Shown piece by piece: positions 1 through 64,000 of a stretch of DNA of 64,000 nt. The translations under genes were made by a program, and so were the position numbers. The notes under the pieces are model-generated. The model was not told the DNA's origin. It saw only the letters and a program-made list of their open reading frames with translations, and made no database searches. The DNA is from Prevotella sp. (GTDB lineage Bacteria > Bacteroidota > Bacteroidia > Bacteroidales > Bacteroidaceae). Every line of letters begins with the position of its first letter. Position 1 is the stretch's first letter. The stretch is from the NCBI GenBank assembly GCA_017410365.1, contig JAFQQY010000043.1:1-64000 (forward strand). Direction: 5' to 3'.

Positions 1-289
1 AAAGAAAAGCAGGAATCCAACTATCTTTATTTTCTAATAATTTCTCATTCTGAAACCATGCATCAAATTGCACTGTGGGGTGTTTGAAGTCGCCATCTTT
101 AGGGTTTAAGATGAGGGCAAACTTTAAACCATTGGTCAACATCTCATCTATTGCTAGATTCAGTGCATTAGGTTGCTGTTTCACAGGCTCTAAAATCGGC
201 ACAATAGAATTTTGCTCTTGGTGTTCTGCCGAAAATTCTCTTAAAGCCTTAAGCTCATATTGTTTTGCACGAAGATATGGATAATACAT
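1..289 (-). CDS. sce7725-type (Beta protein family) protein, partial
   Basis: Only the first 96 codons are present; the gene runs leftward off the window. It starts at an ATG (289-287) three bases after the stop of the sce7726-type gene, so the two are cotranscribed and probably translationally linked. The visible part begins MYYPYLRAKQYEL and continues with an EFSAEHQEQNSIVPILEPVK stretch, then a region on a 'DGDFKHP' turn. This opening (PxLRxKxxEL, then IVPILEPVK) is what I associate with the sce7725/Beta-protein family, which is commonly found next to sce7726. The biochemical role is not known to me. Family call is from pattern memory plus the partner gene; the missing C-terminal two thirds could not be examined. 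Confidence 0.7.
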   Translation of the reverse strand, partial: MYYPYLRAKQYELKALREFSAEHQEQNSIVPILEPVKQQPNALNLAIDEMLTNGLKFALILNPKDGDFKHPTVQFDAWFQNEKLLENKDSWIPAFL

Positions 290-292
290 AAT

Positions 293-1162
293 CTATGCTT
301 GATTTATGTTAATATTCAACTGTTCCAATAATTTATTAGCCTTGTCTTCTGGCAAATTTAGACTTAACATCATTTGTCTAATTGACATAGGATATTTTCG
401 TAATAGCGCCGTATTATTTTTGCGTTTCTTAATTTCACGCAAAAATAAATCTCTCAATTTATTAGGATTTGCTTTTGAAATAACCTGATAACAATATTTG
501 TACATATCATAACCTGCTACTCCTTCTAAAGATTCTCCCAACGATAGTACAATATTTTTATATTCTTCAGTTCTAAGACAAGACATTAGTGCTTCAGATT
601 CAAAGCGTTCATTCTGTTCTGCATGCCTAATCTCTTTTAGGATAATACGTCCACTGTTTCGGCTCATTGCTATGATGCCAGTTGTAGACTCAATAATGTC
701 ACAATATTCATCTACTTTATCCTCGGGAATAATTATATAGCATTTATCAAAAAAGCGTTTATAATCGTCCATTTGTTTATCTAGTCTACGAGGAGTATCG
801 TACTCAGTTTTGATTTCAAAGGCTTTGCTCTCTCCATTGAACATCACCATATCAGCAATAGAGTTCCCAACTCTAAATTCACTAAAATATACAGAGTTTC
901 TTGTACCGTACTTTTTAAGAAGTAATTTTATCAACTCATTCTTATATACATACTCACATCTGTAGTGTTTAGAGATTACAGAATAAGATTTTTTTAGCAG
1001 GTCTGAATATGTAGCACATCTTAATATGCCATATCTTGAGGCTAACCAATTAAAATGTGAATAGTCATTGTAATTTAAGACATCTATAAATGCACTACGA
1101 GAGAAGGCTGAAGATAAGTCCCTCAGTCTAACTAACTCTTTATTTGCACTAATTGCTGCCAT
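293..1162 (-). CDS. sce7726-type protein with a PD-(D/E)xK-like nuclease core
   Basis: A 289-residue protein. I chose the ATG at 1162 because a -7 box (TACCTTTG, 1192-1199) lies about 30 bases upstream; the longer reading frame from 1237 would begin upstream of the transcription start. Residues 95-122 show a candidate restriction-like nuclease signature: R97, D104 in 'SIADMVMFNG', then E116-x-K118 in 'AFEIKTEYD', followed by a hydrophobic strand 'CYIII'. That D...ExK spacing is typical of PD-(D/E)xK enzymes. The C-terminal half is basic and helical. It sits upstream of, and three bases from, the sce7725-type gene. Function is unknown; a nuclease in a defence or DNA-processing pair is inference. 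Nothing suggests truncation. Confidence 0.8.
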   Translation of the reverse strand: MAAISANKELVRLRDLSSAFSRSAFIDVLNYNDYSHFNWLASRYGILRCATYSDLLKKSYSVISKHYRCEYVYKNELIKLLLKKYGTRNSVYFSEFRVGNSIADMVMFNGESKAFEIKTEYDTPRRLDKQMDDYKRFFDKCYIIIPEDKVDEYCDIIESTTGIIAMSRNSGRIILKEIRHAEQNERFESEALMSCLRTEEYKNIVLSLGESLEGVAGYDMYKYCYQVISKANPNKLRDLFLREIKKRKNNTALLRKYPMSIRQMMLSLNLPEDKANKLLEQLNININQA

Positions 1163-1191
1163 ATACAATATACCCAAATTAAATCTTATTG

Positions 1192-1199
1192 CAAAGGTA
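1192..1199 (-). promoter_or_regulatory. Bacteroidetes -7 box for the sce7726/sce7725 pair
   Basis: TACCTTTG on the minus strand, matching TAnnTTTG. It places the start of transcription near 1185 and gives a leader of about 20 bases before the ATG at 1162, which is the reason for choosing that start codon. Confidence 0.65.
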
Positions 1200-1237
1200 G
1201 TGATTTTTTTTGCCTTATATAAAATTTTAGGCAACAA

Positions 1238-1810
1238 AATAACTGCTTGCTTAATTATTTTTGCAAAATATGCTAATATAGAATCTTGGTCACATAGTAT
1301 TATCTATGCGTAAGATACAAATTATTTGTCATTTTCTTTTCGTTGGTACAACCTGCCACCACCCTTTGCCTTATTATGTTAGCATCGTATTTATTTAAAC
1401 GAACGCTATAACATTGACCACCTCTGCTCTGTACCCATCATACGATACGACAGGGCTTTGCCTACAAGTTAGGACGGAATTCGAGTTACTTATATAAAAA
1501 ATCATCGGTCACATCACCTTTGAAATTTTGATGATTTTTCAAATGCAAAGATACAAAAAGGAATTGATTAAATGATAAATTGCATAGAGTTTTATTCTCT
1601 ATAAATAAAATACCTCTTTGGATTGCTCTCATGAAAGCAAAAATGTACGATGCATGAAATGGCAATATAATCAGCATCCCTTCCTGCGGTGTAGGCGTAA
1701 GCGATGAAAACATACCGTATTGCTTTACATGTTTTTGTCGCTGAACGGAATAGCTCGACACGTTCTTCATGGGATTTCTGAGCGTAGAGTGACATCTATA
1801 GCATGATAAT
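1238..1810. other. Gene-poor stretch with a short hairpin unit
   Basis: No convincing gene. A plus-strand TATTTTTG (1256-1263) could be a promoter but leads to no frame. At 1497-1506 and 1530-1539 there is a perfect 10-bp inverted repeat (AAAAATCATC / GATGATTTTT) around a 23-base loop, with T-rich flanks on both strands. A minus-strand TATCTTTG box (1546-1553) would start transcription right at this hairpin. A 67-codon minus-strand frame at 1592-1795 (rich in aromatic residues and Cys/His) has no promoter that fits it and looks more like a repeat remnant than a gene. Confidence 0.5.
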
Positions 1811-1841
1811 TTTGTTGTTTGAAATTTTATTCTTATTTTTG
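1811..1841 (+). promoter_or_regulatory. Promoter of the tRNA-like RNA
   Basis: TTTG at 1811-1814, 19 bases, then TATTTTTG at 1834-1841: a full match to the Bacteroidetes vegetative promoter (TTTG, 19-21 bases, TAnnTTTG). Transcription would start close to 1846, exactly at the 5' strand of the closing stem of the RNA below. Confidence 0.75.
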
Positions 1842-1845
1842 CAGC

Positions 1846-1941
1846 GGATTGATGGTCGCATCGGTAGCGGGGCTTCCCAAAAGGCAGCATATTGCAAGGT
1901 TCAACTCCTTCGCCAATCCTCATAGGGGCGTTTGCCCCTAT
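1846..1941 (+). ncRNA. Small tRNA-like RNA (possible degenerate tRNA-Gly)
   Basis: A stand-alone unit between a strong promoter and an intrinsic terminator. Seen in the sequence: a closing stem GGATTG (1846-1851) with CAATCC (1914-1919); a D-arm-like hairpin TCGC-ATCGGTA-GCGG (1856-1870) with GGTA in the loop; a T-arm-like hairpin AAGG-TTCAACT-CCTT (1896-1910) with a 7-base loop of tRNA type; and a central TTCCCAA (1874-1880) that would present a CCC (glycine) anticodon. The anticodon stem pairs poorly, the acceptor is 6 rather than 7 bp, and the 3' end after the acceptor is TCA rather than CCA. It is either a decayed or divergent tRNA or a tRNA-mimicking small RNA. No protein frame fits the unit. 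Confidence 0.5.
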
Positions 1942-1950
1942 TTTATTTTC
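1922..1950 (+). terminator. Intrinsic terminator of the tRNA-like RNA
   Basis: ATAGGGGC (1922-1929), loop GTTT, GCCCCTAT (1934-1941): a perfect 8-bp stem followed by TTTATTTT. It starts three bases after the closing stem of the RNA. Confidence 0.85.
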
Positions 1951-2500
1951 AAACCTGGCGGTGTTTGGACATAAAGACATATTTATTTAAGACATAAGGA
2001 AAAAATTAATCCTTCAAATCCGTGTAATCCTTAGACATAAAAACATAATTATAGAAGATATTAAAGATAATATAATTTCTAAGAATTCGGTAATTTGGCA
2101 CTAATTTTTTCGGTAATTTGGCATCGATTTGTTCGGTGATTTGGCTTTTTCTTTTGAAAATTCGGTAATTTGGCATCGATTTGTTCGGTAATTTGGCGGT
2201 GATTTGGACATAAAGACATATTTCTAAAGACACGAGGACTGAGGGAAGTGTTTGGACATAAAGACATGTTTATTTAAGACATAAGGACACAAAGACATAA
2301 GGACAAAAATATAATCCATTAAATCCATGTAATCCTTAGACATAAAAACATATAATTATTCTTAGACATAAAGACATAAGGAAAAAATTAATCCTTCAAA
2401 TCCAAGTAATCCTTAGACAGAAAGACATATAATTATTCTTAGACATAAAGACAAAATATAATCCATTAAATCCATGTAATCCTTAGACAAAAGACATATT
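1950..2500. repeat. Field of short interspersed direct repeats
   Basis: Several repeat motifs are shuffled together. TCGGTAATTTGGC or a one-base variant occurs about five times between 2090 and 2210, often as a pair with ATCGATTTG between. GACATAAAGACAT occurs at 1969, 2211, 2257 and nearby. A longer motif (AATCC, six or so bases, AAATCC, then GTAATCCTTAGACA) occurs four times, near 2011, 2311, 2391 and 2459, with few differences between copies. Minus-strand frames here start with the same ATG-TCT-TTA-TGT because they lie in the repeat, not because they are genes. Confidence 0.75.
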
Positions 2501-2589
2501 TTAACAAAATATAACTACAAAAAATTTGGATTGAACGCATTGTGCACAAAATAGCGGGACTTTTGCACCAGAGAAACAAAGTGTAAATC

Positions 2590-2620
2590 TTTGGCTGTTG
2601 TCGAGATTTAATTATCTTTG
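2590..2620 (+). promoter_or_regulatory. Promoter of the acidic repeat protein gene
   Basis: TTTG (2590-2593), 19 bases, TATCTTTG (2613-2620). The start of transcription falls near 2626, leaving a leader of about 35 bases to the ATG at 2661 and ruling out the longer frame from 2598. Confidence 0.75.
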
Positions 2621-2660
2621 CAGCCGGAGAGTAGTTGATAACAATCTAAATTTTAAAGCA

Positions 2661-3503
2661 ATGAAAAAGCCTAAGGTGTATTACGTGAGATTGAAGAAAA
2701 TGTTGGTTCAGCTCAAACAGATGCAAACTGAATTGCAGCAGATGCACGATGAAGTGGAGGAGAGGTATGACAACCTGTCTGAAAATCGGAAATATTCTGA
2801 TTTCGGATATGAAATGGAAGAGGCTATCGACAACTTGTATAATGCTTACTCTGACGAAATAGACAGCCTTATTGATTATATTGATGATGCTGCTTTCGGA
2901 TTCATGACATTGCCTTTGGCTGATGGGTATCCGTCTCAGCGAGGATATGAAGAGTATGAGGAAATGAAGCAGTTGGATGAGGCTGAGAAAGGTACAATAG
3001 CAAAGTTTAATAACGAGTGTGCTCCGTCAACCGGAACAGATGCTGATGATGATAATTCTGGCAATAGCAAGGATTATGATGAGGCAATTGCTGCATTGAA
3101 CTCTTTGGCTGGCATGACAGGTGCTTATATGGGATGGAAGATAGGCAGCAGCATAGGCTTTAATAATATGAATGAACAGAAAGATACGCCGAAAGGCTAT
3201 CAGGGGTATAGCACAGACGACCCGGAGTGGCGCGATGAGGATAACGACGGCTACGACGACCGAGACGAGGCTAACGATGGATTTGATGACAGGGATGATA
3301 GTGAGTGGGATGATGATGAAGAAGATGATTACGAAGAGGATTATGATTGCGAAGATGGTTATGATGATGAGGATGACTATGATAGTGAAGAGGATTATGA
3401 TGATGAGGATGACTATGATAGTGAAGAGGATTATGATGATGAGGATGACTATGATAGTGATGGCTTTGAAGATGATTATGACCGTGATGAGAGGGATTGG
3501 TAA
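2661..3503 (+). CDS. Acidic protein with Asp/Glu/Tyr tandem repeats
   Basis: A 280-residue protein of unknown function. I start it at the ATG at 2661 (MKKPKVYYVRLKK) because the promoter at 2590-2620 lies between the longer start and this one. Residues 1-60 are basic then helical, with heptad-like Q/M spacing ('LVQLKQMQTELQQMHDEVEERYDNL'-type pattern), suggesting a short coiled coil. A Gly-rich hydrophobic patch (SLAGMTGAYMGWKIGSSIG) follows near residue 150. The last 90 residues are almost only D, E, Y, S and G, with a 12-residue unit (Y-DDEDDYDSEED) repeated two and two-thirds times. There is no signal peptide. The acidic tail could bind metal or mimic DNA; both are guesses. Stands alone in its transcription unit. 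Confidence 0.7.
   Translation: MKKPKVYYVRLKKMLVQLKQMQTELQQMHDEVEERYDNLSENRKYSDFGYEMEEAIDNLYNAYSDEIDSLIDYIDDAAFGFMTLPLADGYPSQRGYEEYEEMKQLDEAEKGTIAKFNNECAPSTGTDADDDNSGNSKDYDEAIAALNSLAGMTGAYMGWKIGSSIGFNNMNEQKDTPKGYQGYSTDDPEWRDEDNDGYDDRDEANDGFDDRDDSEWDDDEEDDYEEDYDCEDGYDDEDDYDSEEDYDDEDDYDSEEDYDDEDDYDSDGFEDDYDRDERDW
3360..3458 (+). repeat. 36-bp in-frame tandem repeat
   Basis: Two full copies (3360-3395, 3396-3431) and 27 bases of a third of a 36-bp unit that encodes Y-DDEDDYDSEED. The copies are identical at DNA level, so the array is recent and likely to vary in copy number between strains. Confidence 0.9.
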
Positions 3504-3588
3504 TGAGTAATGAGCGTTCTGGGAATGTTCTTATTTTAAAATTTTTTAAAACATTGTCAATTTATTCGTATATATTAATAATAAGGTG

Positions 3589-3596
3589 TAACTTTG
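3589..3596 (+). promoter_or_regulatory. -7 box upstream of ffh
   Basis: TAACTTTG matching TAnnTTTG, about 80 bases before the ffh ATG. No clear -33 element at the expected distance. Confidence 0.5.
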
Positions 3597-3674
3597 CAGA
3601 ATATTTTCATCTTCCTGATGGTTTGCGCTTCGGGACGGGTGACTTGATAAATGGAAATTTGAAAGAAAAAGATA

Positions 3675-5030
3675 ATGTTTGAAAATTTAAGTGAAAGACT
3701 TGAACGCTCGTTCAAGATACTTAAGGGTGAGGGAAAAATCACCGAGATTAATGTAGCGGAGACGCTGAAGGATGTGCGCCGCGCATTGCTTGATGCCGAC
3801 GTGAACTATAAGGTGGCAAAGTCGTTTACAGACACTGTTAAGCAGAAGGCTATAGGTATGAACGTGCTTACAGCCGTGAAGCCAAGTCAGTTGATGGTGA
3901 AGATTGTACACGACGAGTTGGCGCTGTTGATGGGTGGCAAGGCCGTAGAACTGAAGCTTGAGGGTCGTCCGGCAATCGTGCTGATGTCAGGTCTGCAAGG
4001 TTCTGGTAAGACAACATTCAGCGGAAAGCTTGCCAATATGCTTAAGAACAAGCAGCACAAGAACCCGCTGCTCGTTGCCTGCGACGTTTACCGTCCTGCT
4101 GCCATTGAACAGTTGAAGGTGGTGGGCGAGACCGTTGGCGTGCCAGTATATTCTGAACCAGAGAGCAAGAACGTTGTAGAGATTGCTGAGAATGCCATCC
4201 GCTATGCAAAGCAGAACAACCATAACGTCGTAATCGTCGATACTGCCGGTCGTCTGGCTGTTGACGAGGAGATGATGGATGAGATAGCACGACTGAAGAA
4301 TGCTCTGAATCCAGACGAGACTCTTTTTGTTGTTGACTCGATGACCGGTCAGGATGCCGTGAACACAGCCAAGGCGTTCAACGACCGTCTTGACTTTGAC
4401 GGCGTGGTGCTGACAAAGCTTGATGGCGATACGCGTGGCGGTGCGGCTCTGTCTATTCGTACCGTGGTTACAAAGCCTATCAAGTTTGTGGGTACAGGCG
4501 AGAAGATGGAGGCTATCGACGTGTTCCATCCTGAGCGTATGGCCGACCGAATCTTGGGCATGGGCGACATCGTCAGTTTGGTGGAGCGTGCGCAGGAGCA
4601 GTTCGACGAGAAGCAAGCCAAGGAACTGGAGAAGAAAATCAGAAAGAACCAGTTTGACTTCAACGACTTCATGAATCAGATTCAGCAGATAAAGAAGATG
4701 GGTAACATCAAGGACTTGGCTGCTATGATTCCAGGCGTTGGCAAGGCTATCAAGGATGTTGACATAGACGACAATGCGTTCAAGAGCATCGAGGCAATCA
4801 TCAACAGTATGACTCCAAAGGAGCGCAGTCATCCGGAGATTATCAACCAGAGCCGTAAGTTGCGCATTGCAAAGGGTTCGGGCACAAAGCTTGACGAGGT
4901 GAACCGCTTGCTGAAGCAGTTTGACCAGATGCGCAAGATGATGAAGATGGTGGCTGGCACATCAAGCAGCAAGATGATGCAGATGGCCAATGCGATGAAG
5001 AATATGAAGGGCGGAATGCCGAAGTTTTAA
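3675..5030 (+). CDS. ffh: Signal recognition particle protein Ffh (SRP54)
   Basis: The 451-residue GTPase of the signal recognition particle, which binds signal sequences of nascent membrane and secreted proteins and docks with FtsY. An N-terminal four-helix domain is followed by the NG GTPase: P-loop GLQGSGKT at residues 106-113, 'DVYRPAAIEQL', 'DTAGRL' and the 'TKLDGDTRGGAA' specificity motif. The M domain (from about residue 300) ends in the expected Met-rich helix (MRKMMKMV..., MMQMANAMKNMKGGMPKF). Length is normal for the family. The 4.5S RNA partner is not in this window. Followed by a block of octamer repeats before folD. Confidence 0.97.
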   Translation: MFENLSERLERSFKILKGEGKITEINVAETLKDVRRALLDADVNYKVAKSFTDTVKQKAIGMNVLTAVKPSQLMVKIVHDELALLMGGKAVELKLEGRPAIVLMSGLQGSGKTTFSGKLANMLKNKQHKNPLLVACDVYRPAAIEQLKVVGETVGVPVYSEPESKNVVEIAENAIRYAKQNNHNVVIVDTAGRLAVDEEMMDEIARLKNALNPDETLFVVDSMTGQDAVNTAKAFNDRLDFDGVVLTKLDGDTRGGAALSIRTVVTKPIKFVGTGEKMEAIDVFHPERMADRILGMGDIVSLVERAQEQFDEKQAKELEKKIRKNQFDFNDFMNQIQQIKKMGNIKDLAAMIPGVGKAIKDVDIDDNAFKSIEAIINSMTPKERSHPEIINQSRKLRIAKGSGTKLDEVNRLLKQFDQMRKMMKMVAGTSSSKMMQMANAMKNMKGGMPKF

Positions 5031-5032
5031 AA

Positions 5033-5187
5033 TAGTTGATGAGTTGACAAGTAGACAAGTAGACGAGTTGATTGATTTAGTTGATGAGTTAATAAGTAAA
5101 TAAGTAAACGAGTAAACAAGTAGACGAGTAAACAAGTTATATGATACACAAAGGCAATTAACTTGTCAACTCGTTAACTTGTTAACT
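5033..5187. repeat. Octamer repeat block (AGTTGACA/G family), both orientations
   Basis: About twelve consecutive 8-base units of the form AGTTGACA, AGTAGACG, AGTAAACA and so on (5033-5136), then a short spacer and units in the opposite orientation (ACTTGTCA, ACTCGTTA; 5160-5187). The two arms are complementary and could fold into one long imperfect hairpin downstream of ffh. It is followed by C7A8 just before folD. The same family recurs at 6088-6245, 8795-8914 and 37879-37996. Confidence 0.85.
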
Positions 5188-5205
5188 CCCCCCCAAAAAA
5201 AATAT

Positions 5206-6084
5206 ATGCAACTAATAGATGGTAAGGCTACTGCTGCCCAGATAAAGCAGGAGATAGCGGAAGAGGTTAAAAAGATTGTTGAGGCAGGTGGCAAGCAGCC
5301 ACATCTGGCAGCCGTGCTCGTTGGTCACGACGGCGGTTCTGAGACATACGTAAAGAACAAGGTGCTGGCATGCGAAGCCTGCGGTTTTAAATCTACATTG
5401 ATTCGTTATGAAGACGACATCACTGAAGAGGAGTTGCTGGCATGTGTGGACAAACTGAACAAAGATGCCGACGTTGACGGCTTTATCGTTCAGTTGCCAT
5501 TGCCAAAGCACATTGACGAGCAGAAGATTATCGAGGCTATCGACTACCGCAAGGATGTTGACGGATTCCATCCAATCAACGTAGGTCGTATGGCTATCGG
5601 TCTGTCATGCTTCATCTCTGCCACACCGCTCGGCATCATTACATTGCTGAAGCGTTATGGCATTGAGACATCAGGCAAGAAGTGCGTGATATTGGGTCGC
5701 TCAAATATTGTTGGCAAGCCAATGGCGCAGCTGATGATGCAGAAGCAGTATGGCGATGCAACCGTAACGGTTTGTCACAGCCGTTCAAAGACTCTTAAGG
5801 AAGAATGCCTTGAGGCTGACATCATAATAGCAGCCATAGGTAGTCCGGAGTTCGTAACTGCCGACATGGTGAAAGAGGGTGCTGTTATCGTTGACGTGGG
5901 TACTACCCGTGTGCCAGATGCATCACGCAAGACTGGTTTCCGCTTGTGCGGCGACGTGAAGTTCGACGAGGTTGCACCTAAGTGCTCTTATATTACTCCA
6001 GTGCCGGGCGGTGTTGGTCCGATGACAATCTGTTCGCTGATGAAGAACACCTTGTCGGCTGGAAAGAAGGAGTTTTATGTGTAA
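5206..6084 (+). CDS. folD: Methylenetetrahydrofolate dehydrogenase/cyclohydrolase FolD
   Basis: A 292-residue bifunctional enzyme that interconverts 5,10-methylene-, 5,10-methenyl- and 10-formyl-tetrahydrofolate in the cytoplasm, with NADP as the usual cofactor. Key motifs: Y48-VKN-K52 (the catalytic YxxxK), '[14 protein letters not shown]', the Rossmann signature '[11 protein letters not shown]', and the C-terminal '[10 protein letters not shown]'. I start at the ATG at 5206 ([10 protein letters not shown]); the frame can be read upstream from 5179 but that adds residues encoded by the octamer repeat and the C7A8 tract, which no family member would need. The homopolymer pair directly before the start is unusual and could alter translation if it slips. 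Confidence 0.96.
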
Positions 6085-6087
6085 GTT

Positions 6088-6245
6088 GGTGAGTTGATGA
6101 GTTGACTAGTAAACAATTTAAGTGAAATAGGAGTGAGCAAGTTGACAGATATACAGGTAGATAAGTTGACCATTAGACAAGTTGACCAGTTGGACGATGC
6201 AGAAGCAAGCAACTCGTCAACTCGTCAACTGGTTAACTCGTCAAC
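6088..6245. repeat. Octamer repeat block running into a gene
   Basis: Same AGTTGAC-type family as at 5033-5187. Forward units (AGTTGATG, AGTTGACT, AAGTTGAC, AGTTGACC) extend to about 6190, then units in reverse orientation (AACTCGTC repeated, 6212-6245). The block covers the first 35 codons of the TPR gene. Confidence 0.8.
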
Positions 6246-6438
6246 TGCCGAAGCCGACTTGTCGAGCGAAGAGTATTATAATCAGGGTAACGCTTTTAGG
6301 AAGCAGGGTAACTGGCAGGAAGCGATAAACTGCTATATCAAGGCTATAGAACTCGACCCAGAGAGTCCGGCTGTTGAGGCAAAGCGTATGCTCGACGATA
6401 TACTCGACTTCTATAATAAAGATATGTATAATCCATAA
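6133..6438 (+). CDS. Small TPR protein with a repeat-derived N-terminus
   Basis: A 101-residue frame starting at GTG 6133. Residues 44-85 are one and a half tetratricopeptide units: 'SSEEYYNQGNAFRKQGNWQ' then 'EAINCYIKAIELDPESP', with the canonical W/G/Y/A/P positions. Residues 2-42 are polar low-complexity sequence (KLTDIQVDKLTIRQVDQLDD, then SSTRQLVNSST) that is the direct translation of the octamer repeat in both orientations. A later TTG at 6262 would give only the TPR part and cannot be excluded as the start. It precedes the oxidoreductase genes by 40 bases and is likely cotranscribed; I know small TPR genes in this position in related genomes, but the function is not established. Confidence 0.7.
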   Translation: MSKLTDIQVDKLTIRQVDQLDDAEASNSSTRQLVNSSTAEADLSSEEYYNQGNAFRKQGNWQEAINCYIKAIELDPESPAVEAKRMLDDILDFYNKDMYNP

Positions 6439-6477
6439 GTGATTTTTTTAATCAACGCTAAACTAAATATTTAAACT

Positions 6478-6708
6478 ATGAGCAAGATGAAAGGTGCCAT
6501 CGTGGTAGATACCAATCGCTGTAAAGGTTGTGCGCTCTGTATAGAAGCATGCCCTCAGCAGGTTATCGCTATGGCTAAGAAAGTGAATGTCAGCGGCTAT
6601 CCCTTTGTTGAGGTGGTAAAGGCTGAGTCGTGTGTGGGCTGTGCCGCCTGTGGCATAGTTTGCCCAGATGGCTGCATCACTGTTTATCGTAAGAAAGTAG
6701 AGGAGTAA
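6478..6708 (+). CDS. korD: 4Fe-4S ferredoxin-like (delta) subunit of 2-oxoacid oxidoreductase
   Basis: A 76-residue iron-sulfur protein with two CxxCxxCxxxCP clusters: C-KGC-ALC-IEACP near residues 15-26 and C-VGC-AAC-GIVCP near 47-58. It would carry electrons from the TPP-dependent subunits to ferredoxin. It is the first of four linked genes (delta, alpha, beta, then gamma after a gap), eight bases before the alpha subunit. The subunit set fits the KOR/VOR type; the substrate (2-oxoglutarate or branched-chain 2-oxoacids) cannot be settled from sequence alone. Confidence 0.92.
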   Translation: MSKMKGAIVVDTNRCKGCALCIEACPQQVIAMAKKVNVSGYPFVEVVKAESCVGCAACGIVCPDGCITVYRKKVEE

Positions 6709-6715
6709 AAAGATT

Positions 6716-7801
6716 ATGGCAGAACAGGAAGTAACACTTATGAAAGGCAACGAGGCCATTGCCCGTGCCGCTATTCGTTGTGGTGTAGATGGTTTCTTCG
6801 GATATCCTATTACTCCGCAGAGTGAGATTATTGAGACACTGTCGCTGGACAAGCCTTGGGAGACTACCGGCATGGTGGTTGTTCAGGCAGAGAGCGAGAT
6901 TGCCTCTATCAATATGGTATATGGTGCTGCCGGAGCCGGCAAGCGTGCCTTCACATCGTCGTCAAGTCCGGGTGTGGCTCTGATGCAGGAAGGAATAACA
7001 TATATGGCTGGTGCCGAGATACCGGGCGTTATCGTAAACGTTCAGCGTGGAGGTCCTGGACTTGGAACCATACAGCCATCGCAGAGCGACTATTTCCAGG
7101 CTACCCGTGGCGGTGGTAACGGCGACTACAACACTATAGTTCTTGCGCCAAACTCTGTTCAGGAGATGGCAGACTTCGTTGACCTTGCCTTTGAACTCGC
7201 TTTCAAGTATCGCAATCCGGCGATGATTTTGAGCGACGGCGTGCTCGGTCAGATGATGGAAAAGGTGGTACTGCCGCCTTACAAGCCACGCCGCACAGAA
7301 GAAGAGATAAAGAAAGAGTGCCCATGGGCAACATTCGGTCGTACAAAGGACCGCAAGCCAAACATCCACACATCTCTTGAACTTACATCTGAGGTGCAGG
7401 AAGCCAACAACCTCCGCTTCCAAGCCAAGTACAAGAAGATTAAGGAGACAGAGGTGCGCTACGAAACAATGTATTGCGACGATGCCGACTACGTGATAGT
7501 AGCATTCGGTAGTGCTGCACGCCTTTCAGACAAGGCCATCCAGATAGCACGCGAGCAAGGCATTAAGGTAGGTCTGTTCCGTCCGATTACATTATGGCCA
7601 TTCCCAACTAAGGAGATTGCCGAACTTGCAAAGACCAAGAAGGGCATACTTGTTGTGGAAATCAATGCAGGTCAGATGGTACAGGACGTGCTGCTGGCAG
7701 TAAACGGTGCGGTGCCAGTTGAGCACTACGGGCGTCTGGGCGGTATCGTTCCAGAACCAAATGAGATAGTAGAAGCACTTAAGGATAAACTAATAAAGTA
7801 G
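6716..7801 (+). CDS. korA: 2-oxoacid:ferredoxin oxidoreductase, alpha subunit (KorA/VorB type)
   Basis: A 361-residue subunit with the pyrimidine-binding domain of the pyruvate:ferredoxin oxidoreductase family. 'FFGYPITPQSEIIE' is the diagnostic motif, 'QAESEIASINMVYGAAGAG' carries the conserved glutamate, and 'TSSSSPGVALMQEGI' follows. The second domain begins around residue 245 ('ADYVIVAFGSAARL') and ends with 'VEINAGQM'. It would act with the beta subunit to decarboxylate a 2-oxoacid to acyl-CoA, anaerobically. Such subunits are often labelled VorB; substrate is uncertain. Nine bases separate it from the beta-subunit ATG. Confidence 0.93.
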   Translation: MAEQEVTLMKGNEAIARAAIRCGVDGFFGYPITPQSEIIETLSLDKPWETTGMVVVQAESEIASINMVYGAAGAGKRAFTSSSSPGVALMQEGITYMAGAEIPGVIVNVQRGGPGLGTIQPSQSDYFQATRGGGNGDYNTIVLAPNSVQEMADFVDLAFELAFKYRNPAMILSDGVLGQMMEKVVLPPYKPRRTEEEIKKECPWATFGRTKDRKPNIHTSLELTSEVQEANNLRFQAKYKKIKETEVRYETMYCDDADYVIVAFGSAARLSDKAIQIAREQGIKVGLFRPITLWPFPTKEIAELAKTKKGILVVEINAGQMVQDVLLAVNGAVPVEHYGRLGGIVPEPNEIVEALKDKLIK

Positions 7802-7810
7802 TGATTGAAG

Positions 7811-8569
7811 ATGGAAAATATTATAAGTCAGGAGAATCTTGTATATAAGAAGCCAACGCTGATGAACAACGTTCCGATGCACTACTGCCCGGGATGTTCT
7901 CATGGTGTTGTACACAAACTCGTTGCAGAGGTAATAGAGGAAATGGGAATGGAAGAGAAGAGTGTGGGCGTATGTCCTGTTGGATGCGCCGTGTTCGCTT
8001 ACCGCTACCTCGACATTGACTGGCAGGAGGCTGCCCACGGCCGTGCGCCTGCTGTTGCTACCGGCATCAAGCGTCTGTGGCCAGATCGTCTGGTGTTCAC
8101 TTATCAGGGCGACGGCGACCTTGCTTGTATCGGTACCTGTGAGACAATCCACGCCCTCAACCGTGGCGAGAACATCGTTATTATCTTCATCAATAATGCT
8201 ATCTATGGTATGACTGGTGGTCAGATGGCTCCGACAACACTCGTTGGACAGAAGACAAGTACTTGTCCTTACGGCCGTCAGCCAGAACTTCACGGATATC
8301 CTCTCAAGATTACGGAAATGGCAGCCCAACTTGAGGGTACATGCTATGTTACCCGTCAGAGTGTAGAGACCGTTGGTGCCATCCGCAACGCAAAGAAAGC
8401 CATCCGCAAGGCCTTTGAGGCATCAATGGCAGGCAAGGGCAGCTCTCTCGTTGAGATTGTTTCTACATGTAACAGCGGTTGGAAACTCTCTCCTGTAAAG
8501 GCTAACGAGTGGATGAAGGAGAACATGTTTAAATTCTATCCAAAGGGAGACTTGAAAGATACTATTTAA
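7811..8569 (+). CDS. korB: 2-oxoacid:ferredoxin oxidoreductase, beta (TPP-binding) subunit
   Basis: A 252-residue subunit that binds thiamine pyrophosphate. The TPP/Mg motif is 'YQGDGDLACIGTCE' leading to 'NNAIYGMTGGQ'; 'HYCPGCSHG' and 'CPVGCAVF' supply conserved cysteines. I start at the ATG at 7811; a TTG two codons upstream is in frame but less likely. After this gene the operon is interrupted by 369 bases of repeats before the gamma subunit. Confidence 0.93.
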   Translation: MENIISQENLVYKKPTLMNNVPMHYCPGCSHGVVHKLVAEVIEEMGMEEKSVGVCPVGCAVFAYRYLDIDWQEAAHGRAPAVATGIKRLWPDRLVFTYQGDGDLACIGTCETIHALNRGENIVIIFINNAIYGMTGGQMAPTTLVGQKTSTCPYGRQPELHGYPLKITEMAAQLEGTCYVTRQSVETVGAIRNAKKAIRKAFEASMAGKGSSLVEIVSTCNSGWKLSPVKANEWMKENMFKFYPKGDLKDTI

Positions 8570-8938
8570 ATGGATGAGAAGCCTCACCCCCGACCCCTCT
8601 CCATAATGAGAGGGGAGTGAATACTCTTTGAGTTGGAAGGGGATGAGGGAGTTGGTTAGGGATTTAAGATTAAGGATTAGGGATTAAAGATTATTGCCAA
8701 GCATACGTCTGAACTCCTGCACTCCTTAAGTTGGATGAGAGATGAGAGATGAAGGATGAGAGATGAGGGATTAGAGATGAGGGTTTAATAGCAATTAACT
8801 TGTCAACTTGTTAACTCGTCAACTCGTCAACTTCAAAAAACAACTCGTCTACTTGTCAACTTCAAAAATCAACTTGTCAACTCGTCAACTAGCGAAGCTT
8901 TCAACTCGTCAACTAAAAAAATAAAAGCAAATTAAATT
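8570..8938. repeat. Repeat-filled gap inside the oxidoreductase operon
   Basis: No gene. From left to right: a G/C-rich palindrome CCCCTCTC-N6-GAGAGGGG at about 8596-8617 next to AAGCCTCACCC; a 7-base family of the TTAGGGA/TTAAGGA type (8655-8690); seven units of GATGAGA or close variants (8737-8785); and the reverse-oriented octamer family (AACTTGTC, AACTCGTC; 8795-8914). Genes of this complex are normally adjacent, so the gap looks like secondary repeat growth. Confidence 0.8.
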
Positions 8939-9484
8939 ATGACAAAAGAAATAATAATATCAGGTTTCGGCGGACAGGGTGTGCTCTCAATGGGTAAGAT
9001 TTTGGCTTACTCAGGACTTATGGAGGACAAGGAAGTTACTTGGATGCCGGCTTACGGTCCTGAGCAGCGTGGCGGTACTGCCAACGTTACCGTTATTGTC
9101 AGCGACGAAAAGATTTCATCGCCTATTCTCAGTTCCTACGACATTGCTATCGTCCTCAATCAGCCGTCGTTGGAGAAGTTCGAACCAAAACTCAAGAGTG
9201 GCGGTATCCTTATCTACGACAGCTTCGGAATCATCAATCCGCCTACACGCAAGGACATCACTATATATCGCATCGATGCCATGGACAAGGCGGCAGAAAT
9301 GAAGAACGGCAAGATTTTCAATATGATTGTTCTTGGCGGTTTGCTCAAGGTATGTCCGGTGATAACTCTTAATGGTGTGGAGAAGGCTCTCTACAAAACA
9401 TTGCCAGAGCGTCATCATTCGCTCATTCCGCTCAACATCCAGGCGCTGGAAGAAGGCGGCAAGATAATAGAAGAGGTGAAGTAA
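8939..9484 (+). CDS. korC: 2-oxoacid:ferredoxin oxidoreductase, gamma subunit
   Basis: A 181-residue gamma subunit. The opening 'ISGFGGQGVLSMGKILAYSG' and 'PAYGPEQRGGTANVTVIVS' are the hallmarks of this domain, which helps bind CoA. Length is normal. It completes a four-subunit enzyme with 6478-8569 despite the 369-base gap; no clear promoter was seen in the gap, so read-through from korB is likely. Followed by 7-base repeats and a terminator. Confidence 0.93.
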   Translation: MTKEIIISGFGGQGVLSMGKILAYSGLMEDKEVTWMPAYGPEQRGGTANVTVIVSDEKISSPILSSYDIAIVLNQPSLEKFEPKLKSGGILIYDSFGIINPPTRKDITIYRIDAMDKAAEMKNGKIFNMIVLGGLLKVCPVITLNGVEKALYKTLPERHHSLIPLNIQALEEGGKIIEEVK

Positions 9485-9485
9485 T

Positions 9486-9546
9486 GATTAGAAGTTAGGA
9501 ATTAGGAGTTAAGAGTTAGGAGTTAGAAGTTAGGAATTAGGAGTTA
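9486..9546 (+). repeat. 7-base tandem repeat (TTAGGAG family)
   Basis: About eight consecutive units of TTAGGAG, TTAGGAA, TTAGAAG or TTAAGAG directly after the korC stop codon. The same family is found at 49275-49345. Confidence 0.85.
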
Positions 9547-9569
9547 ACGTCTAACGATTAACTATAAGG

Positions 9570-9609
9570 GCGGGCTTATTTCTTAGGAAGTAGGTCCGCT
9601 TTTCTTTTG
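9570..9609 (+). terminator. Intrinsic terminator after korC
   Basis: A 13-bp stem (9570-9582 with 9587-9599, several G-U pairs) around loop TTAG, followed by TTTTCTTTT. Confidence 0.8.
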
Positions 9610-9802
9610 TTACAGTTATATAAATTACATATTCTGCCCCTTCCGTCCTCATTTCTTTTATCTATTTTAGGTAAAAAAGAATTGCGTGCTTTGAAAAAAG
9701 AATAATTGAACAATAATTAATACTTTAAAGTTGGCAGGAAACGGAATAATAACGTTCTTTGCGGTGGTAAAAAGATTGTATTACCCTTTAAAAAAAGAAA
9801 TT
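9610..9802 (+). other. Long leader region before the OmpA-like gene
   Basis: About 190 bases of AT-rich sequence with no gene and no perfect -7 box. The frame can be extended to 9731, but residues encoded there lack any sense as a signal peptide. The promoter of the OmpA-like gene must lie here in a form I do not recognise. Confidence 0.4.
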
Positions 9803-10942
9803 ATGAAAAGAACGTTACTCGTGATGGCTGTAGCCGTAATGGCGGCGCAGGCAGTGACTGCCCAAACCGTGGCAGAAAGTAAAACAACCGACAACTGGTA
9901 TGTTAGTGTGAACAGCGGTTTGAATTTCAAAACCACTCATACCTCAGTACTTAGTAATCTTAACCCTTCTCTTGGTTTGCGCATAGGCAGATACTTCACG
10001 CCTGTTTTCGGTATGGCCATTGAAGGCGAAACCTACATGAACAACAAAGGTAGCGATTATCGCCCATTGGGCACCTTTATTAAGGGGCTTAACCTTTCTG
10101 TATTGGGTACCACCAACTTCAGCAATTGGATTGGTGGATATGAAGGTGAGCCGAGGAAATTTGAAATCGTGGGTGTATATGGCATTGGCTGGGGGCATGT
10201 GTTCAGCAATTCCAGTGCCGTTGTTCCCGACCGCAATGTGTTGACATCTAAGATTGGTGTAGACATTGTAATGAACATCGGCAAGAGCAAGGCATGGCAG
10301 ATTTACTGGGAACCTAACATAACCTATGCCCTAAACGTAGGTGGTAATGCTACGCAGTTTAACATCAACAATTCGGCTATAGGGTTGCTCACCGGTGTTG
10401 TATATAAGTTTGGCAATAGCAACGGTACTCATAATTTTGTCATTGCCGATATGGTTGATGCAGAAGAAATAGCCGTGCTCAACGACCGCATAAATGCTCT
10501 GCGTGCCGAAAATGAGGCGATGGGCGATGCCGTAGAGAGTCGCGATAAGATGATACGCAATCTCCGCAGCCAACTTGACAACGCTAAGCCAGAGGCTGTA
10601 GTGATAAGTGAGGTGGAAGAAGATGTGCTTCAGCCGGTAGTCATTTTCCGTCAGGGAGAGTGTATGGTAGATGCCGCTCAGTATGCAAGTATCTCGCTTA
10701 TAGCCAGATATATGCAAGCCAACGAAGATGTCAGTGTGGTAGTAAAAGGTTATGCCTCAATGGAAGGTAGCAAAGACCTTAACCAGCGATTGTCCGAGAA
10801 GAGAGCAGAAGCGGTGAAAAAAGCTTTGGTAGAGCGCTACAATATTTCCTCCGGCAGATTGACAACCGAAGGTCATGGCGCCACCGACCAGATGTTTAGC
10901 GAGAGGGAGTTGAATAGAGTAGTGGTGTTTGCAGGTGAGTAA
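9803..10942 (+). CDS. OmpA-family outer membrane protein
   Basis: A 379-residue outer-membrane protein. The signal peptide MKRTLLVMAVAVMAAQAVTAQ sets the start at 9803. An eight-strand-like barrel region follows (residues 30-215, alternating aromatic pattern such as 'NWYVSVNSGLNF', 'YFTPVFGMAIEGETY'), then a short coiled coil ('IAVLNDRINALRAENEAMGDAV', residues about 225-260), and a C-terminal OmpA peptidoglycan-binding domain (residues 285-379) with 'VVVKGYASMEGSKDLNQRLSE' in place of the usual GHTD motif and ending 'LNRVVVF'. It probably links the outer membrane to the cell wall. Convergent with the GH2 gene, sharing a hairpin between them. Confidence 0.9.
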   Translation: MKRTLLVMAVAVMAAQAVTAQTVAESKTTDNWYVSVNSGLNFKTTHTSVLSNLNPSLGLRIGRYFTPVFGMAIEGETYMNNKGSDYRPLGTFIKGLNLSVLGTTNFSNWIGGYEGEPRKFEIVGVYGIGWGHVFSNSSAVVPDRNVLTSKIGVDIVMNIGKSKAWQIYWEPNITYALNVGGNATQFNINNSAIGLLTGVVYKFGNSNGTHNFVIADMVDAEEIAVLNDRINALRAENEAMGDAVESRDKMIRNLRSQLDNAKPEAVVISEVEEDVLQPVVIFRQGECMVDAAQYASISLIARYMQANEDVSVVVKGYASMEGSKDLNQRLSEKRAEAVKKALVERYNISSGRLTTEGHGATDQMFSERELNRVVVFAGE

Positions 10943-11004
10943 AGATATCTTTCCTCAATTCTCTCTGAAAGGGAATGATTGATGAAAGGAGGTGTTTCTA
11001 AGAA

Positions 11005-11035
11005 AAGAACGGGGTGCTTGGAGCATCCCGTTCTT
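11005..11035. terminator. Bidirectional hairpin between convergent genes
   Basis: AAGAACGGGGTGCT (11005-11018), loop TGG, AGCATCCCGTTCTT (11022-11035): a 14-bp stem with one G-U pair. T-runs are weak on both sides, but its position between convergent genes fits a shared terminator. Confidence 0.65.
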
Positions 11036-11077
11036 CAGTTTCCTTACCCATAATCTCTTGTTGGAGAGAGGTGGGCA

Positions 11078-13486
11078 TTAGATTGTCTTTATGTCAACAG
11101 ATTTTGTTATGTTGTTCTTCTTGTCTGTAACCTTCAGAGTTAGTGTTCCTGGCTGCTTTGTGCTTCTTACAATCACTACCACCTTGCCGCTGAAGAGTTT
11201 CATGGTAGGTTCTGTGAACACCTCGATAGAAGTGGCATCGCCGTTGCAAGCCGCCTGATAAGTACCGTTGCCGGTTACCTCAAACTCCAGTTGGTTGTCG
11301 GCTGTAGGGCAGAACGTGCCGTCCTTGTCGGTCATCGATACCGTAACGAAAGCCATGTCGTCGCCGTCGGCCTTCAGAGTGGCAGCCTTGCCGCTCATGG
11401 TTTCCACGTCGAGCACCAGCTGTGTTGGTTCGCCAGCAGTCTTTCTTACATCTTCACCAATTTTGTTGCCGTTCTCGTCGTAAGCCACAACCTTAATCTC
11501 TCCCGGTTCATACTTCACGTTGTTCCAGCGCAGGCGATAGCGGTCAAGTCTAGAGTCCTTGTTCTTCTTAACTCTTCCCTGACTCTTGCCGTTCACGAAC
11601 AGTTCGCCCTCCACACCGTCGGTGTAGCAGTAAACCGGAGTAACCTGTCCCTTGCGCTCTGGCCATGTCCAATGAGGCAGCAGATGCACGGTGTGCTTCT
11701 CTGTGTTCCATTTGCTTCGATACAGATAGTATCTGTCCTTAGCCAATCCAGCAAGGTCGCAAATGCCGAAATAGCTTGAGCGGCTTGGCCAGTAGTTATC
11801 GTAAGGCGTAGGCTCACCTAGATAGTCGAATCCCGTCCATACAAACTCTCCAATAACCTGCTGGTAGTCGTCCTGCCATACCCAGTCGTCGTCAGGCAAG
11901 TTTGACCATGAGCAGTATTCCGTGTCGTATGCGTTACACTGTCCGTCGTCGTAAGTCTTCCAGTTGCTTATCTCTACAGGGAACTTATACACACCACGGC
12001 TGCTCACCGTAGATGCCGTTTCAGAACCCAGCAGGAATCCCTGTGGCAACTCCTTCAGTCCCTTGTCATATTTGTGCAGACGATAGTTGAATCCCGGCAC
12101 GTCCATCACCTGAGCAAAGCCGCTCTTCATGGCAGCATCCACGCGGTCGATGCCTTGTGTAACAGGTCTTGAAGGGTCAAGCTTGTGGCAGAGGTCCTGC
12201 AATTTCTTTGCATACTCCACGCCTTCCTTGTTGCCTTGGTCAGGAATCTCGTTGCCTATGCTCCACATGATTATCGACGGATGGTTGCGATGGCTCAGCA
12301 CGAGGTTTGTGATGTCCTGCTCCCACCACTCCTTGAAGAATCTGGCATAGCCGTTCTTGCACTTAGGATATATCCACATGTCGAAACTCTCTGCCATAAC
12401 CATCATGCCCAGCGAGTCGCAAACGTCCATCTGCCATTGGCTCGGCATGTTGTGTGCTGTTCTGATGGCGTCGGCACCCATCTCCTTCATTATCTTTATC
12501 TGGCGTATCAGGGCAGCCTTGTTTTCAGCAGCACCAAGCGGACCGAGGTCGTGGTGCAGACAAACACCCTTTATCTTGCGAGTCTTTCCGTTCAGTTGGA
12601 AACCCTTTTCCTTGCTCACGCTCACCGTGCGCAGACCTATGTTTGTCTTCAGCTCGTCCACCACCACGTTGTTCTTGTAGATGCGAGCCACCAGCTTGTA
12701 AAGGTTTGGTTCCTCTGGCGACCATAGTTTTGGTTTCGGCACGTAGAGCATGGTCTTCAGCAGAGCCATGTCCTTTGCCGGTATGTGTCGCTCGTCTATC
12801 ATGCTTCCTCGCTGGTCGTAGATACCAATCTCTACTGCCGTTGTCGGGTCGCTCAGTGCCCCTGTTATGCTTGACTCTACGCTCACGTAAGCTGTGTCTT
12901 TAGTCAACTTTGTGGTGTGTGCAAATGTTCGCCATGTCTCAAAGCGTGCATCGCCAGTAAGAATCAGTCTTACAGGTCGGTACAGTCCTGCGCCCGGATA
13001 CCATCGGCTACTCTCCTCTACATTCTTCAGACCAACCTCCAGCAGGTTGTTGCCGCTGGTCAGATAGGGAGTAGCGTCTATGCGGAATGCATTATAACCG
13101 TAAGCCCAGTAACCAGCCTGCTTTCCGTTGATGCTAACAGTAGGCTCCGCCATGGCACCATCGAACACCAGTTCGGCGTGACTATATCCCTCTGGAATCT
13201 GTAGCGTCTTCTTATAGTATCCTTCGCCAATCCAAGGCAGCGCTCCCGAGCGTCCTGTCTTTTCCGTTGCCACCTTCTCTCCATTTTGTACGATGGCCAC
13301 AGTCTGAATGTCCCACTTCTTGTCGAACGGACCCTTTATTGCCCAGTCGTGTGGTACGGTTACGTTTTCCCATTGCGCCTTGTCGCGCGAGAACTGCCAT
13401 CCTTCGTTCAGAATGATTTCGCGTCTCGGCTGAGCCATACACATAGTGGCGGCAGCAAGCGATAATAGAATAAGTTTTCTTTTCAT
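11078..13486 (-). CDS. Exported glycoside hydrolase family 2 (beta-galactosidase-like)
   Basis: An 802-residue enzyme with a signal peptide (MKRKLILLSLAAATMCMAQ). Domain order is that of GH2: sugar-binding jelly roll (to about 190), Ig-like domain (about 190-300), TIM barrel (about 300-590), then a DUF4982-like and further Ig-like domains to the C-terminus. The acid/base glutamate is E413 in 'IIMWSIGNE'; the nucleophile is most likely E489 in 'LLGSETAST'. 'VIGEFVWTGFDYLGEPTPY' is the usual motif near the end of the barrel. It would cleave beta-linked galactosides or glucuronides from plant or host glycans in the periplasm; the exact substrate is not decided. No SusC/D pair sits beside it, so it is not in a classical polysaccharide locus. 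Confidence 0.92.
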   Translation of the reverse strand: MKRKLILLSLAAATMCMAQPRREIILNEGWQFSRDKAQWENVTVPHDWAIKGPFDKKWDIQTVAIVQNGEKVATEKTGRSGALPWIGEGYYKKTLQIPEGYSHAELVFDGAMAEPTVSINGKQAGYWAYGYNAFRIDATPYLTSGNNLLEVGLKNVEESSRWYPGAGLYRPVRLILTGDARFETWRTFAHTTKLTKDTAYVSVESSITGALSDPTTAVEIGIYDQRGSMIDERHIPAKDMALLKTMLYVPKPKLWSPEEPNLYKLVARIYKNNVVVDELKTNIGLRTVSVSKEKGFQLNGKTRKIKGVCLHHDLGPLGAAENKAALIRQIKIMKEMGADAIRTAHNMPSQWQMDVCDSLGMMVMAESFDMWIYPKCKNGYARFFKEWWEQDITNLVLSHRNHPSIIMWSIGNEIPDQGNKEGVEYAKKLQDLCHKLDPSRPVTQGIDRVDAAMKSGFAQVMDVPGFNYRLHKYDKGLKELPQGFLLGSETASTVSSRGVYKFPVEISNWKTYDDGQCNAYDTEYCSWSNLPDDDWVWQDDYQQVIGEFVWTGFDYLGEPTPYDNYWPSRSSYFGICDLAGLAKDRYYLYRSKWNTEKHTVHLLPHWTWPERKGQVTPVYCYTDGVEGELFVNGKSQGRVKKNKDSRLDRYRLRWNNVKYEPGEIKVVAYDENGNKIGEDVRKTAGEPTQLVLDVETMSGKAATLKADGDDMAFVTVSMTDKDGTFCPTADNQLEFEVTGNGTYQAACNGDATSIEVFTEPTMKLFSGKVVVIVRSTKQPGTLTLKVTDKKNNITKSVDIKTI

Positions 13487-13542
13487 AAATAATAGTTATG
13501 TATTTTTTTGTTTTAGTTTTTTCAGGTGTCGTAACATCTATG

Positions 13543-13550
13543 CAAAGATA
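13543..13550 (-). promoter_or_regulatory. -7 box for the GH2 gene
   Basis: TATCTTTG on the minus strand, about 55 bases upstream of the GH2 start codon. Confidence 0.65.
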
Positions 13551-13635
13551 TTACTTTTCTGTGAGATACGCAAATAAAAGTCTATGAAACCACCCATTTT
13601 CGCCCTATGCCTATTTAAAATAGAATGTTCATGGT

Positions 13636-13666
13636 TTTGCCGTTTCGCAAAAATGCCTTACCTTTG
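13636..13666 (+). promoter_or_regulatory. Promoter of pyruvate kinase
   Basis: TTTG (13636-13639), 19 bases, TACCTTTG (13659-13666). Divergent from the GH2 promoter about 90 bases away. Confidence 0.75.
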
Positions 13667-13733
13667 CACAAGAAAAGCAGGTACTTTTTTTAGTATCCCT
13701 TTTCTGTTGCCTTGATATTAAGAATAAGATTAT

Positions 13734-15155
13734 ATGAAACAGACAAAGATTGTTGCTTCTATCAGCGATAGAAGATGTAGCGAGGATTTCATCAGACAAT
13801 TGTTTGATGCCGGCATGAACGTCATACGAATGAACACCGCCCATGCCACACCTGAAGGCATCAAAGAGATAATACGCAACGTGCGCAAGGTGTCGCGACA
13901 CATAGGCATACTTATAGACACCAAGGGACCTGAGGTGCGCACTACGGCATGCAAGCAACCCATAACATACAAGACGGGAGATGTGGTTAAGATATTCGGA
14001 CGACCGGAGATGGATTCCGAACACGACATTGTAAACCTGTCATACGTCAACTTTGCCGACGATGTGCACGAGGGCGACCAGATACTTTTCGACGACGGAG
14101 CACTGGCCATGAAGGTGATAGGAATAAACGGGCCATCTGTCATAGCACAGGTGCAGAACGACGGAGTGTTGGGTTCGCGCAAGAGCGTCAACGTGCCGGG
14201 CGTACATATCGACCTGCCTGCACTCACAGAAAAGGATGTGCAAAACATCAATCTCGCCATCGACGAGGACATAGACTTCATAGCCCATTCATTCGTGCGC
14301 AATGCTGCCGACGTGAATGCCGTACAGCAGTTGCTCGATGCCCGTGGCAGCGACATCAAGATAATATCGAAGATTGAGAATCAAGAGGGTGTTGACAATA
14401 TAGACGAGATAATCGAGGCATCTTACGGCATCATGATTGCCCGTGGCGACTTAGGTATCGAGGTGCCCATAGAGCGCATACCGGGCATACAGCGCAACCT
14501 CATACGCAAGTGTGTGCAGGCAAAGAAACCTGTTATCGTTGCCACACAGATGCTCCACACCATGATTGACAATCCGCGACCCACACGTGCCGAGGTTACC
14601 GACATTGCCAATGCCATCTACTACCGCACCGATGCCCTTATGCTCTCTGGCGAAACGGCAACGGGAAAATATCCTGTAGAGGCGGTGGCTACAATGGCAC
14701 AGATAGCCGAGCAGGCAGAAAAAGACAAGCTAAAGGAAAACGATATTGTCATTCAGATGAGCGACAACGGCGACGTGCGAGAGTTTCTGGCGCATAGTGC
14801 CATCGAAGCTACCGAGCGACTGGGCGTAAAGGGCATCATCACCGATAGCAGTACCGGACAGACGGCACGCAACCTTGCTGCCTTCCGCGGTCCTAACCCT
14901 GTGCTTGCCATCTGCTACAACGAGAAGTTGCAACGACTGCTCAACCTCAGTTACGGCGTTACACCTGTATATCAGAAGGAGCAAATCTCTCAACCTGACC
15001 TCTTCAAGGCTGCCGTTCGCATGTTGCGCCAGAAGGGTTACATAACTGACACCGACAAGGTGGCGTATCTTAGTGGTAGCCTGGGTGAGGGTGGCGGTAC
15101 TACTTTCCTCGAAATCAACACCGTGAGCGACGTCTTTTCTAAGTACGAGAGATAA
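13734..15155 (+). CDS. pyk: Pyruvate kinase
   Basis: A 473-residue enzyme converting phosphoenolpyruvate and ADP to pyruvate and ATP, the last step of glycolysis. The barrel carries 'VIRMNTAHATPEG', 'DTKGPEVRT', 'KIENQEGVDNIDEI', 'IMIARGDLGIEVP' and 'RPTRAEVTDIANAI'. The C-terminal domain is complete; there is no extra PEP-utiliser domain. In most pyruvate kinases the first motif reads N-x-S-H; here it is N-T-A-H, a mild change seen in this family. Monocistronic, with its own promoter and a palindrome downstream. Confidence 0.96.
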   Translation: MKQTKIVASISDRRCSEDFIRQLFDAGMNVIRMNTAHATPEGIKEIIRNVRKVSRHIGILIDTKGPEVRTTACKQPITYKTGDVVKIFGRPEMDSEHDIVNLSYVNFADDVHEGDQILFDDGALAMKVIGINGPSVIAQVQNDGVLGSRKSVNVPGVHIDLPALTEKDVQNINLAIDEDIDFIAHSFVRNAADVNAVQQLLDARGSDIKIISKIENQEGVDNIDEIIEASYGIMIARGDLGIEVPIERIPGIQRNLIRKCVQAKKPVIVATQMLHTMIDNPRPTRAEVTDIANAIYYRTDALMLSGETATGKYPVEAVATMAQIAEQAEKDKLKENDIVIQMSDNGDVREFLAHSAIEATERLGVKGIITDSSTGQTARNLAAFRGPNPVLAICYNEKLQRLLNLSYGVTPVYQKEQISQPDLFKAAVRMLRQKGYITDTDKVAYLSGSLGEGGGTTFLEINTVSDVFSKYER

Positions 15156-15179
15156 CGATTTGCTTGACCAGATATTTGA

Positions 15180-15258
15180 CCACGAATTTAACTAATTTCA
15201 CGAATTACTTTTGTACATAGAGACAAACCATAATTAGCGTAATTCGTGTAATTCGTGG
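15180..15258 (+). repeat. CACGAATT-type palindrome after pyk
   Basis: CCACGAATT (15180-15188) and CACGAATTAC (15199-15208) pair with GTAATTCGTG (15239-15248) and AATTCGTGG (15250-15258), giving about 19 bp with a 10-base bulge and a 30-base loop. It could act as a terminator, but there is no T-run; it looks like an interspersed repeat. Confidence 0.7.
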
Positions 15259-15272
15259 TTTGTTTTACAAAC

Positions 15273-15338
15273 GTGCCGTTTACGACTCCTAAATAGGCCG
15301 TTTACGACCCCTAAACGGTGCATTTACGACTCGTAAAT
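15273..15338 (+). repeat. 22-bp hairpin array, three units
   Basis: Three contiguous units of exactly 22 bp (15273-15294, 15295-15316, 15317-15338). The common core is CCGTTTACGAC followed by CCTAAA. Each unit holds an inverted repeat: unit 2 has CCGTTTA-N7-TAAACGG, unit 3 has CATTTACGA-C-TCGTAAATG. Same family as the array at 53576. The remaining bases of the 349-base gap hold only the ABC-F promoter. Confidence 0.8.
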
Positions 15339-15438
15339 GGCATGTTTTTAAATAATGAATGGATGTTTTGCCAATTTATCATCTTATACATCTTCGCTTT
15401 CTTGTTTTTACCTAACCACAGGATATTTCTTGAAATTC

Positions 15439-15469
15439 TTGTCCTTCTGAAAAATAATGATTAATTTTG
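15439..15469 (+). promoter_or_regulatory. Promoter of the ABC-F gene
   Basis: TTG (15439-15441), 20 bases, TAATTTTG (15462-15469), then a 35-base leader to the ATG at 15505. Confidence 0.65.
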
Positions 15470-15504
15470 CAGAAAATATTTTATAATTAGTTATTTAAGA
15501 TTTA

Positions 15505-17457
15505 ATGATTTCTGTTGAAGGACTTAAGGTTGAGTTCGGAGTGAAACCGCTGTTCAGCGGTGCCGGCTTCGTGGTGAATGAACGCGACAGAATAGCACTG
15601 GTTGGAAAGAACGGCGCCGGTAAGTCGACTCTGCTTAAGATACTCTGCGGGATGCAGAAACCCACAGACGGTACGGTGGCTGTACCCACAGACACTACAT
15701 TGGGATACCTGCCTCAGGTGATGACGCTGCATGACGACACTACTGTGAGGGAAGAGGCCAAGAAAGCCTTTGCCGACATGGCAAAAATGAAGGAGCGCAT
15801 AGACGATCTGAACCAGCAACTGGCTGAGCGCACCGACTATGAGAGTGACGACTATCTGGCTTTGGTGGAGAAGTTCACTGCCGAGCATGAGCGATATATG
15901 ATGATGGGTGCCGACAACTACGAGGCAGACATCGAAAGGACGTTGGGCGGTTTGGGATTCAAGCGGACAGACCTTGACAGACCTACGTGCGAGTTTAGTG
16001 GAGGCTGGCGCATGAGAATAGAACTGGCAAAGATTCTGCTCAGAAAACCAGACGTGCTGCTTCTCGACGAGCCTACCAACCATCTTGACATCGAGAGCAT
16101 ACAATGGTTGGAGCAGTTTCTGTTGCAATCGGCAAAGGCTGTGGTACTGGTGAGCCACGACCGTGCGTTCATAAACAACGTGTGCAACTGCACGTTAGAG
16201 ATATCTTGTGGCCAGGTGATTGACTATAAGGTGAAGTACGACGAATATGTGGTGCTGCGAAAGGATCGCCGCGAACAGCAGTTGAGAGCCTACGAGAACC
16301 AGCAGAAGGAGATGGCAGAGATGCGTGCCTTCATCGAACGGTTCCGCTATCAGGCCACCAAGGCTGTGCAGGTGCAGCAGAAGATAAAGCAACTGGAAAA
16401 GATAGTGCCCATAGAGGTCGACGAGGTAGATACATCGGCACTGAGACTTAAGTTCCCGCCATGCTTGCGTAGCGGCGACTATCCCGTGATATGCGATGAT
16501 GTTCGCAAGGACTATGGCGAGCAAACGGTGTTCGACCATGCCACGCTGACCATAAAGCGCGGCGAGAAAGTGGCTTTCGTTGGAAAGAACGGCGAGGGTA
16601 AGTCGACGCTGGTGAAGTGCATTATGGGCGAGATACCATTTACTGGCGAACTGAAGATTGGTCATAACATACAGATAGGATATTTTGCTCAGAATCAGGC
16701 GCAACTGTTGGATGAAAGTCTGACGGTTTTCGAGACGATAGACAACGTGGCTAAGGGTGAGGTGCGCCTCAGGATAAACGACATACTGGGAGCGTTCATG
16801 TTTGGAGGCGAGGCTTCCGACAAGAAGGTGAAGGTGCTATCTGGTGGTGAGCGCAGTCGCTTGGCAATGATAAGGTTGCTGCTGGAACCTGTGAATCTCT
16901 TGATACTCGACGAACCTACCAACCATCTGGACATGCAGTCGAAAGATGTGCTGAAGGATGCCATAAGGGCTTTCGACGGTACAGCTATCATCGTGAGTCA
17001 CGACCGTGAGTTCCTTGATGGTCTTGTGACCAAGGTCTACGAGTTTGGCGGTGGCAAGGTGAGAGAGCATCTGGGAGGAATCTATGATTTCCTTCGCTCG
17101 AAGCAGATAGCATCGCTGGCGGAGTTGGGCGCATCGCAAGGCAACAAGCAGGCAACGGCGACACAGGCAGCGGAACCTACGGCGCAAAGTCTACAGAAAC
17201 AGTCGTATGCTGAGCACAAGGAACAGCAGAAACAGATAAAGAAGGCAGAAAAGGCGGTGGCAGAATCGGAAAACAAAATAGCGAAATATGAATCGCGCCT
17301 CAAAGAACTCGACGATATACTCTGCAATCCTGAGAATGCTTCCAACATGGAATACGTGACGGAATATACCGACATCAAACGCCTGTTGGACGAGGAGGTG
17401 GACAGATGGGAGCAATTGTCGGAGGAGTTGATGAGGATTGGAGGATTGGAGAATTGA
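15505..17457 (+). CDS. ABC-F family ATPase (ribosome-associated)
   Basis: A 650-residue soluble protein with two ABC ATPase domains and no membrane segment. First Walker A GKNGAGKST at residues 34-42, signature 'FSGGWRMRIELA', Walker B 'VLLLDEPTNHLD'; second Walker A GKNGEGKST from residue 360, signature 'LSGGERSRLAM', Walker B 'LLILDEPTNHLD'. A charged linker between the domains ('RYQATKAVQVQQKIKQLEK') is the P-site tRNA interaction motif of ABC-F proteins, and the C-terminal 80 residues form a coiled coil. Such proteins act on stalled ribosomes and a few give antibiotic resistance; nothing here marks it as a resistance type. Confidence 0.93.
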   Translation: MISVEGLKVEFGVKPLFSGAGFVVNERDRIALVGKNGAGKSTLLKILCGMQKPTDGTVAVPTDTTLGYLPQVMTLHDDTTVREEAKKAFADMAKMKERIDDLNQQLAERTDYESDDYLALVEKFTAEHERYMMMGADNYEADIERTLGGLGFKRTDLDRPTCEFSGGWRMRIELAKILLRKPDVLLLDEPTNHLDIESIQWLEQFLLQSAKAVVLVSHDRAFINNVCNCTLEISCGQVIDYKVKYDEYVVLRKDRREQQLRAYENQQKEMAEMRAFIERFRYQATKAVQVQQKIKQLEKIVPIEVDEVDTSALRLKFPPCLRSGDYPVICDDVRKDYGEQTVFDHATLTIKRGEKVAFVGKNGEGKSTLVKCIMGEIPFTGELKIGHNIQIGYFAQNQAQLLDESLTVFETIDNVAKGEVRLRINDILGAFMFGGEASDKKVKVLSGGERSRLAMIRLLLEPVNLLILDEPTNHLDMQSKDVLKDAIRAFDGTAIIVSHDREFLDGLVTKVYEFGGGKVREHLGGIYDFLRSKQIASLAELGASQGNKQATATQAAEPTAQSLQKQSYAEHKEQQKQIKKAEKAVAESENKIAKYESRLKELDDILCNPENASNMEYVTEYTDIKRLLDEEVDRWEQLSEELMRIGGLEN

Positions 17458-17538
17458 AGACTGCGAAGCTGATGAGCGTAAGCGAGTAATTGAAGGGTTG
17501 AAAAATTGAAGATTTAAAGAATTTAAATATAAACAACA

Positions 17539-19575
17539 ATGAAAATCAAACATGTATTATCGGCTGTGGCAGTGGCATCACTGACTATAGCATGCGGACC
17601 ATCGGCACCAAAGTCTGGTATCGACCTCGCAAATCTTAATCAGGAGGTTAGTCCTGCTGAAGACTTCTATGAATTTGCTTGCGGAGGATGGATGAAAAAC
17701 CACCCGCTGCCAGCTGCTTACTCTCGCTACGGAAGTTTCGACAAACTGGGAGAAGACAACAACAAGCGTATCAACGACATCCTGAACGAACTGAAAAGCA
17801 AGGAGTACGAAGAGGGTACAACAGAGAAGAAACTCAGCGAACTCTACAAACTCTCTATCGACTCTGTACGCAGAAATGAAGAGGGCGTGAAGCCGGTGAT
17901 GCCTATCATCGAAAAGATGGAGGCTGCAAAGAGTGTAGACGAACTGTTTGCCATCGAGCTTGAACTTGCTCCTTACGGCAATAGCGAGTTTTTCGGTGCT
18001 TATATTGGAGCTGACGACAAGAACTCAACTCAGAACATCCTTAACGTAGTTCAGAGCGGTATCACACTCGGATTGAAGGAGTATTATCTTGATAACGACT
18101 CAGCAACAACAGCCATACGCGAGGCTTACAAGAACCACATCGTAAGAATGTTCCAGATGTTCGGCTTCGACGAAGCAGCATCAACAAAGAAGATGGAGAA
18201 CATCATGAAGCTTGAGACAGAGCTTGCAAAGAACTCTAAGTCGCGTACAGAAATGCGTGACCCAGAAGCAAACTACAACAAGACTACTCTGGAGGAGTTC
18301 AACAAGAAATATCCTAACATCAAGCTTGAGGCAATAGCAAACGCACAGGGCTTGAAGTCTGAGTATATTCAGGAGTTCATCGTCGGTCAGCCATTGTTCA
18401 TGGAGGCAGTAAACAAGTTGCGTGAAACAATGACCGCCGACGAGTATCGCGACTACATGGAGTGGGGACAGATAATGAGCGCTGTAAGCTATCTGAGCGA
18501 CGACGTGGTGGCTGCCAACTTCGATTTCTTCGGCAAGACAATGTCTGGCCGCAAGGAAGACTATCCGTTGTGGAAGCGTGCCACAATGCAGGTTGAGCGC
18601 GTGATGGGCGAGGCACTCGGACAGATATACGTGGCTAAATACTTCCCTGCATCATCAAAGGAGCGCATGGAGCAGTTGGTGAAGAACCTTCAGATTGCTC
18701 TCGGCGAGCGCATCGATGCACAGGAGTGGATGAGTGACAGCACAAAGGTGAACGCTCACCAGAAGCTCGATGCTTTCTACGTGAAGATAGGTTATCCTGA
18801 CAAGTGGACAGACATGACAGCACTGGCCATCGACCCAGAGAAGTCATACTACGAAAACATACGTGAGTGCAACAAGTTCTGGAATGCTCACACAATAGAA
18901 GAGAAGGCAGGCAAGCCAGTAGACCGCGACGAGTGGCACATGACACCACAGACAGTAAACGCATACTACAACCCGACAACCAACGAAATCTGCTTCCCAG
19001 CAGGTATCCTTCAGCCACCATTCTTCGACCCAGAGGCTGACGATGCATTCAACTATGGTGCCATCGGTGTGGTGATAGGTCATGAGATGACTCACGGCTT
19101 CGACGACCAGGGACGCCGCTATGACAAGGACGGTAACATGAAAGACTGGTGGACAGCTGAAGACGGACAGAAGTTCAACGAGCGTGCACAGGTGTGCGTA
19201 GACTTCTTCAACAATATCAAGGTGCTTGACGACCTGAACGCCAACGGACAGTTGACATTGGGCGAGAACCTTGCCGACCACGGAGGTCTTCAGGTGGCTT
19301 ACTACGCACTGAAGAACGCCACCAAGGACAACCCGCTGCCTGAAATAGACGGCTTCACAGCAGAACAGCGCTTCTTCCTGGCATACTCTGGCGTATGGGC
19401 AGGAAACATCACAGAAGAAGAAATGCGCAACCGCACAAAGAGCGACCCTCACTCTCTGGGACGCTGGCGCGTGAACGGTACGCTGCCACATATCGACATG
19501 TGGTATGAAGCGTTCGACGTGAAGGAAGGCGACAAGATGTATATTCCTAAGGAAAAGCGCGTGACATTGTGGTAA
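17539..19575 (+). CDS. pepO: M13 family zinc metallopeptidase, lipoprotein (PepO-like)
   Basis: A 678-residue neprilysin-type endopeptidase. The N-terminus ends in a lipobox (LTIAC, Cys20), so it is anchored by lipid, probably at the periplasmic or outer face. Zinc site: H515-E516-MT-H519 in 'VVIGHEMTHGFDDQGR' and the third ligand E576 in 'GENLADHGG' (with D580). 'NAYYNPTTNEICFPAGILQPP' is the substrate-binding region. The protein ends in the usual W-terminal motif. Likely degrades oligopeptides for nutrition. Preceded by 81 bases of AT-rich sequence with no good promoter, so it may be cotranscribed with the ABC-F gene; followed by a strong terminator. Confidence 0.95.
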   Translation: MKIKHVLSAVAVASLTIACGPSAPKSGIDLANLNQEVSPAEDFYEFACGGWMKNHPLPAAYSRYGSFDKLGEDNNKRINDILNELKSKEYEEGTTEKKLSELYKLSIDSVRRNEEGVKPVMPIIEKMEAAKSVDELFAIELELAPYGNSEFFGAYIGADDKNSTQNILNVVQSGITLGLKEYYLDNDSATTAIREAYKNHIVRMFQMFGFDEAASTKKMENIMKLETELAKNSKSRTEMRDPEANYNKTTLEEFNKKYPNIKLEAIANAQGLKSEYIQEFIVGQPLFMEAVNKLRETMTADEYRDYMEWGQIMSAVSYLSDDVVAANFDFFGKTMSGRKEDYPLWKRATMQVERVMGEALGQIYVAKYFPASSKERMEQLVKNLQIALGERIDAQEWMSDSTKVNAHQKLDAFYVKIGYPDKWTDMTALAIDPEKSYYENIRECNKFWNAHTIEEKAGKPVDRDEWHMTPQTVNAYYNPTTNEICFPAGILQPPFFDPEADDAFNYGAIGVVIGHEMTHGFDDQGRRYDKDGNMKDWWTAEDGQKFNERAQVCVDFFNNIKVLDDLNANGQLTLGENLADHGGLQVAYYALKNATKDNPLPEIDGFTAEQRFFLAYSGVWAGNITEEEMRNRTKSDPHSLGRWRVNGTLPHIDMWYEAFDVKEGDKMYIPKEKRVTLW

Positions 19576-19632
19576 GCAAGACCAAGGACCGCTGAGGCGG
19601 CAGTTGCCCCACCGGAACCTTGAAAACGATAT

Positions 19633-19677
19633 GACGGAAGCTGAAAGTAAGAAACACTTCGGCTTCCGTCTTTTTTT
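19633..19677 (+). terminator. Intrinsic terminator after pepO
   Basis: GACGGAAGC (19633-19641) pairs with GCTTCCGTC (19662-19670), followed by seven T. It separates pepO from the signalling operon. Confidence 0.85.
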
Positions 19678-19732
19678 ATCATGCAAATGCCACTTTTGCA
19701 ACTTTTAATTCTTATTTTTTAATTTTATTTTA

Positions 19733-19740
19733 TATCTTTG
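19733..19740 (+). promoter_or_regulatory. -7 box of the signalling operon
   Basis: TATCTTTG, about 30 bases before the ATG at 19771. It rules out the longer frame that starts inside the box. No clear -33 element; the upstream sequence is a T-rich tract. Confidence 0.65.
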
Positions 19741-19770
19741 CCTTTTGAAATTGTAACTATTTGCGAAGAT

Positions 19771-20637
19771 ATGAACGACGATTACATGTCAGATATAAAT
19801 AATGCAGAAATAACACAGCGTACGCTAAGGCCGCAAGAACCAGCTGCTGAGACGGAAATGCAACAGGAAGTGGTGGAGAATATCCAGCCTGCGACAGATG
19901 TGCTAGAGGCTGTCTGTTGCCCATTTTGCGGCGAGATGATGGATGCCGATGCCGACTATTGCGAGTCGTGCCACAGATATGTTAACGGCAACGTATGTTC
20001 GTATTGCGGAACGGCACTTAGCGGCGAAGAGGCCTACTGCTCGGAGTGTGGCAACCCAAGAGGAGGACTGGTTTGTCCGGCATGCCACACAATGAACGAC
20101 TTTGCCTTCTGCAAGCAATGCGGTACACCGCTCACCGACGAGGCTAAAGCCATGGTGGCTGAGATGATGCAGCATCCCGATTTCATAGAACTGAAGGCAG
20201 CCGTAGAACAGATGAGTAATCTTGAGAATTGTCTTCCATACACCTCAGAGCGCGACATCGTTTGCAAGCAGATGAACGAAAAGCTGCGCGAAAGGGTGCT
20301 GACGCTGTTGGCTAAGGACAGAGGCGAAGAAAACCCTGAAGTGAGGCCGCTGCCAGAGACAAGAATGTCTGAAGAACAGCTTAACGCCAAGAAAGAGCAA
20401 GTCATAGAAAAGGTAATGGAACTGCTGGAAAAGTTGGCGCTGGTAAAGGCAGAATCGCCAGTCAAGGCACGTAACTACTGCATGGCAACCAAGCCCGCCG
20501 GAGTCAGGTTGGCATGGGTGTGCAATTATAAACACGCTATGCATAGCAGTCCTTGCGGATGCGCAAAACCGCATCTCGGTGGAAAATGGGTTATTTTAGG
20601 ACGTGGAACTAAAGGTAATATAAAAGATGACAACTGA
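19771..20637 (+). CDS. Triple zinc ribbon protein, first gene of the signalling operon
   Basis: A 288-residue protein with six CxxC knuckles that form three zinc ribbons: C50/C53 with C64/C67, C76/C79 with C90/C93, C102/C105 with C114/C117. The first 48 residues are acidic and disordered. After the ribbons come two helical segments (residues 125-160 and 195-230) and a C-terminal Cys/His-rich piece (WVCNYKHAMHSSPCGC) that may bind another metal. No enzyme motif. It overlaps the kinase gene by 11 bases, so the two are translationally coupled, which argues for a direct partnership, such as an adaptor or sensor for the kinase. Start at 19771 chosen from the -7 box; ATG 19786 is possible. Confidence 0.85.
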   Translation: MNDDYMSDINNAEITQRTLRPQEPAAETEMQQEVVENIQPATDVLEAVCCPFCGEMMDADADYCESCHRYVNGNVCSYCGTALSGEEAYCSECGNPRGGLVCPACHTMNDFAFCKQCGTPLTDEAKAMVAEMMQHPDFIELKAAVEQMSNLENCLPYTSERDIVCKQMNEKLRERVLTLLAKDRGEENPEVRPLPETRMSEEQLNAKKEQVIEKVMELLEKLALVKAESPVKARNYCMATKPAGVRLAWVCNYKHAMHSSPCGCAKPHLGGKWVILGRGTKGNIKDDN

Positions 20638-23575
20638 TAATGACAATACGTTGAGAGTAGGCATGGGAGGCTATGGCGAACTCAGGACCTTTAGCGACAA
20701 CGACAAGACAGCGCGAACGGTTCCAACTCTCTCGATGCCAGACGCCGACTTTGAAGGCCTAGACGATTTTGTTCTGAAAGGCAAGGCGTATAAGAAGATA
20801 AAATGCCTCAGCGACGAATCGGGCGAAGCGCAGGTCTTTCTTGTAGGCAATGCAGGAAAGGAATATGTGCTGAAACTATATTACCCTAACTTCAGCATCA
20901 ACAAGAAAATGCTGAAGATTGTGGCAAACATGAACTTTGAAATGATTGTCAGGCTCTATGATTTCGGAAAGACATACGTCGACGGCAAGAACAGAGACTA
21001 TGAGCTGATGGAATATCTGAAGGGCGGCACACAGGTCAACTATAGTGTTGGCGGCAATATCAACGTCTTCAGAAGAATAGCTCTGCAAGCTGCTGCTTCG
21101 CTGGCATATTGCCACAACTGCAACATCATTCACAAGGATATAAAGCCAAGCAACTTCTTCTTCAGAGACGAGACGCACACAGAAGTGGTGTTGGGAGATT
21201 TCGGTATATCATCGATAATGGACGGCGACAAAAAGACGCTCAAGACCTCTCAGGCAAGAACACCGCTATATGCAGCTCCGGAAATGTATAACGACGTGAT
21301 AGATGGCGTAGTGGAAATAACACCAGCTGTCGACTTCTATTCACTTGGCATCACGCTGATGACCATCTGGAAGGGCGAAGCGCCAATGGCAACTAACGAG
21401 AGAGCCATGATGAGACGTAAGAGCGAAGGACGCCTGCCCGGTATTGATGAACTGCCTGAAAGGGTGAAGATGATTGTGCAAGGACTGACTTCCGTAAACC
21501 CTGCTTCAAGATGGGGATACGATGAGGTGGAGAGTTGGTTCGAAGGTGGTTCGCCAAAGGTTGACATGTCATCGCCTGTGCTGAGATATAAGAGTTTTGT
21601 AGTTGACCCGGAACGCAACCTCGTGGCCGACAATGTTCATGAACTGATACCGCTATTGCTCGACAATGAACGCGTGGCATGCAACTATCTGTATAGTGGC
21701 CGCATAGCCGAATGGTTGGAGCAGAGCGGAAATGTAAAACTGGCTGTAACGCTGAGGGATATCGTAACTAACAAGTACCCAGTAAACCAAATGGCAGGGT
21801 TATGGTCGGCCGTTTATGCCATGGAGAGTTCTTATCCCTACAAGGATTTGCATGGCAATATGTGCGACAACATACATAGTGTGGCTATATCGATGCTCAG
21901 TTATGCCGACGAGTATAGTGTGGCGTTGCGAAACATCTATGACCCACTCTGGATATATATAGAGAGTCACACAAAGTGCAATATGGAGCGATTGCGTGGC
22001 TATTTCAGTTCGGATAAGGACAAGACAAGCAGAAAGGACATACTGAAGGTTGTCTATGAGATAGATCCGGACATTCCGCTGTTGGCACGCCATCAGTCGT
22101 CAAGCATAAAGGAGATAGTAAGGAGTTTCGGAGGCGATAACCTTACGGAAGACGAGTGGCAGGCACTTACCGACGGCCGACTGCTGGCATGGATGTATAG
22201 TCATGAGACAAGCATGGCTTGCGAATCGTTGCGAATCCTGATTGACGGACAACCGTATAGCAGGCAGTTGGCATATAAGGTACTTTATAACCTTGACCGT
22301 ATGGCTGCCTACGACCTGAAAGATGCCGATACTCCGTTGAAGGTGGGTGAGTTGCTGGCAGAACAGCTAAGGCAGCTGCAGAACGCCACAGACGAAGAAG
22401 TGGCACTGGCAATAGCCGATTTCAGCGACCCAGACGGACGTTTTGCATACTTCGCACAGTTGCATGGATGGACAAAAGAACTGGCAGAGTCGAGAGCATG
22501 CTTCGACATGAAGAGTCCTGAAAACAAGGACAGGCTTGGAGCATATGACATGCGTACGGCTGCCTACCGCTTCTGCAAGATACTAGGCGAGAAACCTGGC
22601 TATCTGTTGTCTGACGGAACCATCGTTACCGAGGACACATATACAGAACCGAAATATATGTCGTTGGTGCGCACGGAATTGCGTTGTGCTTGCTTTGCAC
22701 AATGGATGTCGGTGGCATTTCACGAAGACCCAAACAAGGACTTCTCTGAAACTTACAGTTATGAGCGTAGTCTGGAACAATGGCTTCTGGCATTGGGAAA
22801 TATTGACCCGCAACAGAAGTACTACAAGCGTTTTGAGAATGCTAAGGAGGAGACAAAGCGCAAGTGCGACGAGCTGAGAGACTACTACAACGGTGTCAAG
22901 ACACGCGAAACCCTGTGGCGCTCTGTCTTCTATGCTTTGACAATACTTTGGCTGCTGATGCTGGTTTTCGTTGGCATAAGCAACAAGGAATATGTACTCG
23001 AACATTCGTTCATATCTATAGCCCTGCCATTGGGTGGCGTGTCAGCCCTGCTTATGATGCTTAAGGCATATTTCAGAGGCTACGGCTTCCTTATGTCGTT
23101 GATATGGGGCATAGGCGGTTTCCTCACATCGTACATACCTATATGGCTGTTGAAACTTGTGGATGCAGGCATGCCGTCGTTGTTTGTGCCCGCTGTAGTC
23201 TTGATAACACTCGTATATGCATTCATTTGCCATCGTTCTGATTTCAACGGCGTAGGCAAGGAAGACAAGAAACTGATAGGCGAAGTGCTGGACGGTGATA
23301 TCAACTCACGTCTTTTAGAACCGCTATATTATTCTTTCAAGGCCAAGACCTATAAGTATAAGGGCACAAAGTTTGGCTTGATGGACGATATATATAATCA
23401 GATAAATTCCGTGGCAGGCGAGAGCGTCATTCATTACGCTTTCTGGTGCCTGATGCCATTGCTGTTTGTGCTTGAGATTGTGGTGTTCAGTCCTAAGCTC
23501 ATGGACTTCAAGACTCCCGACCTAGGAGTAAATCCAACGAAGGTAATACAACAGTTAGAGTCTGATATAGAATAA
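20627..23575 (+). CDS. Membrane-attached Ser/Thr protein kinase
   Basis: A 982-residue Hanks-type kinase. Catalytic domain at about residues 55-310: invariant lysine K83 ('YVLKLYYP'), catalytic loop H169-K-D171-IKPSN, D191-FG in 'LGDFGIS', and 'PLYAAPEM'. All key residues are present, so it should be active. The H-K-D instead of H-R-D loop means it may not need activation-loop phosphorylation. Residues 320-760 form a long helical region without a family I can name. Residues about 764-880 and 934-953 hold four to five membrane segments, so the kinase faces the cytoplasm on a C-terminal membrane anchor. This is opposite to the PknB layout, which carries an extracellular C-terminal sensor. It overlaps the zinc ribbon gene and is 32 bases from the AAA gene. 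Confidence 0.92.
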   Translation: MTTDNDNTLRVGMGGYGELRTFSDNDKTARTVPTLSMPDADFEGLDDFVLKGKAYKKIKCLSDESGEAQVFLVGNAGKEYVLKLYYPNFSINKKMLKIVANMNFEMIVRLYDFGKTYVDGKNRDYELMEYLKGGTQVNYSVGGNINVFRRIALQAAASLAYCHNCNIIHKDIKPSNFFFRDETHTEVVLGDFGISSIMDGDKKTLKTSQARTPLYAAPEMYNDVIDGVVEITPAVDFYSLGITLMTIWKGEAPMATNERAMMRRKSEGRLPGIDELPERVKMIVQGLTSVNPASRWGYDEVESWFEGGSPKVDMSSPVLRYKSFVVDPERNLVADNVHELIPLLLDNERVACNYLYSGRIAEWLEQSGNVKLAVTLRDIVTNKYPVNQMAGLWSAVYAMESSYPYKDLHGNMCDNIHSVAISMLSYADEYSVALRNIYDPLWIYIESHTKCNMERLRGYFSSDKDKTSRKDILKVVYEIDPDIPLLARHQSSSIKEIVRSFGGDNLTEDEWQALTDGRLLAWMYSHETSMACESLRILIDGQPYSRQLAYKVLYNLDRMAAYDLKDADTPLKVGELLAEQLRQLQNATDEEVALAIADFSDPDGRFAYFAQLHGWTKELAESRACFDMKSPENKDRLGAYDMRTAAYRFCKILGEKPGYLLSDGTIVTEDTYTEPKYMSLVRTELRCACFAQWMSVAFHEDPNKDFSETYSYERSLEQWLLALGNIDPQQKYYKRFENAKEETKRKCDELRDYYNGVKTRETLWRSVFYALTILWLLMLVFVGISNKEYVLEHSFISIALPLGGVSALLMMLKAYFRGYGFLMSLIWGIGGFLTSYIPIWLLKLVDAGMPSLFVPAVVLITLVYAFICHRSDFNGVGKEDKKLIGEVLDGDINSRLLEPLYYSFKAKTYKYKGTKFGLMDDIYNQINSVAGESVIHYAFWCLMPLLFVLEIVVFSPKLMDFKTPDLGVNPTKVIQQLESDIE

Positions 23576-23607
23576 GATACAAAAGTAAGAGCAACATAAG
23601 AGATAGA

Positions 23608-26600
23608 ATGAAATGTGAGCATTGTCATAAAGAGAACCGCTCGATAGCCAGATTCTGCAAATGGTGTGGCGCGGCATTGTCTGCCCACAATCTTCTTGAG
23701 CGCCTGGTAGGACTTGATGAGATTAAGCAGCAGATGAAGACCGTAGTCGATACATATACCTTCCTTCATTCAAGGAAGGATATCAGCAACGTGCGCATCA
23801 GCGTAAACGCTATCATCATAGGAGAAACCGGTACAGGCAAGACAATGCTTGCAGAAATCATACGCGATTATTTCTATCAGCACAAAATAATAAACAAACC
23901 GAAACTGACAATGGTTGATGCCGTTGACTATCAGAGGTTTGTTGACAAATGGGATGACAATATAAAGAAAGCACGTGGCGGTATATTGTTCTTCGACAAT
24001 GTGCAGAAGTTGCTTCCCGACAGATATTCCAATCAGGTGAATCCGCTCGACAAGTTGTTTGTGGAAATGGACCATTGGAATGACGACCCTATTGTAATAA
24101 TCTCAGGACTACCAAAGGGATTGGACGATTTCCTTGAGAACAACCCGGCAATAGCCAATCGTTTCAAGTACAAGTTCCACCTGCCTACACCTGGTTGTCA
24201 GGATTTGTGCATGATATGCAAGCAGATGCTGCAGACAAAATATTCTTTGGTTTCTTATACTCCAGAGGCAGATGCAAAGCTGAACAGGTATTTCAAATAT
24301 CTGTTGAAGACAAAAGACGAGACCTTCGGGTATGCTCATGAGGCGGCAAAGGTGGCAGAAGATATTTTCACTTCTTTCATTAGCAGAGGAGTAAATGCCA
24401 CATGCATAGAAGAGTCAGACATACGTGGCTATGTGCCACAGGAAAGAAGTCTCGACGAGATACTTGCCGATATGGATTCCTACATCGGTATGGATGAGGT
24501 GAAGCACGCCGTAAAGGAAATTGCTTATGCCGTAAAGAACAATACCGAGCGTGTAGAACGTGGTCTTGGCGAGAAAGGCAAGATGGGCGTTCATATAGTA
24601 CTTACCGGTAATCCAGGAACAGGTAAGACCACCATTGCCCGTAAGCTTGGCGAGATATTGTCAGCCATAGGTTATTTGGACAGCGGTCATGTTGTAGAGG
24701 TGGACAGAGCCCAGATGGTAAGTCCATATCAGGGAGAAACACCGAAACTCGTAGACCGCCTGTGCGACAAGGCCATGGGAGGAATTTTGTTTGTTGACGA
24801 GGCATATACTTTGGTACCGCTTAGCAGTTCGGGTGAGCGTGACAACCAAGGAGCACAAGCCTTGGAGAAACTGATGAAGAGAATGGAAGACGACCGAGGC
24901 GAGTTTGTTGTTGTGGCAGCAGGCTATCGCACGGAAATGGACAATCTGTTCAGAATAAATCAGGGATTCAAGAGCCGTTTCAACTATTTCCTTAATATAG
25001 ACGACTACACTCCGATGGAGCTTTATTGCATATTGGAGTCGTTTGCGCGCGACAAGAAGTACGTCTTCTCCGATTCTGCTTTCGAGCTGATAAGGAAGAT
25101 GATAAAGGAGATGTACGACAACAGAGGCAAGGACTTTGCCAATGGCAGAACGATGCGCCAGTTGTTTGATACCATGTGCAAGAAACAGGCTGAGCGCCTG
25201 GAACAAGGCAACCTGCATCTATTGAGCGACGAGCAACTTATGACGATTGAGGCTGAAGATGTGCCTTATGAAGCGCCTAAGCAAGCCAATGTTTCTGACT
25301 GCTTGAATAAGTTGAACGGTCTTGTAGGTCTTCAATCCGTCAAGAACGAAATATCTAATCTGGCATCGTTCATCAATCTCCAGATTATGCGTGGAGACAA
25401 CAATACTTTCCAAGGCAAGCACTATGTCTTTACTGGTAATCCTGGAACGGGCAAAACAACCGTGGCTAGGATTATGGCAGAGGTGTTCGCTACACTTGGT
25501 GTATTGACAAGAGGTCATCTTGTTGAGGCGGACAGAAGCAATCTTGTGGCAGGCTATAGTGGTCAGACGGCCATTAAGACCAACCAACTGATTGACTCGG
25601 CCATGGGAGGCGTACTGTTTATCGATGAAGCATATACTTTGAAGTCGAGTGATGGCGACGCCTTTGGTTCCGAAGCCATTGACACGTTGCTCAAGCGACT
25701 GGAAGACGACCGTGGCAAGTTTATTTGCATCGTGGCAGGATATACCGACCAGATGCATGACTTCATAGATTCCAACCCTGGATTGAAGAGCCGCTTTACC
25801 CAAACTATACATTTCGATGACTATACGCCAGACGAACTGACAGACATCTTCCTGGCTATGGCCTACAGAAAGCACTTCGTAATAGAAGACGATACAAGCG
25901 CAGCCGTACATAGACTCTTTGAACAACTCTACTTGCGTAAAGACAAGAATTTCGGCAATGCCCGTGAGGCAAGAAAAGTGTTCGACGAGACGGTAGAAAA
26001 ACAAAGCCACAGGTTGATAAGAGAAATGTCTAATCCTCAGTTCGTACAGGCAGATATGTATAAGCTGACGGTAGAAGACCTCCCGATGTCGCAAGGCGAG
26101 AAGAAGCGTCCATTAGACGAGATACTCAACGAGTTCGACAAGCTTGTAGGCATGCGCTCTGTCAAGAATATGGTAAGACGACTGGCCGTTCAGAGCATGT
26201 TCATGCGTCAGCGCTCAGAACAAGGTGTTGGCAATGTACAGCAGATGGTCATGAACTTTATTCTTACAGGTAACCCTGGCACAGGCAAGACCACCATAGC
26301 ACGAAAGATGGGCGAACTGCTTTATAGCATGGACATCTTGTCGTCGAGCAAGGTTGTCGAGGTGAGCCGGGCATCGCTTGTGGGAAAGTATATGGGCGAA
26401 ACCCCTAAGATAGTCAACAAGATGTGCGACAAGGCTATGGGCGGTATCTTGTTCATTGATGAGGCCTACATGCTGAACACCGACAACGACAACTACGGCA
26501 AAGAAGCCATAGACACCTTGGTAAAGCGAATGGAAGACGACCGTGGCAAGTTTGTTGTCATAGCTGCCGGTTATAAGGACGAGATGAGCAACTTCATGAT

Positions 26601-26919
26601 GGCAAATGCAGGTCTTGCCAGTCGCTTCAGTCACAAGATGCACATAGAAGATTATAATGAAAACGAACTCCTGTCCATCTATAAGGGCATGGCAAGTGAA
26701 GAACAATTTATGCTGTCGCCAGAGGCAGAGTTCAAGTTGCTTGACTTGATATGCAGAATGGTGGTAAGCAAGACAAAATATTTTGGCAATGCCCGCGAAA
26801 TGCGCAATTTGCTTGATGTTACGATACAGAATCTTTCTCAGCGAGTATCAATGTTGTCTCCTTCTGAACTGACCCCAGAGAGCTATCAGATGATATTGCC
26901 TGAAGATATTAAGGATTAA
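23608..26919 (+). CDS. Four tandem CbbX/SpoVK-type AAA+ domains with N-terminal zinc ribbon
   Basis: A 1103-residue ATPase. A zinc ribbon (C3, C6, C17, C20) is followed by four AAA+ modules. AAA1: Walker A GETGTGKT at 72-79, but Walker B reads 'GGILFFDNVQ', with N in place of the catalytic E, and its arginine finger is 'NRF'; it is probably a non-hydrolysing module. AAA2 (Walker A from 334, 'GGILFVDEAYTL', 'KSRF'), AAA3 (from 610, 'GGVLFIDEAYTL', 'KSRF') and AAA4 (from 888, 'GGILFIDEAYML', 'ASRF') keep all catalytic residues and repeat every 276-278 residues. This class (CbxX/CfqX, EccA, SpoVK) remodels protein complexes as a hexamer; here four modules are fused. No membrane segment. It lies between the kinase and the FHA gene. 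Confidence 0.92.
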   Translation: MKCEHCHKENRSIARFCKWCGAALSAHNLLERLVGLDEIKQQMKTVVDTYTFLHSRKDISNVRISVNAIIIGETGTGKTMLAEIIRDYFYQHKIINKPKLTMVDAVDYQRFVDKWDDNIKKARGGILFFDNVQKLLPDRYSNQVNPLDKLFVEMDHWNDDPIVIISGLPKGLDDFLENNPAIANRFKYKFHLPTPGCQDLCMICKQMLQTKYSLVSYTPEADAKLNRYFKYLLKTKDETFGYAHEAAKVAEDIFTSFISRGVNATCIEESDIRGYVPQERSLDEILADMDSYIGMDEVKHAVKEIAYAVKNNTERVERGLGEKGKMGVHIVLTGNPGTGKTTIARKLGEILSAIGYLDSGHVVEVDRAQMVSPYQGETPKLVDRLCDKAMGGILFVDEAYTLVPLSSSGERDNQGAQALEKLMKRMEDDRGEFVVVAAGYRTEMDNLFRINQGFKSRFNYFLNIDDYTPMELYCILESFARDKKYVFSDSAFELIRKMIKEMYDNRGKDFANGRTMRQLFDTMCKKQAERLEQGNLHLLSDEQLMTIEAEDVPYEAPKQANVSDCLNKLNGLVGLQSVKNEISNLASFINLQIMRGDNNTFQGKHYVFTGNPGTGKTTVARIMAEVFATLGVLTRGHLVEADRSNLVAGYSGQTAIKTNQLIDSAMGGVLFIDEAYTLKSSDGDAFGSEAIDTLLKRLEDDRGKFICIVAGYTDQMHDFIDSNPGLKSRFTQTIHFDDYTPDELTDIFLAMAYRKHFVIEDDTSAAVHRLFEQLYLRKDKNFGNAREARKVFDETVEKQSHRLIREMSNPQFVQADMYKLTVEDLPMSQGEKKRPLDEILNEFDKLVGMRSVKNMVRRLAVQSMFMRQRSEQGVGNVQQMVMNFILTGNPGTGKTTIARKMGELLYSMDILSSSKVVEVSRASLVGKYMGETPKIVNKMCDKAMGGILFIDEAYMLNTDNDNYGKEAIDTLVKRMEDDRGKFVVIAAGYKDEMSNFMMANAGLASRFSHKMHIEDYNENELLSIYKGMASEEQFMLSPEAEFKLLDLICRMVVSKTKYFGNAREMRNLLDVTIQNLSQRVSMLSPSELTPESYQMILPEDIKD

Positions 26920-26937
26920 TAGAGAGTGTGAGTGCTT

Positions 26938-27510
26938 ATGATTATTTGCCCGATATGTAGAGAAGAAATAGACGACGATTCGCGCTATTGCGACCAGTGC
27001 GGACAAGCCTTAGTCTATTGTAGCAAATGCCGCCGTGTAGGTGTCGGACGACGTTGCACCTATTGTGGAGGTCTGATGATTTCCGCCAGCGAATTAAGCA
27101 AGCTGGGCGAAAGCACCTCGTTGGCCGACAATTCTTCAAAGGGCTTCTTCTCGGGTGTCGAGACCACAGGCAACAACCTTTCTGTCTCTCTATCGAACAT
27201 ATCGAACAACATTCCTAAACTGACACTTACAAACTCAAGCCTCGACATAAGCATCTCGGGCATCAACGGCGCTGTGGTTGGTAGACGTCAAGGTCCGTAC
27301 CGCCAAATCTTCGAGCAGCATAAGTATGTGTCGGGAGTGCACGCACAATTGGTTTACAAACCACAGATAGGGTGGTGCATCATAGACAAGCACTCTTCAA
27401 ATGGCACCAAACTCAATCAGCGCATGCTTCGCCCTGACGACCTAATGTCGATAAAAAACGGCGACATTGTAACTATTGCCAATATTAACTTAGAAGTTAG
27501 CATTGTATAG
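26938..27510 (+). CDS. Zinc ribbon-FHA domain protein
   Basis: A 190-residue protein. Residues 1-45 contain four CxxC knuckles (two zinc ribbons: CPIC, CDQC, CSKC, CTYC). A Ser/Asn-rich linker (about 50-105) leads to a C-terminal forkhead-associated domain: G115-R116, 'SGVHAQLVY' and 'DKHSSNGTKLN' are the phosphothreonine-binding loops. It would read phosphothreonines made by the kinase. Start taken at ATG 26938; an in-frame GTG two codons earlier is possible. It is 18 bases after the AAA gene and one base before the PP2C start. Confidence 0.92.
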   Translation: MIICPICREEIDDDSRYCDQCGQALVYCSKCRRVGVGRRCTYCGGLMISASELSKLGESTSLADNSSKGFFSGVETTGNNLSVSLSNISNNIPKLTLTNSSLDISISGINGAVVGRRQGPYRQIFEQHKYVSGVHAQLVYKPQIGWCIIDKHSSNGTKLNQRMLRPDDLMSIKNGDIVTIANINLEVSIV

Positions 27511-27511
27511 A

Positions 27512-28258
27512 ATGAGTAAACTGAATATATCAGCATCCTGCCAATTGGGATGCATACGACAAAACAATGAAGACATGATTCTGGTAGGCGAGCGACTTAT
27601 CAGAAACGAGATATACCATACAACCATCGACGATAACAAACAGACACGGTTTGCCATTGCCTTGGCAGATGGTATGGGTGGTCATAATGCAGGCGAGGTG
27701 GCAAGCGAGACGACATTGTCGAACCTGAGCTTTTTTCTTAGCGATCTGCCCGACAACCTTACTCCAGAAGGCCTTATCGAGATAATATTGAATTGGTTGG
27801 AATCAATCAACAAGATTATAGAATCGAAAGGATTGGCCGACCCTTCGCTTTCAAGCATGGGCACAACGCTTGTTGCCATAATATACTATGGTGGCAGATA
27901 CCTCTGGATAAACTGTGGCGACAGCAGACTCTATAGATACTATAATGGCGAGTTGCGCCAACTCACTGTCGACCATTCCCTTAACACCCTGATAGGCGAG
28001 AAAAAGCATTCAAATGTGCTCACCAATTGCATAGGAGCGGGTTGCAAAACCTCGTATCTAGACATTACCGACTTTACAGACAGCGTGAAAGAAGGCGGCC
28101 GCTTCTTCTTGTGTTCCGACGGATTGAACGATATGCTTACTGACGAAGAGATGAAAGCCGTGCTCGATAAAGGCTGTGATGCCGATGCGCTGTGCCGTGC
28201 TGCTATCTGTGAAGGAGGCTTCGACAATGTGTCTGTATGTATGATTGATATAGAATAG
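27512..28258 (+). CDS. PP2C-type Ser/Thr protein phosphatase
   Basis: A 248-residue metal-dependent phosphatase, complete and without added domains. Motifs in order: 'RQNNED', 'LADGMGGHNAGEVAS' (metal ligand D53), 'SSMGTTLVA', 'NCGDSRLYRY', 'FLCSDGLNDML' and 'FDNVSVCMIDIE'. All metal-binding aspartates are present. It would reverse the kinase. Start at ATG 27512, one base after the FHA stop; a TTG at 27503 is in frame but would overlap. Metal-dependent and cytoplasmic. Confidence 0.93.
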   Translation: MSKLNISASCQLGCIRQNNEDMILVGERLIRNEIYHTTIDDNKQTRFAIALADGMGGHNAGEVASETTLSNLSFFLSDLPDNLTPEGLIEIILNWLESINKIIESKGLADPSLSSMGTTLVAIIYYGGRYLWINCGDSRLYRYYNGELRQLTVDHSLNTLIGEKKHSNVLTNCIGAGCKTSYLDITDFTDSVKEGGRFFLCSDGLNDMLTDEEMKAVLDKGCDADALCRAAICEGGFDNVSVCMIDIE

Positions 28259-28287
28259 ATTTTGAAAGAAATAATAATTAAAGATAT

Positions 28288-29205
28288 ATGCCGTTAAGAC
28301 TACCGGATAAGTTGCCAGCAATAGAATTGCTGAAGAAAGAGAATATATTTGTGATGGACGCCACACGTGCCACATCGCAGGATATTCGTCCTCTTAGAAT
28401 AGTGATATTGAACTTGATGCCCCTGAAGATAACAACAGAAACCGACCTTGTGCGCTTGTTGTCTAATACACCATTGCAGATGGACATCAGTTTCATGAAA
28501 CTGCAAAGCCATACGCCAAAGAACACTCCTATAGAACACATGCTCATGTTTTATAAGGACTTCGAGGAAATGAAAGACGAAAAGTTTGATGGCATGATAA
28601 TAACCGGAGCACCGGTAGAAAACTATGAATATGAAGATGTTACGTATTGGGAAGAGATGAAGCGCATTTTCGCATGGGCAAAGACCCACGTAACGTCTAC
28701 GCTATATATTTGTTGGGCAGCACAGGCAGGACTCTACTATCATTATGGTGTGCCTAAGTATCCGTTGCCAAAGAAGAAGTTTGGTGTTTTCTCGCAAAAG
28801 CCATTGCTTCCGCAACTGCCTATTTTTCGTGGCTTCGACGATATGTTTACCATGCCTCATAGTAGACATACCGAACTAAGACACGAGGATATACTTTCTA
28901 ATCCAGAACTTACACTTATTGCCGATTCCGATGAGGCAGGCGTCAGCATAGTAATGGCGCGTGGTGGCCGTGAGTTTTTCATTACTGGCCATTTGGAATA
29001 CGCACCTAATACTTTGGACAAGGAGTACAAGCGCGATAAGGATGTGCGCGACGACGTGGAAATGCCTGTCAACTACTATCGCGACGACAATCCAGACAAC
29101 GAACCGGTTGTCACATGGCGTGCACATGCCAATCTTCTGTATAGCAACTGGATAAACTACTATGTTTATCAGGAAACACCATTTGATATAAGCAAGATAG
29201 AGTGA
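28288..29205 (+). CDS. metA: Homoserine O-acyltransferase MetA (predicted acetyl type)
   Basis: A 305-residue enzyme of methionine synthesis that acylates L-homoserine. Catalytic Cys142 is in 'YICWAAQAG'; 'MPHSRHTE' and the later 'TGHLEYAP' supply the conserved His and Glu. The residue that in this family separates acetyl-CoA (Glu) from succinyl-CoA (Gly) users is Glu111 here ('GAPVENYEYEDV'), so acetyl-CoA is the predicted donor, contrary to the usual 'succinyltransferase' label. It follows the PP2C gene by 29 bases with no clear promoter and no SAM riboswitch, and its stop overlaps the next start. Its presence behind a signalling cluster may be accidental. Confidence 0.94.
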   Translation: MPLRLPDKLPAIELLKKENIFVMDATRATSQDIRPLRIVILNLMPLKITTETDLVRLLSNTPLQMDISFMKLQSHTPKNTPIEHMLMFYKDFEEMKDEKFDGMIITGAPVENYEYEDVTYWEEMKRIFAWAKTHVTSTLYICWAAQAGLYYHYGVPKYPLPKKKFGVFSQKPLLPQLPIFRGFDDMFTMPHSRHTELRHEDILSNPELTLIADSDEAGVSIVMARGGREFFITGHLEYAPNTLDKEYKRDKDVRDDVEMPVNYYRDDNPDNEPVVTWRAHANLLYSNWINYYVYQETPFDISKIE

Positions 29206-31040
29206 CGTTTCTAGAACTTTTATCTCCCGCACGAGACTTGGAGTGTGGCAAGGCAGCCATCGACCATGGTGCAGATGCCGTATATATAGGTGCCAGACGC
29301 TTTGGCGCAAGGGCATCTGTGGGCAATTCTATTGAAGACATAGAACAACTGTGCACCTATGCCCATCGTTATGCCGCAAAAGTCTACGTTACGGTGAATA
29401 CTATTGTCTACGATGGCGAACTGGACGATACGCGCGAATTGCTGGAGCAATTGGCTGCAGTAGGCGTCGATGCCGTCATTGTTCAGGACATGGCGGTGGC
29501 AAGCATGGTAGAAGGCATGGGGCTACATGCAAGCACGCAGACCGACAATAGAACAGTTGAGAAAGTAAGATGGTTGCGTGATGCCGGTTTCAGCCGAACG
29601 GTGTTGGCTCGCGAATTGTCTGCAGAAGAGATTGCCAAGATACACAGCCAAGTGCCCGACATGCCATTAGAGGTCTTCGTTCATGGTGCTTTGTGCGTGA
29701 GCTATAGCGGTCTTTGTTATGCCTCTCAACATTGTTTCAAGCGCTCTGCTAATAGGGGAGAGTGTGCACAGTTTTGCCGGTTGGCTTTCGATTTGGTTGA
29801 TTCCGACAATAAACTGATAGAGCGCAACCGATACCTCCTTTCATTGAAAGACATGAATCAAAGCGCCAATCTGGCTAAGCTGATAGAGGCTGGAGCTTCT
29901 TCGTTTAAGATTGAAGGCCGGTTGAAGGATGCAACCTACGTGAAGAACGTTACGGCTGCCTATAGCCAACTCCTCGATGACTACATCTCTAAGCATCCCG
30001 ACAAGTACCGACGTGCTTCTTTGGGCAGATGCAACTATTCTTTTGAACCCAATCTTCACAAGACATTCAACCGCGGCTTTACCTCATACTTCCTGGAAGG
30101 TCGCCGGCCAGACATCTTTTCGCCAGACACCCCTAAAGCCATTGGCGAGTATGTAGGAAAGGTGAAAGAGATAAGAGGCGCTTCGTTCAACGTGGCAGGT
30201 GTGGCGACCTTTGCCAATGGCGACGGCCTTTGCTTCATCAACGACAGCAACCAACTGGAAGGTTTCCGAGTAAACAGGGCTGAAGGCAATCGTCTTTATC
30301 CGCTCAAGATGCCAAGAACGTTGAAGGCGGGCATGCCACTTTATAGAAACAACGACCAAGAGTTTGAGCGACAATTGTCAAAGAATTCGTCGGAACGCAG
30401 GATACCCGTTGCCATGTATCTTTCAGAAACAGACAGCGGTTTTGTACTGGAAGCGTCTGTCTCTGGTTTTGTAAGCGTCAAGACGAAAATAGAAGCCGAA
30501 CATCAGTCGGCACAGAAACCGCCTCGCGAGAATATAGTGCGCCAGCTTACCAAGTTAGGGGGCACTACATACGAATGCACAGATGTCAAGATGCCTGCCA
30601 ATTTCAATTGGTTCATACCAAGCAGCGTGCTGTCTACGATGAAAAGAGATGTTGTAGAACAGCTCGATGAAGCCATATCAGCTAAGCGCCTTGTGCCAGA
30701 AGTTCCGTCGGAAGGCCTACGCCATGCTTCAGGATTACAGCGATATGGCAAGTACACCTACCTCCACAATGTGGCAAATGCCGTTGCCGACGACTATTAT
30801 TCCAGTTGCGGGCTTACGGGACTTAATCCTGCATACGAGCTGAATCCTGCTGATACGGCACTTCTTATGCAATGCCGCCACTGTCTGCGCTATGCTCTCG
30901 GAGCCTGCAGCAAACGCCTTGGCAATACTGCCAAACCAGAATGGAAAGAACCTCTCTACCTTGTTTCTGCCGATGGCCGTCGTTTCCGTCTCGAATTCGA
31001 TTGCCGCAATTGTCAGATGAATGTCTATAACGATAATTAA
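29202..31040 (+). CDS. U32 family peptidase-like protein (RlhA/YdcP type)
   Basis: A 612-residue protein starting at GTG 29202, which overlaps the metA stop codon. The N-terminal barrel ('LLSPARDLECGKAAIDHGADAVYIG') and the cysteine-rich signature 'CVSYSGLCYASQHCFKRSANRGECAQFCR' (split here for length: SGLCYAS, CFKRSANRGEC, QFCR) define family U32. A C-terminal DUF3656-like region and a final Cys cluster (CRHCLRYALGAC ... CRNC) follow. Length and layout match E. coli RlhA, which with other factors hydroxylates 23S rRNA C2501, so an rRNA modification role is more likely than proteolysis. Assignment to RlhA is inference. Confidence 0.85.
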   Translation: MTFLELLSPARDLECGKAAIDHGADAVYIGARRFGARASVGNSIEDIEQLCTYAHRYAAKVYVTVNTIVYDGELDDTRELLEQLAAVGVDAVIVQDMAVASMVEGMGLHASTQTDNRTVEKVRWLRDAGFSRTVLARELSAEEIAKIHSQVPDMPLEVFVHGALCVSYSGLCYASQHCFKRSANRGECAQFCRLAFDLVDSDNKLIERNRYLLSLKDMNQSANLAKLIEAGASSFKIEGRLKDATYVKNVTAAYSQLLDDYISKHPDKYRRASLGRCNYSFEPNLHKTFNRGFTSYFLEGRRPDIFSPDTPKAIGEYVGKVKEIRGASFNVAGVATFANGDGLCFINDSNQLEGFRVNRAEGNRLYPLKMPRTLKAGMPLYRNNDQEFERQLSKNSSERRIPVAMYLSETDSGFVLEASVSGFVSVKTKIEAEHQSAQKPPRENIVRQLTKLGGTTYECTDVKMPANFNWFIPSSVLSTMKRDVVEQLDEAISAKRLVPEVPSEGLRHASGLQRYGKYTYLHNVANAVADDYYSSCGLTGLNPAYELNPADTALLMQCRHCLRYALGACSKRLGNTAKPEWKEPLYLVSADGRRFRLEFDCRNCQMNVYNDN

Positions 31041-31046
31041 TATAAT

Positions 31047-31955
31047 ATGAGGAGTGTTGTCTGCCTGTTGCTTGTCTTTCTATTGTCTTCCTGCTATAAT
31101 CAGGTACGCCACACACCTGACGAATGGGAAGGCTACAACTTCATAGTAACAGCAGATTCCATACGCCTCGTTTGTCAGCAACCCGACGAATTGCCGTTCG
31201 ATTCTGTAGTTGTCTATAACGACGACAATATTGTTGTGGCAGACATCATGACCTTGCCAATGGATACGGTAGATTCCGTTTGGGTGAAGGTGGCGCGCGA
31301 CCAGTCGACACAAGGATGGATACATGAGTCGGAACTTCTGCCCGGAGTATCGCCCGACGACCCCATTTCGCGCTTTATCGACATCTTTTCCGACGTTCAT
31401 CTGCTCATATTCCTTGCCTTCGTGGTTGTGGTTTTCGGTATCTATGGTTTGCGCAAGTTGTCAAGGCGCAATGCCTATATCGTGCATTTCCGCGACATAT
31501 CCTCGTTCTATCCCTCTCTGCTTGCCATTCTTGTGGCAACTTCTGCCGTATTCTACGCCACTATACAGATGTTTGCAGAAGAGTCGTGGAAGCATTTCTA
31601 TTATCACCCCACGCTCAATCCCTTTTCTCTGCCGTTGCATTTAGGCCTTTTTATCATCTCTGTGTGGGCAATAATCATCATTGCCATAGCCACGGTAGAA
31701 GACACCTTCAAGCGACTCAATGCAGCCGAAGCCGTGTTGTATCTTTGCGGTTTGGGAGCCGTGTGTGCCGTCAACTACGTTTTCTATACCATTGCCACCT
31801 TATATTATATAGGTTATCCGTGCCTTCTTTTCTATGTGCTCTTTGCTTTCCGCCAGTATTTCAAGCACAGCCATCCGCGCTATCGTTGTGGCAGTTGCGG
31901 AAGTGAGCTGACTCATAAGGGTGCATGTCCTTCTTGCGGAGCCATCAACGAGTAA
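31047..31955 (+). CDS. Membrane lipoprotein with SH3-like domain and C-terminal zinc ribbon
   Basis: A 302-residue protein I cannot name. The signal peptide ends in a lipobox (LLSSC, Cys16). Residues 25-100 resemble a bacterial SH3-like fold ('DSVWVKVARDQSTQGWIHESELLPG'). Five or so membrane segments lie between residues 115 and 280, and the protein ends with a zinc ribbon (CGSC ... CPSC). It starts six bases after the U32 gene. A lipid anchor, several membrane helices and a cytoplasmic zinc ribbon together are uncommon. It may be a distant member of the signalling operon, which is also rich in zinc ribbons; that is a guess. Confidence 0.75.
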   Translation: MRSVVCLLLVFLLSSCYNQVRHTPDEWEGYNFIVTADSIRLVCQQPDELPFDSVVVYNDDNIVVADIMTLPMDTVDSVWVKVARDQSTQGWIHESELLPGVSPDDPISRFIDIFSDVHLLIFLAFVVVVFGIYGLRKLSRRNAYIVHFRDISSFYPSLLAILVATSAVFYATIQMFAEESWKHFYYHPTLNPFSLPLHLGLFIISVWAIIIIAIATVEDTFKRLNAAEAVLYLCGLGAVCAVNYVFYTIATLYYIGYPCLLFYVLFAFRQYFKHSHPRYRCGSCGSELTHKGACPSCGAINE

Positions 31956-31986
31956 GTCTGAACATCAAAATCCACATAAATAATGA

Positions 31987-32017
31987 TTGTGCATACAAAC
32001 CATTGTTTGTAATTTTG
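31987..32017 (+). promoter_or_regulatory. Promoter of the TonB-dependent receptor
   Basis: TTG (31987-31989), 20 bases, TAATTTTG (32010-32017), 19 bases before the ATG at 32037. Confidence 0.7.
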
Positions 32018-32036
32018 CACCCGAAATCGTTTTTAT

Positions 32037-34370
32037 ATGGATAAATCAATAATAATAACATCATTTCTGTTGTTGGGAAGCCTAAATGTAGCGGCTAACC
32101 CTACAGAAAGTCTTGCCGATTCTACATCAAGAGTCATCGACCTCGACGAGGTTGTCGTTGTATCGCAACCAAAGGAAAATCTCCGTCTGCGCCATCTGCC
32201 ATTGAGCAGTAGCGTGCTGACCACCAAAGAGATGGATAATCTCAATATAAGAGATTTGAGTCAGCTCTCGGCCTACGTGCCTTCGTTCACGATGCCAGCC
32301 TATGGTTCGCGTCTCACATCATCTATGTATGTAAGAGGCATCGGCTCGCGCATAGGAAGTCCTGCCGTGGGCGTATATGCCGACAATATACCTCTTGTCA
32401 ACAAATCGGCATTCAACAGCCATTTCTACCAGATAGAGCGTGTCGATGTACTTCGTGGACCTCAGGGCACACTCTACGGAATGAATACCGAGGGAGGTGT
32501 TGTGCGCATGTATTCGAAGAATCCGATGAATAATCAAGGCACAGACATTCGTTTGGGAATAGGCACAGGTTTGTATGGTAATGCAGAACTGTCACATAGA
32601 TTTAAGTTCGGCGACCGACTCGCATTCTCTGTTTCCGCTTTTTATAACGGACAGAAAGGATTCTTTGAGAACACCAATCTTGGCGAAGATGCCGACCTTA
32701 TGAATGAGGCGGGTGCTAAGTTGCGCGCAGTATGGAAGATGTCTGACAGGTTTACGCTTGATTTCGTGTCGGATTACCAGTATGTCAACCAGAACGGTTT
32801 TGCATACGGAGAATGGGATGAGGCAACCGACGAATGGAACGACCCATCAACAACCTTGATGAATGGCTACCGCCGACAGATGGTAAACACTGGCCTGACC
32901 CTCAAGGGACAGTTGTCAGAATCAACCACATTACATTCCACTACGTCTCATCAGTATCTTGACGACTACATGGTAATGGACCAAGATTATCTGCCTGCCG
33001 ATTTCATGCGATTGGAGCAAAGTCAGAAGATGAATGCCCTGACCCACGAGACAACACTTCGCGGTGCACTCGCCGATAGTTGGAAGCACACCACTGGTGT
33101 TTTCCTGAGCTATCAGTGGTTGCGCACAGATGCACCAGTTTACTTCGGTGCCGACATGAACAGCATGATTATAAGCCACATGGGCATGCCGCCGATGGTA
33201 GCCAAGAATCTGCTTATGGACGACAACTATGTACCAGGCATGTTCCACACGCCACAATTCAACATCGGACTTTATCACGAGTCAAACGTTGATTTGACCG
33301 ACCGACTGATGCTTACGCTTGGCTTGCGCTACGACTATCAGCGCGTCAGCATAGATTACGACACTCGTTCAACCTTCCGCCTAGACTACAACGGAACAAT
33401 GCAGGGACGTCCGATGAGTACCAGTCACACCTTCACATCATATCTGCAAAACAACCACCATACCGACTACAGCCAGTTGCTCCCAAAATTGGCTTTGACC
33501 TACCGATTAGACAATAAGGGCAACAACGTTTACATGGCGGTGAGCAAGGGATTCCGTGCCGGTGGCTACAACCTGCAGATGTTCTCCGACATATTCAGAA
33601 CCGAGCAGAGTCAGCTCGGTGCGCAGCTCATGCAACTCATGCAGAAGGATGTTGTTGTTGAACATACCGATGCCGAATACGATAACGTAAACAATACTAT
33701 AGCCTATAAGCCAGAGGAGAGCTGGAACTATGAACTCGGTTCACGCCTAAATCTCTTTGGTGGCAAGGTGCATGCTGACATTTCGGCCTATTATATGCAG
33801 ATACGCAACCAGCAGCTCTCGGTGATGGCAGGCCGCTATGGCTATGGCCGCATGATGGTTAATGCAGGAAAGAGCAGCAGCGCGGGTGTAGAAGTGGCTT
33901 TGCGTGGTAGTGCCTTCAACGACCGATTGTCTTGGTCAGCCACTTACGGCTATGCTTACTCAACCTTTCGCCAGTATACCGATAGTTTGGCAGATGGAAC
34001 CACTGACAACCATCGTGGCAACTACGTGCCTTTCGTGCCAAAGCATACATTTAGTGCTGCAGCCGATTATTCAATACCTGTATCAGAAACTGCTCTCCTT
34101 CGCTCATTGACAATCGGAGCCAATGTAAATGGCAGTGGCAGAATCTACTGGGATGCAGCCAACAAGCATTCTCAACCGCTTTATGCAACTCTAGGTGCAC
34201 ATGTTGTGCTTGATTTCAACCTTCTTAAGTTGAATCTTTGGGCGCGCAACATCACCGATACCCGCTACAATACTTTCCTTGTAGAAAGTTCTGCAGATGG
34301 AGTTGCCCGCACCTTCTCTCAGCGCAACAATCCATTCCAATGCGGAGTTGATTTGAGTTTGAGTTTTTAA
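32037..34370 (+). CDS. TonB-dependent outer membrane receptor
   Basis: A 777-residue receptor with a signal peptide (cleaved near residue 20, 'LNVAA|N'). 'IDLDEVVVVSQ' is the TonB-box region; the plug domain (about 50-165) has 'SSMYVRGIGSRIGSPAVG' and 'ERVDVLRGPQGTLYGMNTEGG'; the rest is a 22-strand barrel ending in the typical 'CGVDLSLSF' (C-terminal Phe). There is no N-terminal carboxypeptidase-like domain and no SusD partner, so it is not a SusC. It resembles receptors for iron complexes, cobalamin or small catechol compounds; the ligand is unknown. Monocistronic with its own promoter and terminator. Confidence 0.95.
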   Translation: MDKSIIITSFLLLGSLNVAANPTESLADSTSRVIDLDEVVVVSQPKENLRLRHLPLSSSVLTTKEMDNLNIRDLSQLSAYVPSFTMPAYGSRLTSSMYVRGIGSRIGSPAVGVYADNIPLVNKSAFNSHFYQIERVDVLRGPQGTLYGMNTEGGVVRMYSKNPMNNQGTDIRLGIGTGLYGNAELSHRFKFGDRLAFSVSAFYNGQKGFFENTNLGEDADLMNEAGAKLRAVWKMSDRFTLDFVSDYQYVNQNGFAYGEWDEATDEWNDPSTTLMNGYRRQMVNTGLTLKGQLSESTTLHSTTSHQYLDDYMVMDQDYLPADFMRLEQSQKMNALTHETTLRGALADSWKHTTGVFLSYQWLRTDAPVYFGADMNSMIISHMGMPPMVAKNLLMDDNYVPGMFHTPQFNIGLYHESNVDLTDRLMLTLGLRYDYQRVSIDYDTRSTFRLDYNGTMQGRPMSTSHTFTSYLQNNHHTDYSQLLPKLALTYRLDNKGNNVYMAVSKGFRAGGYNLQMFSDIFRTEQSQLGAQLMQLMQKDVVVEHTDAEYDNVNNTIAYKPEESWNYELGSRLNLFGGKVHADISAYYMQIRNQQLSVMAGRYGYGRMMVNAGKSSSAGVEVALRGSAFNDRLSWSATYGYAYSTFRQYTDSLADGTTDNHRGNYVPFVPKHTFSAAADYSIPVSETALLRSLTIGANVNGSGRIYWDAANKHSQPLYATLGAHVVLDFNLLKLNLWARNITDTRYNTFLVESSADGVARTFSQRNNPFQCGVDLSLSF

Positions 34371-34391
34371 ATGACCCACATATATATTGAT

Positions 34392-34430
34392 AAGAGAGAC
34401 GTGCCGTCAATGTTAGGTACGTCTCTCTTT
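34392..34430 (+). terminator. Intrinsic terminator after the TonB receptor
   Basis: AAGAGAGACGTGCC (34392-34405) pairs with GGTACGTCTCTCTT (34416-34429), 14 bp with one G-U, then a short T-run. Confidence 0.8.
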
Positions 34431-34453
34431 AAGTTATTTAGCGTATTTACAAT

Positions 34454-34563
34454 CAGTTTTACGACGACTAACTGACAGTTTTATGCCGACTAACTGACAG
34501 TTTTATGCCCGCTTACTGGCAGTTTTTGGCGTTCTGACTGACAGTAAGCTGCCCACTTACTGA
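34454..34563 (+). repeat. 22-bp hairpin array, five units
   Basis: Five contiguous units of exactly 22 bp (starts 34454, 34476, 34498, 34520, 34542). All begin CAGT and end ACTGA or ACTGG; the consensus core is CAGTTTTATGCC then GACTAACTGA. Unit 5 has CAGTAAG-N7-CTTACTG, a perfect 7-bp stem. Same period and same hairpin geometry as the arrays at 15273 and 53576, but a different sequence. Confidence 0.9.
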
Positions 34564-34585
34564 ATTATTCCTTACTGATCAAGAC

Positions 34586-34619
34586 AAAAAAGAGACGCAC
34601 CGCAGTTGTGGTACGTCCC
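34586..34619 (-). terminator. Intrinsic terminator of rubrerythrin
   Basis: On the minus strand GACGTACC pairs with GGTGCGTC (one G-U), followed by a run of six T (34591-34586). Confidence 0.7.
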
Positions 34620-34667
34620 TCATGACTTTGAGCGTTGAACGCGTTAACGCTAAACGCTTAACGATAT

Positions 34668-35210
34668 TTAGTAGTTCTCTGCTCTTACCTGGAAGTATGC
34701 CTGTGAGTGTTCGCATACAGGACAGATGCCTGGAGCCTCCTTGCCGATAACGATGTGGCCGCAGTTAGCGCACTGCCATACAGCATCGCCGTCCTTTGAG
34801 AATACCTTCTTGTCGCGAAGGTTCTTCAATAGCTTGCGATAACGCTCCTCGTGCTCCTTCTCGATTGCTGCAACACCCTCGAACTTTGCAGCTATCTCGT
34901 CGAAACCCTCTTCGCGAGCCTCCTTAGCCATGCGAGCATACATGTCAGTCCACTCGTAGTTCTCGCCGTTTGCTGCATCCTCAAGGTTTGCCTCTGTTGT
35001 GCCAACAGAACCTCCATGCAGATATTTATACCACAACTTGGCATGCTCCTTCTCGTTGTTGGCTGTTTCCTCGAAGATAGCTGCCATCTGTACGAAACCG
35101 TCTTTCTTTGCCTTAGATGCAAAGTAGCTGTACTTGTTGCGTGCCATTGATTCACCTGCGAAAGCTTCCTGCAGGTTCTTTTCTGTCTTTGTTCCTTTTA
35201 AGTCTTTCAT
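34668..35210 (-). CDS. rbr: Rubrerythrin
   Basis: A 180-residue non-haem iron protein that reduces hydrogen peroxide in anaerobes. The N-terminal four-helix bundle carries the di-iron ligands ('[11 protein letters not shown]', '[12 protein letters not shown]', '[14 protein letters not shown]'), and the C-terminal rubredoxin domain has CANC ... CPVC for the Fe(SCys)4 site. Complete and of normal length. Own promoter (35264-35271) and terminator. Confidence 0.97.
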
Positions 35211-35263
35211 AATTATATTAGTTTATAGAATAATGTGAATTGTCCTATTTGAAATCAGTAGTG

Positions 35264-35271
35264 CAAATATA
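35264..35271 (-). promoter_or_regulatory. -7 box for rubrerythrin
   Basis: TATATTTG on the minus strand, about 55 bases before the start codon. Confidence 0.6.
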
Positions 35272-35320
35272 CATAATATTTCTGATTGCCGAATAAATTT
35301 GTGCTTGATTTTAGTTTTTT

Positions 35321-36358
35321 TTATGCCAAACTTATTTCGCCCCTGATGCTCTTTGACATCATGCTTCTTATCTCATCGATATCGGTGTAGTTGGCTTGCA
35401 GGAACATCAATTTGGTAACAGCACTCTCTACGGTGGAGTCGTGACCGCTGATGACGCCTGCCTCCTTAAGATGATAGCCGGTGTCGTATCTGCCCATCTC
35501 TACGCTGCCTTGCATGCACTGGCTTATGTTGACTATTATCTTGCCGTATTTCCTTGCCTCTTTGAGTGCCTTCATGAGCCAAGGACTCTGTGGTGCGTTG
35601 CCGCTACCGAACGTGCGCATTACAATGGCCTGCAGATTAGGAGTGGCTATGATATGACGGATAAGGTCTTCGCGTATTCCGGGGAACAGTGAGAAGATGA
35701 TGACGTTATTGTTGAGCGAGAAGTGTGGGACCATAGGTTTGCTAAAGTCGGGCTTCAATATCCGGTGCTCATGGTATGTGATGTTGACACCTGCTTCAAC
35801 CAACGGCGGGTAGTTGTAGCTTTCGAAGGCATTAAAGCCGTCGGCACTCTGCTTGGTTGTGCGGTTGCCGCGCAGCAGTCGGCCGTTGAAATAAATACCC
35901 ACTTCAGGAACCTTAGCTGTGCCGTCGGCATTCTTGGCTGCAGCTATCTCGATGCTTGTGATGAGATTCTCCTTGCCGTCGGTGCGCAACTGGCCTATCG
36001 GCAACTGGCTGCCTGTAAGAATTACGGGTTTGGTAAGATTCTCAAGCGTATAGCTTAGGGCAGATGCCGTATAGGCCATTGTGTCTGTGCCGTGAAGAAT
36101 TACAAAGCCGTCGTATTGTTCATATCTCTCGGCAATGATATGCGTCAGTTCAATCCATAGCTTAGGCGACATGTCGCTGCTGTCGATGGGAGGGCAGAAC
36201 TGATAAGTCTCTATTGTGGTTGAAAACTGTTTCAGTTCAGGAACGGCATTTAAAAGATGTTCAAAGTCGAACGGCTCAAGCGCATTGGTAAGCGGATTGA
36301 GGTTCATGCCTATCGTGCCGCCAGTGTATATTAGCAGTACCTTATTTGAATACGTCAT
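35321..36358 (-). CDS. ansA: Type I L-asparaginase
   Basis: A 345-residue cytoplasmic enzyme that hydrolyses asparagine to aspartate and ammonia. First catalytic threonine in 'IYTGGTIGM', second in 'ILHGTDTMAYTAS'; 'PVILTGSQLPIGQLRTDG' is the family motif. There is no signal peptide, so it is the cytoplasmic (type I) form. Divergent from uxaC. Confidence 0.94.
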   Translation of the reverse strand: MTYSNKVLLIYTGGTIGMNLNPLTNALEPFDFEHLLNAVPELKQFSTTIETYQFCPPIDSSDMSPKLWIELTHIIAERYEQYDGFVILHGTDTMAYTASALSYTLENLTKPVILTGSQLPIGQLRTDGKENLITSIEIAAAKNADGTAKVPEVGIYFNGRLLRGNRTTKQSADGFNAFESYNYPPLVEAGVNITYHEHRILKPDFSKPMVPHFSLNNNVIIFSLFPGIREDLIRHIIATPNLQAIVMRTFGSGNAPQSPWLMKALKEARKYGKIIVNISQCMQGSVEMGRYDTGYHLKEAGVISGHDSTVESAVTKLMFLQANYTDIDEIRSMMSKSIRGEISLA

Positions 36359-36378
36359 CGTTTACGTTAATTTTTATG

Positions 36379-36427
36379 CAAAAATACGTAAAGTTTTTGA
36401 TATTACGGAATTTATTTGTTATTTTTG
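36379..36427. promoter_or_regulatory. Divergent promoters for ansA and uxaC
   Basis: Minus strand: TATTTTTG at 36386-36379, 20 bases before the ansA ATG. Plus strand: TTTG (36396-36399), 20 bases, TATTTTTG (36420-36427), serving uxaC at 36471. Confidence 0.75.
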
Positions 36428-36470
36428 CATTCAATAGAATTTTATAGAAACCTTTAAACATATATTTATT

Positions 36471-37877
36471 ATGAAACAATTTAATGATGCGAACTTCTTG
36501 CTTGACACACAAGTAGCGCAAGACCTGTTCCACAATCATGCGGCTAAGATGCCTATCATCGACTATCATTGCCATCTTATTCCAGAGATGGTAGCAAGTG
36601 ACCATAAGTTCAAGAGCATTACCGAACTTTGGCTTGGCGGCGACCACTACAAGTGGCGTGCTATGCGTACAAACGGTGTTGATGAGAAGTATTGTACAGG
36701 TAAGGATACTACCGACTGGGAGAAGTTTGAGAAGTGGGCAGAAACAGTTCCATATACATTCCGCAACCCATTGTACCACTGGACACACCTTGAACTGAAG
36801 ACAGCTTTCGGCATTGAGAAGCAGCTCAGTCCAAAGACTGCACGCGAGATTTTCGACGAGTGTAACGAGAAGTTGCAGCAGCCAGAGTTTACAGCACGCG
36901 GTTTCATGCGCCACTACAATGTAGAGTGTGTTTGTACAACCGACGACCCTGTTGATGACCTCCGTTTCCACAAGCAGTATGCTGAGACAAGAGGCGCTAA
37001 CGACCCATTGATGATTCCTGCATGGCGTCCAGACAAGGCAATGAACATCGAGAAGCCAGAGTTCCCAGCTTACGTTCATCAGTTGGAGGAGGTGTCTGGC
37101 GTTACAATCACTAAGTTTGCCGATATGCTCGACGCACTCCAGAAGCGTCATGACTTCTTCACAGAAAACGGCTGTAAGCTTTCAGACCATGGTATCGAGG
37201 AGTTCTATGACGAGGAGTACACAATGTCGCAGATTGAGACCATCTTTGAAAAGGCAATGCGTGGCCAGCAGTTGAGCGACTTTGAGGTACGTCAGTACAA
37301 GAACTGCTTCCTCACAGAAATGGCTATCATGGATGCAGAGGCAGACTGGACACAGCAGTTCCACTATGGTGCTATCCGCGACAACAATACAGCAATGTAC
37401 AACCTGCTCGGTCCTGACACAGGTTTCGACTCTATCGGTGAGTTCAACACAGCAAAGGCAATGAGCAAGTTCCTGAACAAGCTCAACATGCAGGGCAAGC
37501 TGACACGCACAATCCTCTATACACTTAACCCATGTGCTAACGAGGTTATCGCTACAATGCTCGGTAACTTCCAGGGCGGTTGTCCAGGCAAGATTCAGTT
37601 TGGTTCTGGTTGGTGGTTCAACGACCAGCTCGACGGCATGACACGCCAGATGAACGCACTCTCTGTTCTCGGTTTGCTGAGCCGCTTCGTAGGTATGTTG
37701 ACAGACTCACGCTCATTCCTGAGCTACCCACGTCATGAATACTTCCGCCGTCTGCTCTGTAACATCCTCGGAACAGATGTAGAGAAGGGTCTGCTGCCAA
37801 ACGATCAGGAAATCCTCAGCCGCATGGTTGAAGACATTTCTTACAACAACGCAAAGAACTACTTTAAGTTCTATTGA
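36471..37877 (+). CDS. uxaC: Glucuronate (uronate) isomerase
   Basis: A 468-residue enzyme that converts D-glucuronate to D-fructuronate, or D-galacturonate to D-tagaturonate, at the entry to uronate breakdown. The metal-binding 'IDYHCHLIPE' near residue 25, 'GDHYKWRAMRTNG', 'CTTDDP' and 'GWWFNDQLDGMTRQM' are family motifs. Complete. Other uronate genes are not adjacent. Followed by octamer repeats and a terminator-like hairpin. Confidence 0.96.
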   Translation: MKQFNDANFLLDTQVAQDLFHNHAAKMPIIDYHCHLIPEMVASDHKFKSITELWLGGDHYKWRAMRTNGVDEKYCTGKDTTDWEKFEKWAETVPYTFRNPLYHWTHLELKTAFGIEKQLSPKTAREIFDECNEKLQQPEFTARGFMRHYNVECVCTTDDPVDDLRFHKQYAETRGANDPLMIPAWRPDKAMNIEKPEFPAYVHQLEEVSGVTITKFADMLDALQKRHDFFTENGCKLSDHGIEEFYDEEYTMSQIETIFEKAMRGQQLSDFEVRQYKNCFLTEMAIMDAEADWTQQFHYGAIRDNNTAMYNLLGPDTGFDSIGEFNTAKAMSKFLNKLNMQGKLTRTILYTLNPCANEVIATMLGNFQGGCPGKIQFGSGWWFNDQLDGMTRQMNALSVLGLLSRFVGMLTDSRSFLSYPRHEYFRRLLCNILGTDVEKGLLPNDQEILSRMVEDISYNNAKNYFKFY

Positions 37878-37878
37878 T

Positions 37879-37996
37879 TTAGTTGACAAGTTGACGAGTT
37901 GACAAGTTGACGAGTTGATAGTTGATAAGTTGATGAGTTGGCAAGTTGACGAGTTGATAGTTGATAAGTTAATGAGTTAATAAGTTAACAAGTTAA
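37879..37996 (+). repeat. Octamer repeat block, forward orientation
   Basis: About fourteen units of AGTTGACA, AGTTGACG, AGTTGATG, AGTTAACA and similar; two units have lost one base. The most uniform copy of this family in the window. Confidence 0.9.
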
Positions 37997-38075
37997 GAAG
38001 ATAGAAGAAGGTAGAAGGAGATAGAAGGAACGCAAGACATTTGTCCTCTATCTGCCTTCTATCTTCATTTTTTTT
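37997..38075 (+). terminator. Terminator-like long hairpin
   Basis: GAAGATAGAAG (37997-38007) pairs with CTTCTATCTTC (38056-38066), 11 bp, followed by A then eight T. The large loop contains more AGATAGAAGG units. Confidence 0.65.
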
Positions 38076-38082
38076 ATAACTT

Positions 38083-38116
38083 TTTGTATGTATATAGAAA
38101 AAATAATGTATATTTG
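38083..38116 (+). promoter_or_regulatory. Promoter of the polysaccharide export gene
   Basis: TTTG (38083-38086), 22 bases, TATATTTG (38109-38116). Sets the start at ATG 38144 rather than 38084. Confidence 0.65.
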
Positions 38117-38143
38117 CATTTGGTTTTAAAAACAAAAGAAAAA

Positions 38144-38950
38144 ATGAGAAATATTAAAGGATTAGTATTACCGTTGGCTCTCATGGCAATAATTGTATTC
38201 CTGGGTAGCTGCTCAAGTTCAAAGAATGTCGCATATTTTCAGAATAGCGATTATGTAGACCTGAGTGCGTCTAAGACACTCTATGATGCGCGTATCATGC
38301 CAAAAGACCAGTTGACAATTACCGTAAGCACAACCGACCCAGAGGCAGCCGTGTCATTCAATATGACTGTGCCAACTCCTTATACCGTTGGTCAGAAGAC
38401 ATCTTACTCACAGGCTATGCTCCAGATGTACCTTGTAGATAATGAAGGTTATATCGAATTTCCTAAAATCGGAAGAGTAAAGGTGGGCGGCTTGACAAAG
38501 AGCGAGGCTGAAAAACTGATTGAAGACAAGATCAAGCCTTACATGTCGGCAACAGAAAATCCTATCGTAACGGTTAGAATGTCAAGCTATAGCATCTCTG
38601 TACTTGGTGAAGTTGCTCGTCCGGGTTCATTCCAGGTGTCTCGCGAGAAGATTACCGTGCTCGAGGCTTTGGCACAGGCTGGCGACATGACCATCTATGG
38701 TGTGCGCGACAGAGTTAAGCTCATACGCGAAGATGCACAGGGACAGAAGTCAATACATGTTTTGAACATCAACGATGCAGAACTGATAAATTCACCTTAT
38801 TATTATCTGCAGCAGAACGACGTGATAATAGTTGAGCCGAACAAGGCAAAAGCACAGAACTCAAGCGTGGGTAGTATGACCACTCTATGGTTCTCGGCAA
38901 CGTCAATCTTGATTTCACTTGCATCTCTGATGTACAACATCTTGAAATAA
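38144..38950 (+). CDS. Polysaccharide biosynthesis/export lipoprotein (Wza-like)
   Basis: A 268-residue lipoprotein (lipobox FLGSC, about Cys23) with a Poly_export domain ('IMPKDQLTITVSTTDPEA', 'VDNEGYIEFPKIGRVKVGGLTKSEAEKLIED') and an SLBB domain ('YSISVLGEVARPGSFQVSREKITVLEALAQAGDM'). A C-terminal hydrophobic helix (SATSILISLASLMYNIL) would span the outer membrane as in Wza. It would form the exit channel for a capsule or exopolysaccharide. No Wzc kinase or other capsule gene lies beside it, so it is an isolated copy. Own promoter and terminator. Confidence 0.93.
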   Translation: MRNIKGLVLPLALMAIIVFLGSCSSSKNVAYFQNSDYVDLSASKTLYDARIMPKDQLTITVSTTDPEAAVSFNMTVPTPYTVGQKTSYSQAMLQMYLVDNEGYIEFPKIGRVKVGGLTKSEAEKLIEDKIKPYMSATENPIVTVRMSSYSISVLGEVARPGSFQVSREKITVLEALAQAGDMTIYGVRDRVKLIREDAQGQKSIHVLNINDAELINSPYYYLQQNDVIIVEPNKAKAQNSSVGSMTTLWFSATSILISLASLMYNILK

Positions 38951-38956
38951 AATAGA

Positions 38957-38983
38957 AAAGGAATGGAAACATTCCTTTTTTTA
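38957..38983 (+). terminator. Intrinsic terminator after the export gene
   Basis: AAAGGAATG-GAAA-CATTCCTTT (38957-38978), then T-run. Confidence 0.9.
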
Positions 38984-39007
38984 TTTGCTTATTAGAAAAA
39001 AATAAAG

Positions 39008-39015
39008 TATATTTG
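39008..39015 (+). promoter_or_regulatory. -7 box of the REC-kinase gene
   Basis: TATATTTG, 30 bases before the ATG at 39045. Confidence 0.6.
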
Positions 39016-39044
39016 CACAATAACATTAATAAACGCAGAATACT

Positions 39045-40196
39045 ATGATGGATTTGGGTGATTCCCTTGGAACGAAAATCAACCGCGGAGATTATAAAAT
39101 CTTGGTGGTTGACGATGTGGTCAGCAATGTCTTGCTGTTAAAGATATTATTGACCAACGAAGGTTTCCAGATAATTACAGCTAACAACGGTGAAGAGTGC
39201 ATAGAGACGGCAAAGACAGAAAAGCCCGACCTTATATTGCTGGATGTGATGATGCCAGGTATAAGTGGTTTCGATACGGCTGTGATTCTGAAAAAAGAAG
39301 CAGAAACTCAGGAAATACCGATTATTTTCCTTACTGCTCTTAACAATCCGTCGGAACTTGTACACGGTTTCCAGGTTGGTGCCAATGACTTCCTAACCAA
39401 GCCTTTCAACAAGGAAGAACTTGTTATGCGCGTTATGCATCAGGTACAGCTTGTGGCAGCAAAAAGAATTATCGTGCGCCAGAATGAGGAACTCAAGCGA
39501 ACCATCTCAAACCGCGACAAGATGTATTCCGTAATCGCTCACGACTTGCGCTCGCCAATGGCATCTATCCGCATGGTGCTCAACCTCGTTGTAAGTGCAA
39601 TATCGCCAGATGTCATAGGACCGGAAATGTTTGAACTGCTAGACAAGGCCAACAAGGAAAGTGAGGAAACCCACGACTTGCTGGACAACCTGCTTAAGTG
39701 GACTAAAAGCCAGACGGGTAGGATTAATGTTGTTTATCAGGACTTCGACATTAATGAGGTGATACCGGGTGTCGTAGAGATCTTCTCTATGATTGCATTT
39801 ACAAAGAAGATTACTCTCGAATACAAACCGAATTGCGACAAGCTAGTTGTCAGGGCAGACAACGATATGCTAAAGACCGTTGTGCGCAACTTCCTGTCTA
39901 ATGCTGTCAAGTTTAGCCCAGAGAACAGTACGATAGAGATTATTACAGGCATCGAAGGCGAATTTGCCAAGATAAGCATAAGAGACCATGGTGTGGGTAT
40001 CGCTCCGGAAAGATTGGGAGAACTATTCCATAAGGGTGAGACGACGTACGGTACAAGCGGTGAAGAGGGTAGTGGACTCGGACTTCAGTTGTGTGCCGAC
40101 TTCGCAAGAAAGAATGGCGGTGATGTTGCCGTAGAGTCGGTTCTTGGCGAGGGTTCTACGTTTAGCGTACTTGTACCGCTGAAAAAGGAAGAATAA
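39045..40196 (+). CDS. Response regulator-histidine kinase (REC first)
   Basis: A 383-residue soluble two-component protein with inverted order: N-terminal receiver (residues 15-135; phosphoacceptor D67 in 'LILLDVMMPG', K-P switch in 'FLTKPFN'), a short coiled linker, HisKA (H166 in 'VIAHDLRSPM') and HATPase ('NFLSNAVKFS', 'DHGVGIAP', 'GSGLGLQL'). No membrane segment or sensor domain, so the input is presumably phosphorylation of the receiver by another kinase. An output regulator is not in the window. Own promoter and terminator. Confidence 0.93.
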   Translation: MMDLGDSLGTKINRGDYKILVVDDVVSNVLLLKILLTNEGFQIITANNGEECIETAKTEKPDLILLDVMMPGISGFDTAVILKKEAETQEIPIIFLTALNNPSELVHGFQVGANDFLTKPFNKEELVMRVMHQVQLVAAKRIIVRQNEELKRTISNRDKMYSVIAHDLRSPMASIRMVLNLVVSAISPDVIGPEMFELLDKANKESEETHDLLDNLLKWTKSQTGRINVVYQDFDINEVIPGVVEIFSMIAFTKKITLEYKPNCDKLVVRADNDMLKTVVRNFLSNAVKFSPENSTIEIITGIEGEFAKISIRDHGVGIAPERLGELFHKGETTYGTSGEEGSGLGLQLCADFARKNGGDVAVESVLGEGSTFSVLVPLKKEE

Positions 40197-40211
40197 CACG
40201 AAACAATATCA

Positions 40212-40245
40212 AAGGGTTGGCAGGATAGAATGCCAACTCTTTTTC
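40212..40245 (+). terminator. Intrinsic terminator after the REC-kinase gene
   Basis: AGGGTTGGCA pairs with TGCCAACTCT (one G-U) around an 8-base loop, followed by T5. Confidence 0.85.
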
Positions 40246-40307
40246 GTTCTATATGTCCTTCGGTTCACTTTGTTTTATAAAAACTCTTAATTTTGTTTTT
40301 ATTTTCG

Positions 40308-40315
40308 TAACTTTG
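40308..40315 (+). promoter_or_regulatory. -7 box upstream of fabD
   Basis: TAACTTTG, 44 bases before the fabD ATG. It probably serves fabD, the GH13 gene and the AlaX-like gene, which follow at 5 and 2 bases. Confidence 0.6.
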
Positions 40316-40359
40316 CATCGTTTTTAAGATAATAATTATTCAATTTTAAATAGCAAAAG

Positions 40360-41247
40360 ATGAAAGCATTCGTATTTCCCGGACAGGGAGCACAGTTTGT
40401 TGGAATGGGTAAAGACCTTTATGACAACAATCCATTGGCAAAAGAATTGTTTGAAAAAGCAAACGATATTCTCGGTTATAGAATTACCGACATCATGTTT
40501 GAAGGTACAGACGAACAGCTCACTCAGACCAAGGTGACACAACCGGCTGTATTCTTGCATAGTGTAATTTCTGCTTTGTGCCTGGGCGACGACTTCCAGC
40601 CATCAATGGTTGCTGGACATTCATTGGGAGAGTTCTCTGCATTGGTTGCTGCCGGTGCAATCAGCTTTGAAGATGGTTTGAGGCTTGTTTATGCTCGTGC
40701 CATGGCTATGCAGAAGGCATGTGAGGCTGCACCTTCAACAATGGCTGCTATCGTAGGTCTTCCAGACGACAAGATAGAGGAAATATGTGCAGAAGTAAAT
40801 AAGGATGGTTATGTTGTTGTGCCTGCCAACTACAATTGTCCAGGTCAGCTCGTAATCTCTGGTAATATAGAGGCTATCAACGAGGCATGCGAAAAGATGA
40901 AGGCTGCAGGTGCCAAGCGTGCATTGCCATTGAAGGTTGGCGGAGCATTCCACTCTCCATTGATGCAGCCAGCTAAGGATGAACTTCAGGCAGCAATTGA
41001 GAATACAACATTTGCAGAACCAAAGTGCCCAGTTTATCAGAATGTCGACGGCAAGCCATATACAGAACCTTCTGCCATAAAGGCAAATCTTATTGCTCAG
41101 CTGACAAGTGGCGTACGCTGGACATCATGTGTTCAGAATATGATAGCTGACGGAGCTGATGATTTCACAGAGTGCGGACCGGGCAAGGCTCTTCAGGGAA
41201 TGATTGGACGCATCGACAAGAATGTAGCAGCACACGGTATTGTTTAA
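40360..41247 (+). CDS. fabD: Malonyl-CoA:ACP transacylase FabD
   Basis: A 295-residue enzyme that loads malonate onto acyl carrier protein for fatty acid synthesis. It opens 'FPGQGAQFVGMGKDLY', has the nucleophile serine in 'VAGHSLGEFSALVAAG', the malonate-binding Arg in 'YARAMAMQ', and His in 'GGAFHSPLM'. Complete. Other fab genes are not adjacent; the next gene starts five bases later. Confidence 0.97.
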   Translation: MKAFVFPGQGAQFVGMGKDLYDNNPLAKELFEKANDILGYRITDIMFEGTDEQLTQTKVTQPAVFLHSVISALCLGDDFQPSMVAGHSLGEFSALVAAGAISFEDGLRLVYARAMAMQKACEAAPSTMAAIVGLPDDKIEEICAEVNKDGYVVVPANYNCPGQLVISGNIEAINEACEKMKAAGAKRALPLKVGGAFHSPLMQPAKDELQAAIENTTFAEPKCPVYQNVDGKPYTEPSAIKANLIAQLTSGVRWTSCVQNMIADGADDFTECGPGKALQGMIGRIDKNVAAHGIV

Positions 41248-41252
41248 GCAAT

Positions 41253-42905
41253 ATGAAGAACAAAATAATAATCTATCAGATATTCACACGTTTATTCGGC
41301 AATCGTAATACTTCTCGTATCGAGAACGGCACGATTGCCGAAAATGGTTGTGGCAAGATGAACGATTTCGATGCCAAGACATTAAAGCAGATAAAAGGTC
41401 TTGGTGTTACTCATGTGTGGTATACGGGTGTCATTAGACATGCCACTCAGACTGATTATACCAAGTATGGCATACCGCGCAATCATCCTGCAATAGTCAA
41501 AGGAAAGGCGGGCTCGCCATATGCTATTACTGATTACTACGACATAGACCCCGACTTGGCTGTTGATGTAGATAATCGTATGGCTGAGTTTGAACAGTTG
41601 CTTTCGCGCACACATAGTGCAGGAATGAAGGTTATCATCGATTTTGTTCCAAATCATGTTGCCCGACAATATCATTCCATTTGCAAGCCTGAAGGTGTGA
41701 AGGACTTGGGTGAGGAAGACAACTGCCGCAATGGTTTCGACCCGCAGAACAATTTCTATTATTGTCCAGGCTGTAGCTTCTCGCCTTATTTCGACTTGTA
41801 CAAAGGTGAACCAGACCCATATCTGGAGAATCCTGCCAAGGCAACTGGCAACGACCATTTCGGTCCATGCCCAGGTGTCAATGAGTGGTATGAGACTATC
41901 AAGTTGAATTATGGTGTCGACTATTACGCAGGTAAGGTAGGACACTTCGACCCGATTCCCAATACATGGCAAAAGATGCTCGACATTCTGTTGTTCTGGG
42001 TATCTAAAGGCATAGATGGTTTCCGTTGCGACATGGCAGAAATGGTTCCTGCCGCTTTCTGGGGATGGGCAACAGCAAAGGTAAAGGAGCAATATCCTGA
42101 GATAGTATTTATCGGCGAGGTGTACAATCCTGCTGAATATCGCAACTATATAGCCAATGGCTTTGACCTGCTATACGATAAGGTAGGCATGTATGATACT
42201 ATGCGTGCAGTAACTTGCGGATTCTCAAACGCATCGTCAATAAGCAACGCATGGCAGTCTACTGACGACATTCGCGACAACATGCTTTATTTCCTTGAGA
42301 ACCACGATGAGCAACGCGTGGCAAGCGACTTCTTTGCAGGCGATGGCAATAAAGGTGTGCCGGCATTGGTAGCAAGTGTCTTGATGCAGCAAAATCCTTT
42401 CATGCTTTATGCCGGTCAGGAGTATGGTGAGCGTGGCATGGACAAGGAAGGCTTTAGCGGTGCGGATGGTCGTACCACAATCTTTGACTACTGGAGCGTT
42501 GATACTCTTTGCCGTTCAGCATGGGGCACTTTGACCGAGAGCGAAACTTCGCTCTATGAAACATACAAGAAGGTGCTGAAGATAGCAAACAAGGAAAAGG
42601 CAGTTACAGAGGGATTGTTCTTCGACCTTATGTATGTAAATGCTCATCTTGACCGTCAGTATGTATTCTTGCGTAAGCATGAAAATGAATTGCTTCTGAT
42701 TGCGGTGAACTTTGAAGACAGACCTGTTTGCATAGGGGTTAATATACCGGCTCATGCTTTCGACTATCTGGCTATACCTGAGAAGAAGTACACATCAACA
42801 GATTTGATGACATCCAAGCGTAAGACCTACGAACTGACCAAAGATGGCAGTCTTGCATTGTCATTGGAGAGTAGGGGAGCTGCAGTCATAAAGATTAAAC
42901 TATAG
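41253..42905 (+). CDS. Cytoplasmic alpha-amylase family (GH13) enzyme
   Basis: A 550-residue glycoside hydrolase without a signal peptide, so it acts inside the cell on imported or stored alpha-glucans. Start at ATG 41253, five bases after fabD; the frame upstream overlaps fabD. GH13 motifs: 'DFVPNH' (region I), nucleophile D260 in 'GFRCDMAEM' (region II), acid/base E289 in 'FIGEVYN' (region III), D352 in 'ENHDEQR' (region IV). A C-terminal beta domain of about 100 residues follows. A CPGC pair in the inserted B-domain region is an odd feature. Exact specificity (amylase, glucosidase or transferase) is open. Confidence 0.93.
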   Translation: MKNKIIIYQIFTRLFGNRNTSRIENGTIAENGCGKMNDFDAKTLKQIKGLGVTHVWYTGVIRHATQTDYTKYGIPRNHPAIVKGKAGSPYAITDYYDIDPDLAVDVDNRMAEFEQLLSRTHSAGMKVIIDFVPNHVARQYHSICKPEGVKDLGEEDNCRNGFDPQNNFYYCPGCSFSPYFDLYKGEPDPYLENPAKATGNDHFGPCPGVNEWYETIKLNYGVDYYAGKVGHFDPIPNTWQKMLDILLFWVSKGIDGFRCDMAEMVPAAFWGWATAKVKEQYPEIVFIGEVYNPAEYRNYIANGFDLLYDKVGMYDTMRAVTCGFSNASSISNAWQSTDDIRDNMLYFLENHDEQRVASDFFAGDGNKGVPALVASVLMQQNPFMLYAGQEYGERGMDKEGFSGADGRTTIFDYWSVDTLCRSAWGTLTESETSLYETYKKVLKIANKEKAVTEGLFFDLMYVNAHLDRQYVFLRKHENELLLIAVNFEDRPVCIGVNIPAHAFDYLAIPEKKYTSTDLMTSKRKTYELTKDGSLALSLESRGAAVIKIKL

Positions 42906-42907
42906 TT

Positions 42908-43375
42908 ATGGACCAGATTATTCTTAACGAACACAATAAGGAGGAGTTTCCGCCGGCACATACGGCGGAACACCTTTTAAATCAAGTCATGATACGTATC
43001 TTTGGATGCAAGCGTTCGTATAACGCCCATGTCGAAAGAAAGAAGAGCAAGATGAGTTTCTATCTTGCTAACAAGCCTTCGCGTCATGATGAAAAGCTTA
43101 TTGAGGTGACAATGAATAATATGATAGCCGAAGACCTTCCTGTTACCTATGAATACGTAGATAGAAACAGCCTTCCTGATGATGTCAGTATTGATAGGCT
43201 TCCTTATGATGCTTCGGATACAATACGCCTTGTACGTATTGGAAACTATGATGTTTGTCCGTGCATAGGCAAGCACGTACGTTCAACATCACAAATAGGA
43301 AGATTCGAATTGTTGGGCACTAATTGGGATGAGGAGAAACGCTCTTTCCGTGTGCGCTTCAAGGTTGTTCAATAA
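42908..43375 (+). CDS. AlaX-like aminoacyl-tRNA editing domain protein
   Basis: A 155-residue stand-alone second-additional-domain (SAD) protein, as found in alanyl- and threonyl-tRNA synthetases. The metal site is H18-TAE-H22 and C119-IGK-H123 (preceded by C117), the HxxxH plus CxxxH pattern of the editing site. It would clear mischarged tRNA in trans. Only the SAD core is present, with no N-terminal glycine motif of full AlaX, so it is a short form. It is two bases behind the GH13 gene and overlaps the convergent EEP gene by 7 bases. Confidence 0.85.
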   Translation: MDQIILNEHNKEEFPPAHTAEHLLNQVMIRIFGCKRSYNAHVERKKSKMSFYLANKPSRHDEKLIEVTMNNMIAEDLPVTYEYVDRNSLPDDVSIDRLPYDASDTIRLVRIGNYDVCPCIGKHVRSTSQIGRFELLGTNWDEEKRSFRVRFKVVQ

Positions 43376-44439
43376 GTACCAAGAAATTCAAGATTCATAA
43401 ACACAGGGTAGTGGTCTGAATATGTAAGGTCTTCTATATAATACTGATGGCCTTGCATTGACTTGTCGTGGAAGATATAGTCTATTCTGAATTTCTTTTT
43501 TCCTCTGTAGGTATACATCCAGCCCTTTCCGCATTCCTTGAAACCGTCTATAAGGTCGCCTTTAACGGTGTTGTAGACATAAGAATAAGGAACATCGTTG
43601 AAGTCGCCGCATACAATTGTCGACACTTCTGATTCCTTTATCTCCTTCGCAACAATCTCTGCCTGTCCGGCTCTGGCTATCATGCCAAGCGTGTAGTTGT
43701 TGAATATTGCCCCAATCAGTTTGTTTTCTTCTACATTATGTCCGTTCATCATCATCTTGTTGGCTTTCTTTAGGGTTCTGTTGAATCCCGTTGTCTCAAG
43801 ATGCACGTTGAAAACCTTTATATATTTGCCGTTAATGTCTATGTTGGCCCACATGGCACTATTGTTAGTGCCTTCAAAAGGCATGTTCTTGCTTGCTGTG
43901 ATAGGATATCGGCTGTAGACTACCATGTCGTTCTCGCCAAGCATCATATAAGGGAAGTATTCTTTATAGCTGTCTGAATTCTTCTTGTCGCCACAGTTGT
44001 CATTATATTCCTGCAGACAGAGTATGTCTATTTGCTTTTTCTTCATTTCCGACAGGATACCATGAGAAATGAAGCCAGATGTTTCCTGGCCGAATCTGGC
44101 AACGTTGTAACTGGCAATTCTGATGTCAGTCTTGCCGGTCTTGTTGTGGTCGTTAAGCAATCCGGTCTGGAAGAAAGTTCCGATGTAGGGTATGCAGCAG
44201 ACAATGCAGACAACAGGAATCAATGTCCACAACCAGTTACGGCTAATGAGCCAGTAAATAAGCAATACGATATTGGCTACGATAAGAAATGGCAAGGCAT
44301 ATACCATCATGGCTTTCGCTGTGTTGCCTATAGGACTGTCAGCGCCCCCGAATATACCTACGAAAGTGAATATCGCAATAATTATCTGAACAACAAGAAT
44401 CATTGTTGTTGCATATTTCTTCAAAGCCAGTTTGCCCAT
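43369..44439 (-). CDS. Membrane-anchored endonuclease/exonuclease/phosphatase family protein
   Basis: A 356-residue protein with three N-terminal membrane segments (residues 10-35, 43-63, 68-88) and a C-terminal EEP domain. Catalytic motifs: 'IASYNVARFG', 'ILCLQEYND' (metal Glu), 'FNVHLETTG', 'VCGDFNDVP', 'RIDYIFHD' and 'YSDHYPVF'. The catalytic domain would lie outside the cytoplasmic membrane if the N-terminus is inside. Substrate unknown: nucleic acid, phospholipid or inositol phosphate are all possible in this family. It follows the hybrid kinase gene by 13 bases, so they are one operon. Confidence 0.92.
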   Translation of the reverse strand: MGKLALKKYATTMILVVQIIIAIFTFVGIFGGADSPIGNTAKAMMVYALPFLIVANIVLLIYWLISRNWLWTLIPVVCIVCCIPYIGTFFQTGLLNDHNKTGKTDIRIASYNVARFGQETSGFISHGILSEMKKKQIDILCLQEYNDNCGDKKNSDSYKEYFPYMMLGENDMVVYSRYPITASKNMPFEGTNNSAMWANIDINGKYIKVFNVHLETTGFNRTLKKANKMMMNGHNVEENKLIGAIFNNYTLGMIARAGQAEIVAKEIKESEVSTIVCGDFNDVPYSYVYNTVKGDLIDGFKECGKGWMYTYRGKKKFRIDYIFHDKSMQGHQYYIEDLTYSDHYPVFMNLEFLGTY

Positions 44440-44452
44440 AAATCTCTTAAGT

Positions 44453-45706
44453 CTAATCCGTTATGTATTTTCTAACCATATCTATCAGTTCTTCCACCTT
44501 GAATGGTTTTGCCATAAACTCATCGCAGCCGGCATCTTTCGCTTCGCGTATGTTCTTTTCAAAAGCGTAGGCGCTAAGCGCGACAATTGGCGTATTTCTG
44601 TTGACCTCCTTTATTATTCTTGTTGCATCCAGACCGTTCATTTCCGGCATTCTTATGTCCATCAGAATCAAGTCAGGCTTTTCTTCTTCGTTCAGCGTAA
44701 CAGCCTCAATGCCGTTCTTGGCTCTAACCAGTCTGTATCTCTTGTTGAGCACTATTCTAACCAATTCGTAGTTGCTGTCTTCGTCTTCAGCCACGAGTAT
44801 GGTCTTCATGTTCTGTACATTGGTCTGTGTGCTTACTCTCAGTGTCCTAGAGTTTGTGGTAATCTTGATGTTCTTTGTCAATCCACCTACGGAACCTTCA
44901 AACGGCAAGACAAATGTGAATTTTGTGCCTTTGCCAAGTTCTGATTCCACTCTTATGGTGCCTCCCATTTTCTCAACGATGATTTTGCTAAGCGGCAGTC
45001 CGAGTCCGAAACTGTTTTTCATGGTTTCGGCATCCTTTGATACGTATGTCAGGAATATAGATTCTTGGTCTTCTTTTGCTATACCAGTACCGGTATCGCT
45101 GACAAAGAACTCAATCTCCTGTCCGTCGTTGATGAGCTGGTAACCGAATGTTATATTGCCTTTTGTAGTATGTTTCAGAGCGTTGCTTATCAGGTTGGAC
45201 AACACCTGTTGCAGTCTGTTGGCGTCTGTATTGAATGTTACGTTGATGTTTGGTCTGTTCCAAACCAGCTTCACGCTGCTGGAACATCTGAACTTAAACA
45301 CCTGTTTCGTGTCGCTGAATATCTGGTTCAGTTCTACCAAATCTTTCTTGAATGTAATTTCTCCGCTCTCCACTCTCGACAAGTCAAGAATCTCATTTAT
45401 GAGACTTTGCAATCGGTTGTTGCTGCTTTCGATTATTTCGAGAAACTTCATTCGCTCTTCTGCAATATCCATTTCAGCCATGATGCGCGAGAAACCCTCG
45501 ATGGCATTAAGCGGAGTGCGTATCTCATGGCTCATGTTGGCAAGAAACAATGATTTCATCTTGCTCGCCTTTTCTGCTTTCTGAGTCATTTCTTCATACT
45601 CTTTAAGCTTTTTCAAGGCGGCATCTCTTTCATTGTTTGCCTGTAGTACCTTCTGATTTGCCTCGGCTAGTTTCTGCAAAAGAATGTCGCGTTCGTTCTG
45701 ATTCAT
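44453..45706 (-). CDS. Hybrid histidine kinase-receiver protein
   Basis: A 417-residue soluble hybrid kinase. It starts at ATG 45706, fixed by the -7 box at 45728-45735; the longer frame from 45850 overlaps the next gene. An N-terminal coiled coil (residues 1-45) leads to HisKA with H60 ('ANMSHEIRTPL'), HATPase ('NLISNALKHT', 'DTGTGIAKEDQ', 'SFGLGLPLS') and a C-terminal receiver with D350 ('LILMDIRMPE') and 'FMAKPFK'. No sensor or membrane segment. Domain order is the mirror image of the protein at 39045; whether they talk to each other is unknown. Confidence 0.93.
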   Translation of the reverse strand: MNQNERDILLQKLAEANQKVLQANNERDAALKKLKEYEEMTQKAEKASKMKSLFLANMSHEIRTPLNAIEGFSRIMAEMDIAEERMKFLEIIESSNNRLQSLINEILDLSRVESGEITFKKDLVELNQIFSDTKQVFKFRCSSSVKLVWNRPNINVTFNTDANRLQQVLSNLISNALKHTTKGNITFGYQLINDGQEIEFFVSDTGTGIAKEDQESIFLTYVSKDAETMKNSFGLGLPLSKIIVEKMGGTIRVESELGKGTKFTFVLPFEGSVGGLTKNIKITTNSRTLRVSTQTNVQNMKTILVAEDEDSNYELVRIVLNKRYRLVRAKNGIEAVTLNEEEKPDLILMDIRMPEMNGLDATRIIKEVNRNTPIVALSAYAFEKNIREAKDAGCDEFMAKPFKVEELIDMVRKYITD

Positions 45707-45727
45707 ATATTGTAAAAGATTATGTGG

Positions 45728-45735
45728 CAAAGATA
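45728..45735 (-). promoter_or_regulatory. -7 box of the hybrid kinase/EEP operon
   Basis: TATCTTTG on the minus strand, 22 bases before the ATG at 45706. Confidence 0.65.
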
Positions 45736-45776
45736 ATAATAAATATTTGAAAATGATGCAAATATTGTACGTTTTT

Positions 45777-46961
45777 TTATCCTCTTTTTGCTTTTTCCCA
45801 AGCGCCGTTATTCTTATGCTTGCACAGGTATGCCATTCCTCTGAACACATTGATGTTCATAAACAGGAAATAGTAGGCAATATATAGTATCTTGTTCTTT
45901 CGTCCTTTGCATGCCAAGACATAGCCAGCTAATGCTGCCGCATAGAATAATATCTGCAATATCCAGATGATGTTATACACCTGTCCATTTCCTCCGATCA
46001 CCAGTATCACGTTGAGTGGTATCAAGGCGATAAGTGCAATAGGGGTTATGCTCCATCTAAGCACGCGGTGTGATATGTATTGGAATGTTGCAGTAGGGTG
46101 GCGCAGCGGATTGAGCATTCGTTTCAATCGCCAGATGCTTTGTAGACCGCCTGCTGCTATGCGTCGTTTGCGCTTGCCTTCCTCTTCCAGGTTGGCAGAA
46201 CCGTATTCCATGGCGAAGGCATCGGCTGTATATGCTATGCGGTAGCCGTTGTCAACCATCTTCATCGACATGATAAAGTCGTCGAGCAGGGTGTCTTCAG
46301 GCATTTCTTCATACAGTTCTTTGCGTATGGCATTAAACTCGCCCGCCGCTCCCATTGCAGAATACAGTTCGCTGTCGAGTCGTTTTAGTGCACTTTCATA
46401 TTTCCAGTATAAGCCTTCTCCTTCGGCTGCAGCCTGTCCTTCGCATCTTGCCATAACCCGCTTTTCGCCGGCAACGCATCCCACTTTAGGATCTCTGAAC
46501 AATCTTACCACCTCGCGCACGGCACCGGTGTTGACCATTGTGTTGGCATCTGTCATTATGATGATGCTTGTTTCTGCCAAGGCGATGCCTCTGTTCAAGG
46601 CGGCAGTCTTGCCTCTTCTTTCCGGACGGTGCAGCACTCTTACGCCCTCATACTTTTCCAGCATGCTGTTGGTGTTGTCGTTGCTGCCGTCTGTAACCCA
46701 TACTATGTGCAGCTTATCTTTCGGATAGTCTAGTTGCAGACTGTTTTCCATCTTCATGTCCACCACGTCTTGCTCGTTATATGCACATATCATGAGCGTT
46801 ACGTGGGGCAACTTATTGTCGTCAACTTCTTCCTCCTTATCTTTCTTTTTGCATATAAGCCTTTTCAGCGCTACCAAGCAATACAACACTATGCCATATC
46901 CGACGTATGTGTAAAAAACAAGGAACAGACAAATCCAGAAAAGTATTTCGATTATTTGCAT
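45777..46961 (-). CDS. Family 2 glycosyltransferase, membrane type
   Basis: A 394-residue processive-type glycosyltransferase. One N-terminal membrane helix (residues 5-30), a cytoplasmic GT2 domain ('VTLMICAYNEQDVV', 'WVTDGSNDNT', 'IIMTDANTMV' with the DxD-like Asp, 'EDTLLDDFIMSMKM' with the catalytic Asp) and three or four C-terminal helices. The 'RKRRIAAGG' segment stands where QxxRW lies in cellulose-synthase relatives. It resembles IcaA/BcsA-type enzymes that make surface polysaccharide. It is alone, 70 bases upstream of the hybrid kinase start, and not next to other polysaccharide genes. Confidence 0.92.
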   Translation of the reverse strand: MQIIEILFWICLFLVFYTYVGYGIVLYCLVALKRLICKKKDKEEEVDDNKLPHVTLMICAYNEQDVVDMKMENSLQLDYPKDKLHIVWVTDGSNDNTNSMLEKYEGVRVLHRPERRGKTAALNRGIALAETSIIIMTDANTMVNTGAVREVVRLFRDPKVGCVAGEKRVMARCEGQAAAEGEGLYWKYESALKRLDSELYSAMGAAGEFNAIRKELYEEMPEDTLLDDFIMSMKMVDNGYRIAYTADAFAMEYGSANLEEEGKRKRRIAAGGLQSIWRLKRMLNPLRHPTATFQYISHRVLRWSITPIALIALIPLNVILVIGGNGQVYNIIWILQILFYAAALAGYVLACKGRKNKILYIAYYFLFMNINVFRGMAYLCKHKNNGAWEKAKRG

Positions 46962-47011
46962 AAGATTATGTGTTTATCTTTTTTGCAAAATAAACAAAAA
47001 AAAATGACATA

Positions 47012-47044
47012 TAAAAAAATATGGAGACATTTTTGCCTCCATAT
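47012..47044 (-). terminator. Intrinsic terminator after the RNase E/G gene
   Basis: On the minus strand ATATGGAGGC (47044-47035) pairs with GTCTCCATAT (47028-47019; one G-U), followed by T7. Confidence 0.85.
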
Positions 47045-47046
47045 TC

Positions 47047-48621
47047 TCATTTAGATTCTATTTCCTCTTGCATATCAATGAACTCTCCCTTTTTGTCGTA
47101 AAACTCATATTGCAGGAAAGCCATTTTCTGCGAGGCAATGATGTTCACTCCTAATCCGTATTTCAGTTGCCACTTACGTTTCAACGACACCAGTCCTTGG
47201 TTAATGTAAGCAGCCACGTATGGGTGGACGTGCAGGTTGAACTTCTTGATGCCTATCTTGTTTACCAGTTGGTCAATCTTGCTCTCAAGTTGGTCTGTAA
47301 ACAGTATGCTTGACTTTATCTTCCCTCGCCCAAAGCATGTAGGGCATGTTTCTTCCACATTCACAGCCATAGCCGGTCTTACTCTCTGACGCGTAATCTG
47401 CATCAGCCCGAATTTCGACAGCGGCAGAATGTTGTGCTTGGCTCTGTCTTTTTGCATGTTCTTGCACATGCGCTCGTAAAGCAGTTGCCTGTCTTCCGCA
47501 AGGTTCATGTCTATGAAGTCTACAACGATAATTCCTCCCATATCGCGCAGACGTAACTGCCTTGCCAGTTCGTCGGCTGCACCCAGGTTCACCTCAAGTG
47601 CGTTTGCCTCTTGGCCGTTTTCCGAGCGTGTTCTGTTGCCACTGTTTACGTCCACCACGTGCAGCGCTTCCGTATGTTCGATGATAAGATAAGCTCCTCG
47701 CTTATAGTTCACCGTCTTTCCGAAGCCCGATTTAATCTGTTTCGTTACGTTGTAGTTGTCGAAGATCGGCACTTTGCCGTCATACAGTTTCACTATGTTG
47801 GCTTTTTCTGGTGCTATAAGCCCTACATAGTCCTTCACCTGTTGGTATATCTCCTGATCGTTAACGTAGATTCCGTCGTAGGTGGGGTTAAACAGGTCGC
47901 GAATCATAGCCACGGCTCTGCTGGTTTCTTCAAAGACAATCTGTGGTCTTGTGGTGGTCTTCTCAAATTTTGTTATTGCATCCTCCCATCGCTTCAACAA
48001 AATCTTAAGTTCACCGTCCAGTTCTGCCACGCGCTTGCCTTCGGCTGATGTGCGCACTATGACACCGAAGTTCTTCGGCTTTACGCTTTGTATCAGCTGC
48101 TTCAGTCTGGCTCTTTCTTCGCTTTTCTTAATTTTAGAAGATACAGAAACCTTATCGTTGAATGGTATGAGCACCAGATAGCGCCCTGCGAAGCTGAGTT
48201 CGCATGTCAGGCGAGGCCCTTTGGTTGATATTGGTTCTTTAACAACCTGCACCAATATCTCTTGCCCCACCTTCAGCGTGTTCTGTATGCTTCCTTCTTT
48301 CGGCAGGTCGGGCAGTCTGGTTGCCTTGCTTATCGGATAAAGTTTCTTTTTGTCGCTTACTACCTGTTTCAGGTATTTCTCGTAAGAGCTGAATTGAGTT
48401 CCTAAATCAAGGTAATGCAGAAAGGCATCTTTCTCCGACCCGACATCCACGAAACACGCATTCAATCCTGGCATCAGTTTTCTAACCTTTGCCGCATAGA
48501 TGTTGCCAACAGAGAATGATGCCGACTTCGCTTCTTCCTGATATTCCACCAGGTCTTTGTCTTCAAGCAGCGCAATGGCTATCTCTTGGGGTTGGACATC
48601 GATGATTACTTCGCTTGTCAT
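47047..48621 (-). CDS. rng: Ribonuclease E/G family protein
   Basis: A 524-residue endoribonuclease of the RNase G length class, involved in rRNA maturation and mRNA decay. An S1 domain lies in the N-terminal part, split by an insert ('SFSVGNIYAAKVRKLMPGLNACFVDVGSEKDAFLHY'), followed by the catalytic domain with 'VVDVNSGN' and 'GGIIVVDFIDM' (metal-binding Asp) and the Zn-link cysteines CPTC. Start at ATG 48621 (MTSEVIIDV); a TTG at 48654 is in frame but less likely. It has no C-terminal scaffold as in E. coli RNase E. Downstream of HU and a small basic protein on the same strand. Confidence 0.95.
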   Translation of the reverse strand: MTSEVIIDVQPQEIAIALLEDKDLVEYQEEAKSASFSVGNIYAAKVRKLMPGLNACFVDVGSEKDAFLHYLDLGTQFSSYEKYLKQVVSDKKKLYPISKATRLPDLPKEGSIQNTLKVGQEILVQVVKEPISTKGPRLTCELSFAGRYLVLIPFNDKVSVSSKIKKSEERARLKQLIQSVKPKNFGVIVRTSAEGKRVAELDGELKILLKRWEDAITKFEKTTTRPQIVFEETSRAVAMIRDLFNPTYDGIYVNDQEIYQQVKDYVGLIAPEKANIVKLYDGKVPIFDNYNVTKQIKSGFGKTVNYKRGAYLIIEHTEALHVVDVNSGNRTRSENGQEANALEVNLGAADELARQLRLRDMGGIIVVDFIDMNLAEDRQLLYERMCKNMQKDRAKHNILPLSKFGLMQITRQRVRPAMAVNVEETCPTCFGRGKIKSSILFTDQLESKIDQLVNKIGIKKFNLHVHPYVAAYINQGLVSLKRKWQLKYGLGVNIIASQKMAFLQYEFYDKKGEFIDMQEEIESK

Positions 48622-48654
48622 TTGTCTTTGAATTGTCTTTACCTTGGTTTTCAA

Positions 48655-48706
48655 AAACAGAAAGGGTGTGCTTCAAATCCGTTTGGACTATCAGACACAC
48701 TCCTTT
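48655..48706 (-). terminator. Hairpin between the small basic protein gene and rng
   Basis: On the minus strand AAAGGAGTGTG (48706-48696) pairs with CACACCCTTT (48670-48661) with one bulge, then CTGTTTTTG. It may lower transcription into rng. Confidence 0.5.
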
Positions 48707-48737
48707 CATTTCTTTCTTTAGAATAGATTCTTACTGC

Positions 48738-48830
48738 TTATTTCTTGCTCTTGTGTCTATTCTTTCTTAATCTCTTTTTGCGCTTGTGAGTAGCCATCTT
48801 GTGGCCCTTCTTCTTTTTACCGTTTGGCAT
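48738..48830 (-). CDS. 30-residue basic protein of the AURKAIP1/COX24 (mS38-like) type
   Basis: A tiny frame of 30 codons: ATG at 48830, TAA at 48738. The product MPNGKKKKGHKMATHKRKKR (first 20) continues LRKNRHKSKK, so about two thirds of residues are Lys, Arg or His. Short proteins with the core K-M-A-T-H-K-R-K-K-R-L-R-K-N-R are conserved in Bacteroidetes and carry the AURKAIP1/COX24 motif shared with mitochondrial ribosomal protein mS38. A small-subunit ribosomal role is therefore likely, but is inference. It lies between HU and rng, on the same strand, 44 bases after HU. Confidence 0.85.
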   Translation of the reverse strand: MPNGKKKKGHKMATHKRKKRLRKNRHKSKK

Positions 48831-48874
48831 AGTTCAAGATTTTTTTAATTTGTGAATATTTTATTGTTTGTCTC

Positions 48875-49150
48875 TTATTTCATCTTTGCAATGAAGCTCT
48901 TTGCTGGCTTGAATGCAGGATAGTCGTGAGCTTCGATCACCAGTGTGGTGTTCTTTGATATATTGCGTGCTGTCTTTTGTGCACGGTGCTTAACGATGAA
49001 GCTGCCGAAACCACGCAGGAAAACGTCCTCTTTGTTTGTGCTAAGGCTTTCGCGAACCTCTTCCATGAAAGCTTCGATTGTTGCTGCAACTTCCTTCTTT
49101 CCAAGTCCTGTTTTCTCAACTATGTTGTTGATTATATCTGCTTTTGTCAT
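48875..49150 (-). CDS. HU/IHF family DNA-binding protein
   Basis: A 91-residue nucleoid protein that binds and bends DNA as a dimer. 'MTKADIINNIVEKTGLGKKEV' is the helical N-terminus, 'VFLRGFGSFIVKHRAQKTARNI' the core sheet and start of the DNA-binding arm, and 'VIEAHDYPAFKPAKSF' the closing region. Complete. First gene of the HU, small basic protein, rng group. Own promoter at 49207-49214. Confidence 0.95.
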   Translation of the reverse strand: MTKADIINNIVEKTGLGKKEVAATIEAFMEEVRESLSTNKEDVFLRGFGSFIVKHRAQKTARNISKNTTLVIEAHDYPAFKPAKSFIAKMK

Positions 49151-49206
49151 TGTTGAAATTGTTTATTATAATTATGTGTTTAAGTCCTTTATCTTATTTC
49201 GGAGTG

Positions 49207-49214
49207 CAAAGATA
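49207..49214 (-). promoter_or_regulatory. -7 box of the HU gene
   Basis: TATCTTTG on the minus strand, about 57 bases before the HU start codon. Confidence 0.65.
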
Positions 49215-49267
49215 CTGATTTTCAATGATAAACGGAAATATATTTTTATTTTTTTTCAAAAAAGAGA

Positions 49268-49613
49268 GTTTTTTGGAGTTAGGAGTTAGGAGTTAGGAAT
49301 TGGGGGTTAGGAGTTAGGAATGAGGAGTTAGGAGTTATGAGTTCGGGGTTAAATAAAGTCCCCACCTGACCTCCCCGAGGGGAGGAAAAGCCTCACCCAA
49401 AACCTTATACTATAGAGATGGACTCTTTTGTTATTCGTATAGATTAAGGATTATAGTAACAAGCAAAGCATTCGGCTTAACTCCTAATCTTTACCTTTAA
49501 ATATGGTTAATAAAACCAAACGCAATGGCTTAAAAGTTAAACAATTTTAATTTCGGGGGGGGGTGAAACCACATTAGTTAACATAATATAATGCCTGTTT
49601 AGTGAATAATTAT
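49268..49613. repeat. Heptamer repeats, G/C palindrome and poly-G before the fimbrial operon
   Basis: No gene. Ten units of TTAGGAG and variants (49275-49346), a G/C palindrome CCTCCCC-GAGGGGAGG with AAGCCTCACCC (49369-49399) like the one at 8580, then AT-rich DNA and a run of nine G (49555-49563) about 50 bases upstream of the fimbrial -7 box. Confidence 0.8.
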
Positions 49614-49621
49614 TAAATTTG
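49614..49621 (+). promoter_or_regulatory. -7 box of the fimbrial operon
   Basis: TAAATTTG, 37 bases before the ATG at 49658. It excludes the longer frame from 49619. Confidence 0.6.
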
Positions 49622-49657
49622 CCGTTTGTAAGAGGAAAAGACCATAACTTTAAAATA

Positions 49658-50233
49658 ATGGATAAACTGATAAAGAGGCTAAAGGTAAGCCTTATTATGT
49701 TAACAATTACTGTATGTGCTTCGGCACAACAAGTGGCTATTAAGACTAATCTGCTATATGCAGCAACGACTACGCCGAATATAGGACTAGAGGTAGGATT
49801 AGGAAAGAAGAGCACGGCACAATTGTTCTATGCTCTTAATCCGTGGAAGTTTTCTGAGAACGAGAAGCTTCGTCACTGGTCTGTCAATCCCGAGTATCGC
49901 TATTGGTTATGCCATCGCTTCAATGGCAGTTTCGTAGGCATTCATGCCCTGGGCGGTGAGTTCAATATGGGAGGCGTCGATCTTCCTCTCGGCGTTTGGC
50001 CAAGTCTTGAAGACCATCGCTACGAAGGTTGGTTTGCCGGTGGTGGCGTAAGTTATGGCTATCAATGGATTTTAAACAAGCATTTCAACCTTGAGGCATC
50101 GCTCGGCTTGGGCTATGCCTATATCAACTATAAGAAGTTTGTTTGCGCAGAGTGCGGAGAACTGCTAAAGGATACCGACCGTCATTATTTCGGACCAACC
50201 AAGGCAGCTCTTAGTGTTATCTATCTATTCTAG
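49658..50233 (+). CDS. DUF3575 domain protein, fimbrial operon
   Basis: A 191-residue exported protein: signal peptide (cleaved after 'TVCASAQ'), then a small barrel-like domain with 'KTNLLYAATTTPNIGLEVGLG', 'NPWKFSENEKLRHWSVNPEYRYW' and 'YEGWFAGGGVSYGYQWIL'. This is the DUF3575 pattern, typically the first gene of Bacteroidales fimbrial operons. Probably an outer-membrane part that helps anchor or export the pilus; role not proven. The next gene begins 36 bases later. Confidence 0.9.
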   Translation: MDKLIKRLKVSLIMLTITVCASAQQVAIKTNLLYAATTTPNIGLEVGLGKKSTAQLFYALNPWKFSENEKLRHWSVNPEYRYWLCHRFNGSFVGIHALGGEFNMGGVDLPLGVWPSLEDHRYEGWFAGGGVSYGYQWILNKHFNLEASLGLGYAYINYKKFVCAECGELLKDTDRHYFGPTKAALSVIYLF

Positions 50234-50269
50234 TCCTATACATTATTATATTATATATAGCAATTCGTT

Positions 50270-51721
50270 ATGAACAAACATATATTTACAGCTATACTTT
50301 TTCTTTCGTCTGTAGCTCTGTCTCTTCAGGCACAGAAACCATGCGTTGCAGGCAGCATAGCCGATGGCATGGTAAAGATAAATAACTATAGTATTGAGAA
50401 GACAGAAAAGAATGTAGTACTGTCGTTCGACTTCGTTTTCGATAGCCTGAAAGTAAAGTCAAACAGTTTTATGGCTTTCACTCCTATGCTTCGTGGCGAC
50501 AAGGGCGAGGAGTATCGCTGTCCTTCTGTGCTGCTTGCCGGTCGTCGACAGCAGATAGTGTTCAGCCGCGAAGGTATGGACGACTATCCAGAGGCAAAGC
50601 TTGTGCGCAGAAACAACGGCGAGGCGCAGACCGAATCATACAAGACAGCCTTTGCCTTTAAAGACTGGATGGAGGGAGCCGAGGTCATTATCCGCGAAGA
50701 ACTGTGCGGTTGCGACAATGTGCTCGACAGCGCCATGGCTCTCTTGCCGCCGATGCTCTTGCCTGTAGAGCCAGCTTTCGTACAGGCTTTCATCCGTCCG
50801 CCACATGTAGATATTAAGCAAGACACACTGGCACGTCAGGCATTCCTCGACTTCCCTGTAAACGAGACTGTCATTTATCCTGAGTATCGCAAGAATCCTG
50901 TTGAACTAGCAAAGATACTTGCTTCTATCGACACCATACGCAACGACAAGAACCTGACCATTACTGGCATCAGCATCCATGGCTATGCATCGCCAGAGAG
51001 TCCGCTCAGCAACAACACCCGTTTGGCTAACGGACGTTCGCAGGCTCTCAAAGAGTTTGTGCGTAAGGAATATAGTTTCAGCAACGATATCTTTACCGTC
51101 AAGGCCACGGCTGAGGACTGGGCTGGCTTGCGCCGCTTTGTGGCACAGAGTGGCTATGAGAAGCGCAGCGAGATGCTTGCCATCATCGACAGCGACCTTC
51201 CGGAAGACCCGCGCGAGTGGAAGCTGAAGACCACCTTCCCAAAGGAATATAAGGAGATGCTTCGTGACTGGTACCCAGCATTGCGCCACTCAGACTATAA
51301 GGTGACATACATCATCAAGGGCTTCAGCCTGGAAGAGGCGCGCGAGGTGTTCAAGACAAAGCCGGCACAGCTCTCGCTCGAAGAGATGTTCCTCGTGGCA
51401 GAGTCATATCCTGTGGGCAGCCAAGAGTTCCGTCATGTGTTCGATGTGGCTGTTCGCCTTTATCCTAACGACCCTATTGCCAATCTCAATGCGGCAAACA
51501 TAGCCATTGAGAAGCGCGACATGATTTTGGCTAAGTCATATCTGGCTAAGGCTGGCGATGCTCCAGAGGCTGTTCATGCCCGTGCCGTTGTTGCCGTGTT
51601 CGATGGCGACTATGCTTCTGCTGAGAGTTTGTTCACAGAGGCCAATTCAAAGGGTGTGGCACAGGCAGAAGCAAACCTTGCTCTCTTGCAGAAGATAAAG
51701 AAGCATGGCATGAAGAAATAA
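50270..51721 (+). CDS. DUF3868/OmpA-like protein with TPR end, fimbrial operon
   Basis: A 483-residue exported protein with a signal peptide ending 'LSLQAQ'. Residues 25-150 are the DUF3868 beta region, 170-330 an OmpA-like domain ('LTITGISIHGYASPESPLSNNTRLANGRSQAL' pattern in parts), and 380-480 TPR-like helices. It resembles proteins found between DUF3575 and the fimbrillin gene in related operons; an outer-membrane or peptidoglycan anchor for the pilus is likely. It is followed by the major subunit gene after 53 bases with no new promoter. Confidence 0.9.
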   Translation: MNKHIFTAILFLSSVALSLQAQKPCVAGSIADGMVKINNYSIEKTEKNVVLSFDFVFDSLKVKSNSFMAFTPMLRGDKGEEYRCPSVLLAGRRQQIVFSREGMDDYPEAKLVRRNNGEAQTESYKTAFAFKDWMEGAEVIIREELCGCDNVLDSAMALLPPMLLPVEPAFVQAFIRPPHVDIKQDTLARQAFLDFPVNETVIYPEYRKNPVELAKILASIDTIRNDKNLTITGISIHGYASPESPLSNNTRLANGRSQALKEFVRKEYSFSNDIFTVKATAEDWAGLRRFVAQSGYEKRSEMLAIIDSDLPEDPREWKLKTTFPKEYKEMLRDWYPALRHSDYKVTYIIKGFSLEEAREVFKTKPAQLSLEEMFLVAESYPVGSQEFRHVFDVAVRLYPNDPIANLNAANIAIEKRDMILAKSYLAKAGDAPEAVHARAVVAVFDGDYASAESLFTEANSKGVAQAEANLALLQKIKKHGMKK

Positions 51722-51774
51722 ATTATCCGAAATACAATTACAATTAATATTAACTAATTTAAATTCATTTATTT

Positions 51775-53493
51775 ATGAAAAAGAATTTTCTATTCGCAAT
51801 GGCTATGGCAGCGGTATTCGCTGGATGTAGCAGTGATGATGATCCTGTAGCTAATGCTGGTGGTGAAGTTAGTGGTGAAAATTTTATCGCCCTTTCTATT
51901 AACCTTCCGACACAGAACTCTACTAGAGCTTTTGATGAAAACACCCAACTGGCTGATGGTCTTGAGACAGAGTATTCAGTTAAGGAAGCTTGTCTTGTAA
52001 TTTTTGATGGAACAGAAGCAGGTTCAAAAGTTGTAGAAACACATGATTTGTCAACTTCATTCTCTAACAACAATGATGCCCCAAATCATATAACACAAAC
52101 ATCAACTAAAGTTGTTAAGAAAGTAGCTGCAAGTGTACAGCCAAACTATGGAATGCTTGTTGTTTTGAATAATAATGATGTTTTAGATTATACATTAATG
52201 GTGGGCCAAACACTTACTGATGTATTAGCTTTGACATCTGATGAATCTAAAATATTGACAACAATGACCGATAAGGGGCTTTTCATGACTAATGCACCTT
52301 TAGCAACAGCTATTGGTGGTGCATCATGGAGTGGTGACATCAGTCTTTTGGTGCCAATTACAAATGTTTATCCTACAGAAACAGCTGCTCAGGCAGGAAC
52401 AGCTGACCAAGTATATGTAGAAAGAGCTGTAGTTAAGGTGACAATGCAAGAAGGTACAGCAGGAAATCTTACAACAGGTAAAATTGATGCTTCAGCTGTA
52501 TCGTATGAAATTTCTGGATGGAATTTAAGTAATACAAATTCAACATCATATGTTGTACGTAATACTTTTAAATCTGATATGGATACTTGGGCTAAATATA
52601 CTTCAAATGGTTTGACTCCAGAAAGTTACCGCTTTATTGGTACAACTCAAGTTACAGGTTCAGCAAAATATCGTACATATTTTGCAAAAGATCCCAATTA
52701 TGATACTGATGCAACTTTAAATGATGTTGAAACTTTTGTAGATAAATTCGGTGATAACAATCCTTTGTATTGTCTTGAAAATACATTTGATGTTGCTCGC
52801 ATGACAAACAAAAATACTACACATGTTATTATCAAAGCGACTTTGGGTGATGGAACTAAGGATTTGTATGTTGTAAATGATGAAAAGAGCATTATTTATG
52901 ATGATATAACAAAGGTAGACGCAATTGTATATAATGCCATTGGTTCTTCAATTTTGAGTACAAATCTCACTGGTACAGTTGATGTCAATGATTTTGACAT
53001 TACATATGCAGCATCTTCAGATAAAACCCATAATAGTGAGGTAAGTAGCATTACTTTAAAGTCTACTTCTACAGGTGAATATTCAGATGGAGGTACTGCA
53101 GTAAATACAGCTTTGGCATCTGCTATTGCAGCTATTAATGGTAAAGTAAAGATTTCTAAATATACAGGTGGCGCAAGTTATTATGCAGCTCGTATTAAGC
53201 ACTTTGGTGATGGCGAAACACCTTGGAATACCACAGAAACAGATAAACCAGCTTCAGGCAACATATATCCAAGTGCTAATGCTGATGCTAATTATTTAGG
53301 CCGTTATGGTGTATTGCGTAACAACTGGTATGACCTCAAGGTAACAGGTATTGCTATGATAGGCGAACCTACAATTGAGTCTGTTACAGGCGAGGAAGAT
53401 GATACTGACACAGATGACGAATTGGATTCATACATCGCACTCCAAATCAACATCCTCTCTTGGGCTAAGCGTTCACAGAACGTAGAACTCTAA
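51775..53493 (+). CDS. Mfa1-family major fimbrial subunit (fimbrillin lipoprotein)
   Basis: A 572-residue fimbrillin, the likely shaft subunit. The lipobox gives Cys18 ('AVFAGC'). It is exported as a lipoprotein, then probably cut by a protease at R51 ('NSTR|AF') to free the acceptor groove for strand exchange with the next subunit. The protein is mostly beta strands with many Thr and Asp. The C-terminus 'INILSWAKRSQNVEL' is the donor-strand end. Base composition is clearly more AT-rich than the genes on both sides, typical of variable surface proteins. It is followed by a strong hairpin and a 22-bp repeat array before the anchor gene. Confidence 0.9.
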   Translation: MKKNFLFAMAMAAVFAGCSSDDDPVANAGGEVSGENFIALSINLPTQNSTRAFDENTQLADGLETEYSVKEACLVIFDGTEAGSKVVETHDLSTSFSNNNDAPNHITQTSTKVVKKVAASVQPNYGMLVVLNNNDVLDYTLMVGQTLTDVLALTSDESKILTTMTDKGLFMTNAPLATAIGGASWSGDISLLVPITNVYPTETAAQAGTADQVYVERAVVKVTMQEGTAGNLTTGKIDASAVSYEISGWNLSNTNSTSYVVRNTFKSDMDTWAKYTSNGLTPESYRFIGTTQVTGSAKYRTYFAKDPNYDTDATLNDVETFVDKFGDNNPLYCLENTFDVARMTNKNTTHVIIKATLGDGTKDLYVVNDEKSIIYDDITKVDAIVYNAIGSSILSTNLTGTVDVNDFDITYAASSDKTHNSEVSSITLKSTSTGEYSDGGTAVNTALASAIAAINGKVKISKYTGGASYYAARIKHFGDGETPWNTTETDKPASGNIYPSANADANYLGRYGVLRNNWYDLKVTGIAMIGEPTIESVTGEEDDTDTDDELDSYIALQINILSWAKRSQNVEL

Positions 53494-53510
53494 TAAGGAA
53501 TTGAGATAAA

Positions 53511-53554
53511 AAGAAGGTTACAAGATTCGTAAAAAAGGGTCTTGTAATCTTCTT
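53511..53554 (+). terminator. Strong hairpin after the major fimbrillin gene (partial terminator)
   Basis: AAGAAGGTTACAAGA (53511-53525) pairs with TCTTGTAATCTTCTT (53540-53554), 15 bp with one G-U, loop of 14. There is no T-run, so it may pause transcription or protect the 3' end rather than stop it fully. Confidence 0.65.
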
Positions 53555-53575
53555 ACAAAAAGACTCGGAATGCAA

Positions 53576-53677
53576 GTGGGCCGTTTGGCATGTCTAAGTG
53601 GGCCATTTAGCATGTCTAAGTGGGCCGTTTACAACAGCTAAATGGGCCGTTTGCAATCGGTATATGGCGCATATACC
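53576..53677 (+). repeat. 22-bp hairpin array, four units and a partial fifth
   Basis: Units start at 53576, 53598, 53620, 53642 and 53664. Each begins with GTGGGCC or ATGGGCC, then GTTT or ATTT, and ends in CTAA or GTAT. Each can fold into a hairpin (for example CCATTTAG-N5-CTAAGTGG with a G-U). Same family as 15273. Confidence 0.9.
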
Positions 53678-53741
53678 AAATCAACCCAAACTCACATGAT
53701 GAGTGAGGGATAATAATAAAAACAATACACACGCACGCGAG

Positions 53742-54827
53742 ATGAATCGTATAATAAAAAACATAAAAGCCGTATGCACGACAATGCTGGCAGCAGGAAT
53801 GCTCGGAGCATGCTCAATGATGGAGGATGACCAAAGCGATTGTCCTACCGGATTGTATGTAAGCTTCAAGTACGACTACAACCTGCAAAGGGCAGATATG
53901 TTTAAAGACCATGTCGGTTCGGTTACTGTCTATGTCTTCGACGAACAGGGACGCTTTGTGACCAAGCAGACAGAGGAAAACAAATACGGAGAAGAACCGC
54001 TGAAGAAGTATGGCTACCAGATGAACATTAAGAATCTGCCAGACGGGAAATATCAGCTTATGGCTTTCGCACAACAGAAACCATACGCCGATACTTCGGC
54101 AGAAGGTGCCAACTTCGTTGTTTCTGAACCGAAGAAGGGCGACGGCATGGAGGCTCTTCATGCAAGGCTCGACCGAACAACCTTGCGCTCGGACGTTCCA
54201 ATGGCTATGGTCGACAACAAAGGTGTGTCGCTAGATACGCTGTGGAACGGATTCAATACCCACTTCGTTGAGGTATGCAGCGCACGCCCGTCATACGATA
54301 CCATCTCTTTGGTGCGCGACACAAAGATGCTTACCGTTACGCTTCGTCATCTTGATGCCGACAAGCAGGCGGACATAAGCACCGACGATTTTGAAGTATT
54401 CATCGTTGACAACAACGGATGGATAAACCACGATAACTCTCTTCGTGAAGACGAATACCTGCTATATACTCCTTTCCGCCTGTGGGAAACGGATTTCAAG
54501 AATGAAAACGGCGAGGTGGTGCAGCGTGCTGCACATTTCGGACTTATGTTCTCGCGCCTGATGTACTATGCTGAGGCAAAGAAGTACGCATCGCTCGTGA
54601 TACGCAACAAGGAATCACAGGAAGAGGTGGCTAAAATAAACCTCAGCGACTGCCTGGCTCAGGGGCGCAATGCCGTTGACTATATGCGATATTCTCAGCA
54701 GGAGTTCCTTGACAGAGAGTATAACTATAGTCTCGACTTCTTCCTGCAAGGCAATCACTGGAAGTATGTCGACCTTAGAATCTCTATCCTTTCATGGAGC
54801 AAGAGAATACAGAATGTAGAACTTTAA
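53742..54827 (+). CDS. FimB/Mfa2-family fimbrial anchor lipoprotein
   Basis: A 361-residue lipoprotein (lipobox LGAC, Cys24). 'CPTGLYVSFKYDYNLQRADMF' and 'VGSVTVYVFDEQGRF' are the signature of the FimB/Mfa2 family, which ends pilus growth and ties the pilus to the outer membrane. Unlike the other fimbrillins it lacks the T-R-A/G cleavage site, as expected for an anchor. It ends 'ISILSWSKRIQNVEL', nearly the same as the major subunit. ATG at 53742 chosen to give a sensible signal peptide. Base composition is close to that of the housekeeping genes, unlike the major subunit. Confidence 0.92.
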   Translation: MNRIIKNIKAVCTTMLAAGMLGACSMMEDDQSDCPTGLYVSFKYDYNLQRADMFKDHVGSVTVYVFDEQGRFVTKQTEENKYGEEPLKKYGYQMNIKNLPDGKYQLMAFAQQKPYADTSAEGANFVVSEPKKGDGMEALHARLDRTTLRSDVPMAMVDNKGVSLDTLWNGFNTHFVEVCSARPSYDTISLVRDTKMLTVTLRHLDADKQADISTDDFEVFIVDNNGWINHDNSLREDEYLLYTPFRLWETDFKNENGEVVQRAAHFGLMFSRLMYYAEAKKYASLVIRNKESQEEVAKINLSDCLAQGRNAVDYMRYSQQEFLDREYNYSLDFFLQGNHWKYVDLRISILSWSKRIQNVEL

Positions 54828-54869
54828 AGACTGGTTTTGAAAACTATAACGCTTGACATAAAGAGGAAA

Positions 54870-56195
54870 ATGCTTAGAATGGTGCTGCTCGTGGCAGTGC
54901 CGTTGCTTGCAGTCTCATGCAGTATGATGCACGAGGACTATGAGCCTATGCCCGATATGTTAGGCGACAGCTACGTTTCCGTTACCGTTTCTGCAGGCAG
55001 TCGTGAGGCGACAACGCGCGGACCACAGGGTGGGGAAGACGGCGACGGACGTGAAGACGCTACGGAAAATGAATATAAGATTAGTAACCTTACCTTGTTG
55101 TTGTATAGAGATGCAGCGGGTATAAACTCAACTGCAAATCCAACAATAGAACATGCCATCTATTTCAGTTCTTTTAACGTCGTAACAGAAAATGGAAATG
55201 ATGGATATGACAACAAGACATATTCAACATTCACCAAGAAGTTGGACGACGGAATAGAACGTGCAGTATATCACGTGATTGCTATTGCCAATGCCGGAGA
55301 TAAGACATCGTTGAAGGGACAGGCCCTCTCTTCTGTTCGCAACCACATTATCACAGAACAATGGAAGTCGGCAGCAAGCATAAACGACTATACGGACTTC
55401 GTAATGACATCTGAAGAAGATGCAACTATAGATATGACAACAGGTGAAGGTTCTTTCGATAATCCTTTTGAAGCAACCATAGATGTAGAACGCCTTGCCG
55501 CCCGAATAGATTTTGATATTGCAGGAGGAACTTATCATTCTGAGAATGGTGGTTATTACGAATATGCTGTTGAAGGTAGTACAACCGATAAGTACCGTCT
55601 TAAGAGTATAAAGGTAAAGAACATGCTTACCTCCGGCAGTTATCTTATAAAGCGCGTGGCAACTGCTGTTGACGGCACAGGTCTTTCATATTTAGGAGCA
55701 GAAACAGTTGAAAGTAATGTAGCAACAAACTACGTGTTCGACCCATGGACAAATTTAAAGACATCGACTATCCCAACAGATTTGTCATATCAAGAATCTA
55801 ATCTTATAAATGTAACAAATCAAACTAAAACAGTTGGTGAAGAAACCTTCTTTACTTTGGCATACACTCAAGAGAACACGTTGCCAAGTGTAGAAAATAA
55901 TGAAATAAAAGCAACATACGCCACAGCATTGGAGTTTACTGGCGAATATATAAGCAACGGAACATCGAAGGGAGAAAGCAAAGTGACATATTATATCCGT
56001 CATTGCGACCCTAATGACAATGCGGATGAGACCAGCCCGATGAAATACGGAATCGTAAGAAACAATATATACAGAGTGAAGGTGAGCAAGGTAAATAAGC
56101 AAGACCCTGCAATACCTGACGGAAAGGCACTATTAGACCTGAATATAAAGGTGAAGAAGTGGCACGTGATAAAACACTCTGAGATTGTAATGTAA
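54870..56195 (+). CDS. Accessory fimbrillin lipoprotein
   Basis: A 441-residue lipoprotein (lipobox LAVSC, Cys17) of the fimbrillin superfamily. Cleavage site candidate R50 ('EATTR|GP'), after a first strand 'YVSVTVSAG'. Beta-rich body with a 'GIVRNNIYRVKVSKV' segment near the end, common in FimA/Mfa-type proteins, and a C-terminal strand 'LNIKVKKWHVIKHSEIVM'. Start taken at ATG 54870; a TTG at 54837 is in frame. It begins 42 bases after the anchor gene and is likely a minor subunit near the tip, but this is inference. Confidence 0.85.
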   Translation: MLRMVLLVAVPLLAVSCSMMHEDYEPMPDMLGDSYVSVTVSAGSREATTRGPQGGEDGDGREDATENEYKISNLTLLLYRDAAGINSTANPTIEHAIYFSSFNVVTENGNDGYDNKTYSTFTKKLDDGIERAVYHVIAIANAGDKTSLKGQALSSVRNHIITEQWKSAASINDYTDFVMTSEEDATIDMTTGEGSFDNPFEATIDVERLAARIDFDIAGGTYHSENGGYYEYAVEGSTTDKYRLKSIKVKNMLTSGSYLIKRVATAVDGTGLSYLGAETVESNVATNYVFDPWTNLKTSTIPTDLSYQESNLINVTNQTKTVGEETFFTLAYTQENTLPSVENNEIKATYATALEFTGEYISNGTSKGESKVTYYIRHCDPNDNADETSPMKYGIVRNNIYRVKVSKVNKQDPAIPDGKALLDLNIKVKKWHVIKHSEIVM

Positions 56196-56203
56196 GATAA
56201 AAA

Positions 56204-57592
56204 ATGAGATTACTGACTATGTTTTATACATGTGTCGTGGCAATATGCTTCGCTGCATGTAGTGGTGATGAATATATAGATGAACAGACAGAAGGCAGAA
56301 AGGTTAACGTAACTCTCCGCCTCTCTGTAGATAATAATACGACAACTCGTGCTGACTGGGATGATGATAATGCAGAAACAGGCAATAGCGAGATGATGCA
56401 CAACTGGACAGTGGTTGTTGTTAATAGTAGTGGAACAGTAGAGAAAATAGTTAATCAGACACCTGTCGAAGGAAAAGAGGAAATAGATAATATAACTAAT
56501 GTTGAACTCACAACAGGCACGAAAACATTCTATTCGTTTGCGAATATAGATATTAGCAGTTGGGGAATAACAAAAGGAAATTCCCTCCCCAGTGGTTTTG
56601 ATAATAAAAAATATCCTGATGATGCCAACGGCATAGTTCCCCCCTCTTTCGGAGGGGAAGGGGGAGGCATCCCCATGAGTAACAAGCAAACTCTGTCAAT
56701 TGAAACAACTACGACCTCTGTAGACCTAATCGTTGTCCGTATGCTTGCAAAGATGAAGTTTCAGTTTACCAATGCAACCGCAGCTGATATTAAAATCAAA
56801 TCAATTACATTGTCGGAGATTACCACAGGACCGGTTTATCTTCTGCCGAAGTATGATACTGGCGGTGGCGCCGATAGCATGGAACCAGGAAATCTTTTGC
56901 CTAATATACCTGCAGGTTCAGCTAAAGCCGATTATACATTTAGTATAGCTGATGGCTTGATAGTTGCTGCAGGTAATGAAACGGCAGTAGAAACGGCTTT
57001 CTATATCAACGAGAGTGAGGCAACAGCAGCCTATCCCAAATATTTTGTCATTACTCTTAATATTGATAAGGGTGAAGTTGTTGATGAACAGCGTTATGCT
57101 TTGTTGGAGTGGAAGCAGATAGCACGCAATGAATATCACATCATACCGATAACTCTTGATGACTATATATTGGATATAGAACCGCAGGACTTCCCTCCAA
57201 TAGGTGTGCTGCCAGCATCGGTGAAGGAAGAAGACGGCAAGTTTACCGTTACCTTCCATGCCGGCGGACATTTCCATATCGTACCGAAGGTTAAACAAGC
57301 TATTAGCTCCACATGGTTGGAATATGGGGAAAATGTTGTCGGTAAATGGTCTTATGCTGATTGGTCGGATGATACAACAACCTCTATATATGAAGTTGAA
57401 GAACCAGCTTCGACAACAGACGCTTCTGATAATGGCGGCATACCAGTATGGGACGCCACCAACCATTATATTTTTGGAAAGCTAAAGCAAGACGTAACCG
57501 GTTCTGCATATCATGAACTGAAAGTAAATGTAAAGAAGTCAGAAGAAGTTACTCGTGAACTGACTTACAAACTATATATAATAAAGGAATAG
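56204..57592 (+). CDS. Second accessory fimbrillin-like lipoprotein
   Basis: A 462-residue lipoprotein (lipobox FAAC, Cys19), with a cleavage site candidate R49 ('NTTTR|AD'). The N-terminal half is fimbrillin-like ('VDLIVVRMLAKMKFQFTN', 'ARNEYHIIPITLDDYI'); the C-terminal 130 residues look like a separate domain ('FTVTFHAGGHFHIVPKV') with the segment 'AYHELKVNVKKSEEV' near its end. Residues 145-157 (VPPSFGGEGGGIP) are encoded by a G/C-rich palindromic repeat and look inserted. It starts eight bases after the previous gene, and the giant protein starts two bases after it. Confidence 0.82.
   Translation: MRLLTMFYTCVVAICFAACSGDEYIDEQTEGRKVNVTLRLSVDNNTTTRADWDDDNAETGNSEMMHNWTVVVVNSSGTVEKIVNQTPVEGKEEIDNITNVELTTGTKTFYSFANIDISSWGITKGNSLPSGFDNKKYPDDANGIVPPSFGGEGGGIPMSNKQTLSIETTTTSVDLIVVRMLAKMKFQFTNATAADIKIKSITLSEITTGPVYLLPKYDTGGGADSMEPGNLLPNIPAGSAKADYTFSIADGLIVAAGNETAVETAFYINESEATAAYPKYFVITLNIDKGEVVDEQRYALLEWKQIARNEYHIIPITLDDYILDIEPQDFPPIGVLPASVKEEDGKFTVTFHAGGHFHIVPKVKQAISSTWLEYGENVVGKWSYADWSDDTTTSIYEVEEPASTTDASDNGGIPVWDATNHYIFGKLKQDVTGSAYHELKVNVKKSEEVTRELTYKLYIIKE
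56636..56674 (+). repeat. G/C-rich palindromic repeat inside a coding sequence
   Basis: CCCCTC-TTTC-GGAGGGGAAGGGGG-type sequence in an otherwise AT-rich gene; CCCCTC pairs with GAGGGG. It keeps the frame (39 bases, VPPSFGGEGGGIP). Similar palindromes are intergenic at 8596 and 49373. Confidence 0.7.
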
Positions 57593-57594
57593 TC

Positions 57595-60500
57595 ATGAAA
57601 TCATCATTATATAATCATATCCGCATCCTCCTCATCTCCCTCTTCACCCTTGTTGCCAATGGTGCGGCTTGGGGACAGACGTTTGGGGACCCCAATAGTG
57701 TGAGTAGCAGTTATACTTTTAAACGATATTTAAAAACATCCAATGCTACAACAACGCCAATAATATCTGATACTGAAGCAAATGAGCTATATTCTATTAT
57801 TGTTAGTAAGTTGGCAGAACAAGCATCACGTACAGAGGCTGAAGAAGAAACAATCCTACAGAATCAAGCTTATGTGCGTTGGTTTATTTCTAAAGACGGT
57901 GTTCTTCAGGATATGAATCCTTGGGAGTTTAGAACAATAATAAGACCTAATGAACAATGGCCTTTTACAAAACATTATATTTATGGTTTCTATTGGTTCC
58001 CACATAAGGATAGATGGAATGATGCGGTCGATGTTTTATTGGAACTTCTAAGAATAAAAAGTATAACAAATTATTCAAGTCTAAATCTAAGTAATTATAA
58101 CATAGAACTTGTTGTTTCTGATGAGGCTGATTTGTCTGCTGATGTTTATAATGGATATGGAGGTAATTGGCAAGGAACAGAACCAACTTTAAAATTACGC
58201 TTTATATGGGAGTTTAATGAAACTGGTGAAGCACCCGTCGACCCATTCGAGAATGTTCCTAATGAATTAACTCCAACACAAGGAACAAAAGATATTTACG
58301 AATATACAGCCCCAACAAATATTACAATTAATCTTCAGGATTATAATAATTCAATAACGACTCCTTCATACATTCGTTGGTGCTTTGCAGATAATAATGG
58401 AAATGTTGTAGATAATCCAGGATTTGATTTGTCTAATGGAGATATTGCATATAACACCCAAGGGCAAAGCATTTATTTCGGTGGCACAACAACAAATGCA
58501 AATGAAAATCTATTAAATATAACTGTTACACCGCAAGCAGGAAAAAGCTTTGCCGATTTGGCTTCGTATAAACTTGTGGCATATCTGTCAAACGAGCTAG
58601 GAACAATAGAAAATGAAGCTTTAACCAAAGAACCTCTTATATCATCTAAATATGAAATAAGTTTTAATTTTGTTCCTTTTGCATCTGAACTGCCGGAAGC
58701 AAGCAAGCGCCATACCTCAACGATAATCGTAAACGATGAGAACGCAACTTCTGTTTCATTGCCGTTGTCAGATCATTGGGAAACAATAAAGGCCGATTTA
58801 GGTTCAGAAACAGTAAATTATCTCCGCTACTATTTGCTTGATGCAAGTGATAATGTTGTTACAACAGGTTCGTTGTCAAGTGATAAAGGCATTAATTTTG
58901 AAAATAACAACATAATAGGAAATTATTGGCTCAAACCGTCTGAAACAGCATTTGATAAAGATATGCTTGATTTTACTGCAACAGTAACCTCAGGTAAAAT
59001 ATCAGATTATAAGTTTGTTATCTTATTGTCAAGCAAAGATGCAATCTATGATGGAATGTCTTTAGCACAAGAACCAATATTAGAGAGTATGTTTACTTAT
59101 AGTATTGGTGTTGAGCCAGCTAAAGAAGTAACAATATTAAAACTGGTAGAAAATGATGCTAAATCAGTTACATTGAATTTATATGATGATATGATAACTG
59201 ATATAAAATCGAAATACACTGCAGAGGAAATGCTGAATTTCTATCTGAAATGGTATCTAAGAGATAAAGAAACAAAAGAGCCATATTTACCAGTTAACTG
59301 TCCATTTACTTATACTACAGCTTATTCTTTAGAGTATCTGCATAATTATGGCTTGACTTGGTGCTCTAATGATCAGCCATCCTATGGATTAAGTTGGGTA
59401 TCTGGGAGTAATTCTGGATATACAGATGACAACTTAAAGAAAGTTTTCAACAATATATCATATTCATCAACTAATCTACCAGAGGGCAAGAACATAAATG
59501 ATTATGAGATAGTCTGTGTAATGACAAATGATTTGTCAGGATTAGTAGAACAAGGAGGATATAGGCTAAAAGAACCTGCTTTCCAACACAAATATGTATA
59601 TCAGCTGATTACAAATGATGAGGCTGAAAATGCATTTACAGAGGGAAGTGTTGCAAACGTAAAGACAATAAAGAAAGAACTGTTAGTCCCAGAAGGAGAA
59701 ACAAAGGATTTGTCACTTACAGATATAGAATTTGAGGAGGTGAAAAAGGCTTTGGGAATAGAGACTGTTTCAAACATGTATGTACGCTGGTATGTTGAAA
59801 ATGCAGAAACTGGTGAACGTATTGAATTTGAATTATTAGATTCTCCATTCACTAGTTATGATGATTCTTATGAGGATTATCGTACAGAAGGATTGATATG
59901 GTATAGCGGTAGTAATTTTGCTAATACAACCTTATCACCCTCAACCCATTTAAGACTTACATATAAGTCATCAGATAATACATGGAAAAATCGTAATGTT
60001 GTTTGTCTATTGACTGATAATCAGCCAGAAACACTTGGACAATATATAACAAAAGAACCTAATTTCGAGGTTAAGTATATATTTAGTTTTGTAACTAAAG
60101 AAGAACTTATTCAGAGGGGATTACAAACCACAACATTCTCATCGCTTATATCAAGACCAACAGAAGAAGCAACAATTGTTATAGATACTGATAATCTTGA
60201 TGATTTGACAAAAGAGATAACAACAGATTCTTTCAAAGAACTATTCCCTTCATTTTATACTAATTATTATACATTATTTAATAAAGGAACAGGTGATAAT
60301 ACTGATTTCTATCTTAGGTGGTTTCTAGTAGATGGTAATAATATAATTGTAACACAAATTCCTAATGATGTATTGACTGACGGAGAATCAAATGGTTATC
60401 AAAATACAAAGTCCAGTGGACTAGTATATAAGCAAACTACAAATTATGAAGGTTTGAAACTCGGCATTACATATAAAAGACCAACGGAAAAATTATGGGA

Positions 60501-63500
60501 AGATTATAAGTTGGCATGTGTGATGACAACAGACATGACTGGAATGAAAACCGTTGAAGATGTTATCATAGGCGAACCTACAAACATGCAGGCTCTTTTT
60601 ATGGTGAATTTCAAACCTATATATGAAGAAGACGATTATTTTGAGGAAGGAGTATTGGCTTCAAATGCAATAGAACGTACTTGCTATCAGTTGCAAACAG
60701 ATGAAACTGAGTTTGTTGTCGATTTACATTCACATTATAATAAATTGGTAAAGGATTTTAGCGTTTCAGCCCTTTCAGCCCTTTCTGATTTTTATCTGCG
60801 TTGGTATATTATAGATAATAAGACTGGTAAACCTCTGCAAGGAGCTGATGGTAAAGTCTTGTCATTGAAAGATTACCTTGACCCAATTTCTGATGATTAT
60901 GAACATGCGATTCAGAAATATGGATTGATTTGGACAACAAATGTTTCTGAAAAACGTTTTGATGGGACTGATGTAGATGCTAATATATTAAATGCAGAAG
61001 TAACACTGCCTGATGGCTATACGCAAAAGGATGTATCGTTGGTTTGCTTGATGACTAATGATATGACAGATTATGAGGGTGGTAATCATAATCTTATAGT
61101 GAATAAGGAACCATCGAATATCAAAGTAAAGTATACAATAAAGTTTATCACAGAAGATGAAGCTAAACTATTAAACTATACTACATCGACATTACCAAAT
61201 AGTAATATATTTGAAGCAGAAGAAATAACTATCTATGATACAGAGGTAGGTTATACTTTGAATTTAAAGGATTTGTATGATAGTAAAATTGCTAGTATTT
61301 TTGGCGTAAATACACCAGAGCAGTTTTATCTTAGATGGTTCATACGAGATACTAAAGGCAATATAATTAATTCGTATGCAAATACATTTACTCCTACAGG
61401 AAATGTTAATGGACATGTAAGTAAGGGTAGTAGTGGCATGGTATGGAGCTCAAACTTATCAACAGAACCATTTGAAGCAAATGAAGAACAATTGAATATT
61501 CACTTTACCAAACACTTGAATCGCTCGTGGAATGATTTTGAAGTAGTTTGTGTAATGACTGATGATTTGACAGGTCAAGAACAATTAGGAAATATATTGC
61601 TTAAAGAACCTGATAATCTGCGAGCAATGGCAATCTTTTCTTTTAATGAAGAGAAAGACCACTTCCGTGGATATGGTGATGTTACAGAGAAACAATATGT
61701 AACAGTGGAGCATTATTCTCAAGAAGAGCAGACATTGTCATTGACGTCAATGATGGAAACATTCTCAGCAACTAAAGATATATTGAGTGCTTCTACAGAT
61801 ATATATTTCCGTTGGTTTGTTACTGATAAGGCCGGAGATAGAGTTGAAAATCCAGGCTTGGCATTAACTATGGGAAATAACCAATATAAAGAAACACAAT
61901 ATGGTTATATTTGGTATAGTGGATTTCTAAATGATAAAACGCTGACAGACGATTTGTGGAGTATAAAGGTTAAGGCAACAGATAGTAAGATAAACATTAA
62001 TGATTATAATGTAGTTTGTGTTTTCTCTACAGATATGACAGGTGCGACTTTCGATAGTGAAGGTAACTTTACAAAAGAACCAGACACATGGATGGCGCAT
62101 TATGTATTTGACTTCCAATCGGAGTTTGAAGGTGTTCTTGCTGAAAATGCGAAAGTTATATACAAAACTGTTGTTGTGGCAGATGACGCTACAACTACTA
62201 CAATACCATTGTCAAACAGAGCAACTGAGATTTATGAGTACTTTGGAAAGAGCATAATTAATTGTAATGAACTTAGCTCCACAAATTTTCATATTCGTTG
62301 GACTGTTATTAATAAAGAAAACATTGAAGATTATTCTGAAGGTAATTTAGTAAATAGCAAATATATTGAATATAATGGCTATGGAGTTTATTGGAATACG
62401 AAAGCTAATAATGGAAGTTCTTTTTATAATTATTTAAATAATCAAGAATTGCTTGATATAACTTATAATTGCTCAGTTGATAATTGGAGCAATTATAAGG
62501 TTGTTGTCTTAATGACAGATAATAATGAAGAAGCAGATGGAACACGTATACAAACTAAAGACCAAAAGAACACGTTGGTGCATGAACCAAATAAATTAGA
62601 ACTTGTTTACATTATTGATTTCAAAAAGGCATCAGAAATTAATGAGTTTGTTCATTATAAAGGAATAACAGGATCTGATTTTGTAGTCGTATCTAATAAA
62701 ACTGCAAATAATAAAGAATATATTGCTTCTACAAATACTATAGTAGAAAACAATAATGATATCCGTCAGCAGACGCATGAGTGGACGTATGAGATATATG
62801 TAGATCCAAATGATACTCAAGAAACACAAAGACAATTGACTCTGCCTATAGTTGATAGTAGTATAGAGCCAGAAGCGTACTATCGTTGGTATGATTGGAA
62901 TACAGATATGGCTAATCAATATTTGATTGCTGGTTCTGATTTACAGGAAATATACAATGGTAGAGGATTGTTTGCTTTAAAAAAATCCAATGTTACACAG
63001 GCAATGGTTGGTGTTAAGTTTGATGTACCAGAAGGTGAAGATTGGGAATATACAATAGCTTGTGATGTAAGTAAGTTTCTTGATGGAATGGATTTGTCAA
63101 GGTCATATTTATTACATGAACCAACGTTGTCATACAGATATAAATATATCGTTAGACCTGCAAAAGTAATAGCGTCAGCTATTATGGATGGTGTTAAAGC
63201 ACAGACATTATTAGAGAATCATGGTGATATTTCATTAGGTGTACATAAGAATAACACATCGTTTAATTTGCGTTTAAATTTATCTGATATAAAAAGTTAT
63301 TATTTCTATCCGTATAATAATGGGGATTGGGATAAAACTAAATATTATCAGGCAAATAAATTATCATGGAGAATTTATGATTCTGAAGGTAAGAAGATAA
63401 GTGATATTGGTTCAAGTGATAATAATATGTTTGATTTTAAAACATCTATGGTTGAAGACCAATTTGCCTCAGGTGAATTGTTCTATATTGTTGCCTTTGC

Positions 63501-64000
63501 TGTCAATGGAACTAAAGAAGCACCCATAGCACGTTTTAATTGCAGATATTATGATGATATTTATCCATTATCATATGATGTACTTAATAGTGATTATAAA
63601 TATAATACAAGAACAATTGATTATCTTGAAAGTCATTATACACGAGTTGCCCAAATTTCTTTTGATATTGAGAATGGTAGTACATTAGCTAAGCCTAATA
63701 ATCCGATAGAAAATATAAACCCAATGCCATTTAAATGGCAACGTTCGCACTATGGTTATTGCTATCCTCAATTATATCATGATATGGAAGGACAGGCTAT
63801 ATATACAGGTCTTGCCCCATTGCACGGAGATTATACAATACTAAAGAGTATGAATCTCTCTGGTATATCTCAAGATGGTAATGGTGATGGATATAAAAAA
63901 GAATGGTGGAGTAGCGCGGAAGTACATGACCATACATATTTAAATACTAATGGTGCTCAATATGGTTATTTCCTTTATATTGATGCCTCTCAAGAGTCGC
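57595..64000 (+). CDS. Giant secreted repeat protein, partial (candidate fimbrial tip adhesin)
   Basis: A frame of at least 2,135 codons, open to the right edge. It starts two bases after the accessory fimbrillin stop, with a signal peptide (cleaved after 'NGAAWG') and no lipobox. I see at least twelve repeats of 141-197 residues. Each has an R-W motif (Y-V/I/L-R-W-Y/F-x-x-D, at residues 93, 259, 409, 550, 729, 906, 1067, 1245, 1404, 1566, 1763, 1923), then 'VCxMTxD' and 'KEP' followed by a Y-x-x-x-F strand. The repeats are diverged at DNA level, beta-rich and likely Ig-like. It has no catalytic motif. Its place at the end of a pilus operon suggests a tip or surface adhesin. The DNA is very AT-rich. 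I do not recognise the repeat family. Confidence 0.85.
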   Translation, partial: MKSSLYNHIRILLISLFTLVANGAAWGQTFGDPNSVSSSYTFKRYLKTSNATTTPIISDTEANELYSIIVSKLAEQASRTEAEEETILQNQAYVRWFISKDGVLQDMNPWEFRTIIRPNEQWPFTKHYIYGFYWFPHKDRWNDAVDVLLELLRIKSITNYSSLNLSNYNIELVVSDEADLSADVYNGYGGNWQGTEPTLKLRFIWEFNETGEAPVDPFENVPNELTPTQGTKDIYEYTAPTNITINLQDYNNSITTPSYIRWCFADNNGNVVDNPGFDLSNGDIAYNTQGQSIYFGGTTTNANENLLNITVTPQAGKSFADLASYKLVAYLSNELGTIENEALTKEPLISSKYEISFNFVPFASELPEASKRHTSTIIVNDENATSVSLPLSDHWETIKADLGSETVNYLRYYLLDASDNVVTTGSLSSDKGINFENNNIIGNYWLKPSETAFDKDMLDFTATVTSGKISDYKFVILLSSKDAIYDGMSLAQEPILESMFTYSIGVEPAKEVTILKLVENDAKSVTLNLYDDMITDIKSKYTAEEMLNFYLKWYLRDKETKEPYLPVNCPFTYTTAYSLEYLHNYGLTWCSNDQPSYGLSWVSGSNSGYTDDNLKKVFNNISYSSTNLPEGKNINDYEIVCVMTNDLSGLVEQGGYRLKEPAFQHKYVYQLITNDEAENAFTEGSVANVKTIKKELLVPEGETKDLSLTDIEFEEVKKALGIETVSNMYVRWYVENAETGERIEFELLDSPFTSYDDSYEDYRTEGLIWYSGSNFANTTLSPSTHLRLTYKSSDNTWKNRNVVCLLTDNQPETLGQYITKEPNFEVKYIFSFVTKEELIQRGLQTTTFSSLISRPTEEATIVIDTDNLDDLTKEITTDSFKELFPSFYTNYYTLFNKGTGDNTDFYLRWFLVDGNNIIVTQIPNDVLTDGESNGYQNTKSSGLVYKQTTNYEGLKLGITYKRPTEKLWEDYKLACVMTTDMTGMKTVEDVIIGEPTNMQALFMVNFKPIYEEDDYFEEGVLASNAIERTCYQLQTDETEFVVDLHSHYNKLVKDFSVSALSALSDFYLRWYIIDNKTGKPLQGADGKVLSLKDYLDPISDDYEHAIQKYGLIWTTNVSEKRFDGTDVDANILNAEVTLPDGYTQKDVSLVCLMTNDMTDYEGGNHNLIVNKEPSNIKVKYTIKFITEDEAKLLNYTTSTLPNSNIFEAEEITIYDTEVGYTLNLKDLYDSKIASIFGVNTPEQFYLRWFIRDTKGNIINSYANTFTPTGNVNGHVSKGSSGMVWSSNLSTEPFEANEEQLNIHFTKHLNRSWNDFEVVCVMTDDLTGQEQLGNILLKEPDNLRAMAIFSFNEEKDHFRGYGDVTEKQYVTVEHYSQEEQTLSLTSMMETFSATKDILSASTDIYFRWFVTDKAGDRVENPGLALTMGNNQYKETQYGYIWYSGFLNDKTLTDDLWSIKVKATDSKININDYNVVCVFSTDMTGATFDSEGNFTKEPDTWMAHYVFDFQSEFEGVLAENAKVIYKTVVVADDATTTTIPLSNRATEIYEYFGKSIINCNELSSTNFHIRWTVINKENIEDYSEGNLVNSKYIEYNGYGVYWNTKANNGSSFYNYLNNQELLDITYNCSVDNWSNYKVVVLMTDNNEEADGTRIQTKDQKNTLVHEPNKLELVYIIDFKKASEINEFVHYKGITGSDFVVVSNKTANNKEYIASTNTIVENNNDIRQQTHEWTYEIYVDPNDTQETQRQLTLPIVDSSIEPEAYYRWYDWNTDMANQYLIAGSDLQEIYNGRGLFALKKSNVTQAMVGVKFDVPEGEDWEYTIACDVSKFLDGMDLSRSYLLHEPTLSYRYKYIVRPAKVIASAIMDGVKAQTLLENHGDISLGVHKNNTSFNLRLNLSDIKSYYFYPYNNGDWDKTKYYQANKLSWRIYDSEGKKISDIGSSDNNMFDFKTSMVEDQFASGELFYIVAFAVNGTKEAPIARFNCRYYDDIYPLSYDVLNSDYKYNTRTIDYLESHYTRVAQISFDIENGSTLAKPNNPIENINPMPFKWQRSHYGYCYPQLYHDMEGQAIYTGLAPLHGDYTILKSMNLSGISQDGNGDGYKKEWWSSAEVHDHTYLNTNGAQYGYFLYIDASQES

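Follow-up and report, generated by a model that had tools for sequence, protein, structure and literature searches.

A conserved five-gene operon of Prevotella joins a membrane kinase, a multi-module AAA protein, an FHA reader, a PP2C phosphatase and zinc ribbons: a candidate phosphorylation-switched chaperone module

Organization of the locus

The window, which is the whole stretch of DNA analyzed here, comprises 64,000 nucleotides of Prevotella sp. (GCA_017410365.1, contig JAFQQY010000043.1, positions 1 to 64,000, forward strand). At 19733 to 28258 on its plus strand, one tight operon encodes a zinc-ribbon protein, a membrane Ser/Thr kinase, a protein with a ribbon and four AAA modules, a ribbon-FHA protein and a PP2C phosphatase. 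The place and strand that an initial annotation had given to the five genes were confirmed from frames and translations, and the families were confirmed by Pfam, which found DZR in the first product (P0001), Pkinase in the second (P0002), four AAA and three AAA_lid_6 stretches in the third (P0003), FHA plus DZR in the fourth (P0004) and PP2C_2 in the fifth (P0005). The features are as follows.

17539..19575, +, M13 peptidase gene, upstream flank (M13-metA adjacency in module-free relatives)
19633..19677, +, terminator-like hairpin with T7, situated after the M13 peptidase gene and ahead of the module (-21.9 kcal/mol, z -5.2)
19733..19740, +, promoter-type box TATCTTTG (fits TAnnTTTG)
19771..20637, +, zinc-ribbon protein, listed ORF from TTG 19738 (Pfam DZR, alignment)
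20515..20589, +, W-C-H-C end of the zinc-ribbon protein (alignment)
20627..23575, +, transmembrane Ser/Thr kinase, 982 aa (Pfam, hydropathy, alignment)
20627..20764, +, tail with threonine motifs (NTLR, KTAR) at the kinase N-terminus
20765..21535, +, protein kinase domain (Pfam Pkinase)
22910..23506, +, four predicted transmembrane segments, residues 762 to 960 (hydropathy only)
23608..26919, +, zinc ribbon and four AAA modules of SpoVK/CbbX/EccA type, 1103 aa
23614..23667, +, N-terminal zinc ribbon CxxC-x3-NR-x2-A-x2-CxxC (33/33 sequences; 17/17 in another set)
23695..24477, +, AAA module 1 with intact Walker A; Walker B reads D-N, its glutamate being replaced
24469..25263, +, AAA module 2, Walker B with D-E, YQG in the pore loop
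25297..26088, +, AAA module 3, Walker B with D-E, YSG in the pore loop
26125..26910, +, AAA module 4, Walker B with D-E, YMG in the pore loop; of the four, the one that matches solved CbbX best
26932..27510, +, zinc-ribbon FHA protein; GR, SxxH and NG residues kept
27503..28258, +, PP2C phosphatase, Stp1-like; DGMGG, GDSR, SDG and GGxDN motifs kept
28288..29205, +, metA, homoserine acyltransferase, downstream flank

With the listed starts, the zinc-ribbon and kinase frames overlap by 11 bp and the FHA and PP2C frames by 8 bp, while 32 bp separate the kinase from the AAA gene and 12 bp the AAA gene from the FHA gene, in agreement with the previously described spacing (overlapping or 1 to 32 bases apart). 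The box at 19733 to 19740 matches TAnnTTTG, which we take to be the Bacteroidota -7 promoter consensus; because the listed start TTG 19738 falls within this box, the zinc-ribbon gene probably starts at ATG 19771 or later. A TAnnTTTG box lies 5' of the zinc-ribbon gene in 75 of the 76 Prevotella-group loci tested, compared with 16% of mononucleotide shuffles, and together with the 5' hairpin and its U run it supports, without proving, the single promoter claimed for the cluster. A simple sigma-70 and terminator scan gave no worthwhile excess over shuffles (17 vs 14.3; 9 vs 7.0), and the hairpin was absent from its list. For the FHA gene the probable start is ATG 26938 (conserved MIICP), and for the PP2C gene ATG 27512, where 70% or more of 77 sequences have a methionine.

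The five genes form a conserved unit at one site

The module is carried by rumen bacteria of the Prevotella group. Of 80 loci from this group, 77 have all five genes in the order zinc ribbon-kinase-AAA-FHA-PP2C, with all gaps at most 62 bp when counted from the first possible start of every frame; the three exceptions are two contig ends and one split kinase. All five genes also stand in order in 24 of 30 further loci, some of which belong to another class of the phylum, and 4 of the remaining 6 are truncated at contig ends. Contig ends truncate L129, L137, L145 and L030. The co-occurrence check proposed with the initial annotation thus came out in favor of a linked set, as the five families were not found apart, and the five genes are a conserved unit whose order is kept even in distant bacteria. 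Same-genus loci L024 to L029, some of which at least duplicate contigs of other loci, were counted solely as their shorter versions. Apparent losses of PP2C (L041, L082, L104, L117) came from the choice of antisense or longer frames, and those of FHA (L072) and of the zinc-ribbon gene (L097) were likewise frame-choice artifacts; a recount on all frames removed them. AAA homologues without the ribbon (L146 to L159, 869 to 1346 aa) have no kinase, FHA or PP2C neighbors (five profiles, E 1e-5); they were treated as a separate family and left out of the locus counts.

The distance matrices of the five proteins are correlated, all ten coefficients falling between 0.77 and 0.93 and none being reached in 2000 permutations, a result also expected from shared descent alone. 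Of 24 genomes, 20 were used in addition to the window's own (G112, G232 and G114 were left out). Among module-free genomes of the same genus, metA was found in 11; in 8 of these it adjoins the M13 gene, the two being 115 to 408 bp apart, compared with 8.7 kb in the window. The module is therefore present or absent as a whole at one site, and it was found in 6 of 23 other same-genus genomes, several of which are incomplete. Its Prevotella flanks are housekeeping genes, and no target gene was constantly linked to it. This whole-unit presence or absence goes beyond the initial annotation, as do the threonine-repeat tail of the kinase and the degenerate first AAA module described below.

A zinc-ribbon multi-module AAA protein with a degenerate first module

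The initial annotation had assigned four modules to the AAA protein; four AAA stretches are indeed present, but module 1 lacks the Walker-B glutamate. In the window protein, three modules carry the GY (sensor-1) pattern and three the D-E pair, and module 1 fails the core signature; the GY pattern is limited to one module in the divergent proteins of L121, L124 to L127 and L160. The catalytic Walker-B glutamate is missing from module 1 in 16 of 17 sequences, L030 keeping D-E, and the degenerate module is followed by two to five SpoVK/CbbX-type modules that look competent by sequence, the total varying from 3 to 6 AAA modules per protein across relatives.

CbbX and EccA1 are the nearest solved sequences to the AAA modules, and four stretches of the protein score with the spore_V_K, EccA and CbbX models. 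The whole protein exceeds the NCBIfam equivalog cut-offs for SpoVK, EccA and CbbX (772.4, 690.7 and 637.8 bits, each summed over four stretches; the EccA cut-off is 466.65). Since three equivalog cut-offs are passed at once, we assign it to none of SpoVK, EccA and CbbX proper. It is the best conserved part of the module, with 72 to 76% identity between the window and six same-genus relatives; in the same comparison the kinase (part aligned), FHA and PP2C proteins reach 51 to 61%.

A membrane kinase with a threonine-repeat tail, and its partners

The Hanks-type signature (VAIK lysine, catalytic aspartate, asparagine, DFG) is complete in all 46 kinases compared, with K83, D171, K173, N176 and D191-F-G invariant. 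A conserved middle region of about 450 aa has no match in a Pfam search. By hydropathy, 29 of 30 kinases end in a region with 3 to 5 hydrophobic segments, and only L120, whose frame is split, departs from this; the pattern agrees with the inner-membrane location that had been proposed.

The kinase begins with a low-complexity tail rich in repeated threonine motifs. T[IVLMFYA]R, a motif picked after inspecting the tails, occurs 252 times in 102 kinase tails, compared with 14.4 in shuffles (sd 3.8, maximum 30 of 2000), and 30 times in 15 tails from kinases less than 50% identical, compared with 1.7 (maximum 7). A motif-free test on the same 15 tails counted 36 repeated 4-mers xTxx within a tail, against 0.6 after shuffling (maximum 6 of 1000). 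These shuffle statistics leave out four kinases whose tails could not be delimited (L115, L116, L122, L162). At least two T-phi-R motifs occur in the first 75 residues of 75 of 78 kinases and of only 3 of 1033 other proteins from the same loci, one of the three being a kinase fragment. We predict from the sequence that this tail serves as a docking array for the FHA protein. The motifs vary by lineage (KTATAPR in L126, DDKTMVY in L136), and T-phi-R is absent from 5 of the 15 representative tails (kinases less than 50% identical), so that a single fixed FHA specificity is not implied.

The first gene had been described as a zinc ribbon adaptor; such a gene is present, but ribbons are not limited to its product, as three of the five proteins have them. 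It encodes a tail with TQRTLRP, zinc ribbons and a conserved C-terminal W-C-N-x5-H-x2-P-x2-C-x5-GG-x-W domain, in which W, C, H, P, C, G, G and W are invariant in 40/40 sequences; a Pfam search of the window protein gave no match at this W-C-H-C end. In the FHA protein, GR, S, H and NG, which belong to the published definition of the FHA motif (GR, SxxH, NG; PMC1262709), are each at least 90% kept (30 sequences), and the PP2C active-site residues are at least 90% kept (28 sequences); a recognizable PP2C was not found in L132 and L139. The five genes are co-inherited, and their catalytic and binding residues are kept.

Comparison with known systems

The type VI threonine phosphorylation pathway (PpkA-Fha-PppA) likewise has a membrane kinase, an FHA reader, a PP2C eraser and an AAA motor, and the grouping of kinase, FHA and PP2C genes is shared with the module. 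The motor in that setting is ClpV, of a different AAA family from the SpoVK/CbbX type. By contrast, the module combines a SpoVK/CbbX-like motor with zinc ribbons and a threonine-repeat tail on the kinase itself. In Agrobacterium tumefaciens, Fha binds phosphothreonine 14 of TssL (PMC3953482). The module's FHA protein scores 22.6 bits with the TagH model, under the cut-off of 120.25. VipB (the TssC sheath) was matched in none of 10 genomes, of which 7 carry the ribbon-AAA gene, by a single Pfam model that a divergent Bacteroidota sheath could escape, the Escherichia coli control being positive; TerD and WXG100 also had no match in these 10 genomes, with positive control genomes. These results, and the lack of any Pfam vWA match among the five proteins, bear out the earlier statement that type VI and TerY companion genes are not seen here; the link to type VI or type VII secretion genes that had been named as evidence against a separate system was not seen, and we reject membership in the type VI, Ter and type VII systems.

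Like the TerY-P triad, and like the kinase-PP2C-vWA sets of GTPase-centered conflict systems (PMC7159879), the module has an adjoining kinase, PP2C and zinc ribbon, and TerB lies beside two divergent members; unlike them, it is without vWA or TerD and has an FHA reader and a SpoVK-type motor. Kinase, phosphatase and FHA genes are also clustered in Mycobacterium tuberculosis (PMC1262709), and actinobacterial clusters share these three gene types with the module, which differs in having no PASTA match and in scoring 24.4 bits with the FhaB model, against 125. Model scores, alignment to solved CbbX and EccA1, and GY and pore-loop patterns tie the AAA protein to the SpoVK/CbbX/EccA clade, from which it differs by its 3 to 6 tandem modules, N-terminal ribbon, degenerate module 1 and kinase/FHA/PP2C linkage. 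The clade is described as one of dedicated chaperones that lack peptidase partners, and MurG as the protein on which SpoVK acts (PMC10659427). The legend of Figure 3A in that paper names operons and 'ZnBd', and the five-gene operon may be drawn there; the set was not found described in the literature searched.

Discussion

According to the above-described analysis, the reading that we favor, and regard as modestly probable from sequence features, is an AAA chaperone module that is self-contained, is switched by phosphorylation and works at the inner membrane. A set with the same kinase-FHA-PP2C-AAA logic could also derive, as a remnant or a free-standing copy, from the type VI threonine phosphorylation pathway or from a TerY or type VII accessory set. 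The weak TagH score would fit this, as would the EccA score of 690.7 bits, although the SpoVK and CbbX cut-offs are passed in the same way, since four stretches add up. With VipB, TerD and WXG100 matchless in all 10 genomes, vWA in none of the five proteins and ClpV from another AAA family, such an origin is very improbable. Less remote, yet still rather unlikely, is a conflict or stress module for defense or resistance to competitor toxins, in which the kinase would sense damage and a phospho-assembled AAA protein would disarm a toxin or repair a complex. The patchy presence of the module (6 of 23 genomes, several incomplete) suits that idea, as do the genes beside divergent operons, namely TerB (L126, L127), DUF1963 (L121, L126, L127, L160), SUKH (L140, L143) and DUF4062 (L125), families also present in conflict systems; SUKH proteins are described as immunity proteins (PMC3482391). 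PADLOC defense kinase and AAA models score as well, mad6 (8.1e-32) and mad8 (1.4e-14) of MADS among them. However, these matches are confined to the kinase or AAA domain and MADS6 stays at 66.6 bits against a cut-off of 460, so that MADS, PD-T4-6, TRIP13 and IetA were ruled out, and in Prevotella the module occupies a single fixed site among housekeeping genes. Plasmid matches to the AAA protein (20 listed of 149; 23 to 29% identity, starting at residue 17 or later) and phage matches (10/10; 25 to 28%, starting at residue 24 or later) all leave the N-terminal ribbon uncovered, which also speaks against a conflict role. No relative was confirmed in viral contigs, searched with a single peptide pattern, and a mobile-element origin was rejected on these grounds.

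It is improbable, more so than a conflict role, that the motor works on the signaling proteins themselves, stripping or recycling the assembly of FHA protein and kinase as a mere reset device, while unlinked targets receive the phospho-signal as output. In favor of this, the module has no linked target gene, ribbons in three of the five proteins could allow direct AAA binding to the other two, and L132 and L139 without PP2C would need another reset. Nevertheless, the higher identity of the AAA protein (72 to 76% vs 51 to 61%) is easier to reconcile with a conserved target outside the module than with partners that co-vary, and the varying number of AAA modules (3 to 6) also argues against this reading.

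For the favored chaperone module, we infer phosphorylation, binding and motor action as follows. The membrane kinase would phosphorylate the repeated threonines of its tail, as well as a similar motif that the zinc-ribbon protein has in Prevotella, and the FHA protein would dock on these phosphothreonines. The zinc ribbons, common to the three soluble non-phosphatase proteins, could let FHA gather the AAA motor at the kinase. This motor, probably a SpoVK/CbbX-type ring in which one module is regulatory and two to five do the work, would pull on or remodel a dedicated target near the membrane. PP2C would strip the phosphates and release the assembly. More tentatively, and somewhat short of probable, we propose that this is a new machine, in which a kinase-anchored phosphothreonine scaffold (repeat tail plus ribbon-FHA) senses the envelope and recruits a multi-module AAA protein. 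Such a machine would have a target of its own, would contain two or more new domains (the W-C-H-C end and the kinase middle), would have spread as an intact unit over at least two classes of the phylum and would belong to no known secretion, stress or defense system.

To our knowledge, few outputs are known for Ser/Thr phospho-signaling in Bacteroidota. Here writer, reader, eraser and powered effector sit in one removable operon, which makes cause and effect directly testable, and strains that have or lack the whole unit at the same site form natural pairs for comparison. If the proposal is true, the repeat tail would be a clear bacterial example of multivalent phospho-docking.

The remodeled target is perhaps linked to envelope building, an envelope-building enzyme or complex being the favored candidate, and the kinase may sense the envelope from the outer side. 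In favor of this, the L125 and L126 kinases (2 of 46 by Pfam) have PG_binding_1 past their final hydrophobic segment; because this peptidoglycan-binding domain is limited to two divergent kinases, it leaves the likelihoods given here unchanged. One further kinase of the 46 has a bacterial SH3 match, and Prevotella kinases carry little protein after the last membrane segment (22 residues in the window).

A conserved five-gene unit

Between the M13 peptidase gene and metA, the window carries five + strand genes, to whose products Pfam assigns the following families:

Gene 1: zinc ribbons
Gene 2: kinase domain
Gene 3: four AAA stretches and three AAA lids
Gene 4: zinc ribbon and FHA
Gene 5: PP2C

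The intergenic gaps, from gene 1 to gene 5, are -11, 32, 12 and -8 bp. The analysis confirms the five adjoining kinase, AAA, FHA, PP2C and zinc-ribbon genes claimed in the initial annotation. Immediately 5' of the module lie a hairpin with a U run and then a TAnnTTTG box, and this box is present at 75 of 76 tested Prevotella-group loci versus 16% of shuffles.

With the AAA protein as query, the species-genome collection yielded 164 stretches encoding a relative, of which the best 80 loci were kept. Among these best 80 of 164, 77 share gene order and strand with every gap ≤62 bp; of the three exceptions, two stop at a contig edge and in the third the kinase frame is split. The nearest named relatives of the AAA protein in this set are all Prevotella or Prevotellaceae, and the titles of 20 of the 80 refer to the rumen or to a ruminant host. 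Within the stretches covered, ABC-F (73/80), M13 (68/80), metA (70/80) and U32 (76/80) were counted as neighbors by a frame-picking script that misses some. A further 30 loci with the ribbon-AAA N-terminus came from other genera, families, orders and another class (four are same-genus), and 24 of them hold the complete ordered set, with an inserted gene in L140 and L162 and a split kinase in L120 and L162. Four others (L129, L137, L145, L030) are cut by contig ends, and L132 and L139 have no recognizable PP2C beside the FHA gene, the other four genes being present. The co-occurrence of the five families, proposed earlier as a check, thus holds in both sets.

Six of the other 23 same-genus genomes have a full-length match. 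With the window's genome included where drawn, matches at E 1e-100 occur in 24/301 family genomes, and ribbon-type matches in 4/247 order genomes, 6/197 genomes of another class and 8/392 phylum genomes; these genus-to-phylum frequencies rest on differing thresholds.

Gain or loss as a whole, and shared history

The 8.5 kb unit is gained or lost whole at the M13-metA site, because M13 and metA adjoin in most module-free relatives with metA. metA was found in 11 of 12 same-genus genomes lacking an AAA match, and in 8 of these 11 the M13-metA distance is about 115-408 bp. For 8 of the 11, the surroundings of metA were examined over wider stretches: ABC-F and U32 are also in place in all six with M13 (L175-L179, L182), and L180 and L181 have metA without an adjoining M13.

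For the five module proteins, distance matrices over 29 loci (the AAA matrix built on the N-terminal 320 residues) correlate at 0.77-0.93, values reached in none of 2000 permutations, and each single-protein tree has 17-25 of 26 splits in common with the joined tree. At the sequence level this shows co-inheritance of the five proteins; matrix correlations say nothing on physical contact. Because other-class loci of the same phylum group with the Prevotella type in the joined midpoint-rooted tree, and not with the same-family L120-L127, the topology suggests whole-unit transfer or two old lineages of the unit.

Features of the module proteins

The kinase catalytic residues are invariant across 46 sequences, and 29 of 30 kinases have 3-5 hydrophobic C-terminal segments. 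The middle region of the window kinase has no Pfam match. Besides kinase-type families, Pfam finds PG_binding_1 (2/46) and SH3-type domains (two models, 1/46 each), and nothing else in any of the 46. PG_binding_1 lies past the final hydrophobic segment in two kinases:

L125, 4904-7990: kinase with PG_binding_1
L126, 12056-15544: kinase with PG_binding_1

Given this position, the domain would lie opposite the kinase-domain side if the number of segments is odd or one escaped detection. About 90-320 additional residues, without a Pfam match, follow the final segment in several of the other divergent kinases. In L162, the kinase frame is 549 aa long, and hydrophobic stretches lie in a separate frame of 418 aa after it.

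The kinase N-terminal tail is of low complexity and rich in threonine-centered repeats:

L140: DDKTIRP
L120: GATIRPNNNGGGG
L160: ADKTLKPDV
L161: SGTQRP
L126: EVEKTATAPRNPAMP

The 102 tails contain 252 T[IVLMFYA]R motifs versus 14.4 expected, and the 15 tails of kinases below 50% identity contain 30 versus 1.7, ten of these tails having at least one and five none; a motif-free repeat count in these 15 gave 36 versus 0.6. Two such motifs within the first 75 residues occur in 3 of 1033 other same-loci proteins, one being a kinase fragment.

A related tail motif, [DE]xTxR, is found in 60 of 78 Prevotella zinc-ribbon proteins. By eye, the window's copy of this protein has three ribbons; most relatives have four. 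One N-terminal ribbon seen in most relatives of alignment A3 (zinc-ribbon proteins of the first gene) is missing at window 19918-20133, and also in several divergent proteins, e.g., L120, L122 and L139. The same alignment gives a C-terminal feature:

20515-20589, + strand: W-C-N-x5-H-x2-P-x2-C-x5-GG-x-W end

Its key residues (W-C-H-P-C-GG-W) are invariant in 40 sequences, and Pfam matches nothing there in the window protein; one weak RanBP-type zinc-finger match (E 5e-4; position not placed) appeared among the 40 proteins. This end is perhaps a new metal site.

The AAA ribbon is present in 33/33 sequences, in which D-E modules, counted by pattern, number three in 23, two in 6, four in 3 and five in 1; the first module lacks the glutamate in 16 of 17 sequences. 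FHA and PP2C sites are conserved. Related AAA proteins of 869-1346 aa without the ribbon occur at L146-L159, where no kinase, FHA or PP2C neighbors were found; the N-terminal part of the L146 protein appears TPR-like by eye.

Proposed mechanism and alternatives

The sequence establishes which parts are present, that their active sites are kept and that the five genes are co-inherited. In the mechanism we propose, threonines of the kinase tail would be phosphorylated, the FHA protein would dock on the tail, zinc-ribbon contacts would recruit the AAA motor, the motor would remodel a membrane-near target, and PP2C would reset the assembly. N-terminal docking of the same kind is described in A. 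tumefaciens, where Fha binds phosphothreonine 14 of TssL (PMC3953482). The variation of tail motifs between kinases and the absence of PP2C in some loci both count against this mechanism. According to PMC10659427, the motor's AAA clade comprises dedicated chaperones acting narrowly on one target, with SpoVK acting on MurG and a role of EccA1 on mycolate enzymes proposed. Because of these analogies, and because two kinases end in PG_binding_1, an envelope target may be placed, weakly, first among the candidates.

Membership in type VI, Ter, type VII or MADS systems was not supported by the features tested, in line with the earlier claim that type VI and TerY-type companion genes are absent. No description of the five-gene set was found in the literature searched, which left one relevant figure uncovered. 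We regard the module as a new variation on phospho-controlled AAA machines and see a real possibility that it forms a separate class. A role in conflict or stress is possible, because TerB, DUF1963 and SUKH genes adjoin divergent members:

L121, 9933-10583: DUF1963 protein, adjoining or one gene off
L126, 17414-18046: DUF1963 protein, likewise
L127, 2152-2784: DUF1963 protein, likewise
L160, 14931-15575: DUF1963 protein, likewise
L140, 3289-4083, and L143, 10445-10966 (other class): SUKH/SMI1 proteins within the operon or overlapping its end

The DUF1963 protein is a possible optional sixth part of the module. The gene inserted in L162 (6637-7260) stands between those for the AAA and FHA proteins and encodes repeats like GWFTESYTGYRIDKDTGEIKKV, without a Pfam match.

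Elsewhere in the window, an open reading frame at 57595-63999, at least 2135 aa long and without a Pfam match, runs past the window end, and the genes at 51775-53493 and 54837-56195 ahead of it have Fimbrillin_C matches.
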